64,000 nt of DNA from Flavobacterium agri (GTDB lineage Bacteria > Bacteroidota > Bacteroidia > Flavobacteriales > Flavobacteriaceae). Each line of letters opens with the position of its first letter. The stretch's first letter is position 1. This document shows, piece by piece, positions 1-64,000 of the stretch. Below the pieces are notes generated by a model. It was not told the DNA's origin. It did no database searches and worked only from the letters and a program-made list of their open reading frames with translations. The DNA lies in assembly GCF_013401995.1 (NCBI RefSeq), contig NZ_JACBJI010000002.1:62001-126000 (forward strand), written 5' to 3'. The translations under genes were made by a program, and so were the position numbers.

Positions 1-63
1 GATGACCTGTTGGCCAAAAGCCGTTGAAGTGATCGCCAATGCAATGAAAACCAGCTTTTTCAT
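1..63 (-). CDS. 5' end of an exported protein (cut by window edge)
   Basis: Only the first 21 codons are inside the window. They read as a signal peptide: MKKL, then a hydrophobic stretch, ending TAFGQQ, which fits signal peptidase I cleavage before Q. The start ATG (63-61) overlaps the TGA of the upstream gene by one base, so the two are probably co-transcribed. Because that upstream gene encodes an outer-membrane barrel, a second envelope protein is likely, but the family cannot be told from this fragment. Confidence 0.6.
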   Translation of the reverse strand, partial: MKKLVFIALAITSTAFGQQVI

Positions 64-704
64 CAGAAATAGAAAATTACGTTACCTGTTATGATACCCA
101 GATTTCCTTTTACGCTTTTCCCGAACGGACCTTCTGGCACAGAACCAAGAAAGTTGTTGAACCCGTACTGGTACATCACGTTTAGTCGCGCATGGCGCAC
201 ACCGGCCGTTAGACCGACAGCGCCTAAAATGTTGAATGTGCTCACTTCTTCAAGATCTTTTACGGTCGCAGTCGTGCCGTTGATCACATTGTTTTCGTAC
301 TCCGACGAATATTTAAGCTTGCCGTTGATCTGCAGAACCGGTCCGGCTTCGATGCTCAAATAGTTATAGACGATGTTGTAACTCGGCGTGAGCATGATCT
401 TCACGTTCTGCACTTTATAATCGACATCCTCGGCCTGAAATGTAGTCGGGCTCATTGTCGGAACGGAAAACTTGTTCTCGCTGAACTGCATGGCGTATAC
501 CATATCGAAATCATTGTAGAAGTTGCCGCGAACCGAAAGACCAACGTTCCAACCGGTTCCGGCTTTGGTGTCGAAATCGCTCGTGTTCAGATCGGTTTGG
601 TTGATTCCGCCAAACAGGCCGATCATGTTCGAATCCCGGTAGTTATACTGGGCCGAAACAGCAAAAGATGCCAACATTACAGCACCTAGAATGTACTTTT
701 TCAT
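63..704 (-). CDS. outer-membrane beta-barrel (porin-family) protein
   Basis: 213 residues. Signal peptide at about 1-19, ending VSAQ. The rest alternates polar and hydrophobic residues as in transmembrane beta-strands, with many Tyr/Phe/Gly, and ends in an aromatic residue (VIFYF), as expected for a BAM-inserted barrel. Size fits the small OmpW/PorT-like 'outer membrane beta-barrel' families common in Bacteroidota. No catalytic motif is seen and the cargo or function is unknown. It is followed by another exported protein overlapping by one base. Confidence 0.75.
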   Translation of the reverse strand: MKKYILGAVMLASFAVSAQYNYRDSNMIGLFGGINQTDLNTSDFDTKAGTGWNVGLSVRGNFYNDFDMVYAMQFSENKFSVPTMSPTTFQAEDVDYKVQNVKIMLTPSYNIVYNYLSIEAGPVLQINGKLKYSSEYENNVINGTTATVKDLEEVSTFNILGAVGLTAGVRHARLNVMYQYGFNNFLGSVPEGPFGKSVKGNLGIITGNVIFYF

Positions 705-722
705 ATCGTTTTATTGGAAAGA

Positions 723-730
723 CAAACCTA
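723..730 (-). promoter_or_regulatory. Bacteroidota -7 element for the porin gene
   Basis: Read on the minus strand this is TAGGTTTG, a full match to TAnnTTTG, about 20 bases upstream of the porin start. No well-spaced -33 TTG was found. Confidence 0.45.
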
Positions 731-775
731 AAGTATTTTTCGTAATTTAACCTGATAACAAACCATAATAACATC

Positions 776-1759
776 ATGAACATCCCGTCTATTGTATTCC
801 TAGTGCTGGCACTTTTTATTTTCCTGTCGTGCTTTTTCACGGTCAAGCAGCAAAGCGCCATTATCATCGAGCGTTTCGGACGTTTCCAAAGCGTGAGAAA
901 CTCGGGCCTTCAACTTAAAATCCCGATCATCGACAGGATTGCAGGCCGCGTAAACCTTAAGATCCAACAACTTGACGTGGTCATCGAGACCAAGACGAAA
1001 GACAACGTGTTCGTCAAGATCAAGGTTTCTGTCCAATTTAAAGTAATCCAGGAAAAAGTGTACGATGCGTTCTATAAACTCGAATATCCGCACGATCAGA
1101 TTACCGCTTATGTGTTCGATGTGGTGCGTGCCGAAGTTCCGAAACTGATCCTCGACGACGTCTTCGAGCGCAAGGACGATATCGCGATCGCCGTAAAACG
1201 CGAGCTTAACGAAGCGATGACGACTTACGGGTACGACATCATCAACACGTTGGTTACCGATATCGATCCGGACATTCAAGTGAAAAATGCCATGAACCGA
1301 ATCAACGCGGCGGACCGTGAAAAAACGGCCACCGAGTTCGAAGCGGAATCGGCACGTATCCGAATCGTCGCCAAAGCAAAAGCGGAAGCAGAAAGCAAAC
1401 GTCTTCAAGGTCAAGGTATTGCCGACCAAAGACGCGAAATCGCGAGAGGTTTGGTTGAATCTGTAGAAGTTTTGAACAAGGTCGGAATCAATTCGCAAGA
1501 AGCCTCGGCTTTGATCGTCGTGACCCAACATTACGACACGTTGCAAGCCATCGGAGCCGATACGAATTCGAACTTGATATTGCTTCCGAATACGCCACAG
1601 GCCGCCAACGACATGCTCAACAACATGGTCGTTTCTTTCGCTGCTTCAAACCAGGTAGGAGAGGCGATGAAAAAACATCAGATAGAAACCAAAGGAAAAC
1701 CTTCGGTAGTTAGGAAAAATCGACCGGAAAGTCCTGAAAATCCAGACATTATCGTATAA
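776..1759 (+). CDS. SPFH/band 7 family membrane protein
   Basis: 327 residues. One N-terminal membrane segment (about 4-22) is followed by a band 7/SPFH domain (about 25-190) with the stomatin/paraslipin signature QQSAIIIERFGRF, then an Ala/Glu/Lys-rich coiled coil (about 185-230). A short charged tail follows. Such proteins oligomerise on the inner membrane and organise proteases or microdomains. It stands alone, divergent from the porin gene and convergent with the DUF6327-like gene across a shared terminator. The family is sure; the partner is not visible. Confidence 0.88.
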   Translation: MNIPSIVFLVLALFIFLSCFFTVKQQSAIIIERFGRFQSVRNSGLQLKIPIIDRIAGRVNLKIQQLDVVIETKTKDNVFVKIKVSVQFKVIQEKVYDAFYKLEYPHDQITAYVFDVVRAEVPKLILDDVFERKDDIAIAVKRELNEAMTTYGYDIINTLVTDIDPDIQVKNAMNRINAADREKTATEFEAESARIRIVAKAKAEAESKRLQGQGIADQRREIARGLVESVEVLNKVGINSQEASALIVVTQHYDTLQAIGADTNSNLILLPNTPQAANDMLNNMVVSFAASNQVGEAMKKHQIETKGKPSVVRKNRPESPENPDIIV

Positions 1760-1763
1760 AAAG

Positions 1764-1788
1764 AAAGAGGCTTTCGGGCCTCTTTTTT
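1764..1788. terminator. bidirectional intrinsic terminator
   Basis: An 8-bp perfect stem (1764-1771 with 1778-1785, AAAGAGGC/GCCTCTTT) with loop TTTCGG is flanked by A- and T-runs. It lies between two convergent genes and can end transcription both ways. The right arm reaches the stop region of the minus-strand gene. Confidence 0.85.
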
Positions 1789-2026
1789 ATTTGAATATCT
1801 TCTTGAGAACGAAGTTGATGAGCATGCCTTTCAATGGTCCGGCCAATCCGCTTACCATATCGATGGCAACATCTGGAATGCCACCGAACATTTTTTTGGG
1901 ATCGAGATTGTCCTTTGTATTGTCGAACGTTTGAAGCAACCGCTGATAATACAATTCCTTTTCAACCTTGAGTATTTCTAGGTCTTGCTCGATTTGTGCA
2001 TACGATGAATAGCGCTTTTTTTCCAT
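1787..2026 (-). CDS. small DUF6327-like protein
   Basis: 79 residues from the ATG at 2026. A longer reading frame exists upstream, but it overlaps the preceding gene and the conserved-looking part starts at MEKKRYSSY. The N-terminal half is a charged helix (EQDLEILKVEKELYYQRL); the C-terminal half carries a hydrophobic Gly-containing helix ending in KKIFK. It resembles what I recall as DUF6327 in flavobacteria, usually next to YtxH and holin-like genes, as here. It begins one base after the stop of the holin-like gene. Function unknown. Confidence 0.7.
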   Translation of the reverse strand: MEKKRYSSYAQIEQDLEILKVEKELYYQRLLQTFDNTKDNLDPKKMFGGIPDVAIDMVSGLAGPLKGMLINFVLKKIFK

Positions 2027-2027
2027 A

Positions 2028-2378
2028 TCACTCGTTGAAAAAGAATTCTGAGAATTTCTCCAAAATCGGGCCTTCGACGATTTTGTCTTTGATGTTGTAG
2101 ACGATGACACTTAGGATAATATAAAATCCACCGACGATCAAAAAACCGTAAGCCAAATTGTCGAGCGCATATCCGATGGCTATTGCCGCCGCAACCGAAA
2201 GGAAAACCAATACCAAAGTCAGGAAAATCGCGATCAGCAACAGCTTGAGCAGCATCGTAGTCGACTTCATCGCGACCTTGAAAAACCAAAGTTTATAGTA
2301 CGCTATGTTACTATCTATAAATCCTTTGACGTTTTCTTTTAAGTCTTCTGCGTTTTCCTTTAGATCTTCGAGAGCCAT
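2028..2378 (-). CDS. phage-holin-like (Phage_holin_3_6) membrane protein
   Basis: 116 residues. An amphipathic N-terminus (about 1-25, rich in Lys/Glu) is followed by two long hydrophobic segments (about 43-72 and 78-97) separated by a short Ala/Gly turn, then a charged tail. This is the topology of the holin-like/YqjE proteins that sit with YtxH proteins and are not lytic. It starts one base after the YtxH stop and ends one base before the DUF6327-like start, so the three form one operon, probably envelope-stress related (inference). Confidence 0.75.
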   Translation of the reverse strand: MALEDLKENAEDLKENVKGFIDSNIAYYKLWFFKVAMKSTTMLLKLLLIAIFLTLVLVFLSVAAAIAIGYALDNLAYGFLIVGGFYIILSVIVYNIKDKIVEGPILEKFSEFFFNE

Positions 2379-2379
2379 A

Positions 2380-2706
2380 TCAACTGCGCATTTTGGCCGC
2401 GGCCGCTTTCAAATCTGCCAGTTTCTTTTCGAGACTGTCGATGATTTCGTTCGATTTTTCGTCGGCATTTTCAGCAACATCTTCAAATGCGGATTTGATA
2501 TCCGCTTCAGAAGTTTCGAGTTTCGATTTCAGGCTAGAGGAGAGGTCATCGAATTTTTTCTTGAGCTCGTCCTTTTTTTCGTCGAAACCGTCTTTGAGTT
2601 TTTTTCGTGTTTTGGAACCTTCATCGGGAGCGAACAAAATTCCGAGTCCGGCTCCGATGGCGACACCTACCAAAAGTGCAACTGCCGCTTTAGATGAATT
2701 TGACAT
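2380..2706 (-). CDS. YtxH domain-containing protein
   Basis: 108 residues. The N-terminus has the YtxH signature: a glycine-rich membrane helix (GVAIGAGLGILFAPDEGSKT, residues about 14-33) followed by a long charged coiled coil to the end. YtxH proteins are often induced by general stress. First gene of the three-gene cassette reading leftward. Confidence 0.85.
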   Translation of the reverse strand: MSNSSKAAVALLVGVAIGAGLGILFAPDEGSKTRKKLKDGFDEKKDELKKKFDDLSSSLKSKLETSEADIKSAFEDVAENADEKSNEIIDSLEKKLADLKAAAAKMRS

Positions 2707-3005
2707 GTCGTTTGATTTTCGATTTGCTTAAAGGTAGCCATTTTTTAACATTTGGTCGTTAAGGCGTCGTTAAAACGAGCTAACTGAAGCAAAAATCGAA
2801 ATAAGGCGATTTGCGGGAAAATATTTCCAAAAACGTCGGAACGGGTTGGTTGTTTTTTAAAATGCGACAGATTCAAAATATGGAAGTCGATTTTTTAAGT
2901 TATTATCGATTAGAATTTTATTTATGATTGATATTTTAAATAATAGAAAAAGCCGACTCAAACAAGTCGGCTTCTATTTGTGAAATCTATTATTATCAGA
3001 TTCTA
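2707..3005. other. AT-rich intergenic region, no gene seen
   Basis: 299 bases between glnS and the YtxH gene, both on the minus strand. It holds the glnS terminator (2950-2973) and must hold the promoter of the YtxH cassette, but I find no convincing TAnnTTTG. The open frames here are tiny (about 15 codons) and unsupported. Confidence 0.6.
2942..2973 (-). terminator. intrinsic terminator of glnS
   Basis: A perfect 9-bp stem, AAGCCGACT (2950-2958) with AGTCGGCTT (2965-2973), loop CAAACA. On the minus strand it is followed by TTTTCTATTA, a T-rich tract, about 30 bases past the glnS stop. Confidence 0.88.
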
Positions 3006-5099
3006 TTAAAATTCAGAAAGTAATTGTAAAACTCTTTCGTTTTTTTCGGATGATTTCAACTTCGAAATTTCGTCGGCAAAAATCGATACGACTTCAGATT
3101 TGTTTTTGAGATGATGCAAAATTTCCTCACGCACAAATGGCGATTCGCTTTTAAGTGACATGCCGTAAAATTTCTCGACGATTTCTTCTTCGATGGCCGA
3201 AAGTTGGATTTTGTCGGAATATTTCAAAAGCCAGTTCGCGAATAGGAGCGAACTCTTGTTGTTCGTCACATTTTTACGGAACGAATTTTGGATCAGGCTG
3301 AAATTCTCGAGCGACTTGATGTTTTCGGAAATGGATTTTTCGATGTTCGCACGTTCCTCATCGGTATTCGCCTTGAAAAATCGGTTGATTTCCTTGAGCG
3401 AATTATTGACGGCATTCTCTTCTTTTTTACCCTTTTCTTCCCAAGCGTCCTTAAGTCCGACGGTCTTGTTGAAAACCAGTTTATCAGACGTAGAATCCTT
3501 ATCTACAGTGAAATAACCGATGCGCTGAAACTGGAATTTATCTTCAACTTTCGCAGTTGCCAAACTTGGTTCGACATAACCTGTCACTACTTTCAACGAC
3601 TCAGGATTCACGAATTCAAGGAAATCTTTCCCTTTGTGCGTGTCAGGAGATTCGTCTGTGAAAAGGCGGTCGTACAAACGGACTTCAGCCTCCAAAGCAT
3701 GAGCGGCGCTAACCCAATGAAGTGTTCCGGAAACCTTGCGTTGGCTGGCCTCGGTTCCGCTTCCGGACAACGACTCGACGTCGTAAGTCGCATGGATTTC
3801 GGTGATATTTCCGTTGGAATCCTTGACCACTTTTTCACCTTTTATGATGTAAGCGTTCTTCAAACGGACTTCTCTGTCAATCGAAAGTCGGAAGAATTTT
3901 GGCGGTGCGTCTTCCATAAAATCTTCACGTTCAATCCATAATTCCTTTGAAAATGGGACTTTACGGAAACCGGCGTTTTCATCTTCCTGGTTATTTTCGG
4001 CTTCAAGCCATTCTTCTTTTCCCTCGGGATAATTCGTGATGACCAATTTCACCGGATCGATGACTCCCATGACGCGAGGCGCAATCTTGTTCAAATCTTC
4101 ACGAATCGCAGCTTCAAGCCTTGAAACATCGATAAGATTATCCCTTTTTGCTATCCCGGTATCGTTCGCAAAATTACGAAGTGAAGCAGGAGTGAAGCCA
4201 CGTCTGCGAAGACCTGAAATCGTCGACATACGCGGATCGTCCCAACCCGAAACGAAATTCTGGTTGACCAATTGCAGCAATTTCCTCTTACTTACAACCG
4301 TGTGGCTTAGGTTTCTACGAGCGAATTCGCGTTGTTTCGGACGCAGTTTCTTATCGTCGAAAATCTGATCCAAAAACCAATCGTACAATTCGCGGTGCGG
4401 CAAAAATTCGAGCGTACAAAGCGAATGTGAAATCTGTTCAAGGTAATCGGATTCGCCGTGCGCCCAATCGTACATCGGGTAAATGCACCAATCATCTCCC
4501 GTCCTGTGGTGATGCTTATGCATAATCCTGTACATCAAAGGATCGCGCATCAACATATTGGTCGAAGCCATGTCTATTTTGGCGCGGACGATATGCGTTC
4601 CGTCTGGAAACTCTCCTTTTTTCATGCGTTCGAACAAGTCGAGATTTTCCTCAACCGAACGATTTCTATACGGAGAATCGGTTCCAGGCTGCGTCGGCGT
4701 ACCTTTCTGGACCGCAATTTCTTCTGAAGACTGGCTGTCTACATACGCTTTTCCTTTCTTGATAAGCTCGATTGTCCAATCGTATAATTGCTGGAAATAA
4801 TCGGATGCGTAACGTTCATCGGCCCATTTGTAACCGAGCCATTCGATGTCGCGTTTGATCGCGTCTACATATTCCTGTTCTTCTTTTTCGGGATTCGTAT
4901 CGTCGAAACGCAAATTCACGGGCGCGTTGTAGGATTCGCCAAGACCGAAGTTCAAAGCGATCGAACTCGCGTGCCCGATGTGTAGATATCCGTTCGGTTC
5001 AGGCGGAAAACGGAAGCGCAAACCACTGTGCGGCATGCCGTTCTTCAAATCTTCTTCTATGATCTGCTCAATAAAATTGAGGGATTTTTCTTCTGACAT
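3006..5099 (-). CDS. glnS: glutamine--tRNA ligase with C-terminal extension
   Basis: 697 residues. Class I synthetase that charges tRNA-Gln. The Rossmann catalytic domain has PPEPNGYLHIGHAS (HIGH at 40-43) and the KMSKS-equivalent VVSKRKL (about 269-275). The anticodon-binding beta-barrels occupy about 345-560. Canonical GlnRS is about 550 residues. The last 130 or so form a charged, helical extension, in the position of the YqeY-like domain appended to some bacterial GlnRS; I cannot see clear YqeY motifs. Its promoter carries TAACTTTG; a strong terminator follows. Divergent from folB. Confidence 0.96.
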   Translation of the reverse strand: MSEEKSLNFIEQIIEEDLKNGMPHSGLRFRFPPEPNGYLHIGHASSIALNFGLGESYNAPVNLRFDDTNPEKEEQEYVDAIKRDIEWLGYKWADERYASDYFQQLYDWTIELIKKGKAYVDSQSSEEIAVQKGTPTQPGTDSPYRNRSVEENLDLFERMKKGEFPDGTHIVRAKIDMASTNMLMRDPLMYRIMHKHHHRTGDDWCIYPMYDWAHGESDYLEQISHSLCTLEFLPHRELYDWFLDQIFDDKKLRPKQREFARRNLSHTVVSKRKLLQLVNQNFVSGWDDPRMSTISGLRRRGFTPASLRNFANDTGIAKRDNLIDVSRLEAAIREDLNKIAPRVMGVIDPVKLVITNYPEGKEEWLEAENNQEDENAGFRKVPFSKELWIEREDFMEDAPPKFFRLSIDREVRLKNAYIIKGEKVVKDSNGNITEIHATYDVESLSGSGTEASQRKVSGTLHWVSAAHALEAEVRLYDRLFTDESPDTHKGKDFLEFVNPESLKVVTGYVEPSLATAKVEDKFQFQRIGYFTVDKDSTSDKLVFNKTVGLKDAWEEKGKKEENAVNNSLKEINRFFKANTDEERANIEKSISENIKSLENFSLIQNSFRKNVTNNKSSLLFANWLLKYSDKIQLSAIEEEIVEKFYGMSLKSESPFVREEILHHLKNKSEVVSIFADEISKLKSSEKNERVLQLLSEF

Positions 5100-5118
5100 A
5101 ATTCTGTATGGAAAGCTG

Positions 5119-5126
5119 CAAAGTTA
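5119..5126 (-). promoter_or_regulatory. -7 element for glnS
   Basis: Minus-strand reading TAACTTTG matches TAnnTTTG and lies 20 bases upstream of the glnS ATG. No matching -33 TTG at normal spacing. Confidence 0.5.
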
Positions 5127-5194
5127 ACCGTAATTTTGGATGAAATATCATTTTATAACATCACCGATGTTATTTAATAAACCGTAAAAAACAC

Positions 5195-5554
5195 ATGGGA
5201 ATCATCAAACTCAAAAACATACGTACCTTTTCGTACCACGGCTGTTTGCCCGAAGAAACCAAAATCGGCTCTGAATACACCGTAGACCTCGAAATCAAGA
5301 CCGATTTGCGCAAGGCCGCAGAAAGCGACCATCTCAAAGACACGGTAGATTATGTGCTTTTGAACCGCATCGTTGTAGAGGAAATGCACATCGCTTCCAA
5401 ACTTTTGGAACACGTCGCGCACCGCATCATCGTCCGTGTTTTTGGTGAAATCCCTGAAGTTTCAAGGATTTTGATCTCGGTTTCCAAAATCAATCCGCCG
5501 ATCGGTGGCGATGTCGAAGCCGTGACGATCGTGATGGAAGAATACAGAAGCTGA
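5195..5554 (+). CDS. folB: dihydroneopterin aldolase
   Basis: 119 residues, the normal size. Converts 7,8-dihydroneopterin to 6-hydroxymethyl-dihydropterin and glycolaldehyde in folate synthesis, as a cytosolic octamer. Family features are all visible: YHGCLPEE with the pterin-binding Glu near 20-21, Tyr53 in DTVDYVLL, and catalytic Lys98 in SVSKINPP. The stop overlaps the start of the HD-domain gene by one base, so the two form an operon. Confidence 0.95.
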   Translation: MGIIKLKNIRTFSYHGCLPEETKIGSEYTVDLEIKTDLRKAAESDHLKDTVDYVLLNRIVVEEMHIASKLLEHVAHRIIVRVFGEIPEVSRILISVSKINPPIGGDVEAVTIVMEEYRS

Positions 5555-6165
5555 TGCTGCGCGAGACATTTTTCGTCCTCACGAAACCATTTTGTTCCGA
5601 AGAAAAACAGACGGAATTGTGGTCTGAAATCGAGAAATCGCATTCGAAAAAAGGACGTTTTTACCACGATTTGTCACATCTCGAGCATCTGTTGAAAACC
5701 TTGTCCGAAATCAAAAGTAAAATCTCGGATTGGGAAACGACGTTGTTTTGTCTTTTCTACCACGACATCGTCTACAAAGCCACAGGCAAAACCAATGAGG
5801 AAAACAGTGCTGATCTCGCAGCAAAACGTCTTTCCGAAATTAAGTACCCAATCGAGAAAATCGAGCAATGCCATGCGATGATTCTCGCTACGAAAGCGCA
5901 TAATTTCTGCTCCGACTCTGATATAAATCTCTTTACTGACGCGGATTTGTCGATTTTAGGAAGTGATTGGGAAACCTACTTCACTTACGCCAAAAACGTG
6001 AGAAAAGAATACAAAATCTATCCGGATTTCATGTACAATCCCGGACGCAAAAAAGTACTCCAACACTTTTTAGGAATGCCAAGAATGTTTAAAACGGATT
6101 GGTTTTTTGAAAGGTTTGAAGAGCAGGCGAGGAGCAATCTTAAACGGGAATCTGACCTTTTGTAA
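5554..6165 (+). CDS. HD-superfamily metal-dependent phosphohydrolase-like protein
   Basis: 203 residues. Predicted HD-domain hydrolase of the type sometimes mislabelled 'NMDA receptor subunit-like'. Metal-ligand motifs are YHDLSHLEHLL (about 37-47) and FYHDIVY with the H70-D71 pair, then NEENSADLA and TDADLSILG further on. Substrate unknown. Starts on the folB stop (one-base overlap) and its 3' end overlaps the convergent PhyH gene by 26 bases. Confidence 0.8.
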   Translation: MLRETFFVLTKPFCSEEKQTELWSEIEKSHSKKGRFYHDLSHLEHLLKTLSEIKSKISDWETTLFCLFYHDIVYKATGKTNEENSADLAAKRLSEIKYPIEKIEQCHAMILATKAHNFCSDSDINLFTDADLSILGSDWETYFTYAKNVRKEYKIYPDFMYNPGRKKVLQHFLGMPRMFKTDWFFERFEEQARSNLKRESDLL

Positions 6166-6877
6166 ACTCCATTTTTTCGCTCCATTGCAAACCGTTCGGA
6201 AGCTCTTGTTTCCCGAATTCTATATGGATCACGCGGCGTTTGTTGTCGTTTGTCGTTCTGTCGGACGCGTGTAAAAGTAGCGGTCGCATAATCATGATGC
6301 CGCCTTTTTTGACTTCGCAAATCGTTTCTTTCTCAAGATTCCAATCTATGGTTTCCGCACGATAAATTCCTTTGCAATGCGAGTTTTCTATAACTTTTAA
6401 TGCTCCGTTTTCAAAGGTCGTATCATCGAGATGGATTCGGATTGTAAAATTATCTTCAAGGATTTCGATTGGCGGCTGAACGGCGAATTGGTTTTGTTTT
6501 ACCGTCCACGGACCAAAACCTTGCGTATCGATTTTTTCTTTGACAGAAATCGTCAAATCCTGATGATATGCCACAAACCAGTTCGATTGTTCGGGTTTGT
6601 CGAAGTAGATCGATTTGGTTACGAAATAGCCGTTTCCGAAGATGTTTTCGATTAATATCAACATCTTTTGGGTAAAGATGGAAGTTGCAACTTCGGGGAT
6701 TTCTTTTAAGAATTGTCGGATGGCGAAAAGTCCTGCGGAGCGTCTGAATGTAAGTTTCGCATCATCGGCGGAAGCTATTTTCAACAATATCTCATCTGAT
6801 TCAATTTCAGAAAAAACATCGTTTATTATCGTAATTCCGTTGGAAAAAATCTCGTGCCTGAAACGTTCGAAATCCAT
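6140..6877 (-). CDS. phytanoyl-CoA dioxygenase (PhyH) family protein
   Basis: 245 residues from ATG 6877; an in-frame start further upstream would run into the tRNA-Cys gene, so I chose MDFERF. Fe(II)/2-oxoglutarate oxygenase: the HxD pair lies in AYHQDLT (about 105-107) and the distal His in LLHASD (about 205), with a downstream Arg-Arg in NDNKRRVIHIEF for 2-oxoglutarate. The substrate is unknown; PhyH enzymes hydroxylate small metabolites and lipids. It lies downstream of tRNA-Cys, separated by a terminator, and overlaps the convergent HD gene. Confidence 0.85.
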   Translation of the reverse strand: MDFERFRHEIFSNGITIINDVFSEIESDEILLKIASADDAKLTFRRSAGLFAIRQFLKEIPEVATSIFTQKMLILIENIFGNGYFVTKSIYFDKPEQSNWFVAYHQDLTISVKEKIDTQGFGPWTVKQNQFAVQPPIEILEDNFTIRIHLDDTTFENGALKVIENSHCKGIYRAETIDWNLEKETICEVKKGGIMIMRPLLLHASDRTTNDNKRRVIHIEFGKQELPNGLQWSEKMEFTKGQIPV

Positions 6878-6919
6878 AAAATTGAAGTTCCTATAAAAGT
6901 ACGAAACCTCATAAAAACA

Positions 6920-6950
6920 AAAACCTCCGAAGCAAAACTTCAGAGGTTTT
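6920..6950 (-). terminator. terminator downstream of tRNA-Cys
   Basis: Inverted repeat AAAACCTC-c-GAAG / CTTC-a-GAGGTTTT around loop CAAAA, nearly perfect over 13 bp, followed on the minus strand by a T-rich run. It begins two bases after the tRNA 3' end. Confidence 0.8.
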
Positions 6951-6952
6951 AG

Positions 6953-7023
6953 AGGCATCGAGCGGATTCGAACCGCTGTACGAGCTTTTGCAGAGCCCTG
7001 CCTAGCCACTCGGCCACGACGCC
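6953..7023 (-). tRNA. tRNA-Cys (anticodon GCA)
   Basis: 71-base cloverleaf on the minus strand. Acceptor GGCGTCG pairs with CGATGCC (one G-T pair). The D arm is GCC/GGC, the anticodon stem GGGCT/AGCTC with loop CTGCAAA gives anticodon GCA, and the T arm AGCGG/CCGCT has loop TTCGAAT. The discriminator is U73, as expected for Cys. CCA is not encoded. Confidence 0.96.
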
Positions 7024-7040
7024 ATTTGTAATCAGGTCGG

Positions 7041-7048
7041 CAAATGTA
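7041..7048 (-). promoter_or_regulatory. -7 element for tRNA-Cys
   Basis: Minus-strand TACATTTG, a full TAnnTTTG match, ends 17 bases upstream of the mature tRNA 5' end. Confidence 0.55.
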
Positions 7049-7099
7049 ACCAAATCTTTTAAAGTTTGAAAGTTTCGGTTTAAAAAATGCCGAATAAGC

Positions 7100-7786
7100 T
7101 TATTCGTTGCGATGTTCTAGCTTTTCCAAGGCTTTGTCGACCATTTTGCGCTCTTTCGGAAACAATCCTTGCACCAATAAGAATACGCCCGAAATGATCA
7201 AAACGACACTGATCGCTTTCTTGATCATCAAGATGTTGTGCGGGTTCAGATAACGTCTCAACTGCTTGGCCAGCAAAATCTTGAAGATGTCGACGATGAA
7301 ATAACTCAGGATGACCGAAGCGAAAAACGTAAGCATCCTGGAAGGTTGCAATTGCAATTGAGGACCGATCGTGATGATGATCGCCAACCAAAATCCCAAC
7401 ACGCCGATATTGATGAAATTCAGGAAAAAACCTTTTACCGCAAGCGTGAAATAATTGTTTTTTGCAAGTTCTGCCGGATCTTCGGGGTCGATATTCTTTT
7501 TGGGTTTCTTGTGTTTTATCAAACTGATGATGCCATACGTGAGCATGACCAACCCTCCGAAAATGAAAAGTGCCGGATCGTCCTTGATGGCATTGAGAAG
7601 CCTGTAGCTCGAAAAATACGCGATTAGGATAAATACGATATCGGCTATGATAACCCCTACATCGAACGACAACGCAGCGCGGAATCCTTTAACGACGCTG
7701 GTTTCAAGAAGCACGAAAAAAACCGGGCCTATCATGAAACTCAGGAAAAATCCAAGAGGAATGGCCGTTAAAATATCTTCAAACAT
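7100..7786 (-). CDS. LysE family translocator
   Basis: 228 residues with about six hydrophobic segments. The N-terminus (FLSFMIGPVFFVLLETSVVKG) carries the GPxFFxxxxxxxxxG pattern of LysE/RhtB amino-acid exporters, and a charged cytoplasmic loop (HKKPKKNIDPEDP) follows the third helix. Likely exports an amino acid or derivative through the inner membrane; the substrate cannot be told. It has its own -7 element and is transcribed alone. Confidence 0.88.
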   Translation of the reverse strand: MFEDILTAIPLGFFLSFMIGPVFFVLLETSVVKGFRAALSFDVGVIIADIVFILIAYFSSYRLLNAIKDDPALFIFGGLVMLTYGIISLIKHKKPKKNIDPEDPAELAKNNYFTLAVKGFFLNFINIGVLGFWLAIIITIGPQLQLQPSRMLTFFASVILSYFIVDIFKILLAKQLRRYLNPHNILMIKKAISVVLIISGVFLLVQGLFPKERKMVDKALEKLEHRNE

Positions 7787-7810
7787 GTATGGCTTATAAA
7801 TGCGTTAACA

Positions 7811-7818
7811 CAAATATA
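7811..7818 (-). promoter_or_regulatory. -7 element for the LysE gene
   Basis: Minus-strand TATATTTG, 24 bases upstream of the ATG. No -33 TTG at normal spacing. Confidence 0.5.
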
Positions 7819-7875
7819 ATCTGAAAATCCAAATTTGTTAATTTTTGGGTAATTTCTTGATGAGGTAATCCAAAA

Positions 7876-8541
7876 CTACTCCTCGGTAATCGTTCCGCCC
7901 AAAATCGATTTTTTGTCGGTTGTCTGCGGATTTCCGTGAATCGTGATTTCGCCACCGGCCTTGGTTCTTGCCTTTACGTATTTCGAAGCGTTGACTTCGG
8001 CTTCACCGCCTGCGTTGATGCTCACATCGGTTCTTTCGGTAATGAGGTTTTTGGCTTCGACGATGCCGCCGGTTCCGATCGATATTTCCTGATCGGACGC
8101 TTTACCTTCCAGACGGATCGTCGCTCCCGTCACCGATTTCACTTTCAAGATCTCTACGTCGAGCTCGAGTTTTATTTCGGCTCCTTCTTTTGCAGTAACG
8201 TCGAGTTTTGCAGAATTGACGGGCTTTCCGCTGCCGATGTACGCACCTTCGCTCGCATCGACGCTCTTGATTTCCTTGTAATAGATTTTGGCCTCGATTT
8301 CTTCGCCTTGCAACAGTTTCGTAGCCGGCATTCCCAATTTGAGCTCGCCGTTTTTATTGACTACGATGACTTCCTTGCTGCGTTTTCCGGTGATTTCGAC
8401 TTTGTTTACGTCCGATGGGACGAGTTCTGCCGAAATCCTATCGAACACTTTCACTTTGTCAAAATCGCCCGGGTCTTTAGTGACTTGGGAAAATCCAGAT
8501 TGAAAGGCTGCAAGCGTAAGGAATAAAACTATTTTTTTCAT
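7876..8541 (-). CDS. GIN-domain (DUF2807) secreted adhesin-like protein
   Basis: 221 residues. Signal peptide about 1-18 (ending SGFSQ), then the head GIN domain: short beta-strand repeats forming a right-handed beta-helix (DFDKVKVFDRISAELVPSD, SAKLDVTAKEGAEIKLEL, GGEAEVNASKYVKARTKAGG). Bacteroidota encode many copies; location is the periplasm or surface and function is unknown. The start codon overlaps the rnr stop by four bases (ATGA), so it is translated with RNase R, a common pairing whose reason is not known to me. Confidence 0.88.
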   Translation of the reverse strand: MKKIVLFLTLAAFQSGFSQVTKDPGDFDKVKVFDRISAELVPSDVNKVEITGKRSKEVIVVNKNGELKLGMPATKLLQGEEIEAKIYYKEIKSVDASEGAYIGSGKPVNSAKLDVTAKEGAEIKLELDVEILKVKSVTGATIRLEGKASDQEISIGTGGIVEAKNLITERTDVSINAGGEAEVNASKYVKARTKAGGEITIHGNPQTTDKKSILGGTITEE

Positions 8542-10808
8542 TGTTCGTCGTTGTTGTTTTTCTTCTTTTTCTTTTGTGATTTTGCTGCCGAATTCGCGTC
8601 GGCCTGGGATTTCGCCGCTTCGTAATCCTCTTTTTTTCCGAGGTAATGGTAATCGAGCTGTTTCTTGACCAAATCGGCGTTCTTGACCTTTACGTATACT
8701 TCATCGCCAAGTTGGATCGTATTTTCTGAAACGGCTCCGACTAGCGCGTATTGCTTGTCGTCGAACGTGTAATAATCGTCCTTGATTTCACGGATGCGGC
8801 ACATTCCCTCACATTTGTTCTCGACGATTTCGACGTAGATTCCCCATTCGGTAACGCCCGAAATCACACCGAGGAAATCCTGATCCTGATGATCAGCCAT
8901 GTATTTTACCTGCATGTATTTCACCGAGTCGCGTTCGGCATTCGTGGCCAGGTTTTCCATGTTCGACGAATGCTCGCATTTTTCTTCGTACACTTCTTCG
9001 GATACCGATTTTCCGCCGTCGAGGTAATATTCCAGCAATCGGTGCGCCATCACGTCGGGATAACGTCGGATAGGCGAGGTGAAATGCGAATAATAATCGA
9101 ACGCAAGCCCGTAATGGCCTACGTTATGGACCGAATATTTAGCCTTGCTCATGCTTCGGATCGTAAGCGTATCGACCATGTTCTGTTCCTTTTTGCCGTG
9201 CACGTCTTCCAAAAGCTTGTTGAGCGATTTCGAAATATGCTGCTTGCTGCGGAAATCGATGCTGTAACCGAACCGCGAAATCACACCTTGAAGCCCGATC
9301 AATTTGTCTTCGTTCGGTTCGTCGTGGATGCGATAAATAAAAGTCTTCTTTTGTTTTCCGATGAATTCTGCGACTTTCTTGTTCGCCAAAAGCATGAATT
9401 CCTCGATCAGGTGATTCGAATCTTTCGCCTCTTTGAAATACACGCCAACCGGCTCGTCTTCTTCGTTGAGTTTGAATTTGACTTCGACTTTATCGAACGA
9501 AATTGCTCCGTCGGCCAATCGTTTGCGACGCATGATTTTGGCGAGCTCGTCAAGTTTGAGAACCGCTTCGGTCACATCGGCAGGCGCTTCATACGCTTGG
9601 CCTGTAAGCGAAATGTGTTCGGGAATCGAAGGCTTTTTGGTTTCGATGATATGTTGCGCTTCTTCATAAGCGAATCTCTGGTCCGAATAGATCACGGTGC
9701 GCCCGAACCATTGGTTGACCAGATTCGCTTTGTTATCGAGCTCGAAAATGGCCGAGAACGTATATTTCTCCTCATGCGGACGAAGCGAACACGCAAAATT
9801 CGACAAGACTTCGGGCAACATCGGTACGACACGATCGACCAAATAAACCGAAGTCGCACGGTTGTAGGCTTCATCGTCGAGAATCGTTCCTTCCTGCACA
9901 TAATGCGAAACATCGGCGATATGGATACCGATTTCGAAATTGCCGTTATCCAGTTTTTTGAACGACAGCGCATCGTCGAAATCTTTCGCATCACGCGGAT
10001 CGATCGTAAACGTCAATGTTTGACGCATGTCGCGGCGTTTGTCTATTTCTTGTTGCTGGATCGAAGTATCGAGTTTTTGTGCGTACACTTCGACTTCGAT
10101 CGGAAATTCGTACGGCAATCCGTATTCGGCCAAAATCGCATGGATTTCGGTGTCGTGTTCGCCCGGTTTCCCGAGTACTTTGATCACCGAACCGAAAGGA
10201 GAATCGGCGCGCTTAGGCCAATCTTCAATTTCTACAAGCACGACGTCACCGTTTTCAGCTTCGCCCCATTTTTCTTTGGGGATGAAGATATCGGTATACA
10301 TTTTCGGGTTCGCCGTAGAAACGAAAGCGAAATTCTTCTGGATGTCGATCACGCCTACGAATTGCGTCTTGGCGCGTTCGACGATCTCGACGACTTCACC
10401 TTCGGGGCGTTTGCCCTTTCTGCGGTTGTACACATACACCTGCACCGTATCGCCGTCTAAGGCTCGGTTGAGGTTGTTTGTAGGAATAAAGACATCTTCT
10501 TCGAACTCGTCGCAAATGAAAAAAGCCGTCTTGCGGCTGGTCATATCGATTTTTCCTTCGTAATAATCCTGGCTGATGGCCTTGACCAAATACTTTCCAG
10601 GTTCCGATTCCACTACTTTCTTTTGGGCGGCGAGCAGCTTTAGGTCACGGATGATCTCATTCCTGCTTTTGGTATCGTCTACTTCTAAAATAGCCGCTAT
10701 TTGTTTGTAATTGAATGCTTTATTTGAATTTCGGGCAAGGATTTTCAGGATCTTGTTCGAAAAATCCTTGGGTTTTCCCTTTCCCGGTTTATAGTGTTTT
10801 TTACTCAT
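8538..10808 (-). CDS. rnr: ribonuclease R
   Basis: 756 residues, within the usual range. Processive 3'-5' exoribonuclease that degrades structured RNA and takes part in rRNA quality control. Order: N-terminal helix-turn-helix-like part (about 15-75), cold-shock domains (about 80-240), RNB catalytic domain (about 255-590) with the metal-binding Asp cluster DPRDAKDFDDA near 273-283, S1 domain (about 640-720), and a Lys-rich tail (SQKKKKKNNN). First gene of an operon with the GIN-domain protein. Confidence 0.97.
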   Translation of the reverse strand: MSKKHYKPGKGKPKDFSNKILKILARNSNKAFNYKQIAAILEVDDTKSRNEIIRDLKLLAAQKKVVESEPGKYLVKAISQDYYEGKIDMTSRKTAFFICDEFEEDVFIPTNNLNRALDGDTVQVYVYNRRKGKRPEGEVVEIVERAKTQFVGVIDIQKNFAFVSTANPKMYTDIFIPKEKWGEAENGDVVLVEIEDWPKRADSPFGSVIKVLGKPGEHDTEIHAILAEYGLPYEFPIEVEVYAQKLDTSIQQQEIDKRRDMRQTLTFTIDPRDAKDFDDALSFKKLDNGNFEIGIHIADVSHYVQEGTILDDEAYNRATSVYLVDRVVPMLPEVLSNFACSLRPHEEKYTFSAIFELDNKANLVNQWFGRTVIYSDQRFAYEEAQHIIETKKPSIPEHISLTGQAYEAPADVTEAVLKLDELAKIMRRKRLADGAISFDKVEVKFKLNEEDEPVGVYFKEAKDSNHLIEEFMLLANKKVAEFIGKQKKTFIYRIHDEPNEDKLIGLQGVISRFGYSIDFRSKQHISKSLNKLLEDVHGKKEQNMVDTLTIRSMSKAKYSVHNVGHYGLAFDYYSHFTSPIRRYPDVMAHRLLEYYLDGGKSVSEEVYEEKCEHSSNMENLATNAERDSVKYMQVKYMADHQDQDFLGVISGVTEWGIYVEIVENKCEGMCRIREIKDDYYTFDDKQYALVGAVSENTIQLGDEVYVKVKNADLVKKQLDYHYLGKKEDYEAAKSQADANSAAKSQKKKKKNNNDEQ

Positions 10809-10955
10809 TGGTGTCTTAAAATATTAGGGGAAATTACGAAATACCGATTCGTTAAACCCGAACTCGGGAATTCTTTTAAATAAAATATAACTTTTTAAAA
10901 CCACATGGCCAAATCTAAAACTTCGTAACTTTAAGGAAGCCCAAAAACACCCATT

Positions 10956-11195
10956 ATGGAAAATTTCATCGTCATCGCCGTTTTCCAGTATACGCACGAG
11001 ATCGAAATCCTCAAACACAGGCTCGATCAGGAAGGCGTCACGTATTTTTTCGAGAACGAGGCCACGGCTTCGGTCGTACCTTTTTATTCTCTGGCGTTGG
11101 GCGGAATCAAACTCAAGATCCATCCGAACGATTCCGACATCGTCAACAACATCCTCGAAGAACTCAAAGGCGGGCATTCGCTTCGCATCGTCTGA
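10956..11195 (+). CDS. DUF2007 putative signal-transducing protein
   Basis: 79 residues, a single DUF2007 domain: FQYTHEIEILKHRLDQEGV, then a beta-rich middle and a C-terminal IxP-NDSDIVNNILEEL helix. This is a GlnB-like ferredoxin fold thought to bind small ligands or proteins. Monocistronic; upstream is a near-match -7 (TAACTTTA, 10926-10933). Role unknown. Confidence 0.82.
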   Translation: MENFIVIAVFQYTHEIEILKHRLDQEGVTYFFENEATASVVPFYSLALGGIKLKIHPNDSDIVNNILEELKGGHSLRIV

Positions 11196-11806
11196 AAACT
11201 CAAACCTTCCTTTCACTAATTACCAATCAGCGTTTTGCTCAAATCCCGAAAGTTTTCCACAACACTTAAAAACAAAAAATAAAAGGAGGGATTTTTAAAA
11301 ATATTTTTGATGGTTATTATGGGATGTTAATTGGTGGAATAAATTTTCAAGTGACGATTTTGAAACTTAGTTTTACTTTGTTGTAACAATTTGTTAACAT
11401 AGTATTTGACATCCAATTCGCTCATTTTGAAAGTTTTTTAGATTTTGATCAACAGTTGTTGACAATCGAAAATCGCATTCGGATGTCGATAATTCACATT
11501 GTCGGATGTTGTTGATATCCGTCGCTTTGGCCTTGAAAACTTTTCCAAAATTTCCCGAAACTTCATTTGGATTTTTCCTGTAGGTTTTTGATTGTAAAAA
11601 TTTAGATACATCCTCAAAAAATTTCTAAAATTCTTCTGTTTTGTTTTTAACAATCGATGTTAATTTAAGGTTATCTGAAAATGAGTGTGTTACGGATTTG
11701 GATTAACAATGCGATTTTCGATGTTGATTTTCGCAATCCGATCTTTCGCTAAACCGAACAATCCGCATTTAAAAGTATCTTTGCAGCACGAAACAACCTA
11801 TATAAA
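11196..11806. other. 611-base AT-rich gene-free region
   Basis: Largest non-coding gap in the window. It is rich in short words of the GTTGA/TTAACA type (for example near 11382-11400, 11450-11465, 11508-11520, 11650-11665 and 11702-11712) and has one DnaA-box-like TTTTCCACA at 11253-11261. The right end holds the rpiB promoter. No tRNA or convincing small gene was recognised; a 71-codon minus-strand frame at 11438-11653 has implausible composition. Confidence 0.55.
11776..11783 (+). promoter_or_regulatory. -7 element for rpiB
   Basis: TATCTTTG, a full TAnnTTTG match, 23 bases before the rpiB ATG. Confidence 0.55.
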
Positions 11807-12238
11807 ATGAAAATCTCCATCGGAAACGACCATGCAGGTCCCGACTATAAAAAAGCCATCGTCGAAAAACTAAAGGCGCTCGGGCACGAAGTAACGAATT
11901 ACGGCACAGATTCTACGGACAGTGTCGATTATCCGGATTTCGGCCATCCCGTAGCACAAGACGTAAGCGAAGGCAAAGCCGATTTCGGGATCGTGATCTG
12001 CGGAACCGGCAACGGAATCGCCATGTCGGCCAACCAACACAAGAACGTTCGCGCCGCCGTTTGCTGGACAAAAGAGATCGCCGATTTGTGCCGACGCCAT
12101 AACGACGCCAACATTTTGTCTGTACCGGCGCGCTACACCTCGGTTCCTCAAGCCGTTGAAATGGTAGAGCATTTCATCGCGACCGATTTCGAAGGCGGGC
12201 GTCACGCCAACCGTGTCAACAAAATAGCCTGCGTTTAA
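11807..12238 (+). CDS. rpiB: ribose-5-phosphate isomerase B
   Basis: 143 residues, the standard length. Interconverts ribose 5-phosphate and ribulose 5-phosphate in the pentose phosphate pathway, as a cytosolic dimer. Family residues are present: GNDHAG (D8, H9), YPDFGHPVA, the active-site Cys65 in ICGTGNGIAMSAN, and His98 in RRHNDANIL. Preceded by its own promoter; a hairpin repeat separates it from tex downstream. Confidence 0.97.
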   Translation: MKISIGNDHAGPDYKKAIVEKLKALGHEVTNYGTDSTDSVDYPDFGHPVAQDVSEGKADFGIVICGTGNGIAMSANQHKNVRAAVCWTKEIADLCRRHNDANILSVPARYTSVPQAVEMVEHFIATDFEGGRHANRVNKIACV

Positions 12239-12254
12239 AAGCTTAGAAAATTTA

Positions 12255-12310
12255 GCCGCGAATTTCACGAAGGACACAAATTATTGGTGTTTATTCGTGA
12301 AATTCGTGGC
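12255..12310. repeat. 56-base palindromic element with 17-bp arms
   Basis: Left arm 12255-12271 (GCCGCGAATTTCACGAA) pairs with right arm 12294-12310 (TTCGTGAAATTCGTGGC) over 17 bp with one G-T pair; the loop contains ACAC/GTGT. It resembles the GCCACGAATT..AATTCGTGGC palindromes I recall as scattered intergenic repeats in flavobacterial genomes. It ends 15 bases before the tex start. Confidence 0.75.
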
Positions 12311-12325
12311 TTCTTATTTAGTATT

Positions 12326-14449
12326 ATGACCAACATCGAATTCATTTCCCAACACGTTTCGGCTGCGGCCAAAAGCATCCAGAATGTCGTCCAACTTTTG
12401 TCTGAAGACTGCACGATCCCGTTCATTTCGCGCTATAGGAAAGACATGACCGGAAATTTGGATGAGGTCGTGATCGAAAATATCGCCAAAGCCAATACCT
12501 CGTACGAAGCAATCGTGAAAAGGAAGGAAGCCATCGTCAAATCGATTACCGAACAAAATGCGATGACGCCCGAACTTGCCAAAAAAATCGAGTCGAGCTT
12601 CGATTTGAATGAGTTGGAAGATTACTATCTGCCGTTCAAAAAGAAGAAAAAAACCAAAGCCGATACCGCTCGCGAGAACGGGCTCGAACCGCTTGCCAAG
12701 ATCATCATGGCACAAAACACGGACGACGTCGATTATATCGCCTCGAAATACCTCAATAAAAATGTAACCAACGAAGACGAGGCTTTGCAAGGTGCGCGCG
12801 ACATCATAGCCGAGTGGGTAAGTGAGAATATCTACATCCGGAAAACGTTGAGACGTATTTTTCAACGCAAAGCAGAGATTTCGACCAAAGTCGTCAAAAC
12901 CAAAAAAGACGACGAAGCCGCGAGGAAATTCAGCCAGTATTTCGACTGGAAGGAAAATTTGGCCAAAGCGCCGGCTCATCGCTTGCTTGCGATGTTGCGC
13001 GCTGAAAACGAAGGCTTCATCAAACTCAGCGTCGACATAGACAAGGACGAAGCGCTCGACATGATGGAAAATTCGATCATAAAAAACAACCGCGATACCG
13101 CAATCCATCTCGAAAAAGCCATTTCCGACAGTTACAAACGTTTGCTCGAACCGGCCATTTCCAACGAAGCTTTATCGGAAGCCAAAGCCAAAGCCGATGC
13201 GAATTCGATAGGCGTTTTCGCTACGAATCTGGGGCAGTTGCTGCTTGCGCCGCCTTTGGGAGAAAAACGAATCCTGGCGATCGATCCGGGTTTTAAAAGC
13301 GGATGTAAAGTCGTGTGCCTCGACGAGAAAGGTGACCTTTTGTACAATGAGACGATTTTTCCGCATGCGCCCCAAAACGACACGGCGATCGCGATGAAAA
13401 AAATCCGTTCGATGGTGAATGCTTATAAGGTCGACGCGATTTCGATCGGAAACGGAACGGCGTCGCGCGAAACCGAATTCTTCATCAAAAAGATAGCGTT
13501 CGACAAACCGATCCAGGTTTTTGTGGTCAGCGAGGCCGGCGCGTCGGTGTATTCGGCATCGAAAATCGCAAGGGACGAATTCCCGAGTTACGATGTGACG
13601 GTTCGCGGTGCGGTTTCCATCGGAAGACGACTTTCGGATCCGTTGGCCGAATTGGTAAAAATCGACCCGAAAGCGATCGGCGTAGGCCAGTACCAACACG
13701 ACGTAGACCAGACCAAACTCAAGGAAGAATTGGATACCGTTGTCGTGAGATGCGTGAATTCCGTCGGGATCAATCTCAATACGGCGAGCAAATCGCTGCT
13801 TTCTTACGTGAGCGGAATCGGGGAGAAGCTCGCCGAGAACATCGTGAATTACCGATCCGAAAATGGGCCGTTCCAAGACCGCAAGGAACTCAAGAAAGTG
13901 CCTCGTTTGGGTGAAAAAGCATTCCAGCAAGGCGCGGCTTTCGTAAGGATTTCAGGCGCAAAAAACCCGCTCGATAATTCGGCTGTGCATCCAGAGGCCT
14001 ATCCGATCGTTGAAAAAATGGCGAAGGATTTGAAGATTTCGGTTTCGGAACTCGTCGCCAACAAAGAGAAAACAGCGTTGATAAAGCCCGAAAATTACGT
14101 GACCGGACAAATCGGAATATTGGGTTTGAAAGACATCATAAAAGAGCTTGAAAAACCGGGACTCGACCCGAGAAAAGCCGCTAAGGTGTTCGAATTCGAT
14201 TCGACCGTGAAATCGATCAAGGATTTGCGTTCGGGAATGGTTTTGCCCGGAATCGTGAACAACATCACCAATTTCGGGTGTTTCGTCGACATCGGGATCA
14301 AGGAAAGCGGCCTTGTGCATATTTCCCAATTGAAAGATGGTTTCGTGTCGGATGTGAATGAAGTCGTGAAACTGCATCAGCATGTGCAAGTAAAAGTCGT
14401 TGAGGTCGATGAAGACAGGAAACGGATACAATTGACGATGGTTATCTAA
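12326..14449 (+). CDS. tex: Tex family S1 RNA-binding protein
   Basis: 707 residues from ATG 12326; the in-frame ATG at 12284 would place codons through the palindromic element. Tex is a conserved nucleic-acid-binding factor linked to transcription. Order: N-terminal helical domain (about 1-320), YqgF/RNase H-like fold (ILAIDPGFKSGCKVV, about 320-450), helix-hairpin-helix units (SYVSGIGEKLAENIV and VPRLGEKAFQQ, about 490-560), and the S1 domain at the C-terminus (GMVLPGIVNNITNFGCFVDI, about 635-705). It ends almost directly after the S1 fold. Confidence 0.95.
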   Translation: MTNIEFISQHVSAAAKSIQNVVQLLSEDCTIPFISRYRKDMTGNLDEVVIENIAKANTSYEAIVKRKEAIVKSITEQNAMTPELAKKIESSFDLNELEDYYLPFKKKKKTKADTARENGLEPLAKIIMAQNTDDVDYIASKYLNKNVTNEDEALQGARDIIAEWVSENIYIRKTLRRIFQRKAEISTKVVKTKKDDEAARKFSQYFDWKENLAKAPAHRLLAMLRAENEGFIKLSVDIDKDEALDMMENSIIKNNRDTAIHLEKAISDSYKRLLEPAISNEALSEAKAKADANSIGVFATNLGQLLLAPPLGEKRILAIDPGFKSGCKVVCLDEKGDLLYNETIFPHAPQNDTAIAMKKIRSMVNAYKVDAISIGNGTASRETEFFIKKIAFDKPIQVFVVSEAGASVYSASKIARDEFPSYDVTVRGAVSIGRRLSDPLAELVKIDPKAIGVGQYQHDVDQTKLKEELDTVVVRCVNSVGINLNTASKSLLSYVSGIGEKLAENIVNYRSENGPFQDRKELKKVPRLGEKAFQQGAAFVRISGAKNPLDNSAVHPEAYPIVEKMAKDLKISVSELVANKEKTALIKPENYVTGQIGILGLKDIIKELEKPGLDPRKAAKVFEFDSTVKSIKDLRSGMVLPGIVNNITNFGCFVDIGIKESGLVHISQLKDGFVSDVNEVVKLHQHVQVKVVEVDEDRKRIQLTMVI

Positions 14450-14526
14450 AATCGTTTCTTGACGTCGGGAATTGAATCCAATGATTGAAAATCTGTTTTC
14501 AAATCCGGATTTTCCTAATTTTAACC

Positions 14527-15156
14527 ATGCCCGAAAAAAACCTCCAACTCGAACGCTTGGTTTTCTTTTGCGATGCGATCGTTGCCATCGCGATTACGCT
14601 TTTGGTGCTCGATATCAAGATTGATTCCACGCCGAGCGGGCATTTGACATTTCACGATCTGTTTGGCCAATGGAAGCATTTATTGACGTTCTTCCTGTCT
14701 TTTTTCAACATCGCGAATTTTTGGAAAGTGCATCATTCGTTTTTTTCGTACATCAAGAAAATAGACGAACGACTGTTGTGGATCAATATCATGTGGCTGC
14801 TATTCATCGCGATTTTGCCGTTCACGACTTCGTTGGTAAGTGAATTTTTACACGATGAAGCCGCTATTTTCGCCTATAGTTCGAACATCCTATTGATTGC
14901 GACATTCCAGAATTTGATTTGGGATTACACCGAAAAACAACCTGGTTTTCGAAAGGAAGAAGAGCTTGATCCCGAATTAAGCAAGCGCTTCACGGTATAT
15001 TGCAATCTCGACATGATCAATTCGGCTATCGGCGTGGCGGTGTCGTTTTTCTTTCCGGTATTGGCGTTCGTTATTCTTTTCACGAAATTCCCGACGATAA
15101 TTTTCGCGAGATTCTACTATTTGAAAGAGCACAAAAAAATCCGTCGCGACGGATAG
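14527..15156 (+). CDS. TMEM175/DUF1211 family potassium-channel-like protein
   Basis: 209 residues from ATG 14527 (MPEKNLQLERL); upstream in-frame codons lack family character. Six hydrophobic segments. The first helix carries RLVFFCDAIVAIAITLLVLD, matching the TMEM175 hallmark RxxxFSDxxxAIxxTLLVL except that the usual Ser of FSD is Cys here. Bacterial TMEM175 forms tetrameric K+ channels. No partner gene. Confidence 0.85.
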   Translation: MPEKNLQLERLVFFCDAIVAIAITLLVLDIKIDSTPSGHLTFHDLFGQWKHLLTFFLSFFNIANFWKVHHSFFSYIKKIDERLLWINIMWLLFIAILPFTTSLVSEFLHDEAAIFAYSSNILLIATFQNLIWDYTEKQPGFRKEEELDPELSKRFTVYCNLDMINSAIGVAVSFFFPVLAFVILFTKFPTIIFARFYYLKEHKKIRRDG

Positions 15157-15166
15157 TGTAAATTAT

Positions 15167-15198
15167 AAACCTCAAAGGTTTTCAAAACCTTTGGGTTT
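15167..15198. repeat. copy 1 of AAACCTCAAAGG palindrome
   Basis: Near-perfect palindrome centred at 15183; arms AAACCTCAAAGGTTTT and AAAACCTTTGGGTTT (one base missing in the right arm). 27 bases (15167-15193) are identical to 58244-58270. Lies between convergent TMEM175 and tatA genes, where it could act as a terminator. Confidence 0.8.
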
Positions 15199-15201
15199 CC
15201 C

Positions 15202-15229
15202 ATAAAAAAATCCCGGCCTAAACCGGGAT
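15202..15229 (-). terminator. terminator of tatA
   Basis: Perfect 7-bp stem ATCCCGG (15210-15216) with CCGGGAT (15223-15229), loop CCTAAA, followed on the minus strand by seven T. Begins five bases past the tatA stop. Confidence 0.85.
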
Positions 15230-15233
15230 CCTA

Positions 15234-15416
15234 TTATTCTTCGCTTTTAGTCTCTTCTTTTTTCTTTTCGGCTGGAGAGTCGTCTTTAGCTGCATTTTTG
15301 AATTCCTTAACGCCGGAACCCAATCCTTTCATTAATTCCGGAATCTTCTTGCCTCCAAAAAGCAAAAGGATTACCGCAATGATCAAAATCCATTCTGTTA
15401 CTCCAAATTTTCCCAT
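15234..15416 (-). CDS. tatA: twin-arginine translocase subunit TatA/E
   Basis: 60 residues from ATG 15416; upstream codons would put a second hydrophobic stretch ahead of the family start. One membrane helix ([20 protein letters not shown], about 8-27), the FGGKKIPEL hinge, an amphipathic helix ([15 protein letters not shown]) and an acidic/basic tail. Forms the Tat protein-conducting channel for folded proteins in the inner membrane. tatC is not in the window. Confidence 0.93.
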
Positions 15417-15454
15417 GGTATTGTGTTTAAGCCGAAGCAATTGAAATATAACGG

Positions 15455-15462
15455 CAAAGATA
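15455..15462 (-). promoter_or_regulatory. -7 element for tatA
   Basis: Minus-strand TATCTTTG, 38 bases upstream of the tatA ATG, back to back with the promoter of the M23 peptidase gene. Confidence 0.5.
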
Positions 15463-15554
15463 GTCGAAAAATGCATTCGCCCATTTAAGCTTTTGGCAAA
15501 TATTTAGGATTGCCGGTCTCTTTATTTACGGAATAACAAAGGCCTTGGTTTTCC

Positions 15555-15562
15555 TATATTTG
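15555..15562 (+). promoter_or_regulatory. -7 element for the M23 peptidase operon
   Basis: TATATTTG, 14 bases before the ATG of the peptidase gene. Confidence 0.5.
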
Positions 15563-15576
15563 TACAAAGCGACGAC

Positions 15577-16443
15577 ATGGCTCAAAAACGGCACAAACGC
15601 AAAAAAATCGCCAAAAAACTCTTCACCAAAAACCGTTTGGTCATTTTGAACGAAGACACGTTCGAGGAGATTTTCTCGTTGCGGCTCACGCTTATGAACG
15701 TTTTCGTCGTGGCCACGATTGGTGCGGTCGCGATCATTTTCGTGACGACGTATATCATCGCTTTTACGCCTTTGCGCGAGTATATTCCGGGTTACGCATC
15801 TTCCGAACTCAAGAAAAACGCGACCGAACTCGCGCTCAAATCCGATTCATTGCAAGTTGCGCTTACCAAGAACGAGGCTTATATCCGATCGATAAAACGC
15901 ATTTTGACAGGCGATTTGGATTATGCCAAGCTTTCTAAAGATTCGATCATCGCCGCCGGAATGGAAATACCCGAAGGCCAGATCACCGCATCCGAAGAAG
16001 AAAACCAACTGCGCGATGAGGTCGCCAAGGAAGACAAATACAACTTGTTCGAAAAAGCGACCCCAAAGACGAGCGTCGTGCTTTTTGCGCCCGTAAAAGG
16101 CAGCGTGACCGATAAGTTCAACGCAAGGCAAAAACATTACGCGGTCGATATCGCCGTTCCCAAAAACACGCCGATAAAAGCCGTTCTCAACGGGAACGTG
16201 ATTTTCGCCGAATGGACGCCGTCGAACGGGAATTGCGTGATCGTGCGTCACAACAACGGATTCATTTCGGTTTACAAACACGCGGCCGAAATGACTGTGG
16301 AAGAAGGCGATGTCGTCAAAACCGGAGAAGTCGTGGCGCTCGCGGGTTCGACCGGACAGGAATCGACCGGAATCCATCTGCATTTCGAACTTTGGAAAGA
16401 CGGTTATCCGATCGATCCCGAACAATTCATATCTTTTGAATGA
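15577..16443 (+). CDS. M23 (LytM-type) peptidase, membrane anchored
   Basis: 288 residues. A basic N-terminus, one membrane helix (about 40-63), a periplasmic linker with coiled-coil character (about 75-150), then the M23 domain (about 165-285). Zinc ligands: HYAVD (about 188-192) for the HxxxD motif and HLHFE (about 269-273) for HxH. Predicted to cleave or regulate cleavage of peptidoglycan cross-bridges. First gene of a compact operon with SdpI (four-base overlap) and GH3. Confidence 0.93.
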   Translation: MAQKRHKRKKIAKKLFTKNRLVILNEDTFEEIFSLRLTLMNVFVVATIGAVAIIFVTTYIIAFTPLREYIPGYASSELKKNATELALKSDSLQVALTKNEAYIRSIKRILTGDLDYAKLSKDSIIAAGMEIPEGQITASEEENQLRDEVAKEDKYNLFEKATPKTSVVLFAPVKGSVTDKFNARQKHYAVDIAVPKNTPIKAVLNGNVIFAEWTPSNGNCVIVRHNNGFISVYKHAAEMTVEEGDVVKTGEVVALAGSTGQESTGIHLHFELWKDGYPIDPEQFISFE

Positions 16444-16787
16444 TGGAAAACATAATGGATGGTTTCGTTTGTATTCTGTGCGGCATCGTGTTCGTGGTTG
16501 CGGCCGCGTTCATGCTGGTTTTTCCGCCGAAAAAAATCAACGATTTCTACGGATATCGAACCAACACCTCTAAAAAATCCCAGGACAGATGGGACTTTTC
16601 CCAGAAATTTTCGGCTTGGAGAATGATCGAAGCGGGACTTTTCCTCATTTTGGTTTCGATTGCTTTGGATTATGCCGACTTTACCGAAACCGCAAGCGTG
16701 CTCATCGGCATCGGATTGCTGCTCGCGAGTTGCGTTTACATGATTTTTAGAACCGAATCTGCTCTGAAAAAGAAATTCCCGAATTAA
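16440..16787 (+). CDS. SdpI family membrane protein
   Basis: 115 residues with three to four membrane helices. The signature KINDFYGYRTNTSKKSQDRW (about 32-51) matches the INxxxGYRTxxS..xxW motif of SdpI/YfhL. SdpI gives immunity to a toxin in Bacillus; in Bacteroidota the role is unknown. Start overlaps the peptidase stop (ATGA); a second ATG follows immediately. Confidence 0.85.
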   Translation: MMENIMDGFVCILCGIVFVVAAAFMLVFPPKKINDFYGYRTNTSKKSQDRWDFSQKFSAWRMIEAGLFLILVSIALDYADFTETASVLIGIGLLLASCVYMIFRTESALKKKFPN

Positions 16788-16788
16788 T

Positions 16789-18273
16789 ATGTCGTTCAAA
16801 TCGTTCGCGGCCAAGCTTTTTGCCGATTATATCTACGCCAAAACCCAAAAATGGGCACAAAATCCTGTTGAAACCCAACAGAAAGTCTTTCGCGAACTTA
16901 TCGAAAAAGCCGTGAATACCGATTTTGGACGCGACCATAATTTCACCGACATAAAATCGTTCGAGGATTTTGCCAGACGCGTTCCGATCCGCGATTACGA
17001 ACAGCTCAAATCGTATGTAGATGAGGTCGTAAAAGGAAAGGAAAACGTGCTTTGGCCAGGCAAACCGTTGTATTTCGCGAAAACTTCGGGCACGACTTCG
17101 GGCGCCAAATACATCCCGCTGACCAAAGAATCGATGCCGTATCATATCGAAGCCGCGCGCGATGCGATTCTGCATTATATACACGAAACGCGCAATTCCG
17201 ATTTCGTGGACGGCAAAATGATTTTCCTTCAGGGAAGCCCCGAACTCGATGAAAAAAACGGGGTTAAACTCGGCCGTTTGTCGGGAATCGTCGCGCATTA
17301 TGTGCCGAAATACCTGCAACGCAACCGCATGCCGAGCTGGGAAACCAACATCATAGACGATTGGGAAACCAAGGTCGATGCGATCGTAGAAGAGACGATA
17401 AACGAAGACATGTCTGTGATTTCGGGCATCCCGAGTTGGGTTCAGATGTATTTCGAAAAACTCAGGGAAAAGGCGGGAAAACCCGTCGGGGAAGTTTTCA
17501 AGAACTTCAACCTGTTCATTTACGGAGGCGTGAATTACGAACCGTACCGCGCCAAATTCGAGGACCTGATCGGACGGAAAGTCGATTCGATCGAGCTTTT
17601 TCCGGCGTCCGAAGGCTTTTTCGCGTATCAGGATTCGCAGGCCGAAAAAGGCATGTTGCTGCTTTTGAATTCGGGTATTTTCTACGAATTCGTCAAAGCC
17701 AATGAATTCTTTGAGGACAACCCGCGTCGTTATACCATCGGCGAAGTCGAAATAGGAATCAATTACGTGTTGATTTTATCAACCAACGCTGGGCTTTGGG
17801 CGTATAATATTGGCGATACGATCCAGTTCACTTCGACCAAACCGTATCGCGTGATCGTTTCGGGCCGCATCAAACATTACATCTCGGCTTTTGGCGAACA
17901 TGTGATCGGAAAGGAAGTCGAGGAAGCGCTCAAGGAAGCGATGCAAGACACGAACGTGCGTGTCAACGAATTTACCGTCGCGCCCCAAATCAATCCCGAA
18001 CACGGTTTGCCGTATCACGAATGGTTTATCGAATTCGAGAACGAACCGACTGATTTACAAGGTTTTTCAGAAAAAATAGACGACGCGATGCGCAAACAGA
18101 ACGTATATTACGACGATTTGATTGCGGGCAACGTGCTGCGCAAGGTCGTGATTACCAAAGTGCCGAAATCGGGATTCGATAACTATATGAAGTCCATCGG
18201 CAAACTCGGCGGGCAGAATAAGTTGCCGCGTCTTTCGAACGACCGTAAAATCGCGGATGAGCTGAAATCCTGA
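16789..18273 (+). CDS. GH3 auxin-responsive-family adenylating enzyme
   Basis: 494 residues, one base after the SdpI stop. Member of the GH3 branch of the acyl-adenylate superfamily. AMP-binding loop KTSGTTSGAKYIPLT (about 97-111), LFPASEGFFAYQ (about 268-279), and a C-terminal VSGRIKHYISAFGEHV segment (about 354-369). Plant GH3 enzymes conjugate amino acids to acyl acids; bacterial substrates are not established. Shorter than plant GH3 (about 600). Third gene of the operon. Confidence 0.88.
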   Translation: MSFKSFAAKLFADYIYAKTQKWAQNPVETQQKVFRELIEKAVNTDFGRDHNFTDIKSFEDFARRVPIRDYEQLKSYVDEVVKGKENVLWPGKPLYFAKTSGTTSGAKYIPLTKESMPYHIEAARDAILHYIHETRNSDFVDGKMIFLQGSPELDEKNGVKLGRLSGIVAHYVPKYLQRNRMPSWETNIIDDWETKVDAIVEETINEDMSVISGIPSWVQMYFEKLREKAGKPVGEVFKNFNLFIYGGVNYEPYRAKFEDLIGRKVDSIELFPASEGFFAYQDSQAEKGMLLLLNSGIFYEFVKANEFFEDNPRRYTIGEVEIGINYVLILSTNAGLWAYNIGDTIQFTSTKPYRVIVSGRIKHYISAFGEHVIGKEVEEALKEAMQDTNVRVNEFTVAPQINPEHGLPYHEWFIEFENEPTDLQGFSEKIDDAMRKQNVYYDDLIAGNVLRKVVITKVPKSGFDNYMKSIGKLGGQNKLPRLSNDRKIADELKS

Positions 18274-18316
18274 GATTGGATCAACCGTAACGGTAGAATT
18301 GTCGCAAATCCGCGGT

Positions 18317-18480
18317 CATAAAATTACCACCACCGCCCACCCACAATTTACCGCAATTCCAACCCAATCCATTACAGATAAAATGTACATTATCTTAAAT
18401 TCCCCAAAACGCTACTACAAACCCTTCCCACTTAACCTTACCCTAACCAATTAAACTGCAAAAACCCTACATTTGCACCA
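18317..18480. other. G-depleted, C-rich upstream region
   Basis: In 164 bases I count 59 C and only 7 G on the plus strand, unlike flanking genes. The minus strand of 18327-18342 reads GGGTGGGCGGTGGTGG, a possible two-tier G-quadruplex. Lies upstream of the DUF6909 operon and contains its -7 element at the right edge. No gene seen. Confidence 0.7.
18468..18475 (+). promoter_or_regulatory. -7 element for the DUF6909-rfb operon
   Basis: TACATTTG, a full TAnnTTTG match, 22 bases before the DUF6909 ATG. No -33 TTG in the G-poor sequence upstream. Confidence 0.5.
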
Positions 18481-18497
18481 AGTGAGAATTTTATTGG

Positions 18498-20201
18498 ATG
18501 AAAGAACTTAAAAATATCGTTCGCACGCGCGCCCAGGAATCTTCGGCGGCTGTGGAACGCCTTTACATCACGATGCGCCATTTGTTCAACCGCGGTTTCT
18601 ACAAACCGATGGGCGTGTCAGGGGAAACATTAAGAGAGGCTTTATTGGCGTTGCGTCCCGAAATTTACGGAAGCATCGCCACCGAAAAAGTAGAATTGAA
18701 CGGACTTTTGTACGTGATCGAACGACTTCCGGTCGGGATCGAGCAGTGCCGGTTCATCAACTTGACTTCTGATGAAGGCTACTCGAAATCGCATTTCAAA
18801 GCGATCGTCCCGCCAAAGAGAAAGCGCAATTGTTATCGCATAGACGACGAGCAGATGAACGTCGAGATCACGCGTGGCCGTTCGGATATTTACGATATCC
18901 TGACGCACCTCACGTTCCTGTTCATCGAATCGCACAAGATCAAGGCACGCGTCCTGCTCGATGAAAATACGGGCGAAGTCTCGCGCGATTGGCAAAAACT
19001 CGGCGAAGTCGTAGGAAACGGCGAAACCCTGACACTGGAAGAACGCGAACAGGCAATGTCGCACGCGGCCAACGTTTTGGGTCGTTCTTTTTCTGAAATC
19101 CTCGATGTTTACGACAATTTCGCGACGGCCGAAAACCCGGACCGTTTCATACACGTGATCTATTGGCTCGGCAAACTCGCGATAGAGGAATTGGTAGAGA
19201 ACAACAAACGCACGATCTCTTTCAGCCCGATTTTGCGCGAACGCCTCGGGCATCACATCCACGGCGAGATTTGGGCCAACAACATCAAATCTGTACTTAA
19301 GGAAAACGGTTTGATCGACCGTCCGATCCATATCATTTCGGCCAACATGCACTCGGTCATGAATTCGCTTTTCGCGGAACACGTGCTCAAAACCATCCCG
19401 AAGTTTCGGGACAAGGACAAAGCCGATTACGCGATTTACGAAGAACTCAGCAAATCAGGCGCGGACGCACTTCGCAAACCCGTCGAGAAATTCGCGACGG
19501 AACACGGCATGATTTCGCTTCCGGACACGTCGGGAACGAATATAGACGTACAGATTTTCGATACGGAAAAGATCGATTGGAACAAATCGGCATTCCCTAA
19601 AGCAAACACTTCGGCTGAAAAACCCGTAATCATCGTCATGGACTACGCGTTCGGCGAACAGGCTTACGAAACGATCGACGAACTTCTGAAGCCGTATTCC
19701 GAAGGGAAAAACCGCACGCTTTTGAACGTCGTTTCGGTTTCCATTATGGGAAAAGCCGGGATTTTGGAAGGCGACAAAGGCGACATTATGATCCCGTCTG
19801 CCCACATCAACGAAGGAACGGGCGACAACTATCCGTTCGAAAACGAGCTCACGGCCGAACTTCTGGAAGGCAACGGCATCCCGGTTTACGCCGGTCCGAT
19901 GGTAACCGTTTTGGGAACGTCGCTCCAGAACCGCGACCTGCTTACTTTTTTCAACAAATCGACTTGGGGCGTCATCGGTCTTGAAATGGAAGGCGCGTAT
20001 TACCAGAAAGCGATCCAATCGGCATCTAAAATCCGAAAGAGCATCAACCCGGATGTGAAAGTGCGCTATGCGTATTACGCTTCGGACAACCCGCTCGAAA
20101 CCGGAAGCACGCTTGCATCTGGCGGTCTTGGCACGACCGGTGTGAAACCTACTTACTTGATTACCATTAAAATTCTGGAACAGATATTAAACGTCAAATA
20201 A
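18498..20201 (+). CDS. DUF6909 family protein with nucleoside-phosphorylase-like C-terminus
   Basis: 567 residues, soluble. I recall this family as DUF6909, restricted to flavobacteria and relatives, with no known function. The C-terminal third has traits of the nucleoside phosphorylase/hydrolase superfamily: IGLEMEGAYYQKAI near 493-506, like the purine-binding MEG motif of MTA/SAH nucleosidase, preceded by a glycine-rich stretch (VYAGPMVTVLG). The N-terminal part is mostly helical. It heads the operon of Wzz, rfbA, rfbC and rfbD, with 3 bases to the Wzz gene. Confidence 0.75.
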   Translation: MKELKNIVRTRAQESSAAVERLYITMRHLFNRGFYKPMGVSGETLREALLALRPEIYGSIATEKVELNGLLYVIERLPVGIEQCRFINLTSDEGYSKSHFKAIVPPKRKRNCYRIDDEQMNVEITRGRSDIYDILTHLTFLFIESHKIKARVLLDENTGEVSRDWQKLGEVVGNGETLTLEEREQAMSHAANVLGRSFSEILDVYDNFATAENPDRFIHVIYWLGKLAIEELVENNKRTISFSPILRERLGHHIHGEIWANNIKSVLKENGLIDRPIHIISANMHSVMNSLFAEHVLKTIPKFRDKDKADYAIYEELSKSGADALRKPVEKFATEHGMISLPDTSGTNIDVQIFDTEKIDWNKSAFPKANTSAEKPVIIVMDYAFGEQAYETIDELLKPYSEGKNRTLLNVVSVSIMGKAGILEGDKGDIMIPSAHINEGTGDNYPFENELTAELLEGNGIPVYAGPMVTVLGTSLQNRDLLTFFNKSTWGVIGLEMEGAYYQKAIQSASKIRKSINPDVKVRYAYYASDNPLETGSTLASGGLGTTGVKPTYLITIKILEQILNVK

Positions 20202-20204
20202 ACG

Positions 20205-21176
20205 ATGAAAGACAAAAAATTTACCGACGATCAGGAAATCGATCTTGATGCGTTAAAACAAAAAATGGGTAATGCTCTCGACGGTTTGAACACCAAACTT
20301 TTCAGGATGTTGCAGTTTTTCATCAAAAATATCATCATTATCTCGGTTTTGCTAGTCGTGGGAATCGGGCTTGGTTTTTATCTCGACCGTACGCAAAAGA
20401 CGTACGATCATGAGCTTAAGGTCCAACCCAATTTCGGCAGTGTCGATTACCTGTATGGAAAAATCAATCTGCTCGAGTCAAAAATCGAAAAAGGGGACAC
20501 GGCTTATCTAAAGAATGTCGTGGGGCTCAAATATCCGAAAAAACTGCTCAAGATCGACATCAAACCAATCGTCGACGTTTATCCTTTCGCCAACCAAAGC
20601 GAATACAACTTCGAACTTTTGAAAGTGATGGCCGAAGATGGAAGCATCGACAAAATCATCAAGGAACCGGCAACGTCCAAGAACTATCCGTCGCATATGA
20701 TTTATTTGCGTACGAAAGATATCGCAACCGATGCAACTACAATTCAACCGATACTTAAGTATCTGAATAATAGTGCTTACTATGCGAAACTGCAAGTGGA
20801 ATACCAGAAAAACCTCAAGATCAAGATGGTTGCCAACGATCGCATAATCGCGCAAATCGACGGAATCCTGGACCAACTCGGCTCAAACAATCAAGCTTCG
20901 GGACAGGTGTACATCAACCAGAATACACAACTCAACGACGTCATCGACAGTAAGGACAAACTTGTCCGCGAGCAAGGCGATTTGCGTGTCGCCCAAGTCA
21001 ATTACGACAAAATCGTCAAAGAGCAAAGCCAAGATGTGAATATCGAAAACACCGAGGTCACAAACGGCAAAATGAAACTGTTTTTGCCGATTCTGTTCAT
21101 CGGGCTTTTTGTGCTGGTAAAACTCTTTATCGCCTTCTACAAAAAACAAGCGGCCAAAGAAAAAAAGCAAGCGTAA
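20205..21176 (+). CDS. Wzz-like polysaccharide chain-length regulator
   Basis: 323 residues with the polysaccharide co-polymerase layout: cytoplasmic N-terminus, TM1 (about 37-62), a periplasmic helical domain with coiled-coil character (about 65-285), TM2 (about 288-308) and a Lys-rich tail. Sequence match to classical Wzz is weak, so the call rests on topology and on position directly before rfbA. Likely sets the length of the chain made by the Wzy-type polymerases downstream. Its stop overlaps the rfbA start by one base. Confidence 0.7.
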
Positions 21177-22036
21177 TGAAAGGTATTATTCTCGCCGGAG
21201 GTTCCGGCACCAGGCTCCATCCGCTTACACTTGCCGTAAGCAAGCAACTCATGCCGATTTACGACAAGCCGATGATTTATTATCCGCTTTCGACGTTGAT
21301 TTGGTCGGGAATCCGTGAAATACTGATCATTTCGACACCCCACGATTTACCGTTGTTCCGACAACTTTTGGGCGACGGATCGAAACTGGGCTGCCGATTC
21401 GAATATGCCGTGCAGGAAAACCCGAACGGTTTGGCAGAGGCGTTCATCATCGGCAAGGAATTCATCGGAAGCGACAAAGTAGCCCTGATTCTGGGCGATA
21501 ACATATTTTACGGAACCGGATTGTCGGGCTTGCTGCAATCGAACAACAACCCGGACGGAGGCGTAATTTATGCCTATCACGTGCACGATCCCGAACGATA
21601 CGGCGTCGTCGATTTCGATACGGACGGAAACGTACTTTCGATTGAAGAGAAACCGATCCATCCAAAATCGAACTATGCCGTTCCCGGAATTTATTTCTAC
21701 GACAACGACGTGGTCGACATCGCGGCCAATATCAAACCTTCTCCGCGCGGCGAACTCGAGATTACCGACGTCAACAAAGAATATCTGCAACGCGGCAAGC
21801 TCAAGGTAAGCATACTCGACAGAGGTACGGCCTGGCTTGACACGGGAACGTTCAATTCGCTTATGCAGGCGTCACAATTCGTACAGGTAATCGAGGAAAG
21901 GCAAGGACTCAAAATCGGCTCCATCGAAGAAGCCGCTTTCGAAATGGGCTTCATTACGCCCGATCAATTGAAAGTTTTGGCCGAACCATTACTCAAAAGC
22001 GGCTACGGCACACATTTGATGGGATTAATCGGATAG
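21176..22036 (+). CDS. rfbA: glucose-1-phosphate thymidylyltransferase
   Basis: 286 residues, the normal length. Makes dTDP-glucose from dTTP and glucose 1-phosphate, the entry step to dTDP-deoxysugars. Nucleotide-binding motif GGSGTRLHP (about 8-16), [19 protein letters not shown] (about 104-112) and TAWLDTGTF (about 218-226). Followed after one base by rfbC. The next enzyme of the pathway, rfbB, is missing from the cluster. Confidence 0.97.
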
Positions 22037-22037
22037 C

Positions 22038-22589
22038 ATGAAATTCATACCAACAAAACTCGAAGGTTGTTTCATCCTCGAACCGACTATCATCGGCGAC
22101 GAGCGTGGTTCTTTTATGGAAAGTTTCAACGAAAGGACGTTTGCCCAAGGAACGGGCCAACCGACGCATTTCGTGCAAGACAACCAATCGGTTTCGTCAC
22201 GAGGCGTTTTAAGGGGTTTGCATTACCAGGTTGGGGAATTTGCCCAAGCAAAGCTCGTTCGCGTGCTTAAAGGAGAGGTTTTGGACGTTGCGGTAGACAT
22301 CAGGCCCAAATCGCCCACTTACGGACAACATGTTTCGCTATTGCTGTCGGGCGACAACCAAAAGCAGTTTTTTATCCCGAGAGGTTTCGCTCACGGCTTT
22401 TTGGTCTTGAGCGAATCGGCCGTTTTCTTTTACAAATGCGACAATTTCTATAGCAAGGAATCCGAAGGCGGTATCATTTACAACGATCCGGAACTTGCAA
22501 TCGATTGGAATTTTCCCGAATCGGAAATGACGATCTCTGAAAAAGACACCCATCTTCCTACCTTCAACCAAGCGCGAAAAGTATGGTAG
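22038..22589 (+). CDS. rfbC: dTDP-4-dehydrorhamnose 3,5-epimerase
   Basis: 183 residues, normal length, cupin fold. Epimerises dTDP-4-keto-6-deoxyglucose at C3 and C5. Family motifs: FVQDNQSVSSRGVLRGLHYQ (about 48-67) with the catalytic His, KLVRVLKGEVLDVAVDIR (about 73-90) and PRGFAHGFLVLS (about 116-127). Its end overlaps the rfbD start by seven bases. Confidence 0.97.
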   Translation: MKFIPTKLEGCFILEPTIIGDERGSFMESFNERTFAQGTGQPTHFVQDNQSVSSRGVLRGLHYQVGEFAQAKLVRVLKGEVLDVAVDIRPKSPTYGQHVSLLLSGDNQKQFFIPRGFAHGFLVLSESAVFFYKCDNFYSKESEGGIIYNDPELAIDWNFPESEMTISEKDTHLPTFNQARKVW

Positions 22590-23428
22590 TGCTCGTCACA
22601 GGCGCATCGGGACAATTGGGACAGGCATTGAAATCGGTGCGGTCTTCCTATACGCAAATCGATTTCCATTTTGCCGATTCCTCTCAAGGCGACATTACCG
22701 ACCTTTCAAAAATCCGTTTGCTTTTCGATGAGGTCAAACCTCATTTCTGCATAAACGCGGCGGCTTACACGGCTGTTGATAAGGCGGAAAGCGAGCCCGA
22801 AAAAGCATATGCGATAAACGTGGCCGGAGCGGCGAACCTGGCTTCGGTATGTCTCGAAAAAGACTGTACGCTGATCCATATTTCTACCGATTTTGTTTTC
22901 GACGGCGAATCAAAAATACCGTATTCCGAGGAACAGGAAACCCATCCTACTGGCGTTTACGGCCTCACCAAACGCGACGGAGAATTAGAGATCCAGAAAA
23001 TCCTGCCACGCCATTTTATCGTGCGTACCTCTTGGGTGTATTCCGAATTCGGGCATAATTTCATGAAGACGATGTTGCGACTGGCCAAGGAACGCGATGA
23101 GGTCAATGTGGTCAACGACCAGATCGGCACGCCGACTTACGCGGTCGACTTGGCACATGCCTTGATCCACATTATACTTTCCGAAAAGGCCATTTACGGT
23201 ATTTACAACTTCAGCAACGAAGGCATCGCGAGCTGGTACGATTTCGCAAAGGAGATCTTCTCATTGTCGTCGTCGACCATAAAACTCAACGCGATCCCGA
23301 CTTCGGCTTTCCCGACACCGGCCAAACGGCCATCGTATAGTGTTTTGGATAAATCGCGCATCCGCTCCGTCTTCGGATTACAAATCCGGCCATGGCAACA
23401 AGCGCTTGCCGAAGCGATAAAAAAATAA
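22583..23428 (+). CDS. rfbD: dTDP-4-dehydrorhamnose reductase
   Basis: 281 residues, SDR fold. NADPH-dependent last step to dTDP-L-rhamnose. GASGQLGQ nucleotide loop (about 7-14), STDFVFDG (about 100-107), catalytic Tyr/Lys in YGLTKRDGE and the INAAAYTAVDKAE segment (about 58-70). Last gene of the first sugar operon, ended by a strong terminator. Confidence 0.96.
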   Translation: MVVLVTGASGQLGQALKSVRSSYTQIDFHFADSSQGDITDLSKIRLLFDEVKPHFCINAAAYTAVDKAESEPEKAYAINVAGAANLASVCLEKDCTLIHISTDFVFDGESKIPYSEEQETHPTGVYGLTKRDGELEIQKILPRHFIVRTSWVYSEFGHNFMKTMLRLAKERDEVNVVNDQIGTPTYAVDLAHALIHIILSEKAIYGIYNFSNEGIASWYDFAKEIFSLSSSTIKLNAIPTSAFPTPAKRPSYSVLDKSRIRSVFGLQIRPWQQALAEAIKK

Positions 23429-23433
23429 GACAT

Positions 23434-23463
23434 AAAAAAGGAGAGCAATGCTCTCCTTTTTTT
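23434..23463. terminator. bidirectional terminator between rfbD and the giant CotH gene
   Basis: Perfect palindrome AAAAAAGGAGAGC / GCTCTCCTTTTTT around loop AAT, with T-runs on both strands. Six bases past the rfbD stop; serves both convergent genes. Confidence 0.92.
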
Positions 23464-23477
23464 GTGGTCCCAAATGG

Positions 23478-26400
23478 TTATTTGCGAACTATTTTGCGGA
23501 TTCCCGTTTTTCCGTCGCTTTCCACCTGAAGGATGTAAACTCCTTGCGGAAGTTCGCGGAAGCGGATAATCTCGCCTTCCACTTTTCCGGATTGGATCAG
23601 TTTTCCTTCTATGGAATGCAGCATGAAACTGGCGTTTGTGCCGATTCCGTTAACGGTCACGGCGTCTACGAACGGGTTCGGATACACAGAGAACACCAGA
23701 TCGCGAGGATTGCCGACACCAAGTTCCGGCTCGACCGTAATCGTGATTTCGAAAGTCACGCTTCCCGCAGAATTGGTCGCTGTCACGGTATAAGTTGCCG
23801 TGGCCGTCTCTTCGGTTGGCGTTCCAGAAATCTCACCCGTTGCCGGATCGAATGACAATCCCGCAGGAAGTCCAGGCGAAATACTGTATGTGTTCACATT
23901 GCCCGAAACGGTAGGCGAAACGGTTGCAATCGCGGTATTTTGCGTAAACACCAATGGCGTCGGATAACTCAACGCGGAAGGCGCAAGTTCGTTGACCGTA
24001 ATCACGACGTCGAACGTAACGTTTCCTGTAGAGTTCGTCGCCGTCACCGTATATCCGGCAATGGCCGTTACTGCCGTAGGCGTTCCTGAAATCACACCGG
24101 TTGACGCATCAATCGAAAGTCCTGCAGGCAACGATGGAGCGACGGTATATGTGGTCACGCTTCCGGTTACGGTCGGGTTCAAATCAGTAATCGTCTGTCC
24201 GACAGTAAATACGTTTGGAGATGCGTAGCTCAAACCGGATGGAGCCGCTAGGTTGACCGTAATCACCACATCAAAAGTGGTACTTCCTCCAGAATTTGTC
24301 GCCGTGACGGTGTATGACGCTGTTGCGGATGCCGATGTCGGCGTTCCCGAAATCTCACCTGTCGCAGTATCGATAGAAAGTCCGGCAGGCAAAGCAGGCG
24401 AAACCGAATACGAAATCACGTTTCCGGTAACCACAGGCGTCAAAACCGAAATCGCTGATCCGACCGTAAAGATGTTAGGCGACGGATAACTCAAGAAAAT
24501 AGGTGCCGTATCGTTCACGGTGATCACGACTCCAAATGAAGTGCTGCCACCTGAATTGGTCGCAGTAACGGTATATGTTGCCGTAGAAGCGATTGCCGTA
24601 GGCGTTCCAGAGATGATTCCAGTTGTCGTATCGAACGAAAGTCCGACAGGCAAAGCGGGTGAAATGACGTATGAAACCACGCTTCCGGTAACGGTCGGGT
24701 TCAAGGCCGAAATCGTCGAACCAACCGTAAATACGTTTGGCGTGTTGTAACTCAACGCAGACGGCGCTACGGCATTTACGGTGATCACGACTCCAAACGA
24801 AGTGCTGCCGCCCGAATTGGAAGCCGTAACCGTATAAGTGGCCGTGGCCGTAACCATGGTCGGCGTTCCCGAAATGATACCGAATATCGGATCTAAGCTA
24901 AGTCCCGCAGGCAAAGCCGGTGAAACCGAGAAACTCGTCACGAATCCGATGATGGCCGGGAACAAAGGCGTAATGCCCGTTCCGACGGTATACACGTTCG
25001 GAGATGTATAACTCAAAGTTCCAGGAGCGGACGGGTTTACGGTAATCACGACATCAAAAGTGATGCTTCCGCCCGAGTTTGTCGCAGTAACCGTATAAGT
25101 ATTGGTTGCGGATGCCGATGTCGGCGTTCCAGAAATCACACCTGTTGTCGTGTCAAATGAAAGTCCCGTAGGCAAAGCCGGTGAAATGGAATACGAAACT
25201 ACAGTTCCGGTCACGGTCGGTGTCAAAGCCGAAATCGCCGTACCGACGGTAAACGTATTCGGCGAGTTGTAGCTCAAAGCCGAAGGAGCCGCTTGGTTTA
25301 CGATAATCGTCACGTCGAACGTCGTGCTTCCACCCGAATTCGTGGCCGTCACGGTATAAGATGCCGTAGCCGAAACAGCCGTCGGCGTTCCCGAAATCAC
25401 ACCGGTTGTCGTGTCTAAAGACAATCCTGCCGGAAGCGAAGGCGAAACCGAATAAGACGTCACGTTTCCGGTAACCGTCGGATTCAATGCCACTATCGCC
25501 GTTCCTACGGTAAAAACGTTCGGCGTGTTGTAACTCAAAGCCGATGGCGCTATGTCGTTCACGGTGATGACCACTCCAAACGAAGTGCTTCCACCAGAGT
25601 TCGTGGCCGTCACGGTATAAGTCGCCGTAGCCGAAACAGCCGTCGGCGTTCCCGAAATGATACCTGTTGTAGGATTTATAGACAATCCGGAAGGCAATGT
25701 CGGAGAAACGCTAAACGAAACCACGTTTCCGGTAACGGTTGGCGTAAGGTCTGTAATGGCTTGACCAACGGTAAAGATGTTCGGCGAAGCATAACTCAAG
25801 GCTGTAGGCGCCACATCGTTTACGGTAATCACGACACCAAAAGTAGAACTGCCGCTCAAATTCGTGGCCGTTACCGTATATGTTGCCGTTGCCGTAACCG
25901 TCGTCGGTGTTCCAGAAATGATCCCGAAAGTAGGATCCAAAGTAAGTCCGGCAGGCAAAGCAGGCGAAACCGAGAAGCTCGTCACAAAGCCGATAATGGC
26001 CGGGAACAAAGGCGAAATCGCCGTACCGACGGTATACACGTTAGGCGACGGATAACTCAACGAACCCGGTGCAGGCATGTTGACGGTAATCACCACATCG
26101 AACGTAGTGCTTCCGCCGGCGTTTGTAGCCGTCACGGTATACGTCGTCGTAGCGGAAGCGACAAAAGGCGTTCCCGAAATCACACCCGTCGTCGTATTGA
26201 AAGTCAACCCCGAAGGAAGTCCTGGCGTAATCGAATAAGACGTCACGGTTCCGGTCACGGTAGGCAATAGCGGTGCAATACCGATTCCGACCGTATAAAC
26301 GTTCGGCGTGTTATAGCTGAGGTTAGACGGAGCCGCAGGATTTACGGTGATCGCCACGCCAAAAGAAACGTTTCCGCTTTCGTTAGTGGCCGTTACGGTG

Positions 26401-29400
26401 TATGTCGCTGTGGCGGAAACCACAGTCGGTGTACCCGAAATCACACCTGTGGTCGTGTCCAAAGAAAGTCCCGCAGGCAAAGCGGGCGAAACGCTGTACG
26501 AATCGACGCTTCCCGTCACGGTAGGGTTCAAAGCGGTAATCACAGAACCTACTGTGAAAACGTTCGGCGTATTGTAACTCAATGCAGACGGAGCTACATC
26601 GTTAACCGTAATGCTGACATCGAAAGTCGTGTTTCCTCCTGAATTGGTTGCCGTCACGGTATAAATTGCCGTAGCCGAAACGACTGTAGGTGTACCTGAA
26701 ATTACACCTGTGGTCGTATCTAAAGAAAGTCCTGCAGGAAGAGTCGGAGCAATTGAATACGAAATCACGTTTCCGGTCACCGTCGGATTCAAGGCAGAAA
26801 TTGCCGTTCCGACAGTAAACACGTTTGGCGTAGTATAACTCAATGCAGAAGGCGCGATGTCGTTGACCGTAATGCTGATGTCGAAAGTCGTATTTCCACC
26901 CGAATTCGTAGCCGTTACGGTATAAGTCGCTGTGGCGGAAATGGCAGTCGGCGTACCCGAAATCACACCCGTTGCCGTGTTGAACGACAATCCGGTCGGA
27001 AGTGAAGGCGAAATCGCATAAGACGTCACGTTTCCGGTCACCGTCGGATTCAAAGCAGAAATTGCTGTTCCGACAGTAAATACGTTCGGCGTGTTATAGC
27101 TCAATGCAGACGGCGCGATGTCGTTCACTGTAATGCTAATATCGAACGAAGTGCTTCCGCCAGAATTCGATGCAGTCACGGTATAAAGCGCCGTAGCGGT
27201 AACGGTTGTCGGCGTACCCGAAATCGATCCGGTCGTATTATCGATCGAAAGGCCATCGGGCAAATCGGGCGAAACCGAATAGAACATCACGTTTCCGGTA
27301 ACGGTCGGGTTCAAAGCGGTAATGGCCGAACCGACGGTAAATACATTCGGAGTCGGATAGCTGAGGTTGGCCGGCACTTGATCAAGCACAGCAATCAACA
27401 AATCGAAAGTCGTGCTGCCGCTTGTGTTCGTGGCCGTTATGGTATACAAAGTCGTAGACGAAGAAACAGTCGGCGTTCCTGAAATCACACCCGTTGTCGT
27501 GTCGAAAGAAAGTCCGGCAGGCAAAGTTTGGGAAATGCTGTACGAATCCACGTTTCCGCTTACGGTCGGATTCAAATCGGAAATCAAAGTACCGACGGTG
27601 AACACATTCGGTGTGTTGTAACTCAAACCTGACGGAGTCGCCTCGTTGACCGCAATGCTGATGTCGAAAGTCACGCTTCCGCCAGAATTGGTAGCGGTCA
27701 CGGTATAAGTCGTCGCGGCCGAAATAGCAGTCGGCGTACCCGAAATCACACCTGTCGTCGTATCGAAAGAAAATCCGGCAGGCAATGTTGAAGAAATGCT
27801 GTACGAATCCACGCTTCCGGTCACGGTCGGATTCAAATCGGAAATCGCAGTGCCGACGGTGAACACATTCGGCGTGTTGTAACTCAAAGCCGACGGAGCG
27901 ACATCGTTAACGGTAATCGTGATATCGAACATGATGCTTCCGTTCGGATTGGTCGCCGTAATCGTATAAACTGCAGTAGGCGTCGCAACAGTAGGCGAGC
28001 CGTAAATTACCCCTGCATTCGGCGCAATCGATAAACCGGCAGGAAGTGCAGGCGAAACAGTAAAGTTGGCCGTCGTGCCCGCGTCGTTCGCAGTCGGTTC
28101 GATATAAACGGAAGATTGGCCTACGGAAAGGACTACTGGCGTATCGTAGCTCAATGTGGTCGGTGCCGGATCTTCTACGGTAACCACCCAACCGAACGTG
28201 GTGCTTCCGCCAGCATTCGTGGCCGTTACCGTATAGGTTGTGGTCGGTGTCGCCACAACCGGCGTTCCGACGATCTGGCCGTTGTTCGGGTCATAGAAAA
28301 GCCCCAAAGGCAAATCGTTGAAGCTGTATGAAGTCACGCTTCCGGTCACGGTCGGCATCAATGGCGTGATCGTCGTTCCCGTGTAGAACGTGATCGGGCT
28401 CGGATAGCTCAAGTCTGACGGAGCAGCCGGATTCACGGTAATCACCACATCGAAAGTCGTACTTCCGCCCGCATTTGTAGCGGTAACGGTATAGGTCGTC
28501 GTCGGAGAAACCCCGGTCGGCGTTCCCGAAATCACGCCCGTAGTCGTATCGAAAGACAAACCTGACGGAAGCGTTCCCGAAATGCTGAAACTCGTCGCGG
28601 TCGCGGTCGTCGCCGGAGTCAAAGGCGTAATCGGCGTTCCCACGACAAACGTGTTCGGGCTTGGGTAGGTAAGCGGCATTTTCACCGCATCCATCGCGAT
28701 ATTGTTGAACGTGACGCGAGCGCCCGTATCGGCCGTCATATTCGGGCCTGTAAAACGCAAACGGACTTTGAAATTGGCGTTGTCGTTCGCGGCCGTAATT
28801 GCCGAGAAATCGGTTTCGAACAGTTGATATGTTCCCGTCGTCAGCGCCAAGGCAGAAGTAATTCCCGTCGTGATCCAAGTCGGAGCGCCCGCATTCGTGG
28901 CGTAGTCGATTGCGATGCCCGTTGCGGCACCTTCGTCCATTGCGGCAAAAGAGAACTTGATTTCCTTGTAGCCTGTCGTCGGAAGGTTGAACACCATCGT
29001 ATTTTCCAATCCGTTGTTCTGGAACGGTTGCGTAATCTGTAAACCGCGCATAATGCCCGGCGCATAAGCGACGTTGCTGTTGGTTTCCGGACGATAGTTG
29101 ATCGGCGTCGGCATGTTGCGTCTTTCCATCGAGCCGTGTCTCCAAAGCGGATTCGCCGACGTGAACGGATAACCCGCAAGCGAAGACGAATAACTGATAG
29201 TCGTGTTCGGCAAAACTTCGTAAGACGAATTCAAAGACGTAAGCGGCGTATCGTTCGGGATGGCCGTGTTCATCATCCAGAAATACACGGGAACACTTTG
29301 CTCTACAGCGAATCCTTCAGGAACGAAAACCGCGGTCGCGTTGAAATTGGCCGCAGAAGTCACGGTGATTTCGGCAGTAGTCGCCGTAGAAACGCCCGTC

Positions 29401-31766
29401 CAATGGCTGAAAACATAACCCGGTTTTGCGATCGCCGTAAGCTTTACCGGAATGTTCGAGAAATAAATGCCGCTCCAAGGGAAAGGAGTAGCCGAAACGC
29501 CAGGCAAGCCCGGTTGCAGTTCCAAAGTATTGATTTTGATATAGCCGTGGTCGTTGTCCGACACGTTCAAAGTCGCCGTGATATTATTCGCGATGCTGAA
29601 TTTGTTGCGGATGTGGTTGCGCTGAAAAGCCGGACGCTGGTTCGCGAAATCCGTCTCATAATTCATGTACCAGTCGAAATCGCCCATGTCGAACGCGCTC
29701 CAACGTTGCGTATGCGCCGGAAGTTCAGCGAAAATCCCGTCCTTCATCGCGTTGAGTTTCGCAATGACGTTCGCAGGCAGATAGTGACTGTTCATCATGT
29801 CCGCGAAACGGTTGATGAAATAGTTCTTGAAACCTTCGTTCTGCAACATTCTTCTGAGCCAAAGCGTCGACCAATCGGGATTTACAGGACCGATCGAAGT
29901 CGCGATCTGCAAATTGTTGTGGTTGTAATCGTCCGTTCCGAAAGAGAACGTGTCGTCCATATCGTGGAAAACCCAACGGAAACGTCCGTCTGCACCATAA
30001 TCGGCCGTCGGTTCGTACTGGCTCGTGCGCTTTCTCCAGAATTGCTGGTTGTTTCCGGGCCAATCCGAATTGTCGAAAAAGATATTCGCGATGTAATAAT
30101 CGGCGAAACTTTCGGGATCGAGCTGTGTGACCACATGGTCGTAATCGGCTTGGTTCGAAAGGTTGTGGCCTTGCATGTAAGCGGTGACTTCGTCGTATTT
30201 GTCGTCGTCTCCTTCTTCGGCATCTCCGTCGTTTTCAATCAGATCCACATCGTCAAAACCGTAAACCTGCTTGAAATAATTGTTGTCGTATTTCTCGCGC
30301 AGGTTCATGATTCCCCAATATTCACCGTCTACGAAAACGATCGTCGGCTGGTAATTTTCGTTTTCGCAATGTTGCTCTTTACAGATGTTTTGTACAAGCG
30401 CGTCGCGGAACATCGTATTGCGGAAATCGTTGCCTGAAGTCGAAAGCGTCAAACGCTCGTAACTCTGGTAAGGCAAATTCGAGAAGAACTGGTAATCCAT
30501 GTCGTCGTCTCCGTATTCGCCTCGCGCATAAATATTGAGCGATTTGTTCTCGTATTTTCTCGTCGAACCGCCTCGGATACGGATTCCGACGTCTTGCGTC
30601 AAAACCTGTGTTCCATTCACATAATAGCTCAGGTTCGCGCGGCGCTCGGTTTCCTCTCCGCTTCTGTAATAATTCCCGACGCGAAGGCTTCCTGGATGAA
30701 CGCCAGGATTCGCGGCTCTCCAATCGTCGAAATCAACTCCGGCGACGAACATACCGTCGTTGTAGTCGTAGAAAATCGATTCGGTAAACGAAAGCGAAAC
30801 AACCGGAATGCTGAATTTACTCGCGCCCTGAGGTGTCACGAAATACGTCTGGGAAATCGTCGGACTGGCCAAAGCACCCGGTTTGACCACTTTTGCGCGA
30901 ACGACAGTGCCTTTGAAAAGCGGATTGTCCGGAATGTAAAACGACGGATCGAAGTGATACGTCGAAGAAATCGCCGCCAATTTATTCGGTTGAGGCGTTC
31001 GGTCCACGATATTGATCGGCGTGTTGTAGGTCAGCGTCTCATAAGAATTCGTCAACAACGGCCCCGGGGTTTGGAAGCCCGATTCATTGTACGAATTGCG
31101 ATACGTGTATGTCTGTCCGCCGATGTTGGCTTCGCTGGGTTCAGAACCGTCGAGCGTATACAAAATAGTGGCTCCGGGATCGGTAGTGGAAAGCGTAAGG
31201 TTGAATGCCGCGGTAGAAAACCCGCCTTGTTGAGAGAAAACAGGAGCGCTCAAAAGGCCGGTGTAAGCGACAGCCGCGTTTTGTGCGTTCGGCGTCACGT
31301 CGTCGAAAAAAAGAAAAGGTCCTGTTCCGTTAGGAAAGCGACCCAATGAGAAATTTTGTTGTATGACGGTAGCCGGAACCTGATCGACGGTCACGCTCGC
31401 AGCATTGGTAAGCACGATGTTTTCGCCCGAAGAGCTGATCTTCCAATTCGTATGCAACGGTTGTCCGACGACGGTGCGGTTCTTGTCTGAACAGTAAATC
31501 AGCAAATACTGGCCCGAGTTTACTGTAACATTGGGAAATACCCATTTGAACGGTTGGGTCGGATCGTCCGTAAGCCCATATCCGTTGAGGTTTACAGCGC
31601 CAGGACCGTTGTTGAAAAGTTCCACCCAATCCTGGTATTCTCCGTCTTCGTCTACATTCAAGGATGTGTTTGAAGTCACGATTTCATTGATGACGATCTG
31701 GGATTTGGCTTGGGTACAAAAAGCAAAAAACGCCAATAAAATCAGCGCAGGGGTAATTTTTTTCAT
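23478..31766 (-). CDS. giant T9SS-exported CotH/lamin-tail protein with 19 Ig-like repeats
   Basis: 2762 residues. Signal peptide (1-23), lamin-tail domain (about 24-135, INEIVTSNTS..YQDWVELFN), chitobiase C-terminal-like region (about 185-215, LYTLDGSEP), CotH kinase-like domain (about 320-690) with the Asp motif HDMDD near 600, an InlB-B-like divergent repeat (about 755-810), then from about 1030 to 2684 nineteen tandem putative-Ig (He_PIG-like) repeats of about 87 residues (consensus LSYxTPNVFTVG..GVISGTPT..YTVTATN). It ends in a T9SS type A sorting domain (VYPNPF..GVYILQVES..KIVRK). Spore-coat CotH is a protein kinase; whether this one is active is unknown. Opposite strand to the sugar operons. 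Confidence 0.92.
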   Translation of the reverse strand: MKKITPALILLAFFAFCTQAKSQIVINEIVTSNTSLNVDEDGEYQDWVELFNNGPGAVNLNGYGLTDDPTQPFKWVFPNVTVNSGQYLLIYCSDKNRTVVGQPLHTNWKISSSGENIVLTNAASVTVDQVPATVIQQNFSLGRFPNGTGPFLFFDDVTPNAQNAAVAYTGLLSAPVFSQQGGFSTAAFNLTLSTTDPGATILYTLDGSEPSEANIGGQTYTYRNSYNESGFQTPGPLLTNSYETLTYNTPINIVDRTPQPNKLAAISSTYHFDPSFYIPDNPLFKGTVVRAKVVKPGALASPTISQTYFVTPQGASKFSIPVVSLSFTESIFYDYNDGMFVAGVDFDDWRAANPGVHPGSLRVGNYYRSGEETERRANLSYYVNGTQVLTQDVGIRIRGGSTRKYENKSLNIYARGEYGDDDMDYQFFSNLPYQSYERLTLSTSGNDFRNTMFRDALVQNICKEQHCENENYQPTIVFVDGEYWGIMNLREKYDNNYFKQVYGFDDVDLIENDGDAEEGDDDKYDEVTAYMQGHNLSNQADYDHVVTQLDPESFADYYIANIFFDNSDWPGNNQQFWRKRTSQYEPTADYGADGRFRWVFHDMDDTFSFGTDDYNHNNLQIATSIGPVNPDWSTLWLRRMLQNEGFKNYFINRFADMMNSHYLPANVIAKLNAMKDGIFAELPAHTQRWSAFDMGDFDWYMNYETDFANQRPAFQRNHIRNKFSIANNITATLNVSDNDHGYIKINTLELQPGLPGVSATPFPWSGIYFSNIPVKLTAIAKPGYVFSHWTGVSTATTAEITVTSAANFNATAVFVPEGFAVEQSVPVYFWMMNTAIPNDTPLTSLNSSYEVLPNTTISYSSSLAGYPFTSANPLWRHGSMERRNMPTPINYRPETNSNVAYAPGIMRGLQITQPFQNNGLENTMVFNLPTTGYKEIKFSFAAMDEGAATGIAIDYATNAGAPTWITTGITSALALTTGTYQLFETDFSAITAANDNANFKVRLRFTGPNMTADTGARVTFNNIAMDAVKMPLTYPSPNTFVVGTPITPLTPATTATATSFSISGTLPSGLSFDTTTGVISGTPTGVSPTTTYTVTATNAGGSTTFDVVITVNPAAPSDLSYPSPITFYTGTTITPLMPTVTGSVTSYSFNDLPLGLFYDPNNGQIVGTPVVATPTTTYTVTATNAGGSTTFGWVVTVEDPAPTTLSYDTPVVLSVGQSSVYIEPTANDAGTTANFTVSPALPAGLSIAPNAGVIYGSPTVATPTAVYTITATNPNGSIMFDITITVNDVAPSALSYNTPNVFTVGTAISDLNPTVTGSVDSYSISSTLPAGFSFDTTTGVISGTPTAISAATTYTVTATNSGGSVTFDISIAVNEATPSGLSYNTPNVFTVGTLISDLNPTVSGNVDSYSISQTLPAGLSFDTTTGVISGTPTVSSSTTLYTITATNTSGSTTFDLLIAVLDQVPANLSYPTPNVFTVGSAITALNPTVTGNVMFYSVSPDLPDGLSIDNTTGSISGTPTTVTATALYTVTASNSGGSTSFDISITVNDIAPSALSYNTPNVFTVGTAISALNPTVTGNVTSYAISPSLPTGLSFNTATGVISGTPTAISATATYTVTATNSGGNTTFDISITVNDIAPSALSYTTPNVFTVGTAISALNPTVTGNVISYSIAPTLPAGLSLDTTTGVISGTPTVVSATAIYTVTATNSGGNTTFDVSITVNDVAPSALSYNTPNVFTVGSVITALNPTVTGSVDSYSVSPALPAGLSLDTTTGVISGTPTVVSATATYTVTATNESGNVSFGVAITVNPAAPSNLSYNTPNVYTVGIGIAPLLPTVTGTVTSYSITPGLPSGLTFNTTTGVISGTPFVASATTTYTVTATNAGGSTTFDVVITVNMPAPGSLSYPSPNVYTVGTAISPLFPAIIGFVTSFSVSPALPAGLTLDPTFGIISGTPTTVTATATYTVTATNLSGSSTFGVVITVNDVAPTALSYASPNIFTVGQAITDLTPTVTGNVVSFSVSPTLPSGLSINPTTGIISGTPTAVSATATYTVTATNSGGSTSFGVVITVNDIAPSALSYNTPNVFTVGTAIVALNPTVTGNVTSYSVSPSLPAGLSLDTTTGVISGTPTAVSATASYTVTATNSGGSTTFDVTIIVNQAAPSALSYNSPNTFTVGTAISALTPTVTGTVVSYSISPALPTGLSFDTTTGVISGTPTSASATNTYTVTATNSGGSITFDVVITVNPSAPGTLSYTSPNVYTVGTGITPLFPAIIGFVTSFSVSPALPAGLSLDPIFGIISGTPTMVTATATYTVTASNSGGSTSFGVVITVNAVAPSALSYNTPNVFTVGSTISALNPTVTGSVVSYVISPALPVGLSFDTTTGIISGTPTAIASTATYTVTATNSGGSTSFGVVITVNDTAPIFLSYPSPNIFTVGSAISVLTPVVTGNVISYSVSPALPAGLSIDTATGEISGTPTSASATASYTVTATNSGGSTTFDVVITVNLAAPSGLSYASPNVFTVGQTITDLNPTVTGSVTTYTVAPSLPAGLSIDASTGVISGTPTAVTAIAGYTVTATNSTGNVTFDVVITVNELAPSALSYPTPLVFTQNTAIATVSPTVSGNVNTYSISPGLPAGLSFDPATGEISGTPTEETATATYTVTATNSAGSVTFEITITVEPELGVGNPRDLVFSVYPNPFVDAVTVNGIGTNASFMLHSIEGKLIQSGKVEGEIIRFRELPQGVYILQVESDGKTGIRKIVRK
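23745..28675 (-). repeat. array of 19 tandem Ig-like coding repeats (about 260 bp each)
   Basis: DNA-level tandem repeat inside the giant CotH gene. Units range from near-identical protein (for example units 7 and 8) to diverged (units 2, 3 and 19 at the edges). Units 11 and 15 share the unusual FPAIIGFVTSFSVSPALPAG, which points to duplication of a four-unit block. Confidence 0.9.
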
Positions 31767-31785
31767 GTGCTACCTGTTTATGCGA

Positions 31786-31793
31786 CAAATATA
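31786..31793 (-). promoter_or_regulatory. -7 element for the giant CotH gene
   Basis: Minus-strand TATATTTG, 19 bases upstream of the ATG; no TTG at -33 spacing. Confidence 0.5.
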
Positions 31794-31879
31794 TATGCTT
31801 TGTCGGGTTGTCAGGATTTTCTCGTTTTAAATAACCAAAATTTTCGACGAACTGCACGTTTTAAGAGTTGTCTGAAAAC

Positions 31880-31914
31880 AAAAAAGGAGACAACAAAACG
31901 CTATCTCCTTTTAT
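31880..31914 (-). terminator. terminator of the second CotH gene
   Basis: Stem AAAAGGAGA (31882-31890) with TCTCCTTTT (31904-31912), loop of 13, followed on the minus strand by T-runs. It separates the two CotH genes, so each is its own transcript. Confidence 0.78.
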
Positions 31915-31931
31915 TTCAATCTAGTATGTAA

Positions 31932-34900
31932 TTATTGCTTGGCGATTTTCTTGGTTTCGGTCCTTCCGTCAGACTCGAGTTGCAACAAGTACAATCCTGA
32001 AGTCAATCCGTCGAGGCTGATCTGGTTCGAAGCGTCGATTTTGCCTTTCTTGACCAGTTTCCCATCGATTGCGAACAACGAATACATTGCGTCAGCTCCC
32101 AAATTCGCGACGTTCACGATACCGCTTGTAGGGTTCGGATACACGAGGAATCTGTTTTCTACGGGAACCGAAGGTACAGAAAGCAGCGACGTTCCGTGAA
32201 CCGCGATATTGTTGAACGTGATGCGGTTTCCGGCATCGACGGTCATGTCGCCGGTTCCCGTGAAACGCACGCGGATCTTGAAGTTCGCATTGTTGTCGGC
32301 AGCCGTGATCGAAGAGAAATCGACGTTGAACAAAGCGAAATCGGATGTCAACGGATACACCGAAGAAGCCAATCCCGCGGTCGTCCAGCTAGGTGTTCCT
32401 GCAACCGTAGAATAATCGATTACGATATTCTGTGCGTTGGTCAATTCGTTTTTCGCGGCGAAAGAGAATTTGATGTCCTCGTAACCCACGGTCGTGAAAG
32501 CGAACACCATGATGTTCTCGTTTCCGGCGTTCTGCAACGGCTCCTTGATTTGGATGCCGCGCATTGCACTGGCCAGGTAAGCCGCACCACCGTTGGCCTC
32601 CGGAATGTAGTTGATCGAAGTCGGGCTGTTTCTTCTTTCCATAGACGCGTGCTGGAACAACGGATCGCCCGAAGTATACGGATAACCTGGCAAGCACGAT
32701 GTATATTGGATTACCGCGTCGGTAGCCGGAACTTCGAACGAAGAGTTCAAAGACGTAAGCGGCGTATCGTTCGGGATCGATGTTCCCATGTACCAGAAAT
32801 AGATCGGCTCGCTCGAATTCGTGTTTGTCGGTACGAAAACGGCTTTTACAGAAAATGCGGCCGACATCGTAAGCGTGATCTCATCAGTAGTCGCAATAGA
32901 AGCGCCTTCCCAGTGGTCGAATACGAAACCGTCGTTCGCGATCGCTTTCAAGGTCACCGGAATGCCCGAGAAGTAAACGCCAGTCCAAGGATATGGATTC
33001 GCGGCGATGTTGTCGGTTCCGAGTTTGATGTCGATCGTATTCATCTTGATGTAACCGTGGCTCACGTCCGAAACGTCCAGCGTCGCGTTGATGTTCGAAG
33101 CGATCGTGAATTTCGAGCGGATGTGGTTTCTCTGGAAAGCCGGACGTTGCGTCGCGAAATCCTGTTGGTATCCGTAATAGTAGTTGAAATCGTTGATGTC
33201 TACCGGAGCTGTCCAGCGATCCATTTGCTCGTTGAGTTCGGGCATGATCACGGCTTTCATCTCGTCCATCGTCGAATTCACGAAAGCGGTAGAATACGAC
33301 GTGTTGATCTTATCGGCAAAACGGTTGATGAAATAGTTTTTAAAACCGGGATTCTCAAGCATTTTTCTCAAAAGGAATGTACTCCAGGCCGGGTTTGGCC
33401 ACTCAGGTCCGTTGGTTGCGGTAGCGGCGGCAAGAGCGTTGTGGTTGATGTTTTCGTTGTTGGTAGAGAACGTCGCGTCCATGTCGTGGGCGAGCCATCT
33501 CCAACGTCCGTCGTGCGGATACTCGGCATTCGGTGCGTCGACTTTTTCTCTCCAGAAAACGATGTTGTTGCCCGGCCAGTCGATGTTGTCGAAGTAAATG
33601 TTGTGGATGAAATAATCGGCGAAGTTCTGGTAATCCAACTGCGTCAAGATATAATCGTAGTTGGCTTGTACCGATAGCGGATGCGTCTCGATATAATCGA
33701 TCATCGCATTGTAATCGTCGTCGTCGCCTTCTTCGATCTGCGCCTCGCTTTCAAGAACGTCCACGTCATCGATGTCGAAAACGCGCTTGAAGTAATTGTT
33801 GTCGAACTTGTCGCTCAAAGAAAGGATTCCCCAATATTCGCCGTTCATGAACGTGATTGTCGGCTGGTAACCTTTCGTGAGCACGTGCGATTGTTTCAAA
33901 AGACGCATGTTGAGCGCATCGCGGAACAAGGTCTCGTAAAAATCGGCTCCGGAATTGCGCAAGATCAAACGCTCGAAATCGGTAGGTTGGTTCGGGAAGA
34001 AACCGTAATCCATGGTCTCGTCTCCGTATTCGGCACGCGAATAAATGTTGAACGACTTGTTCTGCCAATCGCGCGATGAACCGCCGTGCAAACGAAGCCC
34101 TACGTTTTGGTTGATGACTTCCGTTCCGTTCACGAAATAGCTCATGTTGGCCTCGCGTTCGTATTGTTCGCCGCGACGGTAATAGTTTCCTAAATCTTCT
34201 TGTCCTTCCGGTTCAAGATCCGGGTTGTCGATTCTCCATTGGTCGAAATCGACGCCGGGTACATAAATTCCGTCGTTGTAATCGAAAAGTACATTCTCGC
34301 TGATGCTCAACGAAACGACCGGCAAAGAAAAACGGCTGCTTCCCAAAGGCGTCACGAAATATGACTGCGAAGTGGTCTTGCTCGAAAGCGCTCCGGCTTT
34401 GACAACCTTGGCGCGAACGACCGTGCCTTTGAAAATGTTGTTGTCCGGTAAATAAAACGGATCGAAATACGTGGTCGAGATCATCGAGATGTCGTTGGGT
34501 TGAGACGTGCGATCCACGATGCTGATCGGTCCCGAATACGTCAAGCTGTTGAAGCTTTTGGTCAAAAACGGCCCTTCCGGATCACCCGGATGCCAAGGAT
34601 ATTGGTTTTTGTATTGGTACGTCGTTCCGGCGAGGTTGGCCGGATCGGGTTCGCTTCCGTCGAGCGTATAAATGATCGTTGCTCCAGGCGTCGTCGTCGA
34701 AAGCGTGAGGTTGAAGGCCGAGGTGAAAAATCCTCCGTTCTGTGAAAATGCAGGCGGATTCAGGATTTCGTTATATCCGACCGCACCGTTTTGCGCAGCT
34801 GGCGTCACGGCACTGAAGAATACGAAAGGCCCGCTTCCGTTTGGCAATCTTCCGAAAGAAATGTCCGAAGGAATCGCCGTTGCCGGAACCTGGTCGACCA

Positions 34901-35276
34901 TAACGCTGGCCGCATTTGTCAAGGTAATCGCTTCGCCCGCAGAACTGATTTTCCAGTTCGTGTGAAGCGGTTCATTGACGACCGTGCGGTTTTTGTCGGA
35001 ACAATAAATGATCAGATATTGGCCGGGCCCGATGATCTGGGCCGGGAAAACCCATTTGAAAGGTTGGGTAGCGTCGTCGGTAAGGCCGTAACCGTTGAGG
35101 TTGATGGCCGCCGCCGTGCCGTTGTAAAGCTCGACCCAGTCTTGATAATCGCCGTCCTCATCGACGTTTGTCAAGGTGTTCGAGGTCAAGATTTCATTGA
35201 TTACCAGGTTTTGGGCAAAAGTCGATGCACCCAATAAAAGGAACAGACCAATGAAAAATGGGGTAATTTTTTTCAT
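31932..35276 (-). CDS. T9SS-exported CotH/lamin-tail protein (short paralogue)
   Basis: 1114 residues from ATG 35276; upstream in-frame codons precede a clear signal peptide (MKKITPFFIGLFLLLGASTFAQ). Same order as the giant neighbour: lamin-tail, chitobiase-like (LYTLDGSEP/IYTLDGSEP equivalent), CotH kinase-like domain with HDMDA near 597, InlB-like repeat, and a C-terminal T9SS type A domain (VYPNPTSG..GLYLLQLES). It lacks the Ig-like array. The two proteins align throughout the first 1000 residues, so they arose by tandem duplication. Predicted cell surface or secreted. Confidence 0.9.
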   Translation of the reverse strand: MKKITPFFIGLFLLLGASTFAQNLVINEILTSNTLTNVDEDGDYQDWVELYNGTAAAINLNGYGLTDDATQPFKWVFPAQIIGPGQYLIIYCSDKNRTVVNEPLHTNWKISSAGEAITLTNAASVMVDQVPATAIPSDISFGRLPNGSGPFVFFSAVTPAAQNGAVGYNEILNPPAFSQNGGFFTSAFNLTLSTTTPGATIIYTLDGSEPDPANLAGTTYQYKNQYPWHPGDPEGPFLTKSFNSLTYSGPISIVDRTSQPNDISMISTTYFDPFYLPDNNIFKGTVVRAKVVKAGALSSKTTSQSYFVTPLGSSRFSLPVVSLSISENVLFDYNDGIYVPGVDFDQWRIDNPDLEPEGQEDLGNYYRRGEQYEREANMSYFVNGTEVINQNVGLRLHGGSSRDWQNKSFNIYSRAEYGDETMDYGFFPNQPTDFERLILRNSGADFYETLFRDALNMRLLKQSHVLTKGYQPTITFMNGEYWGILSLSDKFDNNYFKRVFDIDDVDVLESEAQIEEGDDDDYNAMIDYIETHPLSVQANYDYILTQLDYQNFADYFIHNIYFDNIDWPGNNIVFWREKVDAPNAEYPHDGRWRWLAHDMDATFSTNNENINHNALAAATATNGPEWPNPAWSTFLLRKMLENPGFKNYFINRFADKINTSYSTAFVNSTMDEMKAVIMPELNEQMDRWTAPVDINDFNYYYGYQQDFATQRPAFQRNHIRSKFTIASNINATLDVSDVSHGYIKMNTIDIKLGTDNIAANPYPWTGVYFSGIPVTLKAIANDGFVFDHWEGASIATTDEITLTMSAAFSVKAVFVPTNTNSSEPIYFWYMGTSIPNDTPLTSLNSSFEVPATDAVIQYTSCLPGYPYTSGDPLFQHASMERRNSPTSINYIPEANGGAAYLASAMRGIQIKEPLQNAGNENIMVFAFTTVGYEDIKFSFAAKNELTNAQNIVIDYSTVAGTPSWTTAGLASSVYPLTSDFALFNVDFSSITAADNNANFKIRVRFTGTGDMTVDAGNRITFNNIAVHGTSLLSVPSVPVENRFLVYPNPTSGIVNVANLGADAMYSLFAIDGKLVKKGKIDASNQISLDGLTSGLYLLQLESDGRTETKKIAKQ

Positions 35277-35560
35277 GACTTTCAACAGTTTGATTTTTAA
35301 GGCCGTGAAATTAGCGCAACAATGAGTTAGGGTATTCTTTTTGTCGATATAAAGCAGAAATATCCGTTTCAAATGCAGATTTTAAGGAAATCCTAATCTA
35401 CGTGACAACTCCGGTGGCGGATTTGGGTCTATAGTGAATCGGTTTTATCAAATTGTTTCAAATGCGCCAAAATGTACGCACGTGTATTGATAAACGAAAA
35501 AAATGAGATAGTTTTACAGCGATTCGGCAACAGGATGGGCCGCGTAGCTTTCTAGACGAA
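35277..35560. other. divergent promoter region between CotH and ATP-grasp genes
   Basis: 284 bases with no gene. Toward the right is TTG (35487-35489), 19 bases, then TAGTTTTA (35509-35516), one mismatch from TAnnTTTG, a plausible promoter for the ATP-grasp operon. On the left only a poor -7 match (TAATTTCA, minus strand 35313-35306) precedes the CotH gene. Confidence 0.5.
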
Positions 35561-36667
35561 ATGAAGAAATTAGCGATTATTGGAGCCAGTTACCTACAAC
35601 TTCCTTTGGTTTTGAAAGCCTCGGAAATGGGCATCCAAACGCATTGTTTTGCCTGGCCCGAGGGTGCTGTTTGTAAAGGCAAGGCCGATTTTTTCTATCC
35701 AATCTCGGTTTTGGAAAAAGAACAGATACTCGAACAATGTCTCGAAATAGGTATAGACGGTATCTGTACGATCGCCAGCGACATGCCGGTACCGACCATT
35801 TCGTTCGTAGGAGAGAAAATGGGACTTTGCGTAAACAGCCAAAAAAGTGCATGGTTGTCTACCGATAAGGAAGCGATGCGCCAGGCGTTCGACGGAAAAG
35901 TTCAAATTCCGAAATTCTATAAAGTACAAGCTCCGTCCGATTATCGTGACGCGTTGGATTTTCCGATAATCGTCAAACCTACCGACCGTTCCGGAAGCCG
36001 TGGCGTGACCAAACTCACCAATGACGAAGGACTGGACCAGGCCATTGCTTATGCCATATCCGAATCTTTTTCGAAACAAGCCATAATAGAGGAATTCATA
36101 TCGGGTCGCGAAGTAAGCGTCGAAAGCGTTTCCTGGCAAGGCAAGCACCGCATTCTGGCAATCACCGACAAGATTACCACCGGAGCGCCGCATTTCGTAG
36201 AGTTGGCGCATCACGAACCGTCTAGTTTTCCGTCGTCGATACTTGAGAAAATCGAGGCTGAAACCTTAAAAGCGCTCGACGCCCTCGAAATAGCATACGG
36301 TGCGGCGCATTCCGAGTTCAAGATCACCGAAAACGGCAAAGTATATGCTATTGAAGTTGGTGCTCGTATGGGCGGCGATTTTATAGGTTCGCATCTGGTT
36401 CAACTTTCTACGGGTTACGATTACGTTAAAGGTGTCGTCGAGATCGCGCTTGGGGAATTCCACGAACCTCAATTCCGCGACCGCGCGTATTCCGGTGTAT
36501 ATTTCCTTAGCGAGGAAACACGTAATTTGATTCCTTATTTTGAACGTCCGAACGCATTCGAGGTCGAAAAAGCCGTACAAAACCAAGAACTCAAAAACCT
36601 AAAAAGTAGTAACGACAGGTCTGGATATTTAATTTATCAAGCTGCAGAGCGAATAGAATTGCCATGA
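35561..36667 (+). CDS. ATP-grasp ligase of the polysaccharide cluster
   Basis: 368 residues. N-terminal Rossmann-like part (KKLAIIGASYLQLPLVLKA) and an ATP-grasp core: PIIVKPTDRSGSRGV (about 131-145), EEFISGREVSVES (about 179-191), and VYAIEVGARMGGDF (about 261-274) with the metal-binding Glu and Arg. Related to carbamoyl-phosphate synthase/PurK-like ligases found in glycan clusters; joins a carboxylate to an amine or other nucleophile using ATP. Context with a transaminase and acyltransferase suggests it adds an amino or acyl group to an amino sugar (inference). Overlaps the GT2 gene by four bases. Confidence 0.85.
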   Translation: MKKLAIIGASYLQLPLVLKASEMGIQTHCFAWPEGAVCKGKADFFYPISVLEKEQILEQCLEIGIDGICTIASDMPVPTISFVGEKMGLCVNSQKSAWLSTDKEAMRQAFDGKVQIPKFYKVQAPSDYRDALDFPIIVKPTDRSGSRGVTKLTNDEGLDQAIAYAISESFSKQAIIEEFISGREVSVESVSWQGKHRILAITDKITTGAPHFVELAHHEPSSFPSSILEKIEAETLKALDALEIAYGAAHSEFKITENGKVYAIEVGARMGGDFIGSHLVQLSTGYDYVKGVVEIALGEFHEPQFRDRAYSGVYFLSEETRNLIPYFERPNAFEVEKAVQNQELKNLKSSNDRSGYLIYQAAERIELP

Positions 36668-37590
36668 AATTATCGGTTGTTTCCACATTATACAGGTCAA
36701 GACGTTTTCTGGAATCATTTCTGGACCAAATGCTCGCGGCCATAAACGAGACAAGTTTTGAAGAGTACGAACTCGTTTTTGTGAACGACGGATCGCCAGA
36801 CGACTCGCTGGATTATCTGTTGGAGCGCAAAAAAGACTGGCCGCAGATAAAACTGCTCGACCTTTCACGCAATTTCGGTCATCATTATGCGATTCAGGCC
36901 GGGCTTTCGTACGCTTCGGGCGATTATGTTTTTTTGATTGACAACGATTTGGAAACCCCGCCTTCGGTTTTGGTCGAGTATTACGGGGAATTTCGTGCCA
37001 ATCCTGAGCTCGACGTGGTTTACGGATATCAGGAAACACGCAAGGGAGGATTTCTCGAGAAATTCTCGGGTAATTTGTTTTGGAACATGATCAATAAAAT
37101 GTCGGACACCAAAATCCCGCACAACATCCTTACCGAACGGCTCATGACACGCCAATACGTAGAAGAGCTGCTCAAGCTGCGCGATGCCAATGTATTCATA
37201 GGCGGTATGATGCACTGGGTAGGTTTCGATCAAAAAGGCGTGCCGGTAAAAAAAGGACAACGTGAAGGCGCGAGTACGTATTCAATCGGGCGAAGGCTCG
37301 AGCTAATGTTGCAGGCCGTGACTTCGTTTTCGGGAAAACCGCTTGAATGGTTGTTTTACATCGGATTGCTGATTTCTGTCGGAAGCATTTTGTTTTTGCT
37401 CTACCTGGGCGGAAAAAAAATAATGTACGGCGATGAAGTACAGTTGGGTTGGACCTCTATTATCGCCATTAATGTATTGATGCTCGGTGTGATTTCGACT
37501 TTTTTGGGGATTATCGGCATTTACATCTACAAGATTTTCAAGCAAGTACAAGGCAGGCCAAACACGATAGTCAAAAAAATATATGAGTAA
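36664..37590 (+). CDS. glycosyltransferase family 2, membrane anchored
   Basis: 308 residues. GT-A fold N-terminus with VNDGSPDDS (about 37-45) and IDNDLETPP (about 93-101) as the DxD region, RNFGHHYAIQAG (about 68-79), then two C-terminal membrane helices (about 228-250 and 262-290). This is the DPM1/GtrB/ArnC type that often uses a polyprenyl phosphate as acceptor. Overlaps the next gene by eight bases. Confidence 0.9.
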   Translation: MKLSVVSTLYRSRRFLESFLDQMLAAINETSFEEYELVFVNDGSPDDSLDYLLERKKDWPQIKLLDLSRNFGHHYAIQAGLSYASGDYVFLIDNDLETPPSVLVEYYGEFRANPELDVVYGYQETRKGGFLEKFSGNLFWNMINKMSDTKIPHNILTERLMTRQYVEELLKLRDANVFIGGMMHWVGFDQKGVPVKKGQREGASTYSIGRRLELMLQAVTSFSGKPLEWLFYIGLLISVGSILFLLYLGGKKIMYGDEVQLGWTSIIAINVLMLGVISTFLGIIGIYIYKIFKQVQGRPNTIVKKIYE

Positions 37591-38215
37591 GATATTGGGC
37601 ATCATCGGATCAGGACATTTGGGCCAGCAATTGGCGCATTTCGCGCTTTCAGGAAAACAGTATGACAAGGTGGTTTTTTTCGACGACCTCACATCCGAAA
37701 CCCATCGCAACAGCAATGAAATTCTTGGCAAGACCGATCAGATCGCCAACTGTTTCGCACAAGGAGCGTTCCATGAGTTGCTCATCGGCATCGGCTACAA
37801 CCATATGCAGGCGCGCCGTGATTTTTATGAGCGTTTTTACGCCGAAATCCCGTTTGGCAAACTCATCCATGCCACGAGTTGGGTAGATCCGACGGCAACG
37901 ATCGCGCCCGGAAGTGTGCTGTATCCGGGCTGCTGCATAGACGCGAACGTCAAAATTGCCGAAAATGCGCTACTCAACCTCAATTGTACTGTTTCTCACG
38001 ATTGTTCGGTAGGCGCACATTCGTTCTTGGCGCCGCGTGTCGCGTTGGCCGGATTCGTCTCTGTAGGCGACGGTTGTTTTTTGGGCATCAATACGACGGT
38101 AAAAGATAATATTTCGATAAATTCGGGCACGTCTTCGGGCGCTTGTACCCTTTTTGTGAAAGACACGCCTGAAAGCGGACTTTACATTGGGCAACCCGCA
38201 AAAAAAATAGCATAA
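37583..38215 (+). CDS. PglD/NeuD-type sugar O/N-acyltransferase
   Basis: 210 residues. N-terminal nucleotide-sugar-binding fold (IIGSGHLGQQLA) and a C-terminal left-handed beta-helix with hexapeptide repeats (about 100-195; IAPGSVLYPGC, VKIAENALLN). The catalytic His is likely in TVSHDCSVGAH (about 133-143). PglD-family enzymes N-acetylate UDP-4-amino sugars; next to the WecE-type transaminase, an N-acyl-4-amino-4,6-dideoxyhexose is the likely product. One-base overlap with the transaminase gene. Confidence 0.88.
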   Translation: MSKILGIIGSGHLGQQLAHFALSGKQYDKVVFFDDLTSETHRNSNEILGKTDQIANCFAQGAFHELLIGIGYNHMQARRDFYERFYAEIPFGKLIHATSWVDPTATIAPGSVLYPGCCIDANVKIAENALLNLNCTVSHDCSVGAHSFLAPRVALAGFVSVGDGCFLGINTTVKDNISINSGTSSGACTLFVKDTPESGLYIGQPAKKIA

Positions 38216-39348
38216 TGATTCCATTCAACAAGCCTTTCCTCACGGGCAAGGAGACACAATATATAGAGGACGCCGTCAAATCGGGAAAGATTTCGGGAAA
38301 CGGCAAATACACCCAAAAATGCCAAGAATTCTTCGAAAAAAACTTCGGGTTCAAAAAATGCCTGCTCGCGACTTCGTGTACCGATGCGCTTGAAATGGCG
38401 GCCATTTTGCTCGACATCCAACCCGGAGATGAAGTGATCATGCCCTCGTTCACGTTCGTTTCTACGGCCAATGCCTTCGTATTGCGCGGTGCCAAAATCG
38501 TGTTTGCCGACAGCAGAAAAGACCATCCGAATATAGACGAGGAAACGCTCGAATCGTTGATTACACCAAGAACGAAAGCCATCGTACCGGTTCATTATGC
38601 CGGTGTGGCCTGCAACATGGACGCGATCATGGACATTGCCGAAAAACACCAGATTTTCGTAGTCGAAGATGCAGCCCAAGCAATCGACAGTTATTACACC
38701 GGACGCGACGGCAAAAAACGCGCGTTAGGTTCAATCGGGCATTTGGCCGCTTTTTCATTCCACGAGACCAAAAACATCATCTCGGGCGAAGGCGGAATGT
38801 TGGCCATAAACGACGCACGCTTTATAGAAAGGGCCGAAATCATTTGGGAAAAAGGCACGAACCGTTCGGCTTTTTTCCGCGGCGACGTAGACAAATACGG
38901 ATGGGTCGATATAGGAAGCTCTTTCCTGCCGTCCGAAATTATTGCCGCGTTTCTATGGGCCCAACTCGAAAACCTCGAAAAAATACAGGAAAAGCGCAAA
39001 TCGCATTGGCTGTTTTACCGCGAAGCCCTCAAGGATTGGGCGGCCGAGCACAAAATAGAATTGCCACAGCTACCCGAATATGCGACCAACAACGGGCATA
39101 TGTTCTACCTGGTATGCCAAAACATACAACAGCGTTCGCGCCTTATTGCGCAGTTGCGCGACAAAGGTGTTCATCCGGTTTTTCATTACATCAGCCTGCA
39201 TTCGAGCCAATTTTTCGAACCGTTCCACGACTCGCGAGTGCTTACGGAAAGCGACAGGTTCGCCGATTGTTTGGTGCGTTTGCCGATGTATTATGAGTTG
39301 GAACCGCAGCAAGTGACAGACAAGCTCCTAACGTATGAATATAGCTGA
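38215..39348 (+). CDS. rffA: dTDP-4-amino-4,6-dideoxygalactose transaminase
   Basis: 377 residues, normal for WecE/RffA. PLP-dependent DegT/DnrJ/EryC1/StrS aminotransferase that converts dTDP-4-keto-6-deoxyglucose to the 4-amino sugar with glutamate. N-terminus IPFNKPFLTGKE and TSCTDALEMAAILL are typical of this subfamily; VVEDAAQAI (about 148-156) holds the PLP-ring Asp, and Lys186 in HETKNIISGEGG forms the Schiff base. Substrate comes from RfbA plus an RfbB not found here. Confidence 0.92.
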   Translation: MIPFNKPFLTGKETQYIEDAVKSGKISGNGKYTQKCQEFFEKNFGFKKCLLATSCTDALEMAAILLDIQPGDEVIMPSFTFVSTANAFVLRGAKIVFADSRKDHPNIDEETLESLITPRTKAIVPVHYAGVACNMDAIMDIAEKHQIFVVEDAAQAIDSYYTGRDGKKRALGSIGHLAAFSFHETKNIISGEGGMLAINDARFIERAEIIWEKGTNRSAFFRGDVDKYGWVDIGSSFLPSEIIAAFLWAQLENLEKIQEKRKSHWLFYREALKDWAAEHKIELPQLPEYATNNGHMFYLVCQNIQQRSRLIAQLRDKGVHPVFHYISLHSSQFFEPFHDSRVLTESDRFADCLVRLPMYYELEPQQVTDKLLTYEYS

Positions 39349-39429
39349 TTTTGCGGCCGAACTTGTATAGTGCCTGAAAACGCAAAACACAGCCTTTTAC
39401 CAACCAGATAAAACAACAATCAGTATCCG

Positions 39430-41286
39430 ATGAGAATCATTGCCTACCTGAAGCAGCATTATATCCTAACCCTTATTTTGGTCGTAGCCGCACTTTTGCG
39501 ATTCGCTCACTTAGGTTCCCAAAGCCCTTGGATGGATGAGATTTACACGTTGAACGTGTCCGATCCCAAACTGCCTTTCGCGACCACGATTGCCGAAATA
39601 AACCTTAGGGAAGGATTTCCGTACATCTACTTTTTGGCGATGAAAGTGCTGTTCGCGATTTTCGGGCATCATATACTCGTGGCGCGTATCGTATCGGCGT
39701 TGGCCGGAGTTGCCGGAAGCTATATCGTGTACAGGCTTGGCAAATCACTGTATGGCAAAAATACCGGATTGATAGCCGCCGGGCTTGTTGCCGTAAGTGA
39801 TTACTGCATTTATATCTCTCAAGACGCCAGGCCGTATTCGTTGTACTTTTTTGCGGTAGTGCTTTCGTTTTGGGCCATGTCGAACTTTTTGCGAAACAAT
39901 TCCACAAGAAACGCCATCTTTTACGGGCTTTCTGCGGGACTGTTGCTCAACTTAAATTTTTTCGGATTCATCAATCTGTTCTCGCAAGCCTTGCTGATAT
40001 TGTTATTTATCGTAATGTGCCCGAAAGACATAAGGCGCAATTTTATTGTGAACAGTCTTATCGTTGGTGCGATAGCCGTACTTCTTTTTATCCCGAACAT
40101 CGCCAAGTTGATGACACTTTTCGGATTCAAATCGGGTTGGATCGTAGCGGCGACCAACGATTCCATCGCCTACGTGCTCGACGATTTCTTGGGCAACACG
40201 AGATTCACGGCTTTCATTTTCCTTCCGCTGTTCTTTTATTTCCTGTTCGACGTTTTTAGGCAGGAAGGCAAATTCACGTACAAAGACATACTCGAGCGCC
40301 CCAAGGTTTTCGCGTTTGCGGTGTTGTTAAGTTGGATGGTCGTGCTCGTGGTCATACTCACGGTCAAGTCGTTTACCGATACATCGCTTATGATCACGCG
40401 TTATTTCGTAAGCGTTCTCCCAGTAATTTTATTGATTTTGGCTCATGCGCTTTCGCTTATCAAAAACCAGGTGGTTAGAGCGGGAATGATAACGACCGTT
40501 CTTTGCTTCATGCTCATGAACCTGTTCGTATTCAAGCGCTTTTACCTGAACGTGCACAATTCGCAGTTTCGGGAGGCATCCGAATTCGTCATGAAGAACA
40601 ATGCCAAAAGAGAGCCTGTCTATACGTCGTTGAAGTATTGGTTCAATTATTTCTTCCTGAAAAAAGACGCGAATTATCCGTTGAATGAAACAGCTTCTTT
40701 GGATGTTTTGGTCAATGAGATGCGTAACGATCCTTCAAAGGTCAAGGCGTTCTGGTATGTCGATGCGCACGACAAGCAATTCCAGGCGTCACCCGAAACG
40801 GCGGCATTCCTCGATGCGAATTTCTTTTTGGAGAACAATTTCGAAGGATTCCAAGGCTGGGCCAAGCATTACATCCTTAAGGCAGATGCCAAGCAAATCG
40901 TAAGCCTTGCCGGATATGACCTTTCGAAGCCTGTTTCGGGAGACGATTTCGTGTCTACGTTCGACATTTACCAAGAAGATGAAACCGGCCTGAAAATCTT
41001 CGGATGGGCCTATTTCCCTGGCCAAGGAACCGAAAATACCAAAATCGAGATCATAGTCCTGATGGGCAACAGGGGTAAGCTTTTCAACATGGAAAAAGTA
41101 CAGCGCGCAGACGTTACCCAAGCAAGAGGAGCTGGCTTCAATCTAGACAATTCGGGCTTTTCGGCCAAAATCCTGAAAAGCGACCTTAAACCGGGCAGCT
41201 ACCGCGTCGCGATTTTGATGACCGATTCGGCAACAGGTAAAAAAGGCCTCAAAATAACCGACAGTGTACTGGAAATCAAGCAATGA
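39430..41286 (+). CDS. GT39/ArnT-like integral-membrane glycosyltransferase
   Basis: 618 residues, about 10-12 membrane helices in the first 370 residues and a soluble C-terminal domain. The first periplasmic loop has SQSPWMDEIYT with the catalytic-type Asp (about 30-40) and SQDARPYSLYF follows (about 134-144), as in PMT_2/ArnT enzymes that use polyprenyl-phosphate sugars. The GT2 upstream is a plausible donor maker. Preceded by an 81-base gap after the transaminase gene. Confidence 0.88.
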   Translation: MRIIAYLKQHYILTLILVVAALLRFAHLGSQSPWMDEIYTLNVSDPKLPFATTIAEINLREGFPYIYFLAMKVLFAIFGHHILVARIVSALAGVAGSYIVYRLGKSLYGKNTGLIAAGLVAVSDYCIYISQDARPYSLYFFAVVLSFWAMSNFLRNNSTRNAIFYGLSAGLLLNLNFFGFINLFSQALLILLFIVMCPKDIRRNFIVNSLIVGAIAVLLFIPNIAKLMTLFGFKSGWIVAATNDSIAYVLDDFLGNTRFTAFIFLPLFFYFLFDVFRQEGKFTYKDILERPKVFAFAVLLSWMVVLVVILTVKSFTDTSLMITRYFVSVLPVILLILAHALSLIKNQVVRAGMITTVLCFMLMNLFVFKRFYLNVHNSQFREASEFVMKNNAKREPVYTSLKYWFNYFFLKKDANYPLNETASLDVLVNEMRNDPSKVKAFWYVDAHDKQFQASPETAAFLDANFFLENNFEGFQGWAKHYILKADAKQIVSLAGYDLSKPVSGDDFVSTFDIYQEDETGLKIFGWAYFPGQGTENTKIEIIVLMGNRGKLFNMEKVQRADVTQARGAGFNLDNSGFSAKILKSDLKPGSYRVAILMTDSATGKKGLKITDSVLEIKQ

Positions 41287-41315
41287 TGCCTGCCGTTTTA
41301 ATTTGGACATAATTA

Positions 41316-41347
41316 TTGTAAAAGAAATTCGAATTTTTCTAATTTTG
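41316..41347 (+). promoter_or_regulatory. promoter for the lipoprotein gene (TTG-N21-TAATTTTG)
   Basis: -33 TTG at 41316-41318, spacer 21, -7 TAATTTTG at 41340-41347, 19 bases before the ATG. One of the few in the window with both elements at normal spacing; implies independent expression within the glycan locus. Confidence 0.7.
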
Positions 41348-41366
41348 CACATCATAAGATAAAAAC

Positions 41367-41909
41367 ATGAAATCGAAAATTTTAGCTCTTTTAGTTTTGG
41401 TTACACTCTTCTCTTGTAAAGAAGAACCTAAGTCTGATGCGGTTGCGGCTCCAGTCGAGGAAGCGCCAAAAGATTTTGAGGTCAAGATCAATGTGGTCGC
41501 GAAAAAGGACGACAGTTTCCATCTTTTCTACACAGAAGACGGAACGATCAATTTTACAGAGCAGAAATCTGTTTGGGTCGAGTTCAAAGGAAACGAAGCG
41601 GCACAAGACATCGTATTCAAACTTCCTGAAGACGTTATCCCGACACACATGAGACTTGATTTCGGCGTGAACAAACAACAGGAAGACATTAAGATGAATT
41701 CCTTCGAAATCGATTATATGAACGGAAAGATCGTCGCCAATGGGGCGGAGTTCTTCAGCTACTTCTACCCGAATGAGAAATGTACGAAAATCGATGCCGA
41801 GAAGTCGCTTATCATCCCTATAAAGGGAGGCGATGTGTATACAGGCCCAATGTTCTACCCTCAAGTGGTATTATCAGAGAAAATAGAAGCGTTGGTAAAA
41901 GGAAAGTAA
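41367..41909 (+). CDS. hypothetical lipoprotein
   Basis: 180 residues. Lipoprotein signal peptide MKSKILALLVLVTLFSC with Cys17 at the cleavage site, a short Pro/Ala/Glu linker, then a beta-rich domain (about 35-175) with EVKINVVAKKDDSFHLFYTE. I do not recognise the family. It has its own promoter and a following inverted repeat, so it may belong to the polysaccharide locus or simply sit in it. Confidence 0.8.
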   Translation: MKSKILALLVLVTLFSCKEEPKSDAVAAPVEEAPKDFEVKINVVAKKDDSFHLFYTEDGTINFTEQKSVWVEFKGNEAAQDIVFKLPEDVIPTHMRLDFGVNKQQEDIKMNSFEIDYMNGKIVANGAEFFSYFYPNEKCTKIDAEKSLIIPIKGGDVYTGPMFYPQVVLSEKIEALVKGK

Positions 41910-41931
41910 TGCTTTTTTGACCAACGTTCAA

Positions 41932-41972
41932 CCGGCCTGGCAATTACTCTTAACAGGGAATTTCCAGGCCGG
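41932..41972. repeat. inverted repeat after the lipoprotein gene, possible terminator
   Basis: Perfect 9-bp arms CCGGCCTGG (41932-41940) and CCAGGCCGG (41964-41972) with a 23-base loop that contains AATT twice, followed by ATCGTTTT. GC-rich stem with a weak T-tract; a terminator is likely but the large loop is unusual. Confidence 0.55.
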
Positions 41973-42034
41973 ATCGTTTTACACGTCTCCGCTTGGTGCA
42001 AAAAAGAGCCGACTTGTACGTCTAATCATTACGC

Positions 42035-43303
42035 ATGCTGAAATCCCGAATACACAACCTTGCCGCAAAGAACACGAACCTGGTTATCTACGGTGTCGGC
42101 CAGGTGATCAATCTTGTCGTTCCGTTGCTTGCCGTGCCTCATATAGTAGCGGTTTGCGGAGAAGCGGCTTACGGAAAGGTCGGCGTGGCATTGGCTATTT
42201 CATTTTTTCTTATCGTGATCATCGACTACGGTTCAGACATGATCGGCGTAAAAGAAGTCGCGGTGAACCGTGATTCCCACGCCAAATTATCACAGATTTT
42301 TGCGACCGCTTACAGCGCAAGGTTATTGCTGCTTTTAGGAGTTTTGGCGATGGGTTTTTTGGTTTTTGGCGTTTTACCCGCTTTCAGTGCCGAACGCAAG
42401 CTCTACCTATACGCATCACCGATTCTTGTCGCCCAGGCGATCAGTCCGATCTGGTTTTTACAGGGAATCGAGAGATTTCGTTTGATAACCGCGCTTACGG
42501 TAATCTCCAAGGCGATCTATCTTTTCGGAGTGCTGTATTTCGTATCGGGAGCCGGCGACTACATATATGTGAATTTATGGTGGGGTTTAGGTATGTTTTT
42601 CCCGTATCTGGCGGGTTTCCTGTATTGCAGTAAATTGTTCGGTTTCAAGTTCGCCGACGTTCGCCGACGCGATATAGCCGATTTCCTTTCGGACAATTTC
42701 CGTTTCCTTCTCTCACAGATGTTCCTGTCGGTCAAAAATTACTCCCCGATTATCGTCATTACTTTGCTCGGCGGTTTTGCCGTCGGTGGCCAATTCAAGA
42801 TTATAGAGCAAATCATACTGCCTTTCAGGTCGTATCTGCAGATGTTTTTCCGGTATTTCTATCCGAAGTTGTGTTTTGAGATTTTTCAAGATCGCGCACA
42901 AGGTTTTCGATATTGGAAGCAAGTCAGCGGTTTCAACCTTGCATTGGTCTTCGTTCTGGTGTTCGGTATTTTCCTTTTTCCATCCGAAATCCTGCATTTT
43001 TTCAAAGTCAGCGAGCAGAATACCCATGCCCTCTCGGACGCTTTACGGCTCGGGCTGCTCATACCCATGCTGATTGCGTGTTCCTATTCGCTTGAACAGC
43101 TTATGTTGAGTCTCGGGAAAAAGGAATTATACATCAGGCTCACGTTCGTGACCGTCGTGCTCAATTTGCTGCTGATGACCTTCTTGTTTTGGTCGTTTGC
43201 GCTTAACGGACTTATTTCATCTCTAATCATAAGTGAAATGATCCTGATTGTATTAATTTGGCTGACACTGAAAAATCAATTCAAACCCCAAGCACATTCA
43301 TGA
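42035..43303 (+). CDS. Wzx-type oligosaccharide flippase
   Basis: 422 residues, about 12 membrane helices, few charged residues between them. N-terminus NLVIYGVGQVINLVVPLLAV and GIERFRLITALTVISKAIYL are typical of the polysaccharide transporter (PST/MATE-like) family. Flips undecaprenyl-linked repeat units to the periplasm. Its stop overlaps the start of the polymerase-like gene by four bases. Confidence 0.9.
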   Translation: MLKSRIHNLAAKNTNLVIYGVGQVINLVVPLLAVPHIVAVCGEAAYGKVGVALAISFFLIVIIDYGSDMIGVKEVAVNRDSHAKLSQIFATAYSARLLLLLGVLAMGFLVFGVLPAFSAERKLYLYASPILVAQAISPIWFLQGIERFRLITALTVISKAIYLFGVLYFVSGAGDYIYVNLWWGLGMFFPYLAGFLYCSKLFGFKFADVRRRDIADFLSDNFRFLLSQMFLSVKNYSPIIVITLLGGFAVGGQFKIIEQIILPFRSYLQMFFRYFYPKLCFEIFQDRAQGFRYWKQVSGFNLALVFVLVFGIFLFPSEILHFFKVSEQNTHALSDALRLGLLIPMLIACSYSLEQLMLSLGKKELYIRLTFVTVVLNLLLMTFLFWSFALNGLISSLIISEMILIVLIWLTLKNQFKPQAHS

Positions 43304-44541
43304 GTGCAACTAGGAATTCATTTAGGATAATCCTGTTTATTGCGTGCGTCGTCGTGCCTACTTTGAACAACTACGAATTGACTTTCGGGGTATGGTCGAT
43401 CGCGGCATTGGTCACCTTGCAGAAGCGATATTCGTTGCGAATCCTCAAGTTGATTTCTACGCCCGTCCTGATTTTGCTGATCGCGTTTTTTTCTGGTTTG
43501 TTCAACGATTACACGCCTTACGACATTATTCGCGACATCACCTATTTATTGAAACCGATCATCGGATTGCTGTTAGGCTATCAGCTTTGTCGAGGAATGG
43601 AAGGCGAAAAACCTGCGCGTCTCATCATCAATACCGGATATATCCTCGCTATTCTGCACTTGGCCATTGCAGCGTTCGCGGTGCTTTTCATGCACATTCG
43701 CGACATGCACGAGTTGCGCTTGCACGCCGGATATTTCAACGATTTCGAAATGTATGCGCTAGCGATGCTCATCTATTGCAAAAGATTCAACGTAGAATTT
43801 CCGACGCGTACCAGATGGCTGATGATTTTGGTCATGACCATTTCGGGTTTCCTTTATCTGGCGCGTACCGATTTCATTCTTTTCGGAATACTGATCATGG
43901 CCTTATCGGGTTATTTGGTACTTACAAAACGGGCGTTACAGGCCATTTTGGTGACAATGGCAATCGGGATTGTGGGCTATGCGATCATCTATAACAGCAA
44001 TCCGCGTCGTGGTGCAACGGGGTTTGAGGCGTTTCTTTACAAAGTCAAAATTGCGCCTATAGAACCGTTCAAAACCAAAATCAACAAAGACGATTGGAAA
44101 GATTTTAACGACAATTACCGCTCTTTCGAGAACATCATAACGGTAAGGCAAGTCTCGCGCAGCGGAACCGGATCGATAATTTTCGGAAAAGGTCTCGGAT
44201 CGCATGTCGATTTGGGAAGGAAGCTGTGGACAAACGACCTTGAGTTCATACGATATCTGCCGGCGTTGCACAATTCTTACATGACGATATTGCTCAAATC
44301 GGGGCTCGTCGGTGTGTTTCTTTTGTTCGTCTTTATTTGGATGCTGTTCAGGCAAGGAAAATCAGAGAATCTGCAAATCCGGAGCATTAACCAATTGTTG
44401 ATTGCGTCGGCCGTCTTCCTGATCCTCTCCAATTGGGTATTTATGGGACTCTACTTCAAAGTCGACACCAAATCCATCCTTATCGGATTTCTGATATACC
44501 ACAAAGAAACGATTAAAAAAGCCCTACAAGTTAAGGCGTAA
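43300..44541 (+). CDS. O-antigen polymerase/ligase-like membrane protein (Wzy)
   Basis: 413 residues from ATG 43300 (MSATRN); a further-upstream in-frame start would lie deep in the flippase gene, whereas 43300 gives the usual ATGA overlap. About 11 membrane helices, one large periplasmic loop (about 235-330) with GSGTGSIIFGKGLGSH, and the HNSYMTILLKSGLVG motif typical of Wzy_C/WaaL proteins. Coupled to the flippase, so probably the repeat-unit polymerase. Its 3' end overlaps a convergent GT4 gene by 11 bases. Confidence 0.82.
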   Translation: MSATRNSFRIILFIACVVVPTLNNYELTFGVWSIAALVTLQKRYSLRILKLISTPVLILLIAFFSGLFNDYTPYDIIRDITYLLKPIIGLLLGYQLCRGMEGEKPARLIINTGYILAILHLAIAAFAVLFMHIRDMHELRLHAGYFNDFEMYALAMLIYCKRFNVEFPTRTRWLMILVMTISGFLYLARTDFILFGILIMALSGYLVLTKRALQAILVTMAIGIVGYAIIYNSNPRRGATGFEAFLYKVKIAPIEPFKTKINKDDWKDFNDNYRSFENIITVRQVSRSGTGSIIFGKGLGSHVDLGRKLWTNDLEFIRYLPALHNSYMTILLKSGLVGVFLLFVFIWMLFRQGKSENLQIRSINQLLIASAVFLILSNWVFMGLYFKVDTKSILIGFLIYHKETIKKALQVKA

Positions 44542-45694
44542 GCTTTTCGTATTCGTCTTTCACGCCGCCGATGTACTTTTCGGTAGAGAAATTCTTGATC
44601 ACCACTTCGTAGCCGTTTTCACCGAATTCGCGGATCTTTTCAGGATGTGCGATAAAGGTTTCGAGTTTTTCGGCAAGTTCGGTAGCATTTTTCGGCATGA
44701 CAAGAAAACCGGTGTGACCCTCGACGATTATTTCCTGAAGTCCTCCCAGCCGCGACGCCACGACGGGTTTTCGCGACAACATAGCCTCGGTAGCCACGAG
44801 ACCGAAAGATTCCGGTTCTGTAGACGGTACGACCGCAATATCGAGCGCATCATAAACAGGCCAGATATTTTCCTGGAAGTCTACAACGGTCACTTTTGCC
44901 TCTAATTGGGCGGCTTCTATTTTATGATGGAGATTTTCAAGGAACTGTTCCTGTCCGTCGGGTGCCGATCCCACATAAACCAAATGAATGGAATCGTATT
45001 TCTGGCATAATTGTACGAAAGCCTTAAGCAATACGCCTTGCCCTTTAAGACGGCTCACGCGTCCTACCAATCCGATGACCAAATGATTCGGATCCTTCAT
45101 TCGGAACAGGTCGGTGCGGATCGAACGTATTTCTTCGGCAGATGATATAGGCTGCACGCGATTCTGGCCGTTGTGGACAATGGTCGATTTGCGTTCCAGG
45201 CCTTTCTTCATCTTTTGGAATTGCAGCGAGGTCGCATTTGAATTGAATAGGATGTGCGTAGAAAACAGCGATACTATTTTCGGATAAAAGTAGGCCAGCA
45301 TTTTCGGATGCTCAATTATTTCGTGCACGTGCCACAAATGTTTGCGACGGAAGATAAAGCTATAAAACGCACCGATGAAAACCGAAATCGCGTTTGAGTG
45401 TACCAGGTGTATTTCTTTTCCGTTGAGTTCCTTGCGGATTTTTCTGATAGAGGTGAAAACGTCAAAAGGGAGCTTAAGGAAAAACTTGGGTGTAAGCACA
45501 CCGCGTTTTACTTTGACGACCGAACTCCTTATGACTTGAACACCAAGCGATTCCAGCCTGTTTTTAAGTGGACCGTCCTGATGCAGCACGACAATCGGAT
45601 TATACCCGTCGGGATAATGTTCGATAAGTTCTAGCAACGCTTTGTCTGCGCCGTAAAGCTCCGCAGATTGATTAACGATAAGTACGTTTTTCAT
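44531..45694 (-). CDS. glycosyltransferase family 4
   Basis: 387 residues, GT-B fold. N-terminal acceptor domain LIVNQSAELYGADKALLELI; C-terminal donor domain with LVIGLVGRVSRLKGQGVLLK (about 206-225) and the EPESFGLVATEAM E-x7-E motif (about 296-308), plus SRLGGLQEIIVEGHTGFLV. Retaining sugar transfer on the cytoplasmic side. Downstream of the oxygenase gene by nine bases, in one minus-strand operon. Confidence 0.92.
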   Translation of the reverse strand: MKNVLIVNQSAELYGADKALLELIEHYPDGYNPIVVLHQDGPLKNRLESLGVQVIRSSVVKVKRGVLTPKFFLKLPFDVFTSIRKIRKELNGKEIHLVHSNAISVFIGAFYSFIFRRKHLWHVHEIIEHPKMLAYFYPKIVSLFSTHILFNSNATSLQFQKMKKGLERKSTIVHNGQNRVQPISSAEEIRSIRTDLFRMKDPNHLVIGLVGRVSRLKGQGVLLKAFVQLCQKYDSIHLVYVGSAPDGQEQFLENLHHKIEAAQLEAKVTVVDFQENIWPVYDALDIAVVPSTEPESFGLVATEAMLSRKPVVASRLGGLQEIIVEGHTGFLVMPKNATELAEKLETFIAHPEKIREFGENGYEVVIKNFSTEKYIGGVKDEYEKLTP

Positions 45695-45703
45695 AGCACG
45701 GCG

Positions 45704-46480
45704 CTATTGGTTTTTGGCCGTGGCGCTTCCGAAGAATTTGTTCTTGGTCTGCACGAGGAAATTGTAGTTTTTGGCCAATTGTTTCTTTAGGAACGAAGCG
45801 TCGTCTTTCGGAAACCAGTCGGTAGTCCTTGGCGTTTCGATGAGACGTTCGTGCACTTGGTATGCATAAGTCGCGATTGAAGTGCGATAACGTCCTTCGG
45901 GGAAATTCGTCATGTCGTATCCGTGAAGCGAATACGGCGCACATTGCTGGATGATCATGCGGTTGAACGGCACGTCGATCTCGGCTTCCTCGTTCGTGCG
46001 CAAATCCTTGATCCTAAGACCGCCTTTGTATTCGGGCTTCCAATCTTTGTTCAGATACAGCAAAAGGTTGAGTTCGCGGTACCAGTTTTTGTGCAGCGGA
46101 TGATAATTGAAATCGAGGTGCATATCCAAAAAGCTGTTCTTCTTGCCTTGATGAAGGCCGCCTCCGAAGTTTTTCGGATCAACGAACGTCTTTTTGGCCG
46201 TGATGAAACTCAAGATTTTGTTGAAGCGTTCCGAAGAAAGGTCATCGTAAAATTCCTTGAGCTCCGGACAGATTTCCTTGTAGTTCGATTTTTCGAATTT
46301 ATTGTTCGCAAAAGCGTAGTCGCGGCTCTTGTTGTTCAATTCCGGGATGTGGGCATAGGCGCGCTCCAGTTTTTCGGTCTCGCAGAACTCGTCTATGACA
46401 AGATGCGGGAAAGGTTGGGCGGTAAGATATTGTATGCGTAGGTTTTCGAGATTTTGCTCTAAGTAGTCAAATCGGATCAT
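45704..46480 (-). CDS. 2-oxoglutarate/Fe(II) oxygenase (prolyl-hydroxylase-like)
   Basis: 258 residues from ATG 46480 (MIRFDYLEQ); the promoter just upstream excludes longer starts. Double-stranded beta-helix: HxD in MHLDFNYHP (about 120-128), distal His in YSLHGYDM (about 182-189), and 2-oxoglutarate Arg in RYRTSIATY (about 194-202). Resembles 2OG-FeII_Oxy_3 proteins that occur in glycan clusters and hydroxylate sugars, lipids or peptides; the substrate is unknown. First gene of an operon with a GT4. Confidence 0.85.
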   Translation of the reverse strand: MIRFDYLEQNLENLRIQYLTAQPFPHLVIDEFCETEKLERAYAHIPELNNKSRDYAFANNKFEKSNYKEICPELKEFYDDLSSERFNKILSFITAKKTFVDPKNFGGGLHQGKKNSFLDMHLDFNYHPLHKNWYRELNLLLYLNKDWKPEYKGGLRIKDLRTNEEAEIDVPFNRMIIQQCAPYSLHGYDMTNFPEGRYRTSIATYAYQVHERLIETPRTTDWFPKDDASFLKKQLAKNYNFLVQTKNKFFGSATAKNQ

Positions 46481-46502
46481 ATTCTGAAGTAACTGATTTA
46501 GG

Positions 46503-46531
46503 CAAAAGTAGCAATTAATAGCCAACGCAAA
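46503..46531 (-). promoter_or_regulatory. promoter of the oxygenase-GT4 operon (TTTG-N17-TACTTTTG)
   Basis: On the minus strand, TTTG (46531-46528), spacer 17, TACTTTTG (46510-46503), 22 bases before the ATG at 46480. Both elements match the Bacteroidota primary-sigma consensus. Confidence 0.75.
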
Positions 46532-46620
46532 GCTGATAAATATCATTTAACACTATGGCCGTATTGTCAAACGGTTAAGCAAGACTCATGTTTTTTTACA
46601 AATACTAAATCACCGCTTTT

Positions 46621-46646
46621 TTGATTGGCAAAAGATGTTATTTTTG
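46621..46646 (+). promoter_or_regulatory. probable promoter of the DUF1972 glycosyltransferase gene
   Basis: TTG at 46621-46623, spacer 15 (slightly short), TATTTTTG at 46639-46646. The gene ATG at 46669 is preceded by AAGGAATT, a partial Shine-Dalgarno-like run. Confidence 0.55.
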
Positions 46647-46668
46647 CACCGCTTGCAAAAAAGGAATT

Positions 46669-47763
46669 ATGAAAATAGCCATTCTCGGAACACGCGGAAT
46701 CCCGAACCACTACGGTGGTTTTGAGCAGTTTGCCGAATTTTTCGCCGTGTACCTCGTAGAGAAAGGCCATGAAGTGTACGTGTACAATTCTCATAACCAT
46801 CCGCATCAGGAAAAGACGTTCAAAGGCGTCCACATTTTACATTGCAACGATCCCGAGCACAAGATGGGCACTTTCGGCCAGTTCATTTACGACTACAATT
46901 GCATCATGGACGCGCGCACGAGAGAGTTCGACATCATCCTGCAACTTGGCTACACAAGCAATTCGGTGTGGTTTTTCCTGTTGCCCAAAAAGCCGGTCAT
47001 CATTACCAATATGGACGGTTTGGAATGGAAGCGCACCAAGTATTCGCGTCCGGTACGACAATTCCTCAAATTCGCCGAGCGTTTGGCAGCGGTGAGCAGC
47101 GACCATCTGGTGTCTGATTCTCTCGGAATCCAATCGTACCTCAAAAGAAAATACGGAAAAGATTCGACGTTCATCGCTTATGGTGCACATCCGTTCAATT
47201 CACCCGATGCGGCTATTCCGGCCAAATACGACGTAGAACCTGGCCAGTACAATATGATCATGGCGCGGTTCGAACCCGAGAACAATCTCGACATGGTTTT
47301 GGAAGGCGTAGCGCAATCGACCGACAAGAAAACGATTCTCGTCGTGGGCAACCACATGACCAAATACGGGGAATACCTCAAATCGAAATTCGCGAATTAC
47401 GCCAACATCCGGTTCACGGGCGGTATTTACAACTTGACCGACCTGAACAGCCTCAGGTATTTCAGCAACCTTTATTTTCACGGACATACCGTAGGCGGAA
47501 CCAATCCGTCGTTGCTCGAAGCCATGGCGTCCCAAGCGCTGATCGCCGCTCACAGCAACGATTTCAACCGTGGCATCCTCAAGGAAAACGCATTTTATTT
47601 CACATCGGCCAAGCAAGTTGCCGAATTGCTTCCGACTGTCAAAAAAAGCGATAACTTGCAAAAGGTTGCCCAAAACTATGAAGCCATCGTAAACGACTAC
47701 AACTGGGAAAAAATAAATGGTGAATATCTCGGACTTTTTGAAAAAGTTATGGCGGCCAAATGA
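46669..47763 (+). CDS. DUF1972 glycosyltransferase (rhamnosyltransferase-like)
   Basis: 364 residues from ATG 46669; the family start KIAILGTRGIPNHYGGFEQF follows at once. GT-B fold with DUF1972 N-terminal domain; donor domain has MIMARFEPENNLDMVLEGVA and HGHTVGGTNPSLLEAMASQ (about 270-288). Family members often transfer rhamnose or related sugars in exopolysaccharide synthesis, fitting the rfb genes. Its 3' end overlaps the next gene by 47 bases, a long translational overlap. Confidence 0.88.
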   Translation: MKIAILGTRGIPNHYGGFEQFAEFFAVYLVEKGHEVYVYNSHNHPHQEKTFKGVHILHCNDPEHKMGTFGQFIYDYNCIMDARTREFDIILQLGYTSNSVWFFLLPKKPVIITNMDGLEWKRTKYSRPVRQFLKFAERLAAVSSDHLVSDSLGIQSYLKRKYGKDSTFIAYGAHPFNSPDAAIPAKYDVEPGQYNMIMARFEPENNLDMVLEGVAQSTDKKTILVVGNHMTKYGEYLKSKFANYANIRFTGGIYNLTDLNSLRYFSNLYFHGHTVGGTNPSLLEAMASQALIAAHSNDFNRGILKENAFYFTSAKQVAELLPTVKKSDNLQKVAQNYEAIVNDYNWEKINGEYLGLFEKVMAAK

Positions 47764-49033
47764 TGGGCATCCGCTGACCTTCTTTTTTTCTTTTTTGCTG
47801 CTTTCGGTGCCGTTTTCGCTTGGAATGGGCAACATCGCGTTGATCCTGTTCGCGTTGGCGAGCCTATTCTATTTTAGGCAACATCGCTTTTTCCGTGCTT
47901 CGACAACCTTGCTTTTACCCGTCGCGCTGTTTTTGCTCATGGCTGCTTCGCTGATTTGGAGTATCGATTTGCCGCGTTCGTTAAAAGCGCTTCCGCGAGA
48001 AATCTATTTGCTTGCCATTCCCGTGTGCTGTATGTTTTTTCCGGGACTTGACAAACAACAGAAACAATCGGCCCTGACCAAGTATGCCTATGGGATGGCG
48101 CTGGTTTGCGTGTTTTATTTACTGCGTGCCACCTGGCAATATTTCCGGACCGGCGACACGGGCGTTTTCTTTTACCACGAATTGGTCACCGAAGAAATCA
48201 ACGCCATCCACGTATCCATTTATGTGGCGACGGCCTTTTTCGCGTTGTTGCCGAAAACGGGTAAAAAGAGGTCCGATTGGTTAGCGATGAGTGTTTTGGC
48301 GTTGCTCGTTGTATTGCTTTCATCAAAGAATGTGATTGTCGTTTTTGGATTGCTGACGTTGGTGTATTTCGTTTTCTTTTCGGGAATCACGTTAAAGGTC
48401 AAGTTCATCGGTTTCGGATTTCTGTTCCTTTTCGGAGTATTGCCGGTATTGTTTTTCTCTAACATCAGCGACAGGTTTCTTCAAGAAATCAAAAGTGTCG
48501 CCACCGAAGGAACGCGAAAGGACGATACCCTTGGCGCGGTTTACAACGTAAGCGTGAGCCAAGCTTGGAATCAAACGCATTTCAACCAGAACGATTATTT
48601 TCCAGGCACGGCTTTCCGCGTCTATCAATTCCGCATTTTTATCGAATTACTGCACGAAGATGGCAAATATCTGCAAGGATACGGACTCAACGCGTCGTTC
48701 AGGCGCATAGGAGATAAGGCCAGGCAATATAATTTGTTCGACGGAGACGGCATCAGGAAAGGCTATCAGGGCAAAAACTTCCATAACCAATACGTCCAGA
48801 ACTTCTCGGAACTCGGGATTTTTGGGTTTCTGCTATTGGTTGCCATGCTTTTCATAACCTTCAAAAAAGGCATCCGGAACAAAGATTTTACCCATATTTC
48901 TTTTGCAGTTCTTATGATAAGTTTATTTTTGACGGAGTCATTTTTATTGCGGCAACGCGGCGTGATGTTTTTCACCGCCATGTATTGCCTGCTCAATGCA
49001 GGTACTGTTGCCGTGGCTGTGAAAAAAGAGTAG
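47717..49033 (+). CDS. second O-antigen ligase/polymerase-like protein (Wzy/WaaL)
   Basis: 438 residues, about 11 helices and a large loop (about 255-355). Ends with a loop-helix HNQYVQNFSELGIFGFLLLV, the conserved His region of Wzy_C/WaaL. The start at 47717 lies inside the previous gene; it is the only nearby in-frame ATG that retains the first helix, so I keep it. One of two such proteins here: one probably polymerises and the other ligates the chain to its acceptor. Confidence 0.82.
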   Translation: MVNISDFLKKLWRPNDGHPLTFFFSFLLLSVPFSLGMGNIALILFALASLFYFRQHRFFRASTTLLLPVALFLLMAASLIWSIDLPRSLKALPREIYLLAIPVCCMFFPGLDKQQKQSALTKYAYGMALVCVFYLLRATWQYFRTGDTGVFFYHELVTEEINAIHVSIYVATAFFALLPKTGKKRSDWLAMSVLALLVVLLSSKNVIVVFGLLTLVYFVFFSGITLKVKFIGFGFLFLFGVLPVLFFSNISDRFLQEIKSVATEGTRKDDTLGAVYNVSVSQAWNQTHFNQNDYFPGTAFRVYQFRIFIELLHEDGKYLQGYGLNASFRRIGDKARQYNLFDGDGIRKGYQGKNFHNQYVQNFSELGIFGFLLLVAMLFITFKKGIRNKDFTHISFAVLMISLFLTESFLLRQRGVMFFTAMYCLLNAGTVAVAVKKE

Positions 49034-49036
49034 TCT

Positions 49037-50020
49037 ATGAAAAGAATATTGATAACCGGCGCCGCGGGCTTTTTGGGCTCGCATTTATGTGACCGGTTTA
49101 TTGCCGCGGGATATTACGTCATCGGCATGGATAACCTGATAACAGGCGATCTTAAAAATATCGAGCATCTTTTCAGCCACAAGAATTTCGAATTCTACCA
49201 TCACGATATTACCAAATTCGTGCACGTTCCGGGGCGATTGGACTATATTCTTCACTTCGCTTCCCCGGCGAGTCCTATCGATTATCTCAAAATTCCGATC
49301 CAGACGCTCAAAGTCGGATCACTCGGCACACACAACCTGCTCGGTTTGGCGCGCGTCAAGAAAGCCAGGATTTTGATCGCTTCGACATCCGAAGTATACG
49401 GCGATCCGCTCGTGCATCCGCAAACCGAAGAATATTACGGCAACGTGAATACGATCGGGCCGAGAGGCGTGTACGACGAAGCCAAGCGTTTTCAGGAATC
49501 GATCACGATGGCTTACCATACGTTTCACGGCGTAGAAACACGCATTGTTCGTATTTTCAACACCTACGGACCAAGAATGCGTTTGAACGACGGGCGTGTG
49601 ATTCCAGCTTTTATCGGACAGGCTTTGCGCGGCGAAGACCTCACGATTTTCGGCGACGGCATGCAGACGCGTTCGTTCTGTTATGTAGACGATCAGGTGG
49701 AAGGTATTTACCGTTTGCTACATTCCGATTACGTGTTGCCCATAAACATTGGCAATCCCGACGAAATCACGATCAAGGATTTCGCCGAAGAGATCATAAA
49801 ACTTACGGGAACCGATCAAAAAGTGGTTTACAGGCCGCTTCCGGTCAACGATCCTTTGCAGCGTCAACCCGATATCAGCAAGGCAAAAGACATTTTGGGT
49901 TGGGAGCCGAAAGTGTCGCGTTCCGAAGGCATGAAGCTTACATACGAATATTTCAAATCGCTTTCTTCAGAAGAGCTTCTCAAGGAAGAACACAAAGATT
50001 TTACGGGTTACATTCATTGA
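49037..50020 (+). CDS. UDP-glucuronate decarboxylase (UDP-xylose synthase)
   Basis: 327 residues, extended [15 protein letters not shown] (about 7-18), [26 protein letters not shown] and catalytic Tyr146/Lys150 in YDEAKR, with the substrate segment [17 protein letters not shown]. These match UXS proteins rather than RfbB, which lacks the ASPASP and GPRM pattern. Turns UDP-glucuronate into UDP-xylose or its 4-keto intermediate. UDP-glucose dehydrogenase is not in the window. One base before the next gene. Confidence 0.92.
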
Positions 50021-50021
50021 T

Positions 50022-51389
50022 ATGACGGGAGTTCAAACGGGCAGATATTCCAAATACATCAGGCCGATCAGTATTATGATCGATTTGTTGGTCATCAATG
50101 CGTTGCCGTTTTATTTTTTCCGCGACCTTAATCTCGATTTCCACTATTACATTCCGTACCAAAACCTGGTTTGGATCTCGATCGCGTTTTTGATCAAGTT
50201 TTACGGGGTTTACCGTTTTACGATGCCCGTCGAGATCTTGTCGAAACTCGTGCGTCAAGGCATCTTGTTCCTGCTTTTGGTGATCGCGTTTTTCCCGTTT
50301 TCGAAAGAGACGATTTTCAGCGGAAAAGCCATCGCGCTTTACGTGAGCCTGTCGATGTTGCTGATCACGATCTGCAAATGGCTGTTGTTCTACTATCTCA
50401 AGAAATACCGCATCATCACCGGAAGCAACTTCAGGAACGCCGTAATTATCGGATATACGCCCGAAGCCATCCGCCTCAAGCAACTTTTCGAGGAACGCAC
50501 CGATTTCGGTTATCGCTTCCTGGGTTTCTTTTCCGACAAGAAATCGAACGAGAACGTAAAAGGAAAACTCGACACGATCAAGGAATTCGTCGTGGCCAAC
50601 CGAGTCGACGAAATCTATTGTTCGCTCAACGAGATTTCGAACGAACAGCTCAAGGATCTTGTCGAATTCGCCGACGACCACAAGAAAAGCATCAAATTCA
50701 TCCCCGATACCAAAGAGATTTTCGCCAAGAACCTCAAGATTGATTACTACGGATTCTTTCCGGTGCTTTCGCTTCAGCGAACATTGTTGCACGAACCGAT
50801 TGTAAAAGGTTTCAAGCGCGTTTTCGACATCGTTTTTTCACTGATTATCATCGTGGGCGTGTTGTCGTGGCTGGTCCCGATTTTAGCGGTCATCATCAAG
50901 CTCGAATCCAAAGGACCGGTTTTCTTCAAGCAAGGCCGCCCAGGGCTTGATGAGCAGGAATTTTTCTGCTACAAGTTCCGTTCGATGAAAATCAATTTGA
51001 CGACCGAGAAAGAAGCCTCGAAAAACGATCCGCGTGTTACCAAAATCGGGCGTATCATGCGCAAGACAAGCATTGACGAACTTCCGCAGTTCCTCAATGT
51101 TTTGGCGGGCGATATGTCTGTCGTCGGACCGCGTCCGCACTTGTGGTCGCAGAATAAGTCTTACGGGACACGCATCAAGAAATACATGGTGCGTCACTAT
51201 GTAAAGCCCGGAATCACAGGATTGGCGCAAGTTCGCGGTTTCCGTGGCGAAATCGAGACCGACGAAGACATGATCAACCGCATCAAATTCGACGTGTTCT
51301 ACATCGAGAATTGGTCGTTCCTGCTCGACATCAAGATCATCCTGCAAACGGTGATCAACATCTTCAAAGGAGAAGAAAAAGCGTACTAG
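50022..51389 (+). CDS. undecaprenyl-phosphate sugar phosphotransferase (initiating enzyme)
   Basis: 455 residues, polyprenol-phosphate hexose-1-phosphate transferase (WcaJ/WbaP type). Four N-terminal helices, a CoA-binding-like middle ([14 protein letters not shown], about 140-155), a fifth hydrophobic segment, then the catalytic domain: [15 protein letters not shown] (about 266-280), [29 protein letters not shown] (about 346-365) and GPRPH. Puts the first sugar 1-phosphate on undecaprenyl phosphate. Its stop shares CTAG with the convergent GT4 stop. Confidence 0.95.
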
Positions 51390-52561
51390 AAAACGCCTTC
51401 CGAAATCAATTTCTGCAATTGGGAATCCAAATTGAAACGACGCTTTGCCGTTTCGAGAACACGCAGTTTCATTGGGCTTAAACCCGATTTTCCGTTATCC
51501 GAAATCACTTTCAGAACGGCGTTAAGCTCTTCGAAATTCTCTACCGAAGCGACCCAGCCCAAATCGTTTTCGCGCACGATATCTTCGCCTTCGCCACCGC
51601 CAAAATACAGTATCGGCATGCCCAAAGCGCCGTATTCGAAAATCTTCGAAGGCACCGAACCGTAAATTCTCGTAGCAAGCGGAACATAAGCGATGTCGAA
51701 TTCCTCGAGCTTTTTGTGCAACACTTTTCGGTCGACCATCCCGTGAAAAACGATGTTCTTTTCCGGATGGTTCGCGATGTATTTCTCGATATCCGATTTC
51801 TCGGCTCCGTCCCCGAAAATGTGGAATTCGATGTTCGTACCGGCCAGATCCATTTTCTGGCAAGACTCGAGCACGCCTTGGGCTACGCCAAGCAATCCGG
51901 CGTAAAAAAGTTTGATTTTGCCGTCGCTTTCGCGGAATTGGAATGCCTCTGTATGATCGGGAAAATTGCGATACAGATGTGCGTGTTTGTTCGCAACGAT
52001 CTCGCGAACATGTGTCAATATTTCTTCGGATTGGCCCAAAACCACATCCGCATTCCTGTAAATGAAACGCTCGAGAAACAACGCGAATTTGTGCGAAAAC
52101 GAGCCGTGACGCATCACTTTCAATTCGAGTGCCGCCATCGGCCACAGATCGGAAACGTTCAAAATGATCTTGCGTCCGCGGATTTTCAGGGCCAGAACCG
52201 CAATGAACGACAAAAGCAAAGGCGGCGATTGCACGATGACTTTTTTCGGAAGTTGCCCGAAAAGCAGCCGCAAGAACAAAACCGACGAGAAAGATTGTAT
52301 CGAAAGCAGTCGTTTGGCGATATTTTTACTGTTGCTCGGATAAATCCAAAGCCGTTTTACGATTACGTTTTTCTGGTTTTCCGTGACCGAGAATTTACCG
52401 CGGTATTGCTCGAAAAGCCGTCCTTCGGGATAATTCCCGAGCGGACATATCACCGATACTTCATAATGCTGCGACAGCTTGAGCGCCATCTGTTCGATGC
52501 GGTTCGCCGCCGCGCCTTTCTCGGGCGGATAATAATTGGAAACGATCAGGATTTCTTCCAT
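51386..52561 (-). CDS. glycosyltransferase family 4 (WbuB-like)
   Basis: 391 residues. N-terminus ILIVSNYYPPEKGAAANRIE is typical of WbuB/WcaI-like GT4 enzymes; donor domain has KLFYAGLLGVAQGVLE (about 217-232), and FEYGALGMPILYFGGGEGED (about 318-337). Start overlaps the epimerase stop by 16 bases, in a three-gene minus-strand operon CapK - WecB - GT4. Confidence 0.9.
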   Translation of the reverse strand: MEEILIVSNYYPPEKGAAANRIEQMALKLSQHYEVSVICPLGNYPEGRLFEQYRGKFSVTENQKNVIVKRLWIYPSNSKNIAKRLLSIQSFSSVLFLRLLFGQLPKKVIVQSPPLLLSFIAVLALKIRGRKIILNVSDLWPMAALELKVMRHGSFSHKFALFLERFIYRNADVVLGQSEEILTHVREIVANKHAHLYRNFPDHTEAFQFRESDGKIKLFYAGLLGVAQGVLESCQKMDLAGTNIEFHIFGDGAEKSDIEKYIANHPEKNIVFHGMVDRKVLHKKLEEFDIAYVPLATRIYGSVPSKIFEYGALGMPILYFGGGEGEDIVRENDLGWVASVENFEELNAVLKVISDNGKSGLSPMKLRVLETAKRRFNLDSQLQKLISEGVF

Positions 52562-53643
52562 TCCGAAAGTAAAATATCAACGATTCTCTCGGACGCTTTT
52601 CCATCCCAAAGCTCGGGAATGCCGTGTTCTCGCAATCCGTTTTGAAGAAAATCCGTAAAGTGTTTTTTGAGGTTTTCGACAGAAATCCCGACCAACGTAT
52701 TCGTTCCTATCGTTTGTGTTTCAGGACGTTCGGTGTTTTCCCGCATCGTAAAGCACGGGATTCCTAGAACGGTCGTTTCCTCGGAAATCCCGCCCGAATC
52801 GGTTATCACGGCAAAACTGTTTTTGATCAGGTACATGAACGCGAGATACCCTTGCGGTTCGGCGTAAACGATATTCTTGAAGTCGAGTTTGGCGTCGCCG
52901 AGAATCGCTTTCGTGCGAGGATGCACCGGAAAAACGACTTTTTTGTCTCCGGCCAGTTTATCGATTCCAAGCAGCAGGTTTTGCAGCGATTTTTCTTCGT
53001 CCACATTCGACGGACGGTGCAAAGTCAAAACGATATAGTTACCGTTTTCCAATCCGAACTCGTTCCAGAAATCAGGTTGTTTTATGCGCGGTAAATTTTG
53101 CGTCAGCGTATCGATCATCACGTTTCCGACGAAATGGACTTTGTTTGGACTCGCACCATATTTGAGCAGATTTTCAGAAGCGGAAGCCGAAGTCGTAAAG
53201 AAATGATCGGTAATCGAATCGGTCACGATGCGGTTGATTTCCTCGGGCATCGTCCAGTCTCCCGATCGGATTCCGGCCTCGACATGCGTGACTTTGATGT
53301 TGAGTTTCTTGGTGACGATCGCACAGGCCATCGTCGAATTCACGTCGCCTACGACCAAAACCAGATCGGTCGGATTTTGCAGCAATTCCTGTTCAAAAGC
53401 CACCATGATGGCCGCGGTCTGAACGGCTTGCGACCCGCTTTTGACTTCGAGGTTCGCGTGCGGATGCGGGATGTTTAACTCCTCGAAAAACGTATCGCTG
53501 AGGTTCTTGTCGTAATGCTGGCCCGTATGCACCAATCGATACGAAAGATCGGCTCCCGACTTTTGACGGTTTTCGATCGCCTTGATGATCGGGGCGATCT
53601 TGATGAAATTGGGCCGTGCTCCGGCGACTATCGTGATTTGCAT
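52546..53643 (-). CDS. wecB: UDP-N-acetylglucosamine 2-epimerase (non-hydrolysing)
   Basis: 365 residues, usual length, GT-B-like fold. Conserved groups: ARPNFIKIAPI (about 8-18), GDVNSTMA with the catalytic-type Asp (about 98-105), THVEAGIRSGDWTMPEEINR with two Glu (about 119-138), LHRPSNVDE with His (about 213-221) and ITDSGGISEET (about 280-290). The HRPSNVD form resembles paralogues acting in glycan clusters, so the true substrate may be a modified UDP-HexNAc such as a FucNAc or uronate derivative. One-base overlap with CapK. Confidence 0.9.
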   Translation of the reverse strand: MQITIVAGARPNFIKIAPIIKAIENRQKSGADLSYRLVHTGQHYDKNLSDTFFEELNIPHPHANLEVKSGSQAVQTAAIMVAFEQELLQNPTDLVLVVGDVNSTMACAIVTKKLNIKVTHVEAGIRSGDWTMPEEINRIVTDSITDHFFTTSASASENLLKYGASPNKVHFVGNVMIDTLTQNLPRIKQPDFWNEFGLENGNYIVLTLHRPSNVDEEKSLQNLLLGIDKLAGDKKVVFPVHPRTKAILGDAKLDFKNIVYAEPQGYLAFMYLIKNSFAVITDSGGISEETTVLGIPCFTMRENTERPETQTIGTNTLVGISVENLKKHFTDFLQNGLREHGIPELWDGKASERIVDILLSEWKKS

Positions 53644-54962
53644 CAGTCTTGTTGTATTTGCGAGGTGAACTGTTTGAGTTTGCCAGAAGCGGTGCGTTCG
53701 AGCATCGGTTTCCTGATGAAGACGAAGCGCAATCCGGGTTCGAGATAATCGGTCATGATGTTGGCCATGCGGTTTTCTTCTTGTGGAGTTAGTGGGTTAT
53801 CGCTTGCATAATCGATTTCAAAAGTATCCGATTGGGTTTGACGCACCACGAATTCTTTGACATTTCCGTCGTCTTCGAACAATTTTTTGGTAAGCGAATA
53901 GAACGTCATGCCGGCCGGTTTTTTTCCGCTTGGCAAAATCGCGAAATCGCTGGTACGCCCGACGAGTTTTTTGAGGATGGGTTTCTTGGCCGTGCTTTTT
54001 TCGTCCAAAATCCCAAAATCGCCCACATCGTACCGAATAAACGGATGCGCGCGGTTGTCGAGGCTCGTCACGACAATTCGGCCTTCTTTCCCGTACGGAA
54101 GCGGGTTGTCGTGGTCGTCGAGGATTTCCACGAAAATCGTTTCGGAATTGACCAGCCATTCGCCTTGGGGATTTTCAAAAGCGATAACTTCGAGTTCGGA
54201 TGCGCCGTATTCGTTGGCCACGGGAACACCAAGTTGGGTTTCGAGCAATTTCCTGTCGTCTTCGAACAGCATTTCCGAAGTCGTGATGCACACGTTGAGC
54301 GTCGGGCAGATTTGCTTGAGGATGAGGTCGTTTTTCCTGAGGTATTTCGCCAGCAATACGATATTGCTCGTGTAACCGTTTATGTATTCGAAGCGTGTCT
54401 TTCGGAATTTTGCGACGATTTTCTCGAGAGCGTCATCCGACAGATCGAAAATATCGAAACGGTGGCGCTTGCTCAAATAATCCTTGAATTGGAGTTTTTT
54501 CGACGCCATCACATCGAGCGAACGTCCGTAAAAACGCGCCTGCCACGATTTGTTGAAGTCGATGCCGTACCAACCGAAACGCCTTTGGATGTTGGCCCAG
54601 ATCAAAGCATGGCACGCCTTGTCTTTGGCGAACGTCATCGGGTTTCCGCTCGATCCCGAGGTTTTGTTGACGAACACCATCGATTCGCGGTAACATTCCG
54701 AAAGCCGTTGCGAAAGCGGACGTTGGAAATCCTGTTTGCGCATCACGGGCAAATCGTTCCAATTTTCGAAAGCCGATCCTGATGCGAGTTCACGATAAAA
54801 CGCATTGTGCTTGAGGTGGAAATCGACGATGTCCTTTTTGCGTTTTTCGACGAAAGCCTCGTAATCGGAATCGGGAACGGCCAGGATTTTTTGAAGCTCG
54901 AGCCTGGCCCATTTCAATGGGAATCCGTTGAGTTGTAACGATAAATCGAAAATTCCGGGCAC
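53643..54962 (-). CDS. phenylacetate-CoA ligase-like (CapK) protein
   Basis: 439 residues, ANL/adenylate-forming superfamily as in PaaK and capsule protein CapK. P-loop FVNKTSGSSGNPMTF (about 97-111), NEYGASELEVIAFENP (about 234-249), and PFIRYDVGDFG. CapK proteins lie in polysaccharide loci; the reaction is not established, but activation of a carboxylate is implied. The start codon is GTG (54962-54960): an in-frame TGA lies nine bases upstream and no ATG occurs for over 70 codons. First gene of the minus-strand operon. Confidence 0.88.
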   Translation of the reverse strand: MPGIFDLSLQLNGFPLKWARLELQKILAVPDSDYEAFVEKRKKDIVDFHLKHNAFYRELASGSAFENWNDLPVMRKQDFQRPLSQRLSECYRESMVFVNKTSGSSGNPMTFAKDKACHALIWANIQRRFGWYGIDFNKSWQARFYGRSLDVMASKKLQFKDYLSKRHRFDIFDLSDDALEKIVAKFRKTRFEYINGYTSNIVLLAKYLRKNDLILKQICPTLNVCITTSEMLFEDDRKLLETQLGVPVANEYGASELEVIAFENPQGEWLVNSETIFVEILDDHDNPLPYGKEGRIVVTSLDNRAHPFIRYDVGDFGILDEKSTAKKPILKKLVGRTSDFAILPSGKKPAGMTFYSLTKKLFEDDGNVKEFVVRQTQSDTFEIDYASDNPLTPQEENRMANIMTDYLEPGLRFVFIRKPMLERTASGKLKQFTSQIQQD

Positions 54963-55069
54963 GGGCGGTCAAATTTTGGTAAAAATAAGCGGAATCGGCG
55001 CCATCCGCAAATAATTGAAATCAAGACGCGCAAATATTGTCTTTCCCGCCAAAACCAAGTATTTTTGCG

Positions 55070-55077
55070 GCTTCTAA
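55070..55077 (+). promoter_or_regulatory. -7 element for purD
   Basis: TATTTTTG, a TAnnTTTG match, 15 bases before the purD ATG. The nearest TTG is 30 bases upstream, too far for a standard spacing. Confidence 0.45.
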
Positions 55078-55092
55078 AACACACAACTGATT

Positions 55093-56370
55093 ATGACGAT
55101 TCTTCTCCTCGGATCGGGCGGACGCGAACACGCTCTTGCCTGGAAACTGCTAAAAAGCCCATTGTGTTCCAACCTTTTGGTCGCACCCGGAAATGCGGGA
55201 ACGGCGCAAATCGCGACGAACGTGAACATTTCTCCGGTCGATTTCGCGGCGGTCAAGCAATTGGTTTTGGACAAGAACGTCGAGATGGTCGTCGTCGGCC
55301 CAGAAGATCCGCTCGTGGCCGGAATTTACGACTTCTTTAAAGCCGATGAAGATTTGGCCGGGATTCCCGTGATCGGCCCTTCAAAATTGGGCGCGACGCT
55401 CGAAGGCAGCAAGGAATTCGCGAAAGAGTTCCTGATCAAGCATAAAATCCCGACGGCGGCGTATGACAGCTTCACGGCCGAAACCGTCGAAAAAGGCTGC
55501 AAATTCCTTGAAACCCTGAATCCGCCATATGTTTTGAAGGCCGATGGTTTGGCCGCGGGAAAAGGCGTGCTCATTATCGAGGATCTCGAAGAAGCCAAAA
55601 CCGAGTTGCGCAACATGCTCGTCGGACAGAAATTCGGATCGGCATCGGCAAAAGTCGTGATCGAAGAATTTTTGGACGGCATCGAACTTTCGTGCTTCGT
55701 ATTGACCGACGGAAAAAGCTACAAAATCCTTCCGACGGCAAAAGATTACAAGCGAATCGGAGAAGGCGACACCGGATTGAATACAGGCGGAATGGGTGCG
55801 GTTTCCCCGGTTCCGTTCGCCGACCACGATTTCATGCAAAAAATCGAGACGCGCATCGTAAAACCGACGGTCGACGGATTGCACAAAGACGGCATCGAAT
55901 ACAAAGGCTTCGTTTTTATCGGATTGATCAAGGTTGGAGACGATCCTATGGTCATCGAATACAACGTGCGCATGGGCGATCCGGAAACCGAAGTGGTGAT
56001 TCCGCGCTTAAAGTCAGACTTGGTGGAATTGTTTTTCGCCGTCTGGAACGAACGTCTCGACGAAGTGGCTTTGGAAATCGACCATCGCGCGGCTACGACC
56101 GTAATGGTAGTTTCGGGTGGATATCCCGAAGATTACGAAAAAGGCAAATTGATTTCAGGTTTGGATGAGGTAGACGGCTCGATCGTATTCCACGCGGGCA
56201 CGAAACTCGACGAAGCGGGCAATGTGTTGTCGAACGGAGGTCGTGTGATCGCGGTTACTTCGTACGGGAACGATTACAAAGAGGCCATAAAAAAATCGTA
56301 TCAAAATATAGAAAAACTACACTTTGATACGATGTATTATCGCAAGGATATCGGTTTCGACCTAGCCTAG
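55093..56370 (+). CDS. purD: phosphoribosylamine--glycine ligase
   Basis: 425 residues, normal length. Second step of purine synthesis: 5-phosphoribosylamine + glycine + ATP to GAR. N-terminal LLLGSGGREHALAWKLL, ATP-grasp core with LKADGLAAGKGVLII (about 148-162), TGGMGAVSPVPF (about 234-245), and EYNVRMGDPETE (about 292-303) holding metal ligands. Stop overlaps the convergent DUF6341 gene by nine bases. Confidence 0.97.
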   Translation: MTILLLGSGGREHALAWKLLKSPLCSNLLVAPGNAGTAQIATNVNISPVDFAAVKQLVLDKNVEMVVVGPEDPLVAGIYDFFKADEDLAGIPVIGPSKLGATLEGSKEFAKEFLIKHKIPTAAYDSFTAETVEKGCKFLETLNPPYVLKADGLAAGKGVLIIEDLEEAKTELRNMLVGQKFGSASAKVVIEEFLDGIELSCFVLTDGKSYKILPTAKDYKRIGEGDTGLNTGGMGAVSPVPFADHDFMQKIETRIVKPTVDGLHKDGIEYKGFVFIGLIKVGDDPMVIEYNVRMGDPETEVVIPRLKSDLVELFFAVWNERLDEVALEIDHRAATTVMVVSGGYPEDYEKGKLISGLDEVDGSIVFHAGTKLDEAGNVLSNGGRVIAVTSYGNDYKEAIKKSYQNIEKLHFDTMYYRKDIGFDLA

Positions 56371-56589
56371 GAACGAGTGGGCCGTGGTATCCTGAACGTC
56401 TGCTTCTTTGGTAAGTCCGATCTGCTTGATCCAGTAATACGTGAATCCGGCGCAAATGATCATGAAAACCCAGTTGATAAGGTTGGCTCCGAACCAAGTT
56501 TGAAGTTCCAACGCTCTTATCCAGTCAAGCGGCTTGAAAAGGAAATCAACGAATAACCACTGGATAGCTTCGAAAAATGCTCTCATCAT
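56362..56589 (-). CDS. DUF6341 family small membrane protein
   Basis: 75 residues from ATG 56589 (a second ATG follows directly; a TTG three codons upstream is possible). One clear membrane helix (LINWVFMIICAGFTYYWIKQ, about 37-56) preceded by an aromatic amphipathic stretch. Resembles what I recall as DUF6341, found beside purD and DUF6427 in flavobacteria. Function unknown. Confidence 0.75.
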   Translation of the reverse strand: MMRAFFEAIQWLFVDFLFKPLDWIRALELQTWFGANLINWVFMIICAGFTYYWIKQIGLTKEADVQDTTAHSFLG

Positions 56590-56602
56590 TGTGAACAAGT
56601 AT

Positions 56603-56610
56603 TAAATTTG
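56603..56610 (+). promoter_or_regulatory. -7 element for DUF6427
   Basis: TAAATTTG, 26 bases before the DUF6427 ATG, interleaved with the divergent DUF6341 promoter. Confidence 0.5.
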
Positions 56611-56615
56611 CTTTA

Positions 56616-56645
56616 CAAAAGTATAAAATCCACGCATGATAGCAA
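56616..56645 (-). promoter_or_regulatory. promoter of DUF6341 (TTG-N19-TACTTTTG)
   Basis: Minus strand: TTG (56645-56643), spacer 19, TACTTTTG (56623-56616). The -33 element overlaps the first codons of the divergent DUF6427 gene. Confidence 0.65.
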
Positions 56646-57565
56646 GCCTTTTCAGAAAATCTACGCCATTTAATTACACGGTGCTTATCGTGATCGTGGC
56701 GGTATTTTACCTGCTGTTCCAATTTTCGGGTTCGGCAAAAGGCAACGACGCGATCGGGATTGTCGAAAAAGTGTTTCTTTTCAGTCTGGTTTTCAGCTCG
56801 TTGTTCATCTTGAATTTCATCGTGAAGAAAAACGGGATGAGCCGCGACAACTCGTATGCGATCCTGTTTTACTTTTTGTTCGTGCTGTTTTTTCCGTACG
56901 CGTTCGACAATTTTAACTTGATGGTGTCAAACTTTCTGGTGCTTTTGGCGCTCAGGCGACTCATTTCGCTTCAGTCTTTGAAGGCGCCCAAAGAAAAGAT
57001 TTTCGATGCGTCGCTTTGGATTTTCCTCGCCGCGATTTTCCACTTTTGGAGCATTTTGTTCATCGCTTTGGTGTTCATTTCGATACTTTTCCACGTGTCT
57101 CGCGACTTCCGAAATTGGATTTTGCCGTTCATCGCGTTTATCGCGGCGATCGTACTTTTTTTCCTTTTCGCTTTTATTTTCGATGAGACGCGCATTGCAT
57201 TCGTGATGTCGAACATTCCGATAGACGTGAGCATCGATTATTTTACCGATACCAAGCAAAACCTGGCCTTGTCGATTTTCGCGCCCGTCGTCGTGTATTA
57301 CCTCGTCGTGACTCTGATGACGCTTTCCTCTCGTCCTTTGATCCTGCAGTCGTCTTACAAAAAAGTGATTTCGGCTTTCTTTATCGGATTGGCCGTTTTC
57401 ATCATTTCGCCCCACAAAAGCAACGAAGTCCTGATGTATACGTTCGCGCCTTTGGCCATCATGGCGTCGACGATCGTCGAGACGACAAGCAGCGAACTCA
57501 AACGCGAACTGATGGTAGGTTTGACGGCCGTTTTGGCCATCGTGAGCTTTTTTATGCAGTTATAA
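56636..57565 (+). CDS. DUF6427 family membrane protein
   Basis: 309 residues with about 9 hydrophobic segments, no large soluble domain. The periplasmic-side aromatic pattern (FFPYAFDNFNLMVSNF) recalls polymerase-like or acyl-chain membrane proteins, but no catalytic motif is clear. Matches what I recall as DUF6427. Divergent from DUF6341 and convergent (six-base overlap) with upp. Function unknown. Confidence 0.78.
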   Translation: MIASLFRKSTPFNYTVLIVIVAVFYLLFQFSGSAKGNDAIGIVEKVFLFSLVFSSLFILNFIVKKNGMSRDNSYAILFYFLFVLFFPYAFDNFNLMVSNFLVLLALRRLISLQSLKAPKEKIFDASLWIFLAAIFHFWSILFIALVFISILFHVSRDFRNWILPFIAFIAAIVLFFLFAFIFDETRIAFVMSNIPIDVSIDYFTDTKQNLALSIFAPVVVYYLVVTLMTLSSRPLILQSSYKKVISAFFIGLAVFIISPHKSNEVLMYTFAPLAIMASTIVETTSSELKRELMVGLTAVLAIVSFFMQL

Positions 57566-58213
57566 TTTCGGGCCGTACGCCAAATCTCCGGCATCGCCCA
57601 AACCCGGAACGATGTAGTTTTTTTCGTTGAGTCTCTCGTCCTGGGCCGCAATCCACAAATAAAAGTTTTCAGGAAGTTTTTCTTCTAACAATGCAATGCC
57701 TTCTGGAGCCGCGATTACGGCTGCGATATGCACTTGGGCCGGTGTTTCCGATTGGAGCAAAATTTCAAGAACGGCCGCCAAAGATTGGCCTGTCGCAAGC
57801 ATCGGGTCGACGATCACCAACGTTTTGCCTTCAATCGACGGCATCGCGCGGTATTCGACTTTTATCTCGAAATCGTCATCGTTCTTGTAATGGTGGCGAT
57901 AGGCCGAAATGAATCCGTTCTGCGCATCGTCGAAGTAATTCAGGAATCCGATGTGAAGCGGCAATCCGGCACGAAGTACCGAACAAAGCACGATAGGCGT
58001 CTCGATCTCGGCCGTCTTTTTCGTGGCCAGAGGCGTTTTGATTTCGATGGTTTTGTATTCGAGTTCCTTGCTGATTTCGTACGCCATGATTTCGCCAATC
58101 CTTTCGATGTTGCGACGGAAACGCATGCTGTCTTTCTGTACGTCGACGTTTCTGATTTGCGCTAAAAAATGACTGAGTATGCTGTGGTTTTCGGAAAGGT
58201 AGCGAACGTGCAT
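57560..58213 (-). CDS. upp: uracil phosphoribosyltransferase
   Basis: 217 residues from ATG 58213 (MHVRYLSEN), the normal length; a longer frame would start near the palindromic repeat. Pyrimidine salvage: uracil + PRPP to UMP. PRPP loop VDPMLATGQSLAAVL (about 132-146), LCSVLRAGLPL (about 79-89) and the C-terminal uracil-binding VPGLGDAGDLAYG (about 202-214). Confidence 0.95.
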   Translation of the reverse strand: MHVRYLSENHSILSHFLAQIRNVDVQKDSMRFRRNIERIGEIMAYEISKELEYKTIEIKTPLATKKTAEIETPIVLCSVLRAGLPLHIGFLNYFDDAQNGFISAYRHHYKNDDDFEIKVEYRAMPSIEGKTLVIVDPMLATGQSLAAVLEILLQSETPAQVHIAAVIAAPEGIALLEEKLPENFYLWIAAQDERLNEKNYIVPGLGDAGDLAYGPKL

Positions 58214-58243
58214 GCGATGGTGTTTAATAAGGTGCTTTGTGTA

Positions 58244-58276
58244 AAACCTCAAAGGTTTTCAAAACCTTTGAGGTTT
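58244..58276. repeat. copy 2 of AAACCTCAAAGG palindrome
   Basis: Perfect 16-bp arms around C58260 (AAACCTCAAAGGTTTT / AAAACCTTTGAGGTTT). The first 27 bases match 15167-15193. Here it lies between divergent genes, where it cannot end either one, and its right arm supplies the -33 TTTG of the DUF4254 promoter. Confidence 0.85.
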
Positions 58277-58299
58277 GATACAGTAAAGGTATATCTTTG
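58267..58299 (+). promoter_or_regulatory. promoter of DUF4254 gene (TTTG-N21-TATCTTTG)
   Basis: TTTG at 58267-58270 (inside the palindrome), spacer 21, TATCTTTG at 58292-58299, 17 bases before the ATG. Confidence 0.7.
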
Positions 58300-58316
58300 T
58301 ACTTTAATTCTCTTTT

Positions 58317-58922
58317 ATGTTCGCAAAATTAGCTTATTCGGTTTTTGAGCAAAGCATCAACGACTATCATAAATTCGACAATGTCGACCAACCGATCGCC
58401 AATCCGTATACCAAGGACCAATTCGAGCACTTGCTGTATTTCAAGAATTGGATCGACACGGTGCAATGGCATTTTGAAGACATCATCCGCGATCCGCAAA
58501 TCGATCCGGTTGCCGCTTTGACCCTGAAGAGAAGAATCGACGCCTCGAACCAGGAACGCACCGACATGGTAGAATATATCGACAGCTATTTCCTCAAGAA
58601 GTTTTCGAACGTGAAAGTGAAGGACAACGCGAAAATCAACTCCGAATCTCCGGCCTGGGCATTTGACCGCCTGTCGATTTTGGCATTGAAAATCTATCAC
58701 ATGAACGAGGAAGCCACACGTGTAGAAGCGACCCAGGCACACCGCGACGCGTGTCAGGCCAAACTCAACATCTTGCTCGAGCAACGTTCGGATTTGTCTA
58801 CGGCGATCGACGATCTTCTGACCGACATCGAGAACGGCGACAAGTTCATGAAAGTCTACAAACAGATGAAAATGTACAACGACGAGGAACTCAATCCGGT
58901 GTTGTACCAAAACAAGAAATAA
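58317..58922 (+). CDS. DUF4254 domain-containing protein
   Basis: 201 residues, predicted all-helical and soluble. DUF4254 features: FEQSINDYHKF, QWHFEDIIRDPQIDP (about 50-64), LKRRIDASNQERTDMVEYID (about 70-89) and SPAWAFDRLSILALKIYHM (about 114-132). Often next to heptosyltransferase genes in Bacteroidota, as here (four bases before the GT9 start), hinting at a role in LPS core assembly. Function unproven. Confidence 0.85.
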   Translation: MFAKLAYSVFEQSINDYHKFDNVDQPIANPYTKDQFEHLLYFKNWIDTVQWHFEDIIRDPQIDPVAALTLKRRIDASNQERTDMVEYIDSYFLKKFSNVKVKDNAKINSESPAWAFDRLSILALKIYHMNEEATRVEATQAHRDACQAKLNILLEQRSDLSTAIDDLLTDIENGDKFMKVYKQMKMYNDEELNPVLYQNKK

Positions 58923-58926
58923 TCGC

Positions 58927-59967
58927 TTGCCCAAGCCGCTTGCACATATAGCCGTCATCCGACTTAGCGCCATGGGCGACGTCGCGATGACGGTTCCTGT
59001 TTTACGCGCTTTGGTGAAACAGCATCCTGAAGTGAAGATCACGATGGTTTCGCGTGCGTTCCTTGCACCTTTTTTCGACGGAATCCCGAACGTGGAATTC
59101 TTCGCCGTCGATCTCAAAGGCCGACACAAAGGCATTTTGGGACTCGCCCGATTGTATTCGGATCTTAAAAAACGCAAAGTCGACGCTTTGGCCGACCTTC
59201 ACAATGTGTTGCGTTCCAAGATCGTGCGTTCGTTTTTTGTCGGAAGCGGAAAACCCGTGGCCAAAATCGATAAAGGACGGGCCGAAAAGAAAGCGCTCAC
59301 ACGAGCCGAAAACAAGATTTTCAAACCGCTCAAGTCTACTTTCGAGCGTTATGCCGACGTGTTCCGCGAACTTGGTTTTCCGATGGATTTGTCCAATCCG
59401 GAATTTCCGAAAACACCCGAATTGGCTTCGGAAGTGAAAGCGATAACAGGCGAAAAAGCGTCAAAATGGATCGGGATCGCACCGTTCGCCGCACATCAGG
59501 GCAAACAATATCCGCTCGATCTGATGGCCGAAGTCGTCTCGAAACTATCCGAAAACACCGATAACAAAATCTTCCTTTTCGGAGCCGGAACCGATGAAAT
59601 CAAAACGCTGGAATCGCTAAAATCCGACAGTCAAAACGTGATCGTGATTGCCGGAAAACTCAAACTTTCGCAAGAACTCAACCTTATCGCGAACCTCGAC
59701 GTGATGCTCAGTATGGATTCCGGAAACGCCCACATGGCCGCGATGTTCGGGATTCCCGCCGTCACGCTTTGGGGCGCGACGCATCCGTTTGCGGGTTTTG
59801 CACCTTTCAACCAGCCCGACTCGAATTTGATTGTGTCCGACAGGGAAAAATTCCCGCTGTTGCCGACTTCGGTTTACGGAAACAAGATCGTCGAAGGTTA
59901 CCAGGACGCGATGCGTACGATTTCTCCAGAAACGGTCGTCGAAAAAATAAATTCCGTCATCGCATGA
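58927..59967 (+). CDS. glycosyltransferase family 9 (heptosyltransferase-like)
   Basis: 346 residues with a TTG start at 58927. The family N-terminus IAVIRLSAMGDVAMTVPVL needs a start about here; the next ATG (58972) would cut the first beta-strand. GT-B fold: ADLHNVLRSK (about 93-102), APFAAHQGKQYPLDLM (about 182-197), MDSGNAHMAAMFGIP (about 261-275), LWGATHPFAGFAPF. Adds a heptose or related sugar to lipid A core. Co-transcribed with DUF4254 and the cupin-GNAT gene. Confidence 0.92.
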   Translation: MPKPLAHIAVIRLSAMGDVAMTVPVLRALVKQHPEVKITMVSRAFLAPFFDGIPNVEFFAVDLKGRHKGILGLARLYSDLKKRKVDALADLHNVLRSKIVRSFFVGSGKPVAKIDKGRAEKKALTRAENKIFKPLKSTFERYADVFRELGFPMDLSNPEFPKTPELASEVKAITGEKASKWIGIAPFAAHQGKQYPLDLMAEVVSKLSENTDNKIFLFGAGTDEIKTLESLKSDSQNVIVIAGKLKLSQELNLIANLDVMLSMDSGNAHMAAMFGIPAVTLWGATHPFAGFAPFNQPDSNLIVSDREKFPLLPTSVYGNKIVEGYQDAMRTISPETVVEKINSVIA

Positions 59968-60743
59968 AAAAATCGGTCGCCAATTCTGAACACTATAAAT
60001 GGGGCGACGATTGCGACGGCTGGCATTTGCTCAAGTCGGAATCGCTTAGCGTGATCAGTGAGAAGATGCCGCCGCAAACGGCTGAAGTTTTGCATTACCA
60101 TTCCAAAAGCCAACAGGTTTTCTATATTTTGTCGGGCGTGGCGAATTTTGAAATCGAGGATGAAACCGTTACGGTTAATGCAAATGAAAGTCTTCACATT
60201 CCAGTCAAAACCTGGCACAGGATCAAAAATAAATCGAACGATGACCTTACGTTTTTAGTCATTTCCGAACCCAAAGCCCAAGGCGACCGCATCGAACTTC
60301 TCGACTATTCCGAAGAGCTCAAGCCGTATATCAAATCGTTGAATTACGAATGGCTCGAAAAGTACTTCAAAGTCGAACCCGGAGATGCGAAGTCACTCGC
60401 CAATCCTAAAGAACACATCCTCGATAAAGGCGGATTCGTGTGGTTCGTGCGTTTTCGTGAACAGATCGTCGCAACGGTGTCGCTTCTCAAAAAAGCCGAC
60501 GGTGATTTCGAGTTAGGGAAAATGGCGGTTTCAGAGAATTTCCACGGTTTCGGTATCGGCAATATGCTGATCAAACAATGCTTCAATAAAGCAAAAGAGC
60601 TCGGGATTCCCAAGCTCGTTTTGTATTCGAATACGAAATTGACGCCGGCGATCCATTTGTACCGCAAGTTCGGATTTGTGGAAACCGAACTGGAATCGGG
60701 GCTTTACGAACGCGCCAACATCAAAATGGTCAAGGTTTTTTAG
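59964..60743 (+). CDS. cupin-GNAT acetyltransferase fusion
   Basis: 259 residues from ATG 59964, overlapping the GT9 stop by four bases. N-terminal cupin (about 1-115): LHYHSKSQQVFYILSG has the metal-binding His pair and Gln/Glu position, and LHIPVKTWHRI the later His. C-terminal GNAT domain (about 130-259): ELGKMAVSENFHGFGIGNML (motif A) and HLYRKFGFVETELES (motif B). A single frame, so a true fusion. Function unknown; a sugar or nucleotide-sugar acetyltransferase is possible. Confidence 0.82.
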   Translation: MKKSVANSEHYKWGDDCDGWHLLKSESLSVISEKMPPQTAEVLHYHSKSQQVFYILSGVANFEIEDETVTVNANESLHIPVKTWHRIKNKSNDDLTFLVISEPKAQGDRIELLDYSEELKPYIKSLNYEWLEKYFKVEPGDAKSLANPKEHILDKGGFVWFVRFREQIVATVSLLKKADGDFELGKMAVSENFHGFGIGNMLIKQCFNKAKELGIPKLVLYSNTKLTPAIHLYRKFGFVETELESGLYERANIKMVKVF

Positions 60744-61795
60744 ACGTCGTCGTAATCTACGTAAATCTCTTCGGAAGTTGGGTGCGCCTGGCACGTCAAC
60801 ACGAGACCTTGTGCTATTTCGCCGTCGGTCAGGATCGCGTTCTTGACCATTTCGGCCGAACCTTTCGTGACGCGCGCCATACAGCTTGAGCAAATTCCGC
60901 CCTGGCACGAATACGGAGCGTCTATGCCTTGCTTGAGTGCGGCCTCGAGCAATGTCTGTTTCTTCGACATCTCGAAAGTCGTTTCCTCGTCGTCGACCAT
61001 CACGGTGATTTTGGTATGTCCTTCCACTGGCGTCGCAAGTTGTTTTTCTGATTTAGGCGGAACGAAAAGCTCGAAGCGGATGTCTTTCTCCTTGATATTA
61101 TGCTCCTTAAGAACCGAACTCACGGTCATGATCATCTCTTCGGGTCCGCAAAGCCAAAACTTGTCGAAATCGACTTCCTTATATTTATTGTTGATGATGT
61201 AATTGACGGTAGAACGCTCGATCCTTCCGAAAATCTGGTGCTCGACCTTGGCCTGGCTGTATACGAAATGTACGAAGAATCTACCGGTATATTGTTGTTC
61301 GAGCTCGTGGATTTTGTTGTGGAAGATTGTCTGGTCGGGCGTTTTGTTGCCGTAAACCAATACGAAAGTGCTGTTGGGTTCGCCTTGCAATACGCTTTGG
61401 ATGATTGCCATGACGGGCGTGATCCCGCTTCCGGCCGCAAAAGCTGCATAGTTCTTTCTGCGCGACGCGTCGGGTTCGAAAGTGAACGTTCCCTCGGGCA
61501 AACCGACTTCCATCGTGTCGCCTTCTCTCAATTGCGCATTGGCAAAAGCCGAGAACAAGCCCGACTTCACCGATTTTATCGCGATGCGCAATTCGTCGCT
61601 TCCGGGAGCGGAACAGATCGAGTAGGCGCGTCGGATTTCTTCTCCGTCCAAAGTGAGTTTCAGCGTAAGATATTGTCCGGCGATGAATTTGTAATAGTCG
61701 CGAAGTTGGTCGGGAACGCGGAAAGCTACAGAAATGGCTTCGGGCGTTTCTCGTGTCACATCTTTTATATTGAGCTTGTAGAACGTGGTTGACAT
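60740..61795 (-). CDS. PaaE-type ferredoxin-NADP reductase with 2Fe-2S domain
   Basis: 351 residues. FAD-binding domain (RRAYSICSAPGSDELRIAIK, about 55-74), NAD(P)-binding domain (FAAGSGITPVMAIIQSVL, about 120-137; FWLCGPEEMI, about 215-224), and a C-terminal plant-type 2Fe-2S domain with YSCQGGICSSCMA (three Cys) and a fourth Cys in LVLTCQAHP. Electron-transfer component like PaaE of phenylacetyl-CoA epoxidase, but no oxygenase subunits are nearby; it probably serves another oxygenase. Convergent four-base overlap with the cupin-GNAT gene. Confidence 0.93.
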   Translation of the reverse strand: MSTTFYKLNIKDVTRETPEAISVAFRVPDQLRDYYKFIAGQYLTLKLTLDGEEIRRAYSICSAPGSDELRIAIKSVKSGLFSAFANAQLREGDTMEVGLPEGTFTFEPDASRRKNYAAFAAGSGITPVMAIIQSVLQGEPNSTFVLVYGNKTPDQTIFHNKIHELEQQYTGRFFVHFVYSQAKVEHQIFGRIERSTVNYIINNKYKEVDFDKFWLCGPEEMIMTVSSVLKEHNIKEKDIRFELFVPPKSEKQLATPVEGHTKITVMVDDEETTFEMSKKQTLLEAALKQGIDAPYSCQGGICSSCMARVTKGSAEMVKNAILTDGEIAQGLVLTCQAHPTSEEIYVDYDDV

Positions 61796-61921
61796 GCTTA
61801 AAATTTTTGCAAAATTACAAAAAACAGGTCTTGTTTCGGGTTTGGCGCGAACGATTGTAAATCAATTCGAAAATCACGTAACATTTGAGTATTTTTATGC
61901 TCCTATCCTAAAAAGGTATCC

Positions 61922-63388
61922 ATGTTCAAACATTTCTTTATGCTCGAGACCAAAGCGTTCTTCAGGTCTTCGGCACTTGGCGCGAATCTCGCCATCAAAA
62001 TCATTCTGGGTATCGTAGCGACTTTTTATGCTTTCATGTTCTGCATGCTGGGTTTTGCGATGTATCCGATACTCAAGGAACAAGGCCTGAATCCGCTCGA
62101 GGTCGTCAACAAATACCTGATTTTTTATATGGTATTCGATTTGACGATCCGCTACTTCATGCAGAAAATGCCCGTGATGAACATCAAGCCGTTGTTGATT
62201 TTGAATGTGAAACGCAATACGGTCGTACATTTCGCGATCGGAAAAAGCGTCATTTCGTTTTTCAACGCGATCCATTTGTTCTGGCTCATACCGTTTACGG
62301 TAGCGCTGCTTATCAATGGTCACTCGCCTATAAATGTACTGATGTGGCATTTTTCGATTGCCGCTATTTTGCTCGCCGATAATTTCATCAACCTTTTGAT
62401 CAATAATAAGGATGCGGTTTTCTATCCTGTCGTGGGTATCGTATTGGCTGCGGCCTTGTGTTGGTATTACGATTGGTACGATGTGACGGTTTATACGCAA
62501 ATGGTGTTCTCGGCGTTTTACGAGACACCGATCGGCGTGATTTTCGCGCTCGTATTTTTGGCGTTGCTGTATTGGTTCGTTTTCAAATATTACCGCAACA
62601 GGTTGTATCTTGACACCGGACTCGCCAAGAAAAATGACATCGCCAAAACCGAAAACTTTGGCTGGCTCGACCAGTTCGGCGAAATGGGCGTGTTCCTCAA
62701 GAACGACATCCGATTGCTCAAGCGCAACAAACGTTCGCGTACTACCGTCGTGATGAGCGTCATTTTCATTTTCTACGGATTGCTGTTCTACACCAACGCC
62801 ATCGAACAATACCGCGCGCCCATGTGGCAGGTTTTTGCGGGCATTTTCGTCTCGGGCGGATTCCTGTTCACGTTCGGTCAGTTCGTACCGAGTTGGGACA
62901 GTTCGTATTATCCGCTGATGATGAGCCAGAACATCAAATACAAAGATTATCTCGCCTCGAAATGGTGGCTTATGGTGATCGCGACCGTGATTTCGACGAT
63001 TCTCGCGTCTTTTTACCTGGTTTTCGGATGGAAAATTTACATGCTGATCGTCGTAGGCGCGATTTACAACATAGGCGTCAATTCGCATTTGGTATTGCTC
63101 GGAGGCGCTTTCGTCAAGACACCTATCGATTTGACTTCGGGCAAACAGGCGTTCGGCAACAAACAGGCTTTCAACGTCAGGACACTTCTTATTACCGTGC
63201 CGAAACTTCTCGTGCCTATGTTGCTTTACGCGTTAGGATTCTACACGTACAGCGCCGAACTCGGGTTTATTTTGGTGGCTGGCGCAGGCCTTGCCGGATT
63301 CGCGTTCCGCAACAAGATGTTCACGGTCATCGAGCGCATTTACCGCACCGAGAAATACAAGACGATCGCGGCTTATAAAGGAACGTAA
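61922..63388 (+). CDS. DUF5687 ABC-2-type permease
   Basis: 488 residues, about 12 membrane helices and an amphipathic stretch (LAKKNDIAKTENFGWLDQF, about 229-247). Matches the DUF5687 family, membrane partners of an adjacent ATP-binding subunit. The ABC ATPase gene starts 62 bases downstream. Substrate unknown. Confidence 0.85.
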   Translation: MFKHFFMLETKAFFRSSALGANLAIKIILGIVATFYAFMFCMLGFAMYPILKEQGLNPLEVVNKYLIFYMVFDLTIRYFMQKMPVMNIKPLLILNVKRNTVVHFAIGKSVISFFNAIHLFWLIPFTVALLINGHSPINVLMWHFSIAAILLADNFINLLINNKDAVFYPVVGIVLAAALCWYYDWYDVTVYTQMVFSAFYETPIGVIFALVFLALLYWFVFKYYRNRLYLDTGLAKKNDIAKTENFGWLDQFGEMGVFLKNDIRLLKRNKRSRTTVVMSVIFIFYGLLFYTNAIEQYRAPMWQVFAGIFVSGGFLFTFGQFVPSWDSSYYPLMMSQNIKYKDYLASKWWLMVIATVISTILASFYLVFGWKIYMLIVVGAIYNIGVNSHLVLLGGAFVKTPIDLTSGKQAFGNKQAFNVRTLLITVPKLLVPMLLYALGFYTYSAELGFILVAGAGLAGFAFRNKMFTVIERIYRTEKYKTIAAYKGT

Positions 63389-63449
63389 GCCTTACAATCC
63401 GTATTCAATCAACGAATCAACAATTAAAAACCATCTGTCAACGACAATC

Positions 63450-64000
63450 ATGATAAACGTATCCCAACTTTCAAAACAATACAACGGCACGACCGTTTTG
63501 AACATATCCGACCTGTATATCCCAAGCGGGGAAAGCTTCGGGTTAGTAGGCAACAACGGCGCCGGAAAGACGACGTTCTTCAGCCTTTTGCTCGACCTTA
63601 TCGAACCGACGAGCGGGCACATCTTAAACAAAAGCGTACAAGTCAATACGAGTGAAGCGTGGAAACCTCACACGGCGGCATTTCTCGACGAGAGTTTTCT
63701 TATCGGATATCTGACGGCCGAAGAATACTTCTATTTCATCGGCGACCTTCGCAAGCAAAACAAGGCAGACGTCGATGCGCTGTTGTCCAAACACGAGGAA
63801 TTCTTTAACGGAGAAATTCTCAACAGCAAGAAATACCTGCGCGATCTGTCTAAGGGAAACATGAAAAAAGTGGGCATCATCGCCACGCTTATCGGCAAAC
63901 CCGAAGTCATTATCCTCGACGAACCGTTCGCGAACCTCGACCCGACGACCGTGAACCGTCTCAAGAAAATCATCAAGGAACTCGCCGACGACCCGAATGT
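63450..64000 (+). CDS. ABC transporter ATP-binding subunit (3' end cut off)
   Basis: 183 codons are visible and the frame is open to the window edge. From ATG 63450 (MINVSQLSKQYNG): Walker A GNNGAGKTT (about 34-42), signature-like LSKGNMKKVGI (about 135-145), Walker B VIILDEPFANLDP (about 153-165). Partner of the DUF5687 permease. Only a few signature residues deviate from LSGGQ, as is common in ABC-2 exporters. Confidence 0.93.
   Translation, partial: MINVSQLSKQYNGTTVLNISDLYIPSGESFGLVGNNGAGKTTFFSLLLDLIEPTSGHILNKSVQVNTSEAWKPHTAAFLDESFLIGYLTAEEYFYFIGDLRKQNKADVDALLSKHEEFFNGEILNSKKYLRDLSKGNMKKVGIIATLIGKPEVIILDEPFANLDPTTVNRLKKIIKELADDPN

Follow-up and report, generated by a model that had tools for sequence, protein, structure and literature searches.

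A tandem pair of CotH-domain proteins with T9SS type A tails, one bearing an Ig-like array of variable length, beside the rml genes of Flavobacterium agri

Why should a giant CotH-domain protein be encoded in the middle of a surface-polysaccharide locus? The question is raised by a window of 64,000 nucleotides of the Flavobacterium agri genome, in which a preliminary description had recognised a 2762-residue, T9SS-exported CotH protein with 19 Ig-like repeats and had proposed that its anchoring or modification depends on the adjoining glycan, possibly within a kinase-adhesin system. The ORF, hmmscan and TIGR04183 agree on the protein itself. Its proposed dependence on the glycan finds no support in the comparisons below. 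For the reading that we put in its place we see roughly even chances: the gene would belong to an old tandem pair of T9SS type A cargo with active-like CotH heads, one of them on a variable stalk, and the place of the pair would be mainly inherited.

The giant protein (P0001; 23478..31766, minus strand) has an ATG start and no internal stops in the ORF read-out, and hmmscan matches all the modules claimed for it in the claimed order, except that the part called chitobiase-like is Fn3_assoc here. A signal peptide at about residues 1-22 (31701..31766), judged by eye from the translation and not by a predictor, is followed by a lamin tail domain (LTD) at residues 19-130 (31377..31712; PF00932, 1.7e-15), the Fn3_assoc module at residues 190-308 (30843..31199; PF13287, 4.9e-6) and the CotH domain at residues 395-713 (29628..30584; PF08757, 1.4e-36). 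The latter scores 127 bits against a cut-off of 23.8 and covers profile positions 1-320 of 322. An InlB-like repeat, Flg_new_2, occupies residues 771-816 (29319..29456; PF18998, 1.4e-5), and residues 820-1030 (28677..29309), for which the Pfam search gave no match, are probably beta-rich, as strands in a low-confidence model and conservation in relatives suggest. Then come the 19 Ig-like (He_PIG) repeats of about 87 residues each (23712..28673; 19 stretches, 6e-178), whose starts lie 86-89 residues apart, and finally a T9SS type A sorting tail at residues 2694-2762 (23481..23687), recognised both by PF18962 (Por_Secre_tail, residues 2694-2760, 7.2e-8) and by TIGR04183 (residues 2694-2762, above cut-off). 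All of these features read on the minus strand.

Both ends of the giant gene carry short candidate signals. Between rmlD and the giant gene, an inverted repeat with A and T runs on its flanks (23434..23463, found by eye) is a possible terminator common to the two genes. At the other end, 27 bases 5' of the ATG, the sequence TATATTTG (31786..31793, minus strand) is a possible promoter element of the TAnnTTTG type. Elements of this type also occur at -27 or -28 in G681 and in F. selenitireducens and at -73 in G561; none was found within 160 bases 5' of the downstream copies in G103, G009 and G158.

The giant gene does not stand by itself: it forms a same-strand tandem pair, in which it lies downstream and whose upstream member (31932..35276, minus strand; ORF and domains), absent from the preliminary description, encodes 1114 residues from its likely start. 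This upstream paralogue consists of the modules of the giant protein minus the Ig array, with 59% identity over the common part, and its PF08757 score is 143.4 bits. A CHB_HEX_C_1 match is found only here, the equivalent part of the giant protein being the Fn3_assoc module. The source genome (3.98 Mb) holds three further CotH genes elsewhere.

The surroundings of the pair are a surface-polysaccharide locus, as had been claimed. On one side rmlA, rmlC and rmlD (21176..23428, plus strand; domain matches) are convergent with the pair; on the other (35561..51389; domain matches) lie glycan genes for ATP-grasp, GT2, PglD-like, DegT, PMT_2, Wzx-like, further GT, Wzy_C-like, epimerase and Bac_transf proteins. 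The Wzx-like gene is a Polysacc_synt match, and the Wzy_C match, at 29.3 bits, lies below its cut-off of 31.7. We note that the gene at 20205-21176 is a member of the rml block that is kept in relatives, and that its resemblance to a chain-length regulator is by eye only; the label "Wzz-like" was dropped after Pfam and NCBIfam gave no match near any cut-off.

We asked how often the pair, or either member, is found at this place. Relatives at E <= 1e-80 occur in at least 49 of 398 Flavobacterium genomes, and, in a family-wide sample of 299 genomes from 236 genera that includes the source, in at least 2 of the 298 others, at 38 and 35% identity; at most two candidates were scored per genome, so that both counts are lower bounds and extra copies are missed. 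Given this rarity outside the genus, the subfamily seems almost confined to Flavobacterium. A copy in the rml block is present in 29 of the 49 positive genomes, which bears out the expected co-occurrence with polysaccharide loci. In 18 of these 29 placements, the source genome included, CotH directly follows rmlD on one contig; ten are inferred over contig ends, from a contig ending in an Ig array and another with rmlD and a C-terminal piece; and in F. caeni (G611) the pair lies between DUF6909 and GH3, still within the block. For positives that at first had no rml copy, the listed rml loci were inspected, which gave three more copies (G683, G497, G637); in G099 a second RmlC place lies outside the inspected loci, the RmlC matches listed being a partial set. 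Where inspected rml loci have no CotH gene, rmlD mostly has glycan or unclassified genes directly after it (for example in L083-L087 and L124-L127).

The subfamily is not found only with the glycan locus. A second home lies beside gcvP, where nine genomes (L088-L095, L068) carry the pair or a single copy; the gcvP gene is PF02347 in the one tested, and the nine are 82-100% identical. Three of these nine genomes also have an rml copy, and the rml locus of the other six shows none. Eleven further positives have matches only elsewhere than rml or gcvP, and three (G034, G148, G671) were assigned to no placement class. Nor are the members always found together: 23 of 79 relatives are the sole copy found at their place, and in many genomes one member only was seen. 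At the rml junction of G546 (L112) there are three tandem CotH genes, all without Ig repeats.

How the pair came to its place was examined with a quick, midpoint-rooted tree of 79 proteins with SH-aLRT support only, entered by matches above 900 residues and 500 bits; the 744-residue divergent matches of G099, G579, G588 and G680 count among the 49 positives and lie outside this tree. A single supported clade holds 16 of the 19 rml upstream copies, and two further clades hold 20 of the 21 rml downstream ones. Since the two kinds of copy sit in separate clades, the duplication behind the pair appears to predate these species. There are exceptions: the G009-type genomes have an additional upstream lineage, and in G150, G497, G683 and G637 the sole rml copy clusters with copies from the gcvP home and with others. 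Between genomes, the distance of the upstream copies increases with that of the downstream copies (r = 0.87, 19 genomes). CotH distances in turn track a core set made up of the GH3-like, DUF6909 and RmlA proteins, with Mantel r of 0.66 (22 genomes), 0.59 (19, without the G009 group) and 0.73 (17 downstream copies), at 0 of 2000 permutations each. As these core genes lie inside the same block, the Mantel tests speak for the block and not for the whole genome. In four comparisons dN is 0.11-0.20 and dS is above 1, which is saturated, indicating that selection on the pair genes is purifying.

These results bear on the simplest account of the location, namely that it has no function: the pair would have arrived at the junction in some ancestor and since been kept or lost with it. 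We lean somewhat towards this account, which speaks to position alone and can hold alongside the old-pair reading given at the outset. On a core-gene tree of 49 genomes, 27 of them with an rml copy, presence changes 9 times against a shuffled mean of 16.2, a clustering to be read with G510 and G480 left out of the tree and with genomes lacking an rml copy picked by hand and not at random. The gcvP home is equally conserved, and the F. caeni pair has another position in the same block. The tracking of block core genes by CotH distances likewise suggests inherited synteny rather than functional coupling. However, at least six of the presence changes are forced by well-supported branches, so that the pair must have been lost or gained repeatedly at the same spot, and the four single copies outside the main rml clades mean that more than one CotH lineage has occupied it. 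Inherited synteny is thus the best reading of the location, and some functional tie to the O-antigen is possible.

What distinguishes the downstream member is its array. Ig repeats occur in 23 of the 79 proteins, all downstream members (the G148 copy is taken as one of them since a fragment lies upstream of it), and in none of 27 upstream members. The order of head, Ig array and T9SS tail suggests that the array is a stalk. Its length varies: the eight complete Ig-bearing genes have 2, 3, 6, 7, 8, 16, 18 and 19 repeats, the other 15 of the 23 being cut by contig ends. Since 7 of 29 downstream members have no Ig repeats at all, the stalk is not essential to the pair. In G561 (L117, 9447-17483), the closest match of repeats 2-9 within the protein is at 92-98%; this points to recent growth of that array and is the ground on which we take arrays to grow by tandem duplication. 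The array of the source genome, with best pairs at 85%, looks older; with, in addition, no repeated 45-mer and a single repeated 35-mer, its recent amplification was rejected. On the gcvP side, the three complete Ig-bearing copies have 3, 6 and 7 repeats.

Array O-glycosylation was considered as well. The Bacteroidota O-glycosylation motif is D(S/T)(A/I/L/V/M/T), and it is not enriched in the arrays, where observed against shuffled counts are 10 and 8.8 for the source, 9 and 7.3 for G561 and 2 and 3.5 for G681; this candidate was rejected. The heads of the same three proteins do not contain the motif, for which shuffles give about 3.8-4.1.

The nature of the head rests on its active site, which we aligned through a profile of 14 relatives to B. 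cereus CotH (5jd9; E 5.8e-5). The giant protein's NSDWPGNN aligns with NFDGFVHN and its HDMD with WDYD, which places a catalytic loop N566-x-D568-x4-N573 at 30048..30071 and a metal-binding Asp, D602, at 29961..29963 (both minus strand). In B. subtilis CotH, D228 and D251 mutants are inactive, according to the available part of PMC7821199. The Asp-Asp spacing in 5jd9, counted by hand, is 23, as from D228 to D251; D568 therefore corresponds to D228, N573 to the Asn that follows it and D602, the first Asp of the HDMDD named in the preliminary description, to D251. Among the 79 relatives D568 is kept in 75, N573 in 75 and D602 in all. The four relatives that depart from this (G082, G110, G692 and G700; L079, L078, L096 and L098) have Ser or Gly for the catalytic Asp, a gap at the Asn and the metal Asp kept, and are candidate pseudokinases; they form the deepest branch of the midpoint-rooted tree. 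Neither outcome that would have spoken against the preliminary description, lost catalytic residues or no recurrence at glycan loci, was found outright.

The nucleotide pocket differs. CotH holds adenine between Tyr142 and Trp245, as described in the accessible text of PMC12189002, and Trp245 falls directly before the metal Asp by a hand count along the 5jd9 chain. At this position the giant protein has His 601, where B. cereus CotH has Trp, and the 79 relatives have H (52), K (19), Q (4), N (3) and R (1), and never W; a Trp is present in two of the source genome's other three CotH proteins. At the Tyr142 equivalent, 72 of 79 have Y or F, in a stretch where the alignment is uncertain. By this alignment the catalytic core is kept and the Trp part of the adenine pocket is changed. 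With the pocket unlike that of B. cereus CotH, the kinase proposed earlier is only putative for the giant protein: its catalytic Asp, Asn and metal Asp stand, and its nucleotide site does not follow the known pattern. The mean pLDDT of two AlphaFold models, from 10- and 11-row alignments, is low at 45.6 and 49.7, and a PDB fold search with the second model gives 5jda as best match, at E 0.011 and TM 0.48.

Could the head then be a non-catalytic binding domain and the Ig array a classical adhesin stalk? Such a pure adhesin strikes us as rather unlikely, though it has points in its favour. The adenine-stacking Trp is missing throughout, the four deepest-branch relatives have lost the catalytic Asp and Asn, and the best PDB sequence match of the whole giant protein, 4m03 (2.4e-6), is a serine-rich adhesin for platelets matched on the Ig array. 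Furthermore, Rhizopus CotH3 binds GRP78 (cited in PMC9973265, from the text of it at hand). Against this, the Asp and Asn of nearly all relatives and the metal Asp of all are retained despite a mean divergence of about 40% among the rml copies compared. With the Asp/Asn/Asp set kept, the head is more likely to work as a phosphotransferase, or to bind in a nucleotide-dependent way, than to be a dead fold, although its pocket has changed.

We turn to secretion and to the proposal that anchoring or modification depends on the glycan, as in an A-LPS-like, dedicated kinase-adhesin-glycan system. The giant protein has the marks of T9SS type A cargo in its TIGR04183 tail above cut-off and its signal peptide, seen by eye; PorU is encoded in the source genome (NF033707, 1383 bits against 420), and its presence, like the recurrence of the rml placement in 29 of 49 positives, fits such a system. 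So does a control by eye, in which none of 59 CotH matches shorter than 1,100 residues lies within 15 kb of RmlC among the RmlC matches listed, a result in which contig ends and unlisted RmlC matches could mask cases. However, type A tails are common across the genome, with 102 matches on many contigs, 100 of them above cut-off and two belonging to the pair. Whether a type A cargo of F. johnsoniae is statically anchored or released depends on its tail (PMC12618676, in the part available). With some 100 such tails, PorU and tail-dependent fates, the adjacency of glycan genes says nothing special about anchoring. Moreover, the glycan genes adjoining the pair often differ among species that keep it (G103 has several in common with the window), CotH divergence tracks that of the core genes, and the gcvP-side and other placements described above lie away from the rml block. 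Because the genes have a home at gcvP and type A cargo is so widely spread, we reject glycan dependence as the main reading and regard it as improbable.

On the old-pair reading, the two proteins may act as follows: (I) both members would display the same head at the surface, made up of LTD, Fn3-like, CotH and InlB-like modules and a beta-rich region, on the cell or released from it; (II) the head of the downstream member would be carried outward by the Ig stalk, as the domain order suggests, and the length of this stalk would change among species by tandem duplication, the eight complete copies ranging from 2 to 19 repeats; (III) the heads would use their LTD, Fn3-like and beta-rich modules to bind a target on a surface or in the matrix, to which they may also pass on a group carried by a nucleotide; and (IV) the genes would stay at the junction of a conserved rml block and exchangeable glycan genes mainly through inheritance. 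Several points count against this reading: the stacking Trp is absent from all 79 relatives, both structure models are of low confidence, and ATP should be scarce outside the cell. An Ig domain spans about 4 nm, so that 19 repeats could reach about 75 nm. A far bolder version, which we hold to be very improbable, would place one head near the membrane, inside the O-antigen layer or beneath it, and a diverged head beyond that layer on a repeat-tuned stalk. Through a modified nucleotide pocket, both would transfer phosphate or another group carried by a nucleotide, either to the glycan of the cell itself or to surfaces nearby; if true, this would account for the persistence of the pair next to O-antigen genes while the glycan type changes.

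Several parts of this system are known individually, as far as the available portions of the sources go: CotH, LTD with CotH (Cthe_0239, PMC6083626), He_PIG arrays and type A tails. The Bacillus CotH spore-coat kinase (PF08757; 5jd9, 5jda) shares with the giant protein a full-length CotH domain and the active-site residues D228, D251 and the Asn at +5 from D228; it has Trp245 (PMC12189002, in part) where the giant protein has His, and the giant protein adds the T9SS tail and the LTD, Fn3-like, InlB-like and Ig modules. Clostridium thermocellum Cthe_0239, arranged as LTD-LTD-Fn3-CotH, likewise carries lamin tail and Fn3-type modules before CotH; it is cellulosomal and thus not T9SS cargo, and neither an Ig array nor a tandem pair is described in the available part of PMC6083626. 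F. johnsoniae RemA and AmyB are likewise type A cargo, corresponding to TIGR04183 and PorU in the source genome, but their heads are a lectin or an amylase where that of the giant protein is CotH (PMC12618676, available part). Rhizopus and Mucor have paralogous CotH families with signal peptides, some of them involved in host binding, according to the accessible text of PMC9973265. Those proteins are fungal, whereas the pair here is bacterial. To our knowledge, fungal CotH proteins have no T9SS tail, by lineage.

A search of the open-licence literature found no study of a secreted Bacteroidota CotH protein and no report of the tandem pair, the downstream-only Ig arrays, the two homes or the Trp loss. 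The pair amounts to a natural experiment, in which old paralogues with and without a stalk keep their active-site residues and have a changed pocket, often at a fixed place adjoining exchangeable surface-glycan genes. If active, the heads would represent a kinase-like enzyme that a bacterium exposes on the outer side of its outer membrane.

Finally, the glycan side of the window contains, at 41367-41909, a 180-residue gene product that looks lipoprotein-like by eye. Pfam and NCBIfam families were not found for it; the gene recurs in 25 of 97 loci longer than 8 kb, at 24-42% identity and, where inspected, among glycan genes.
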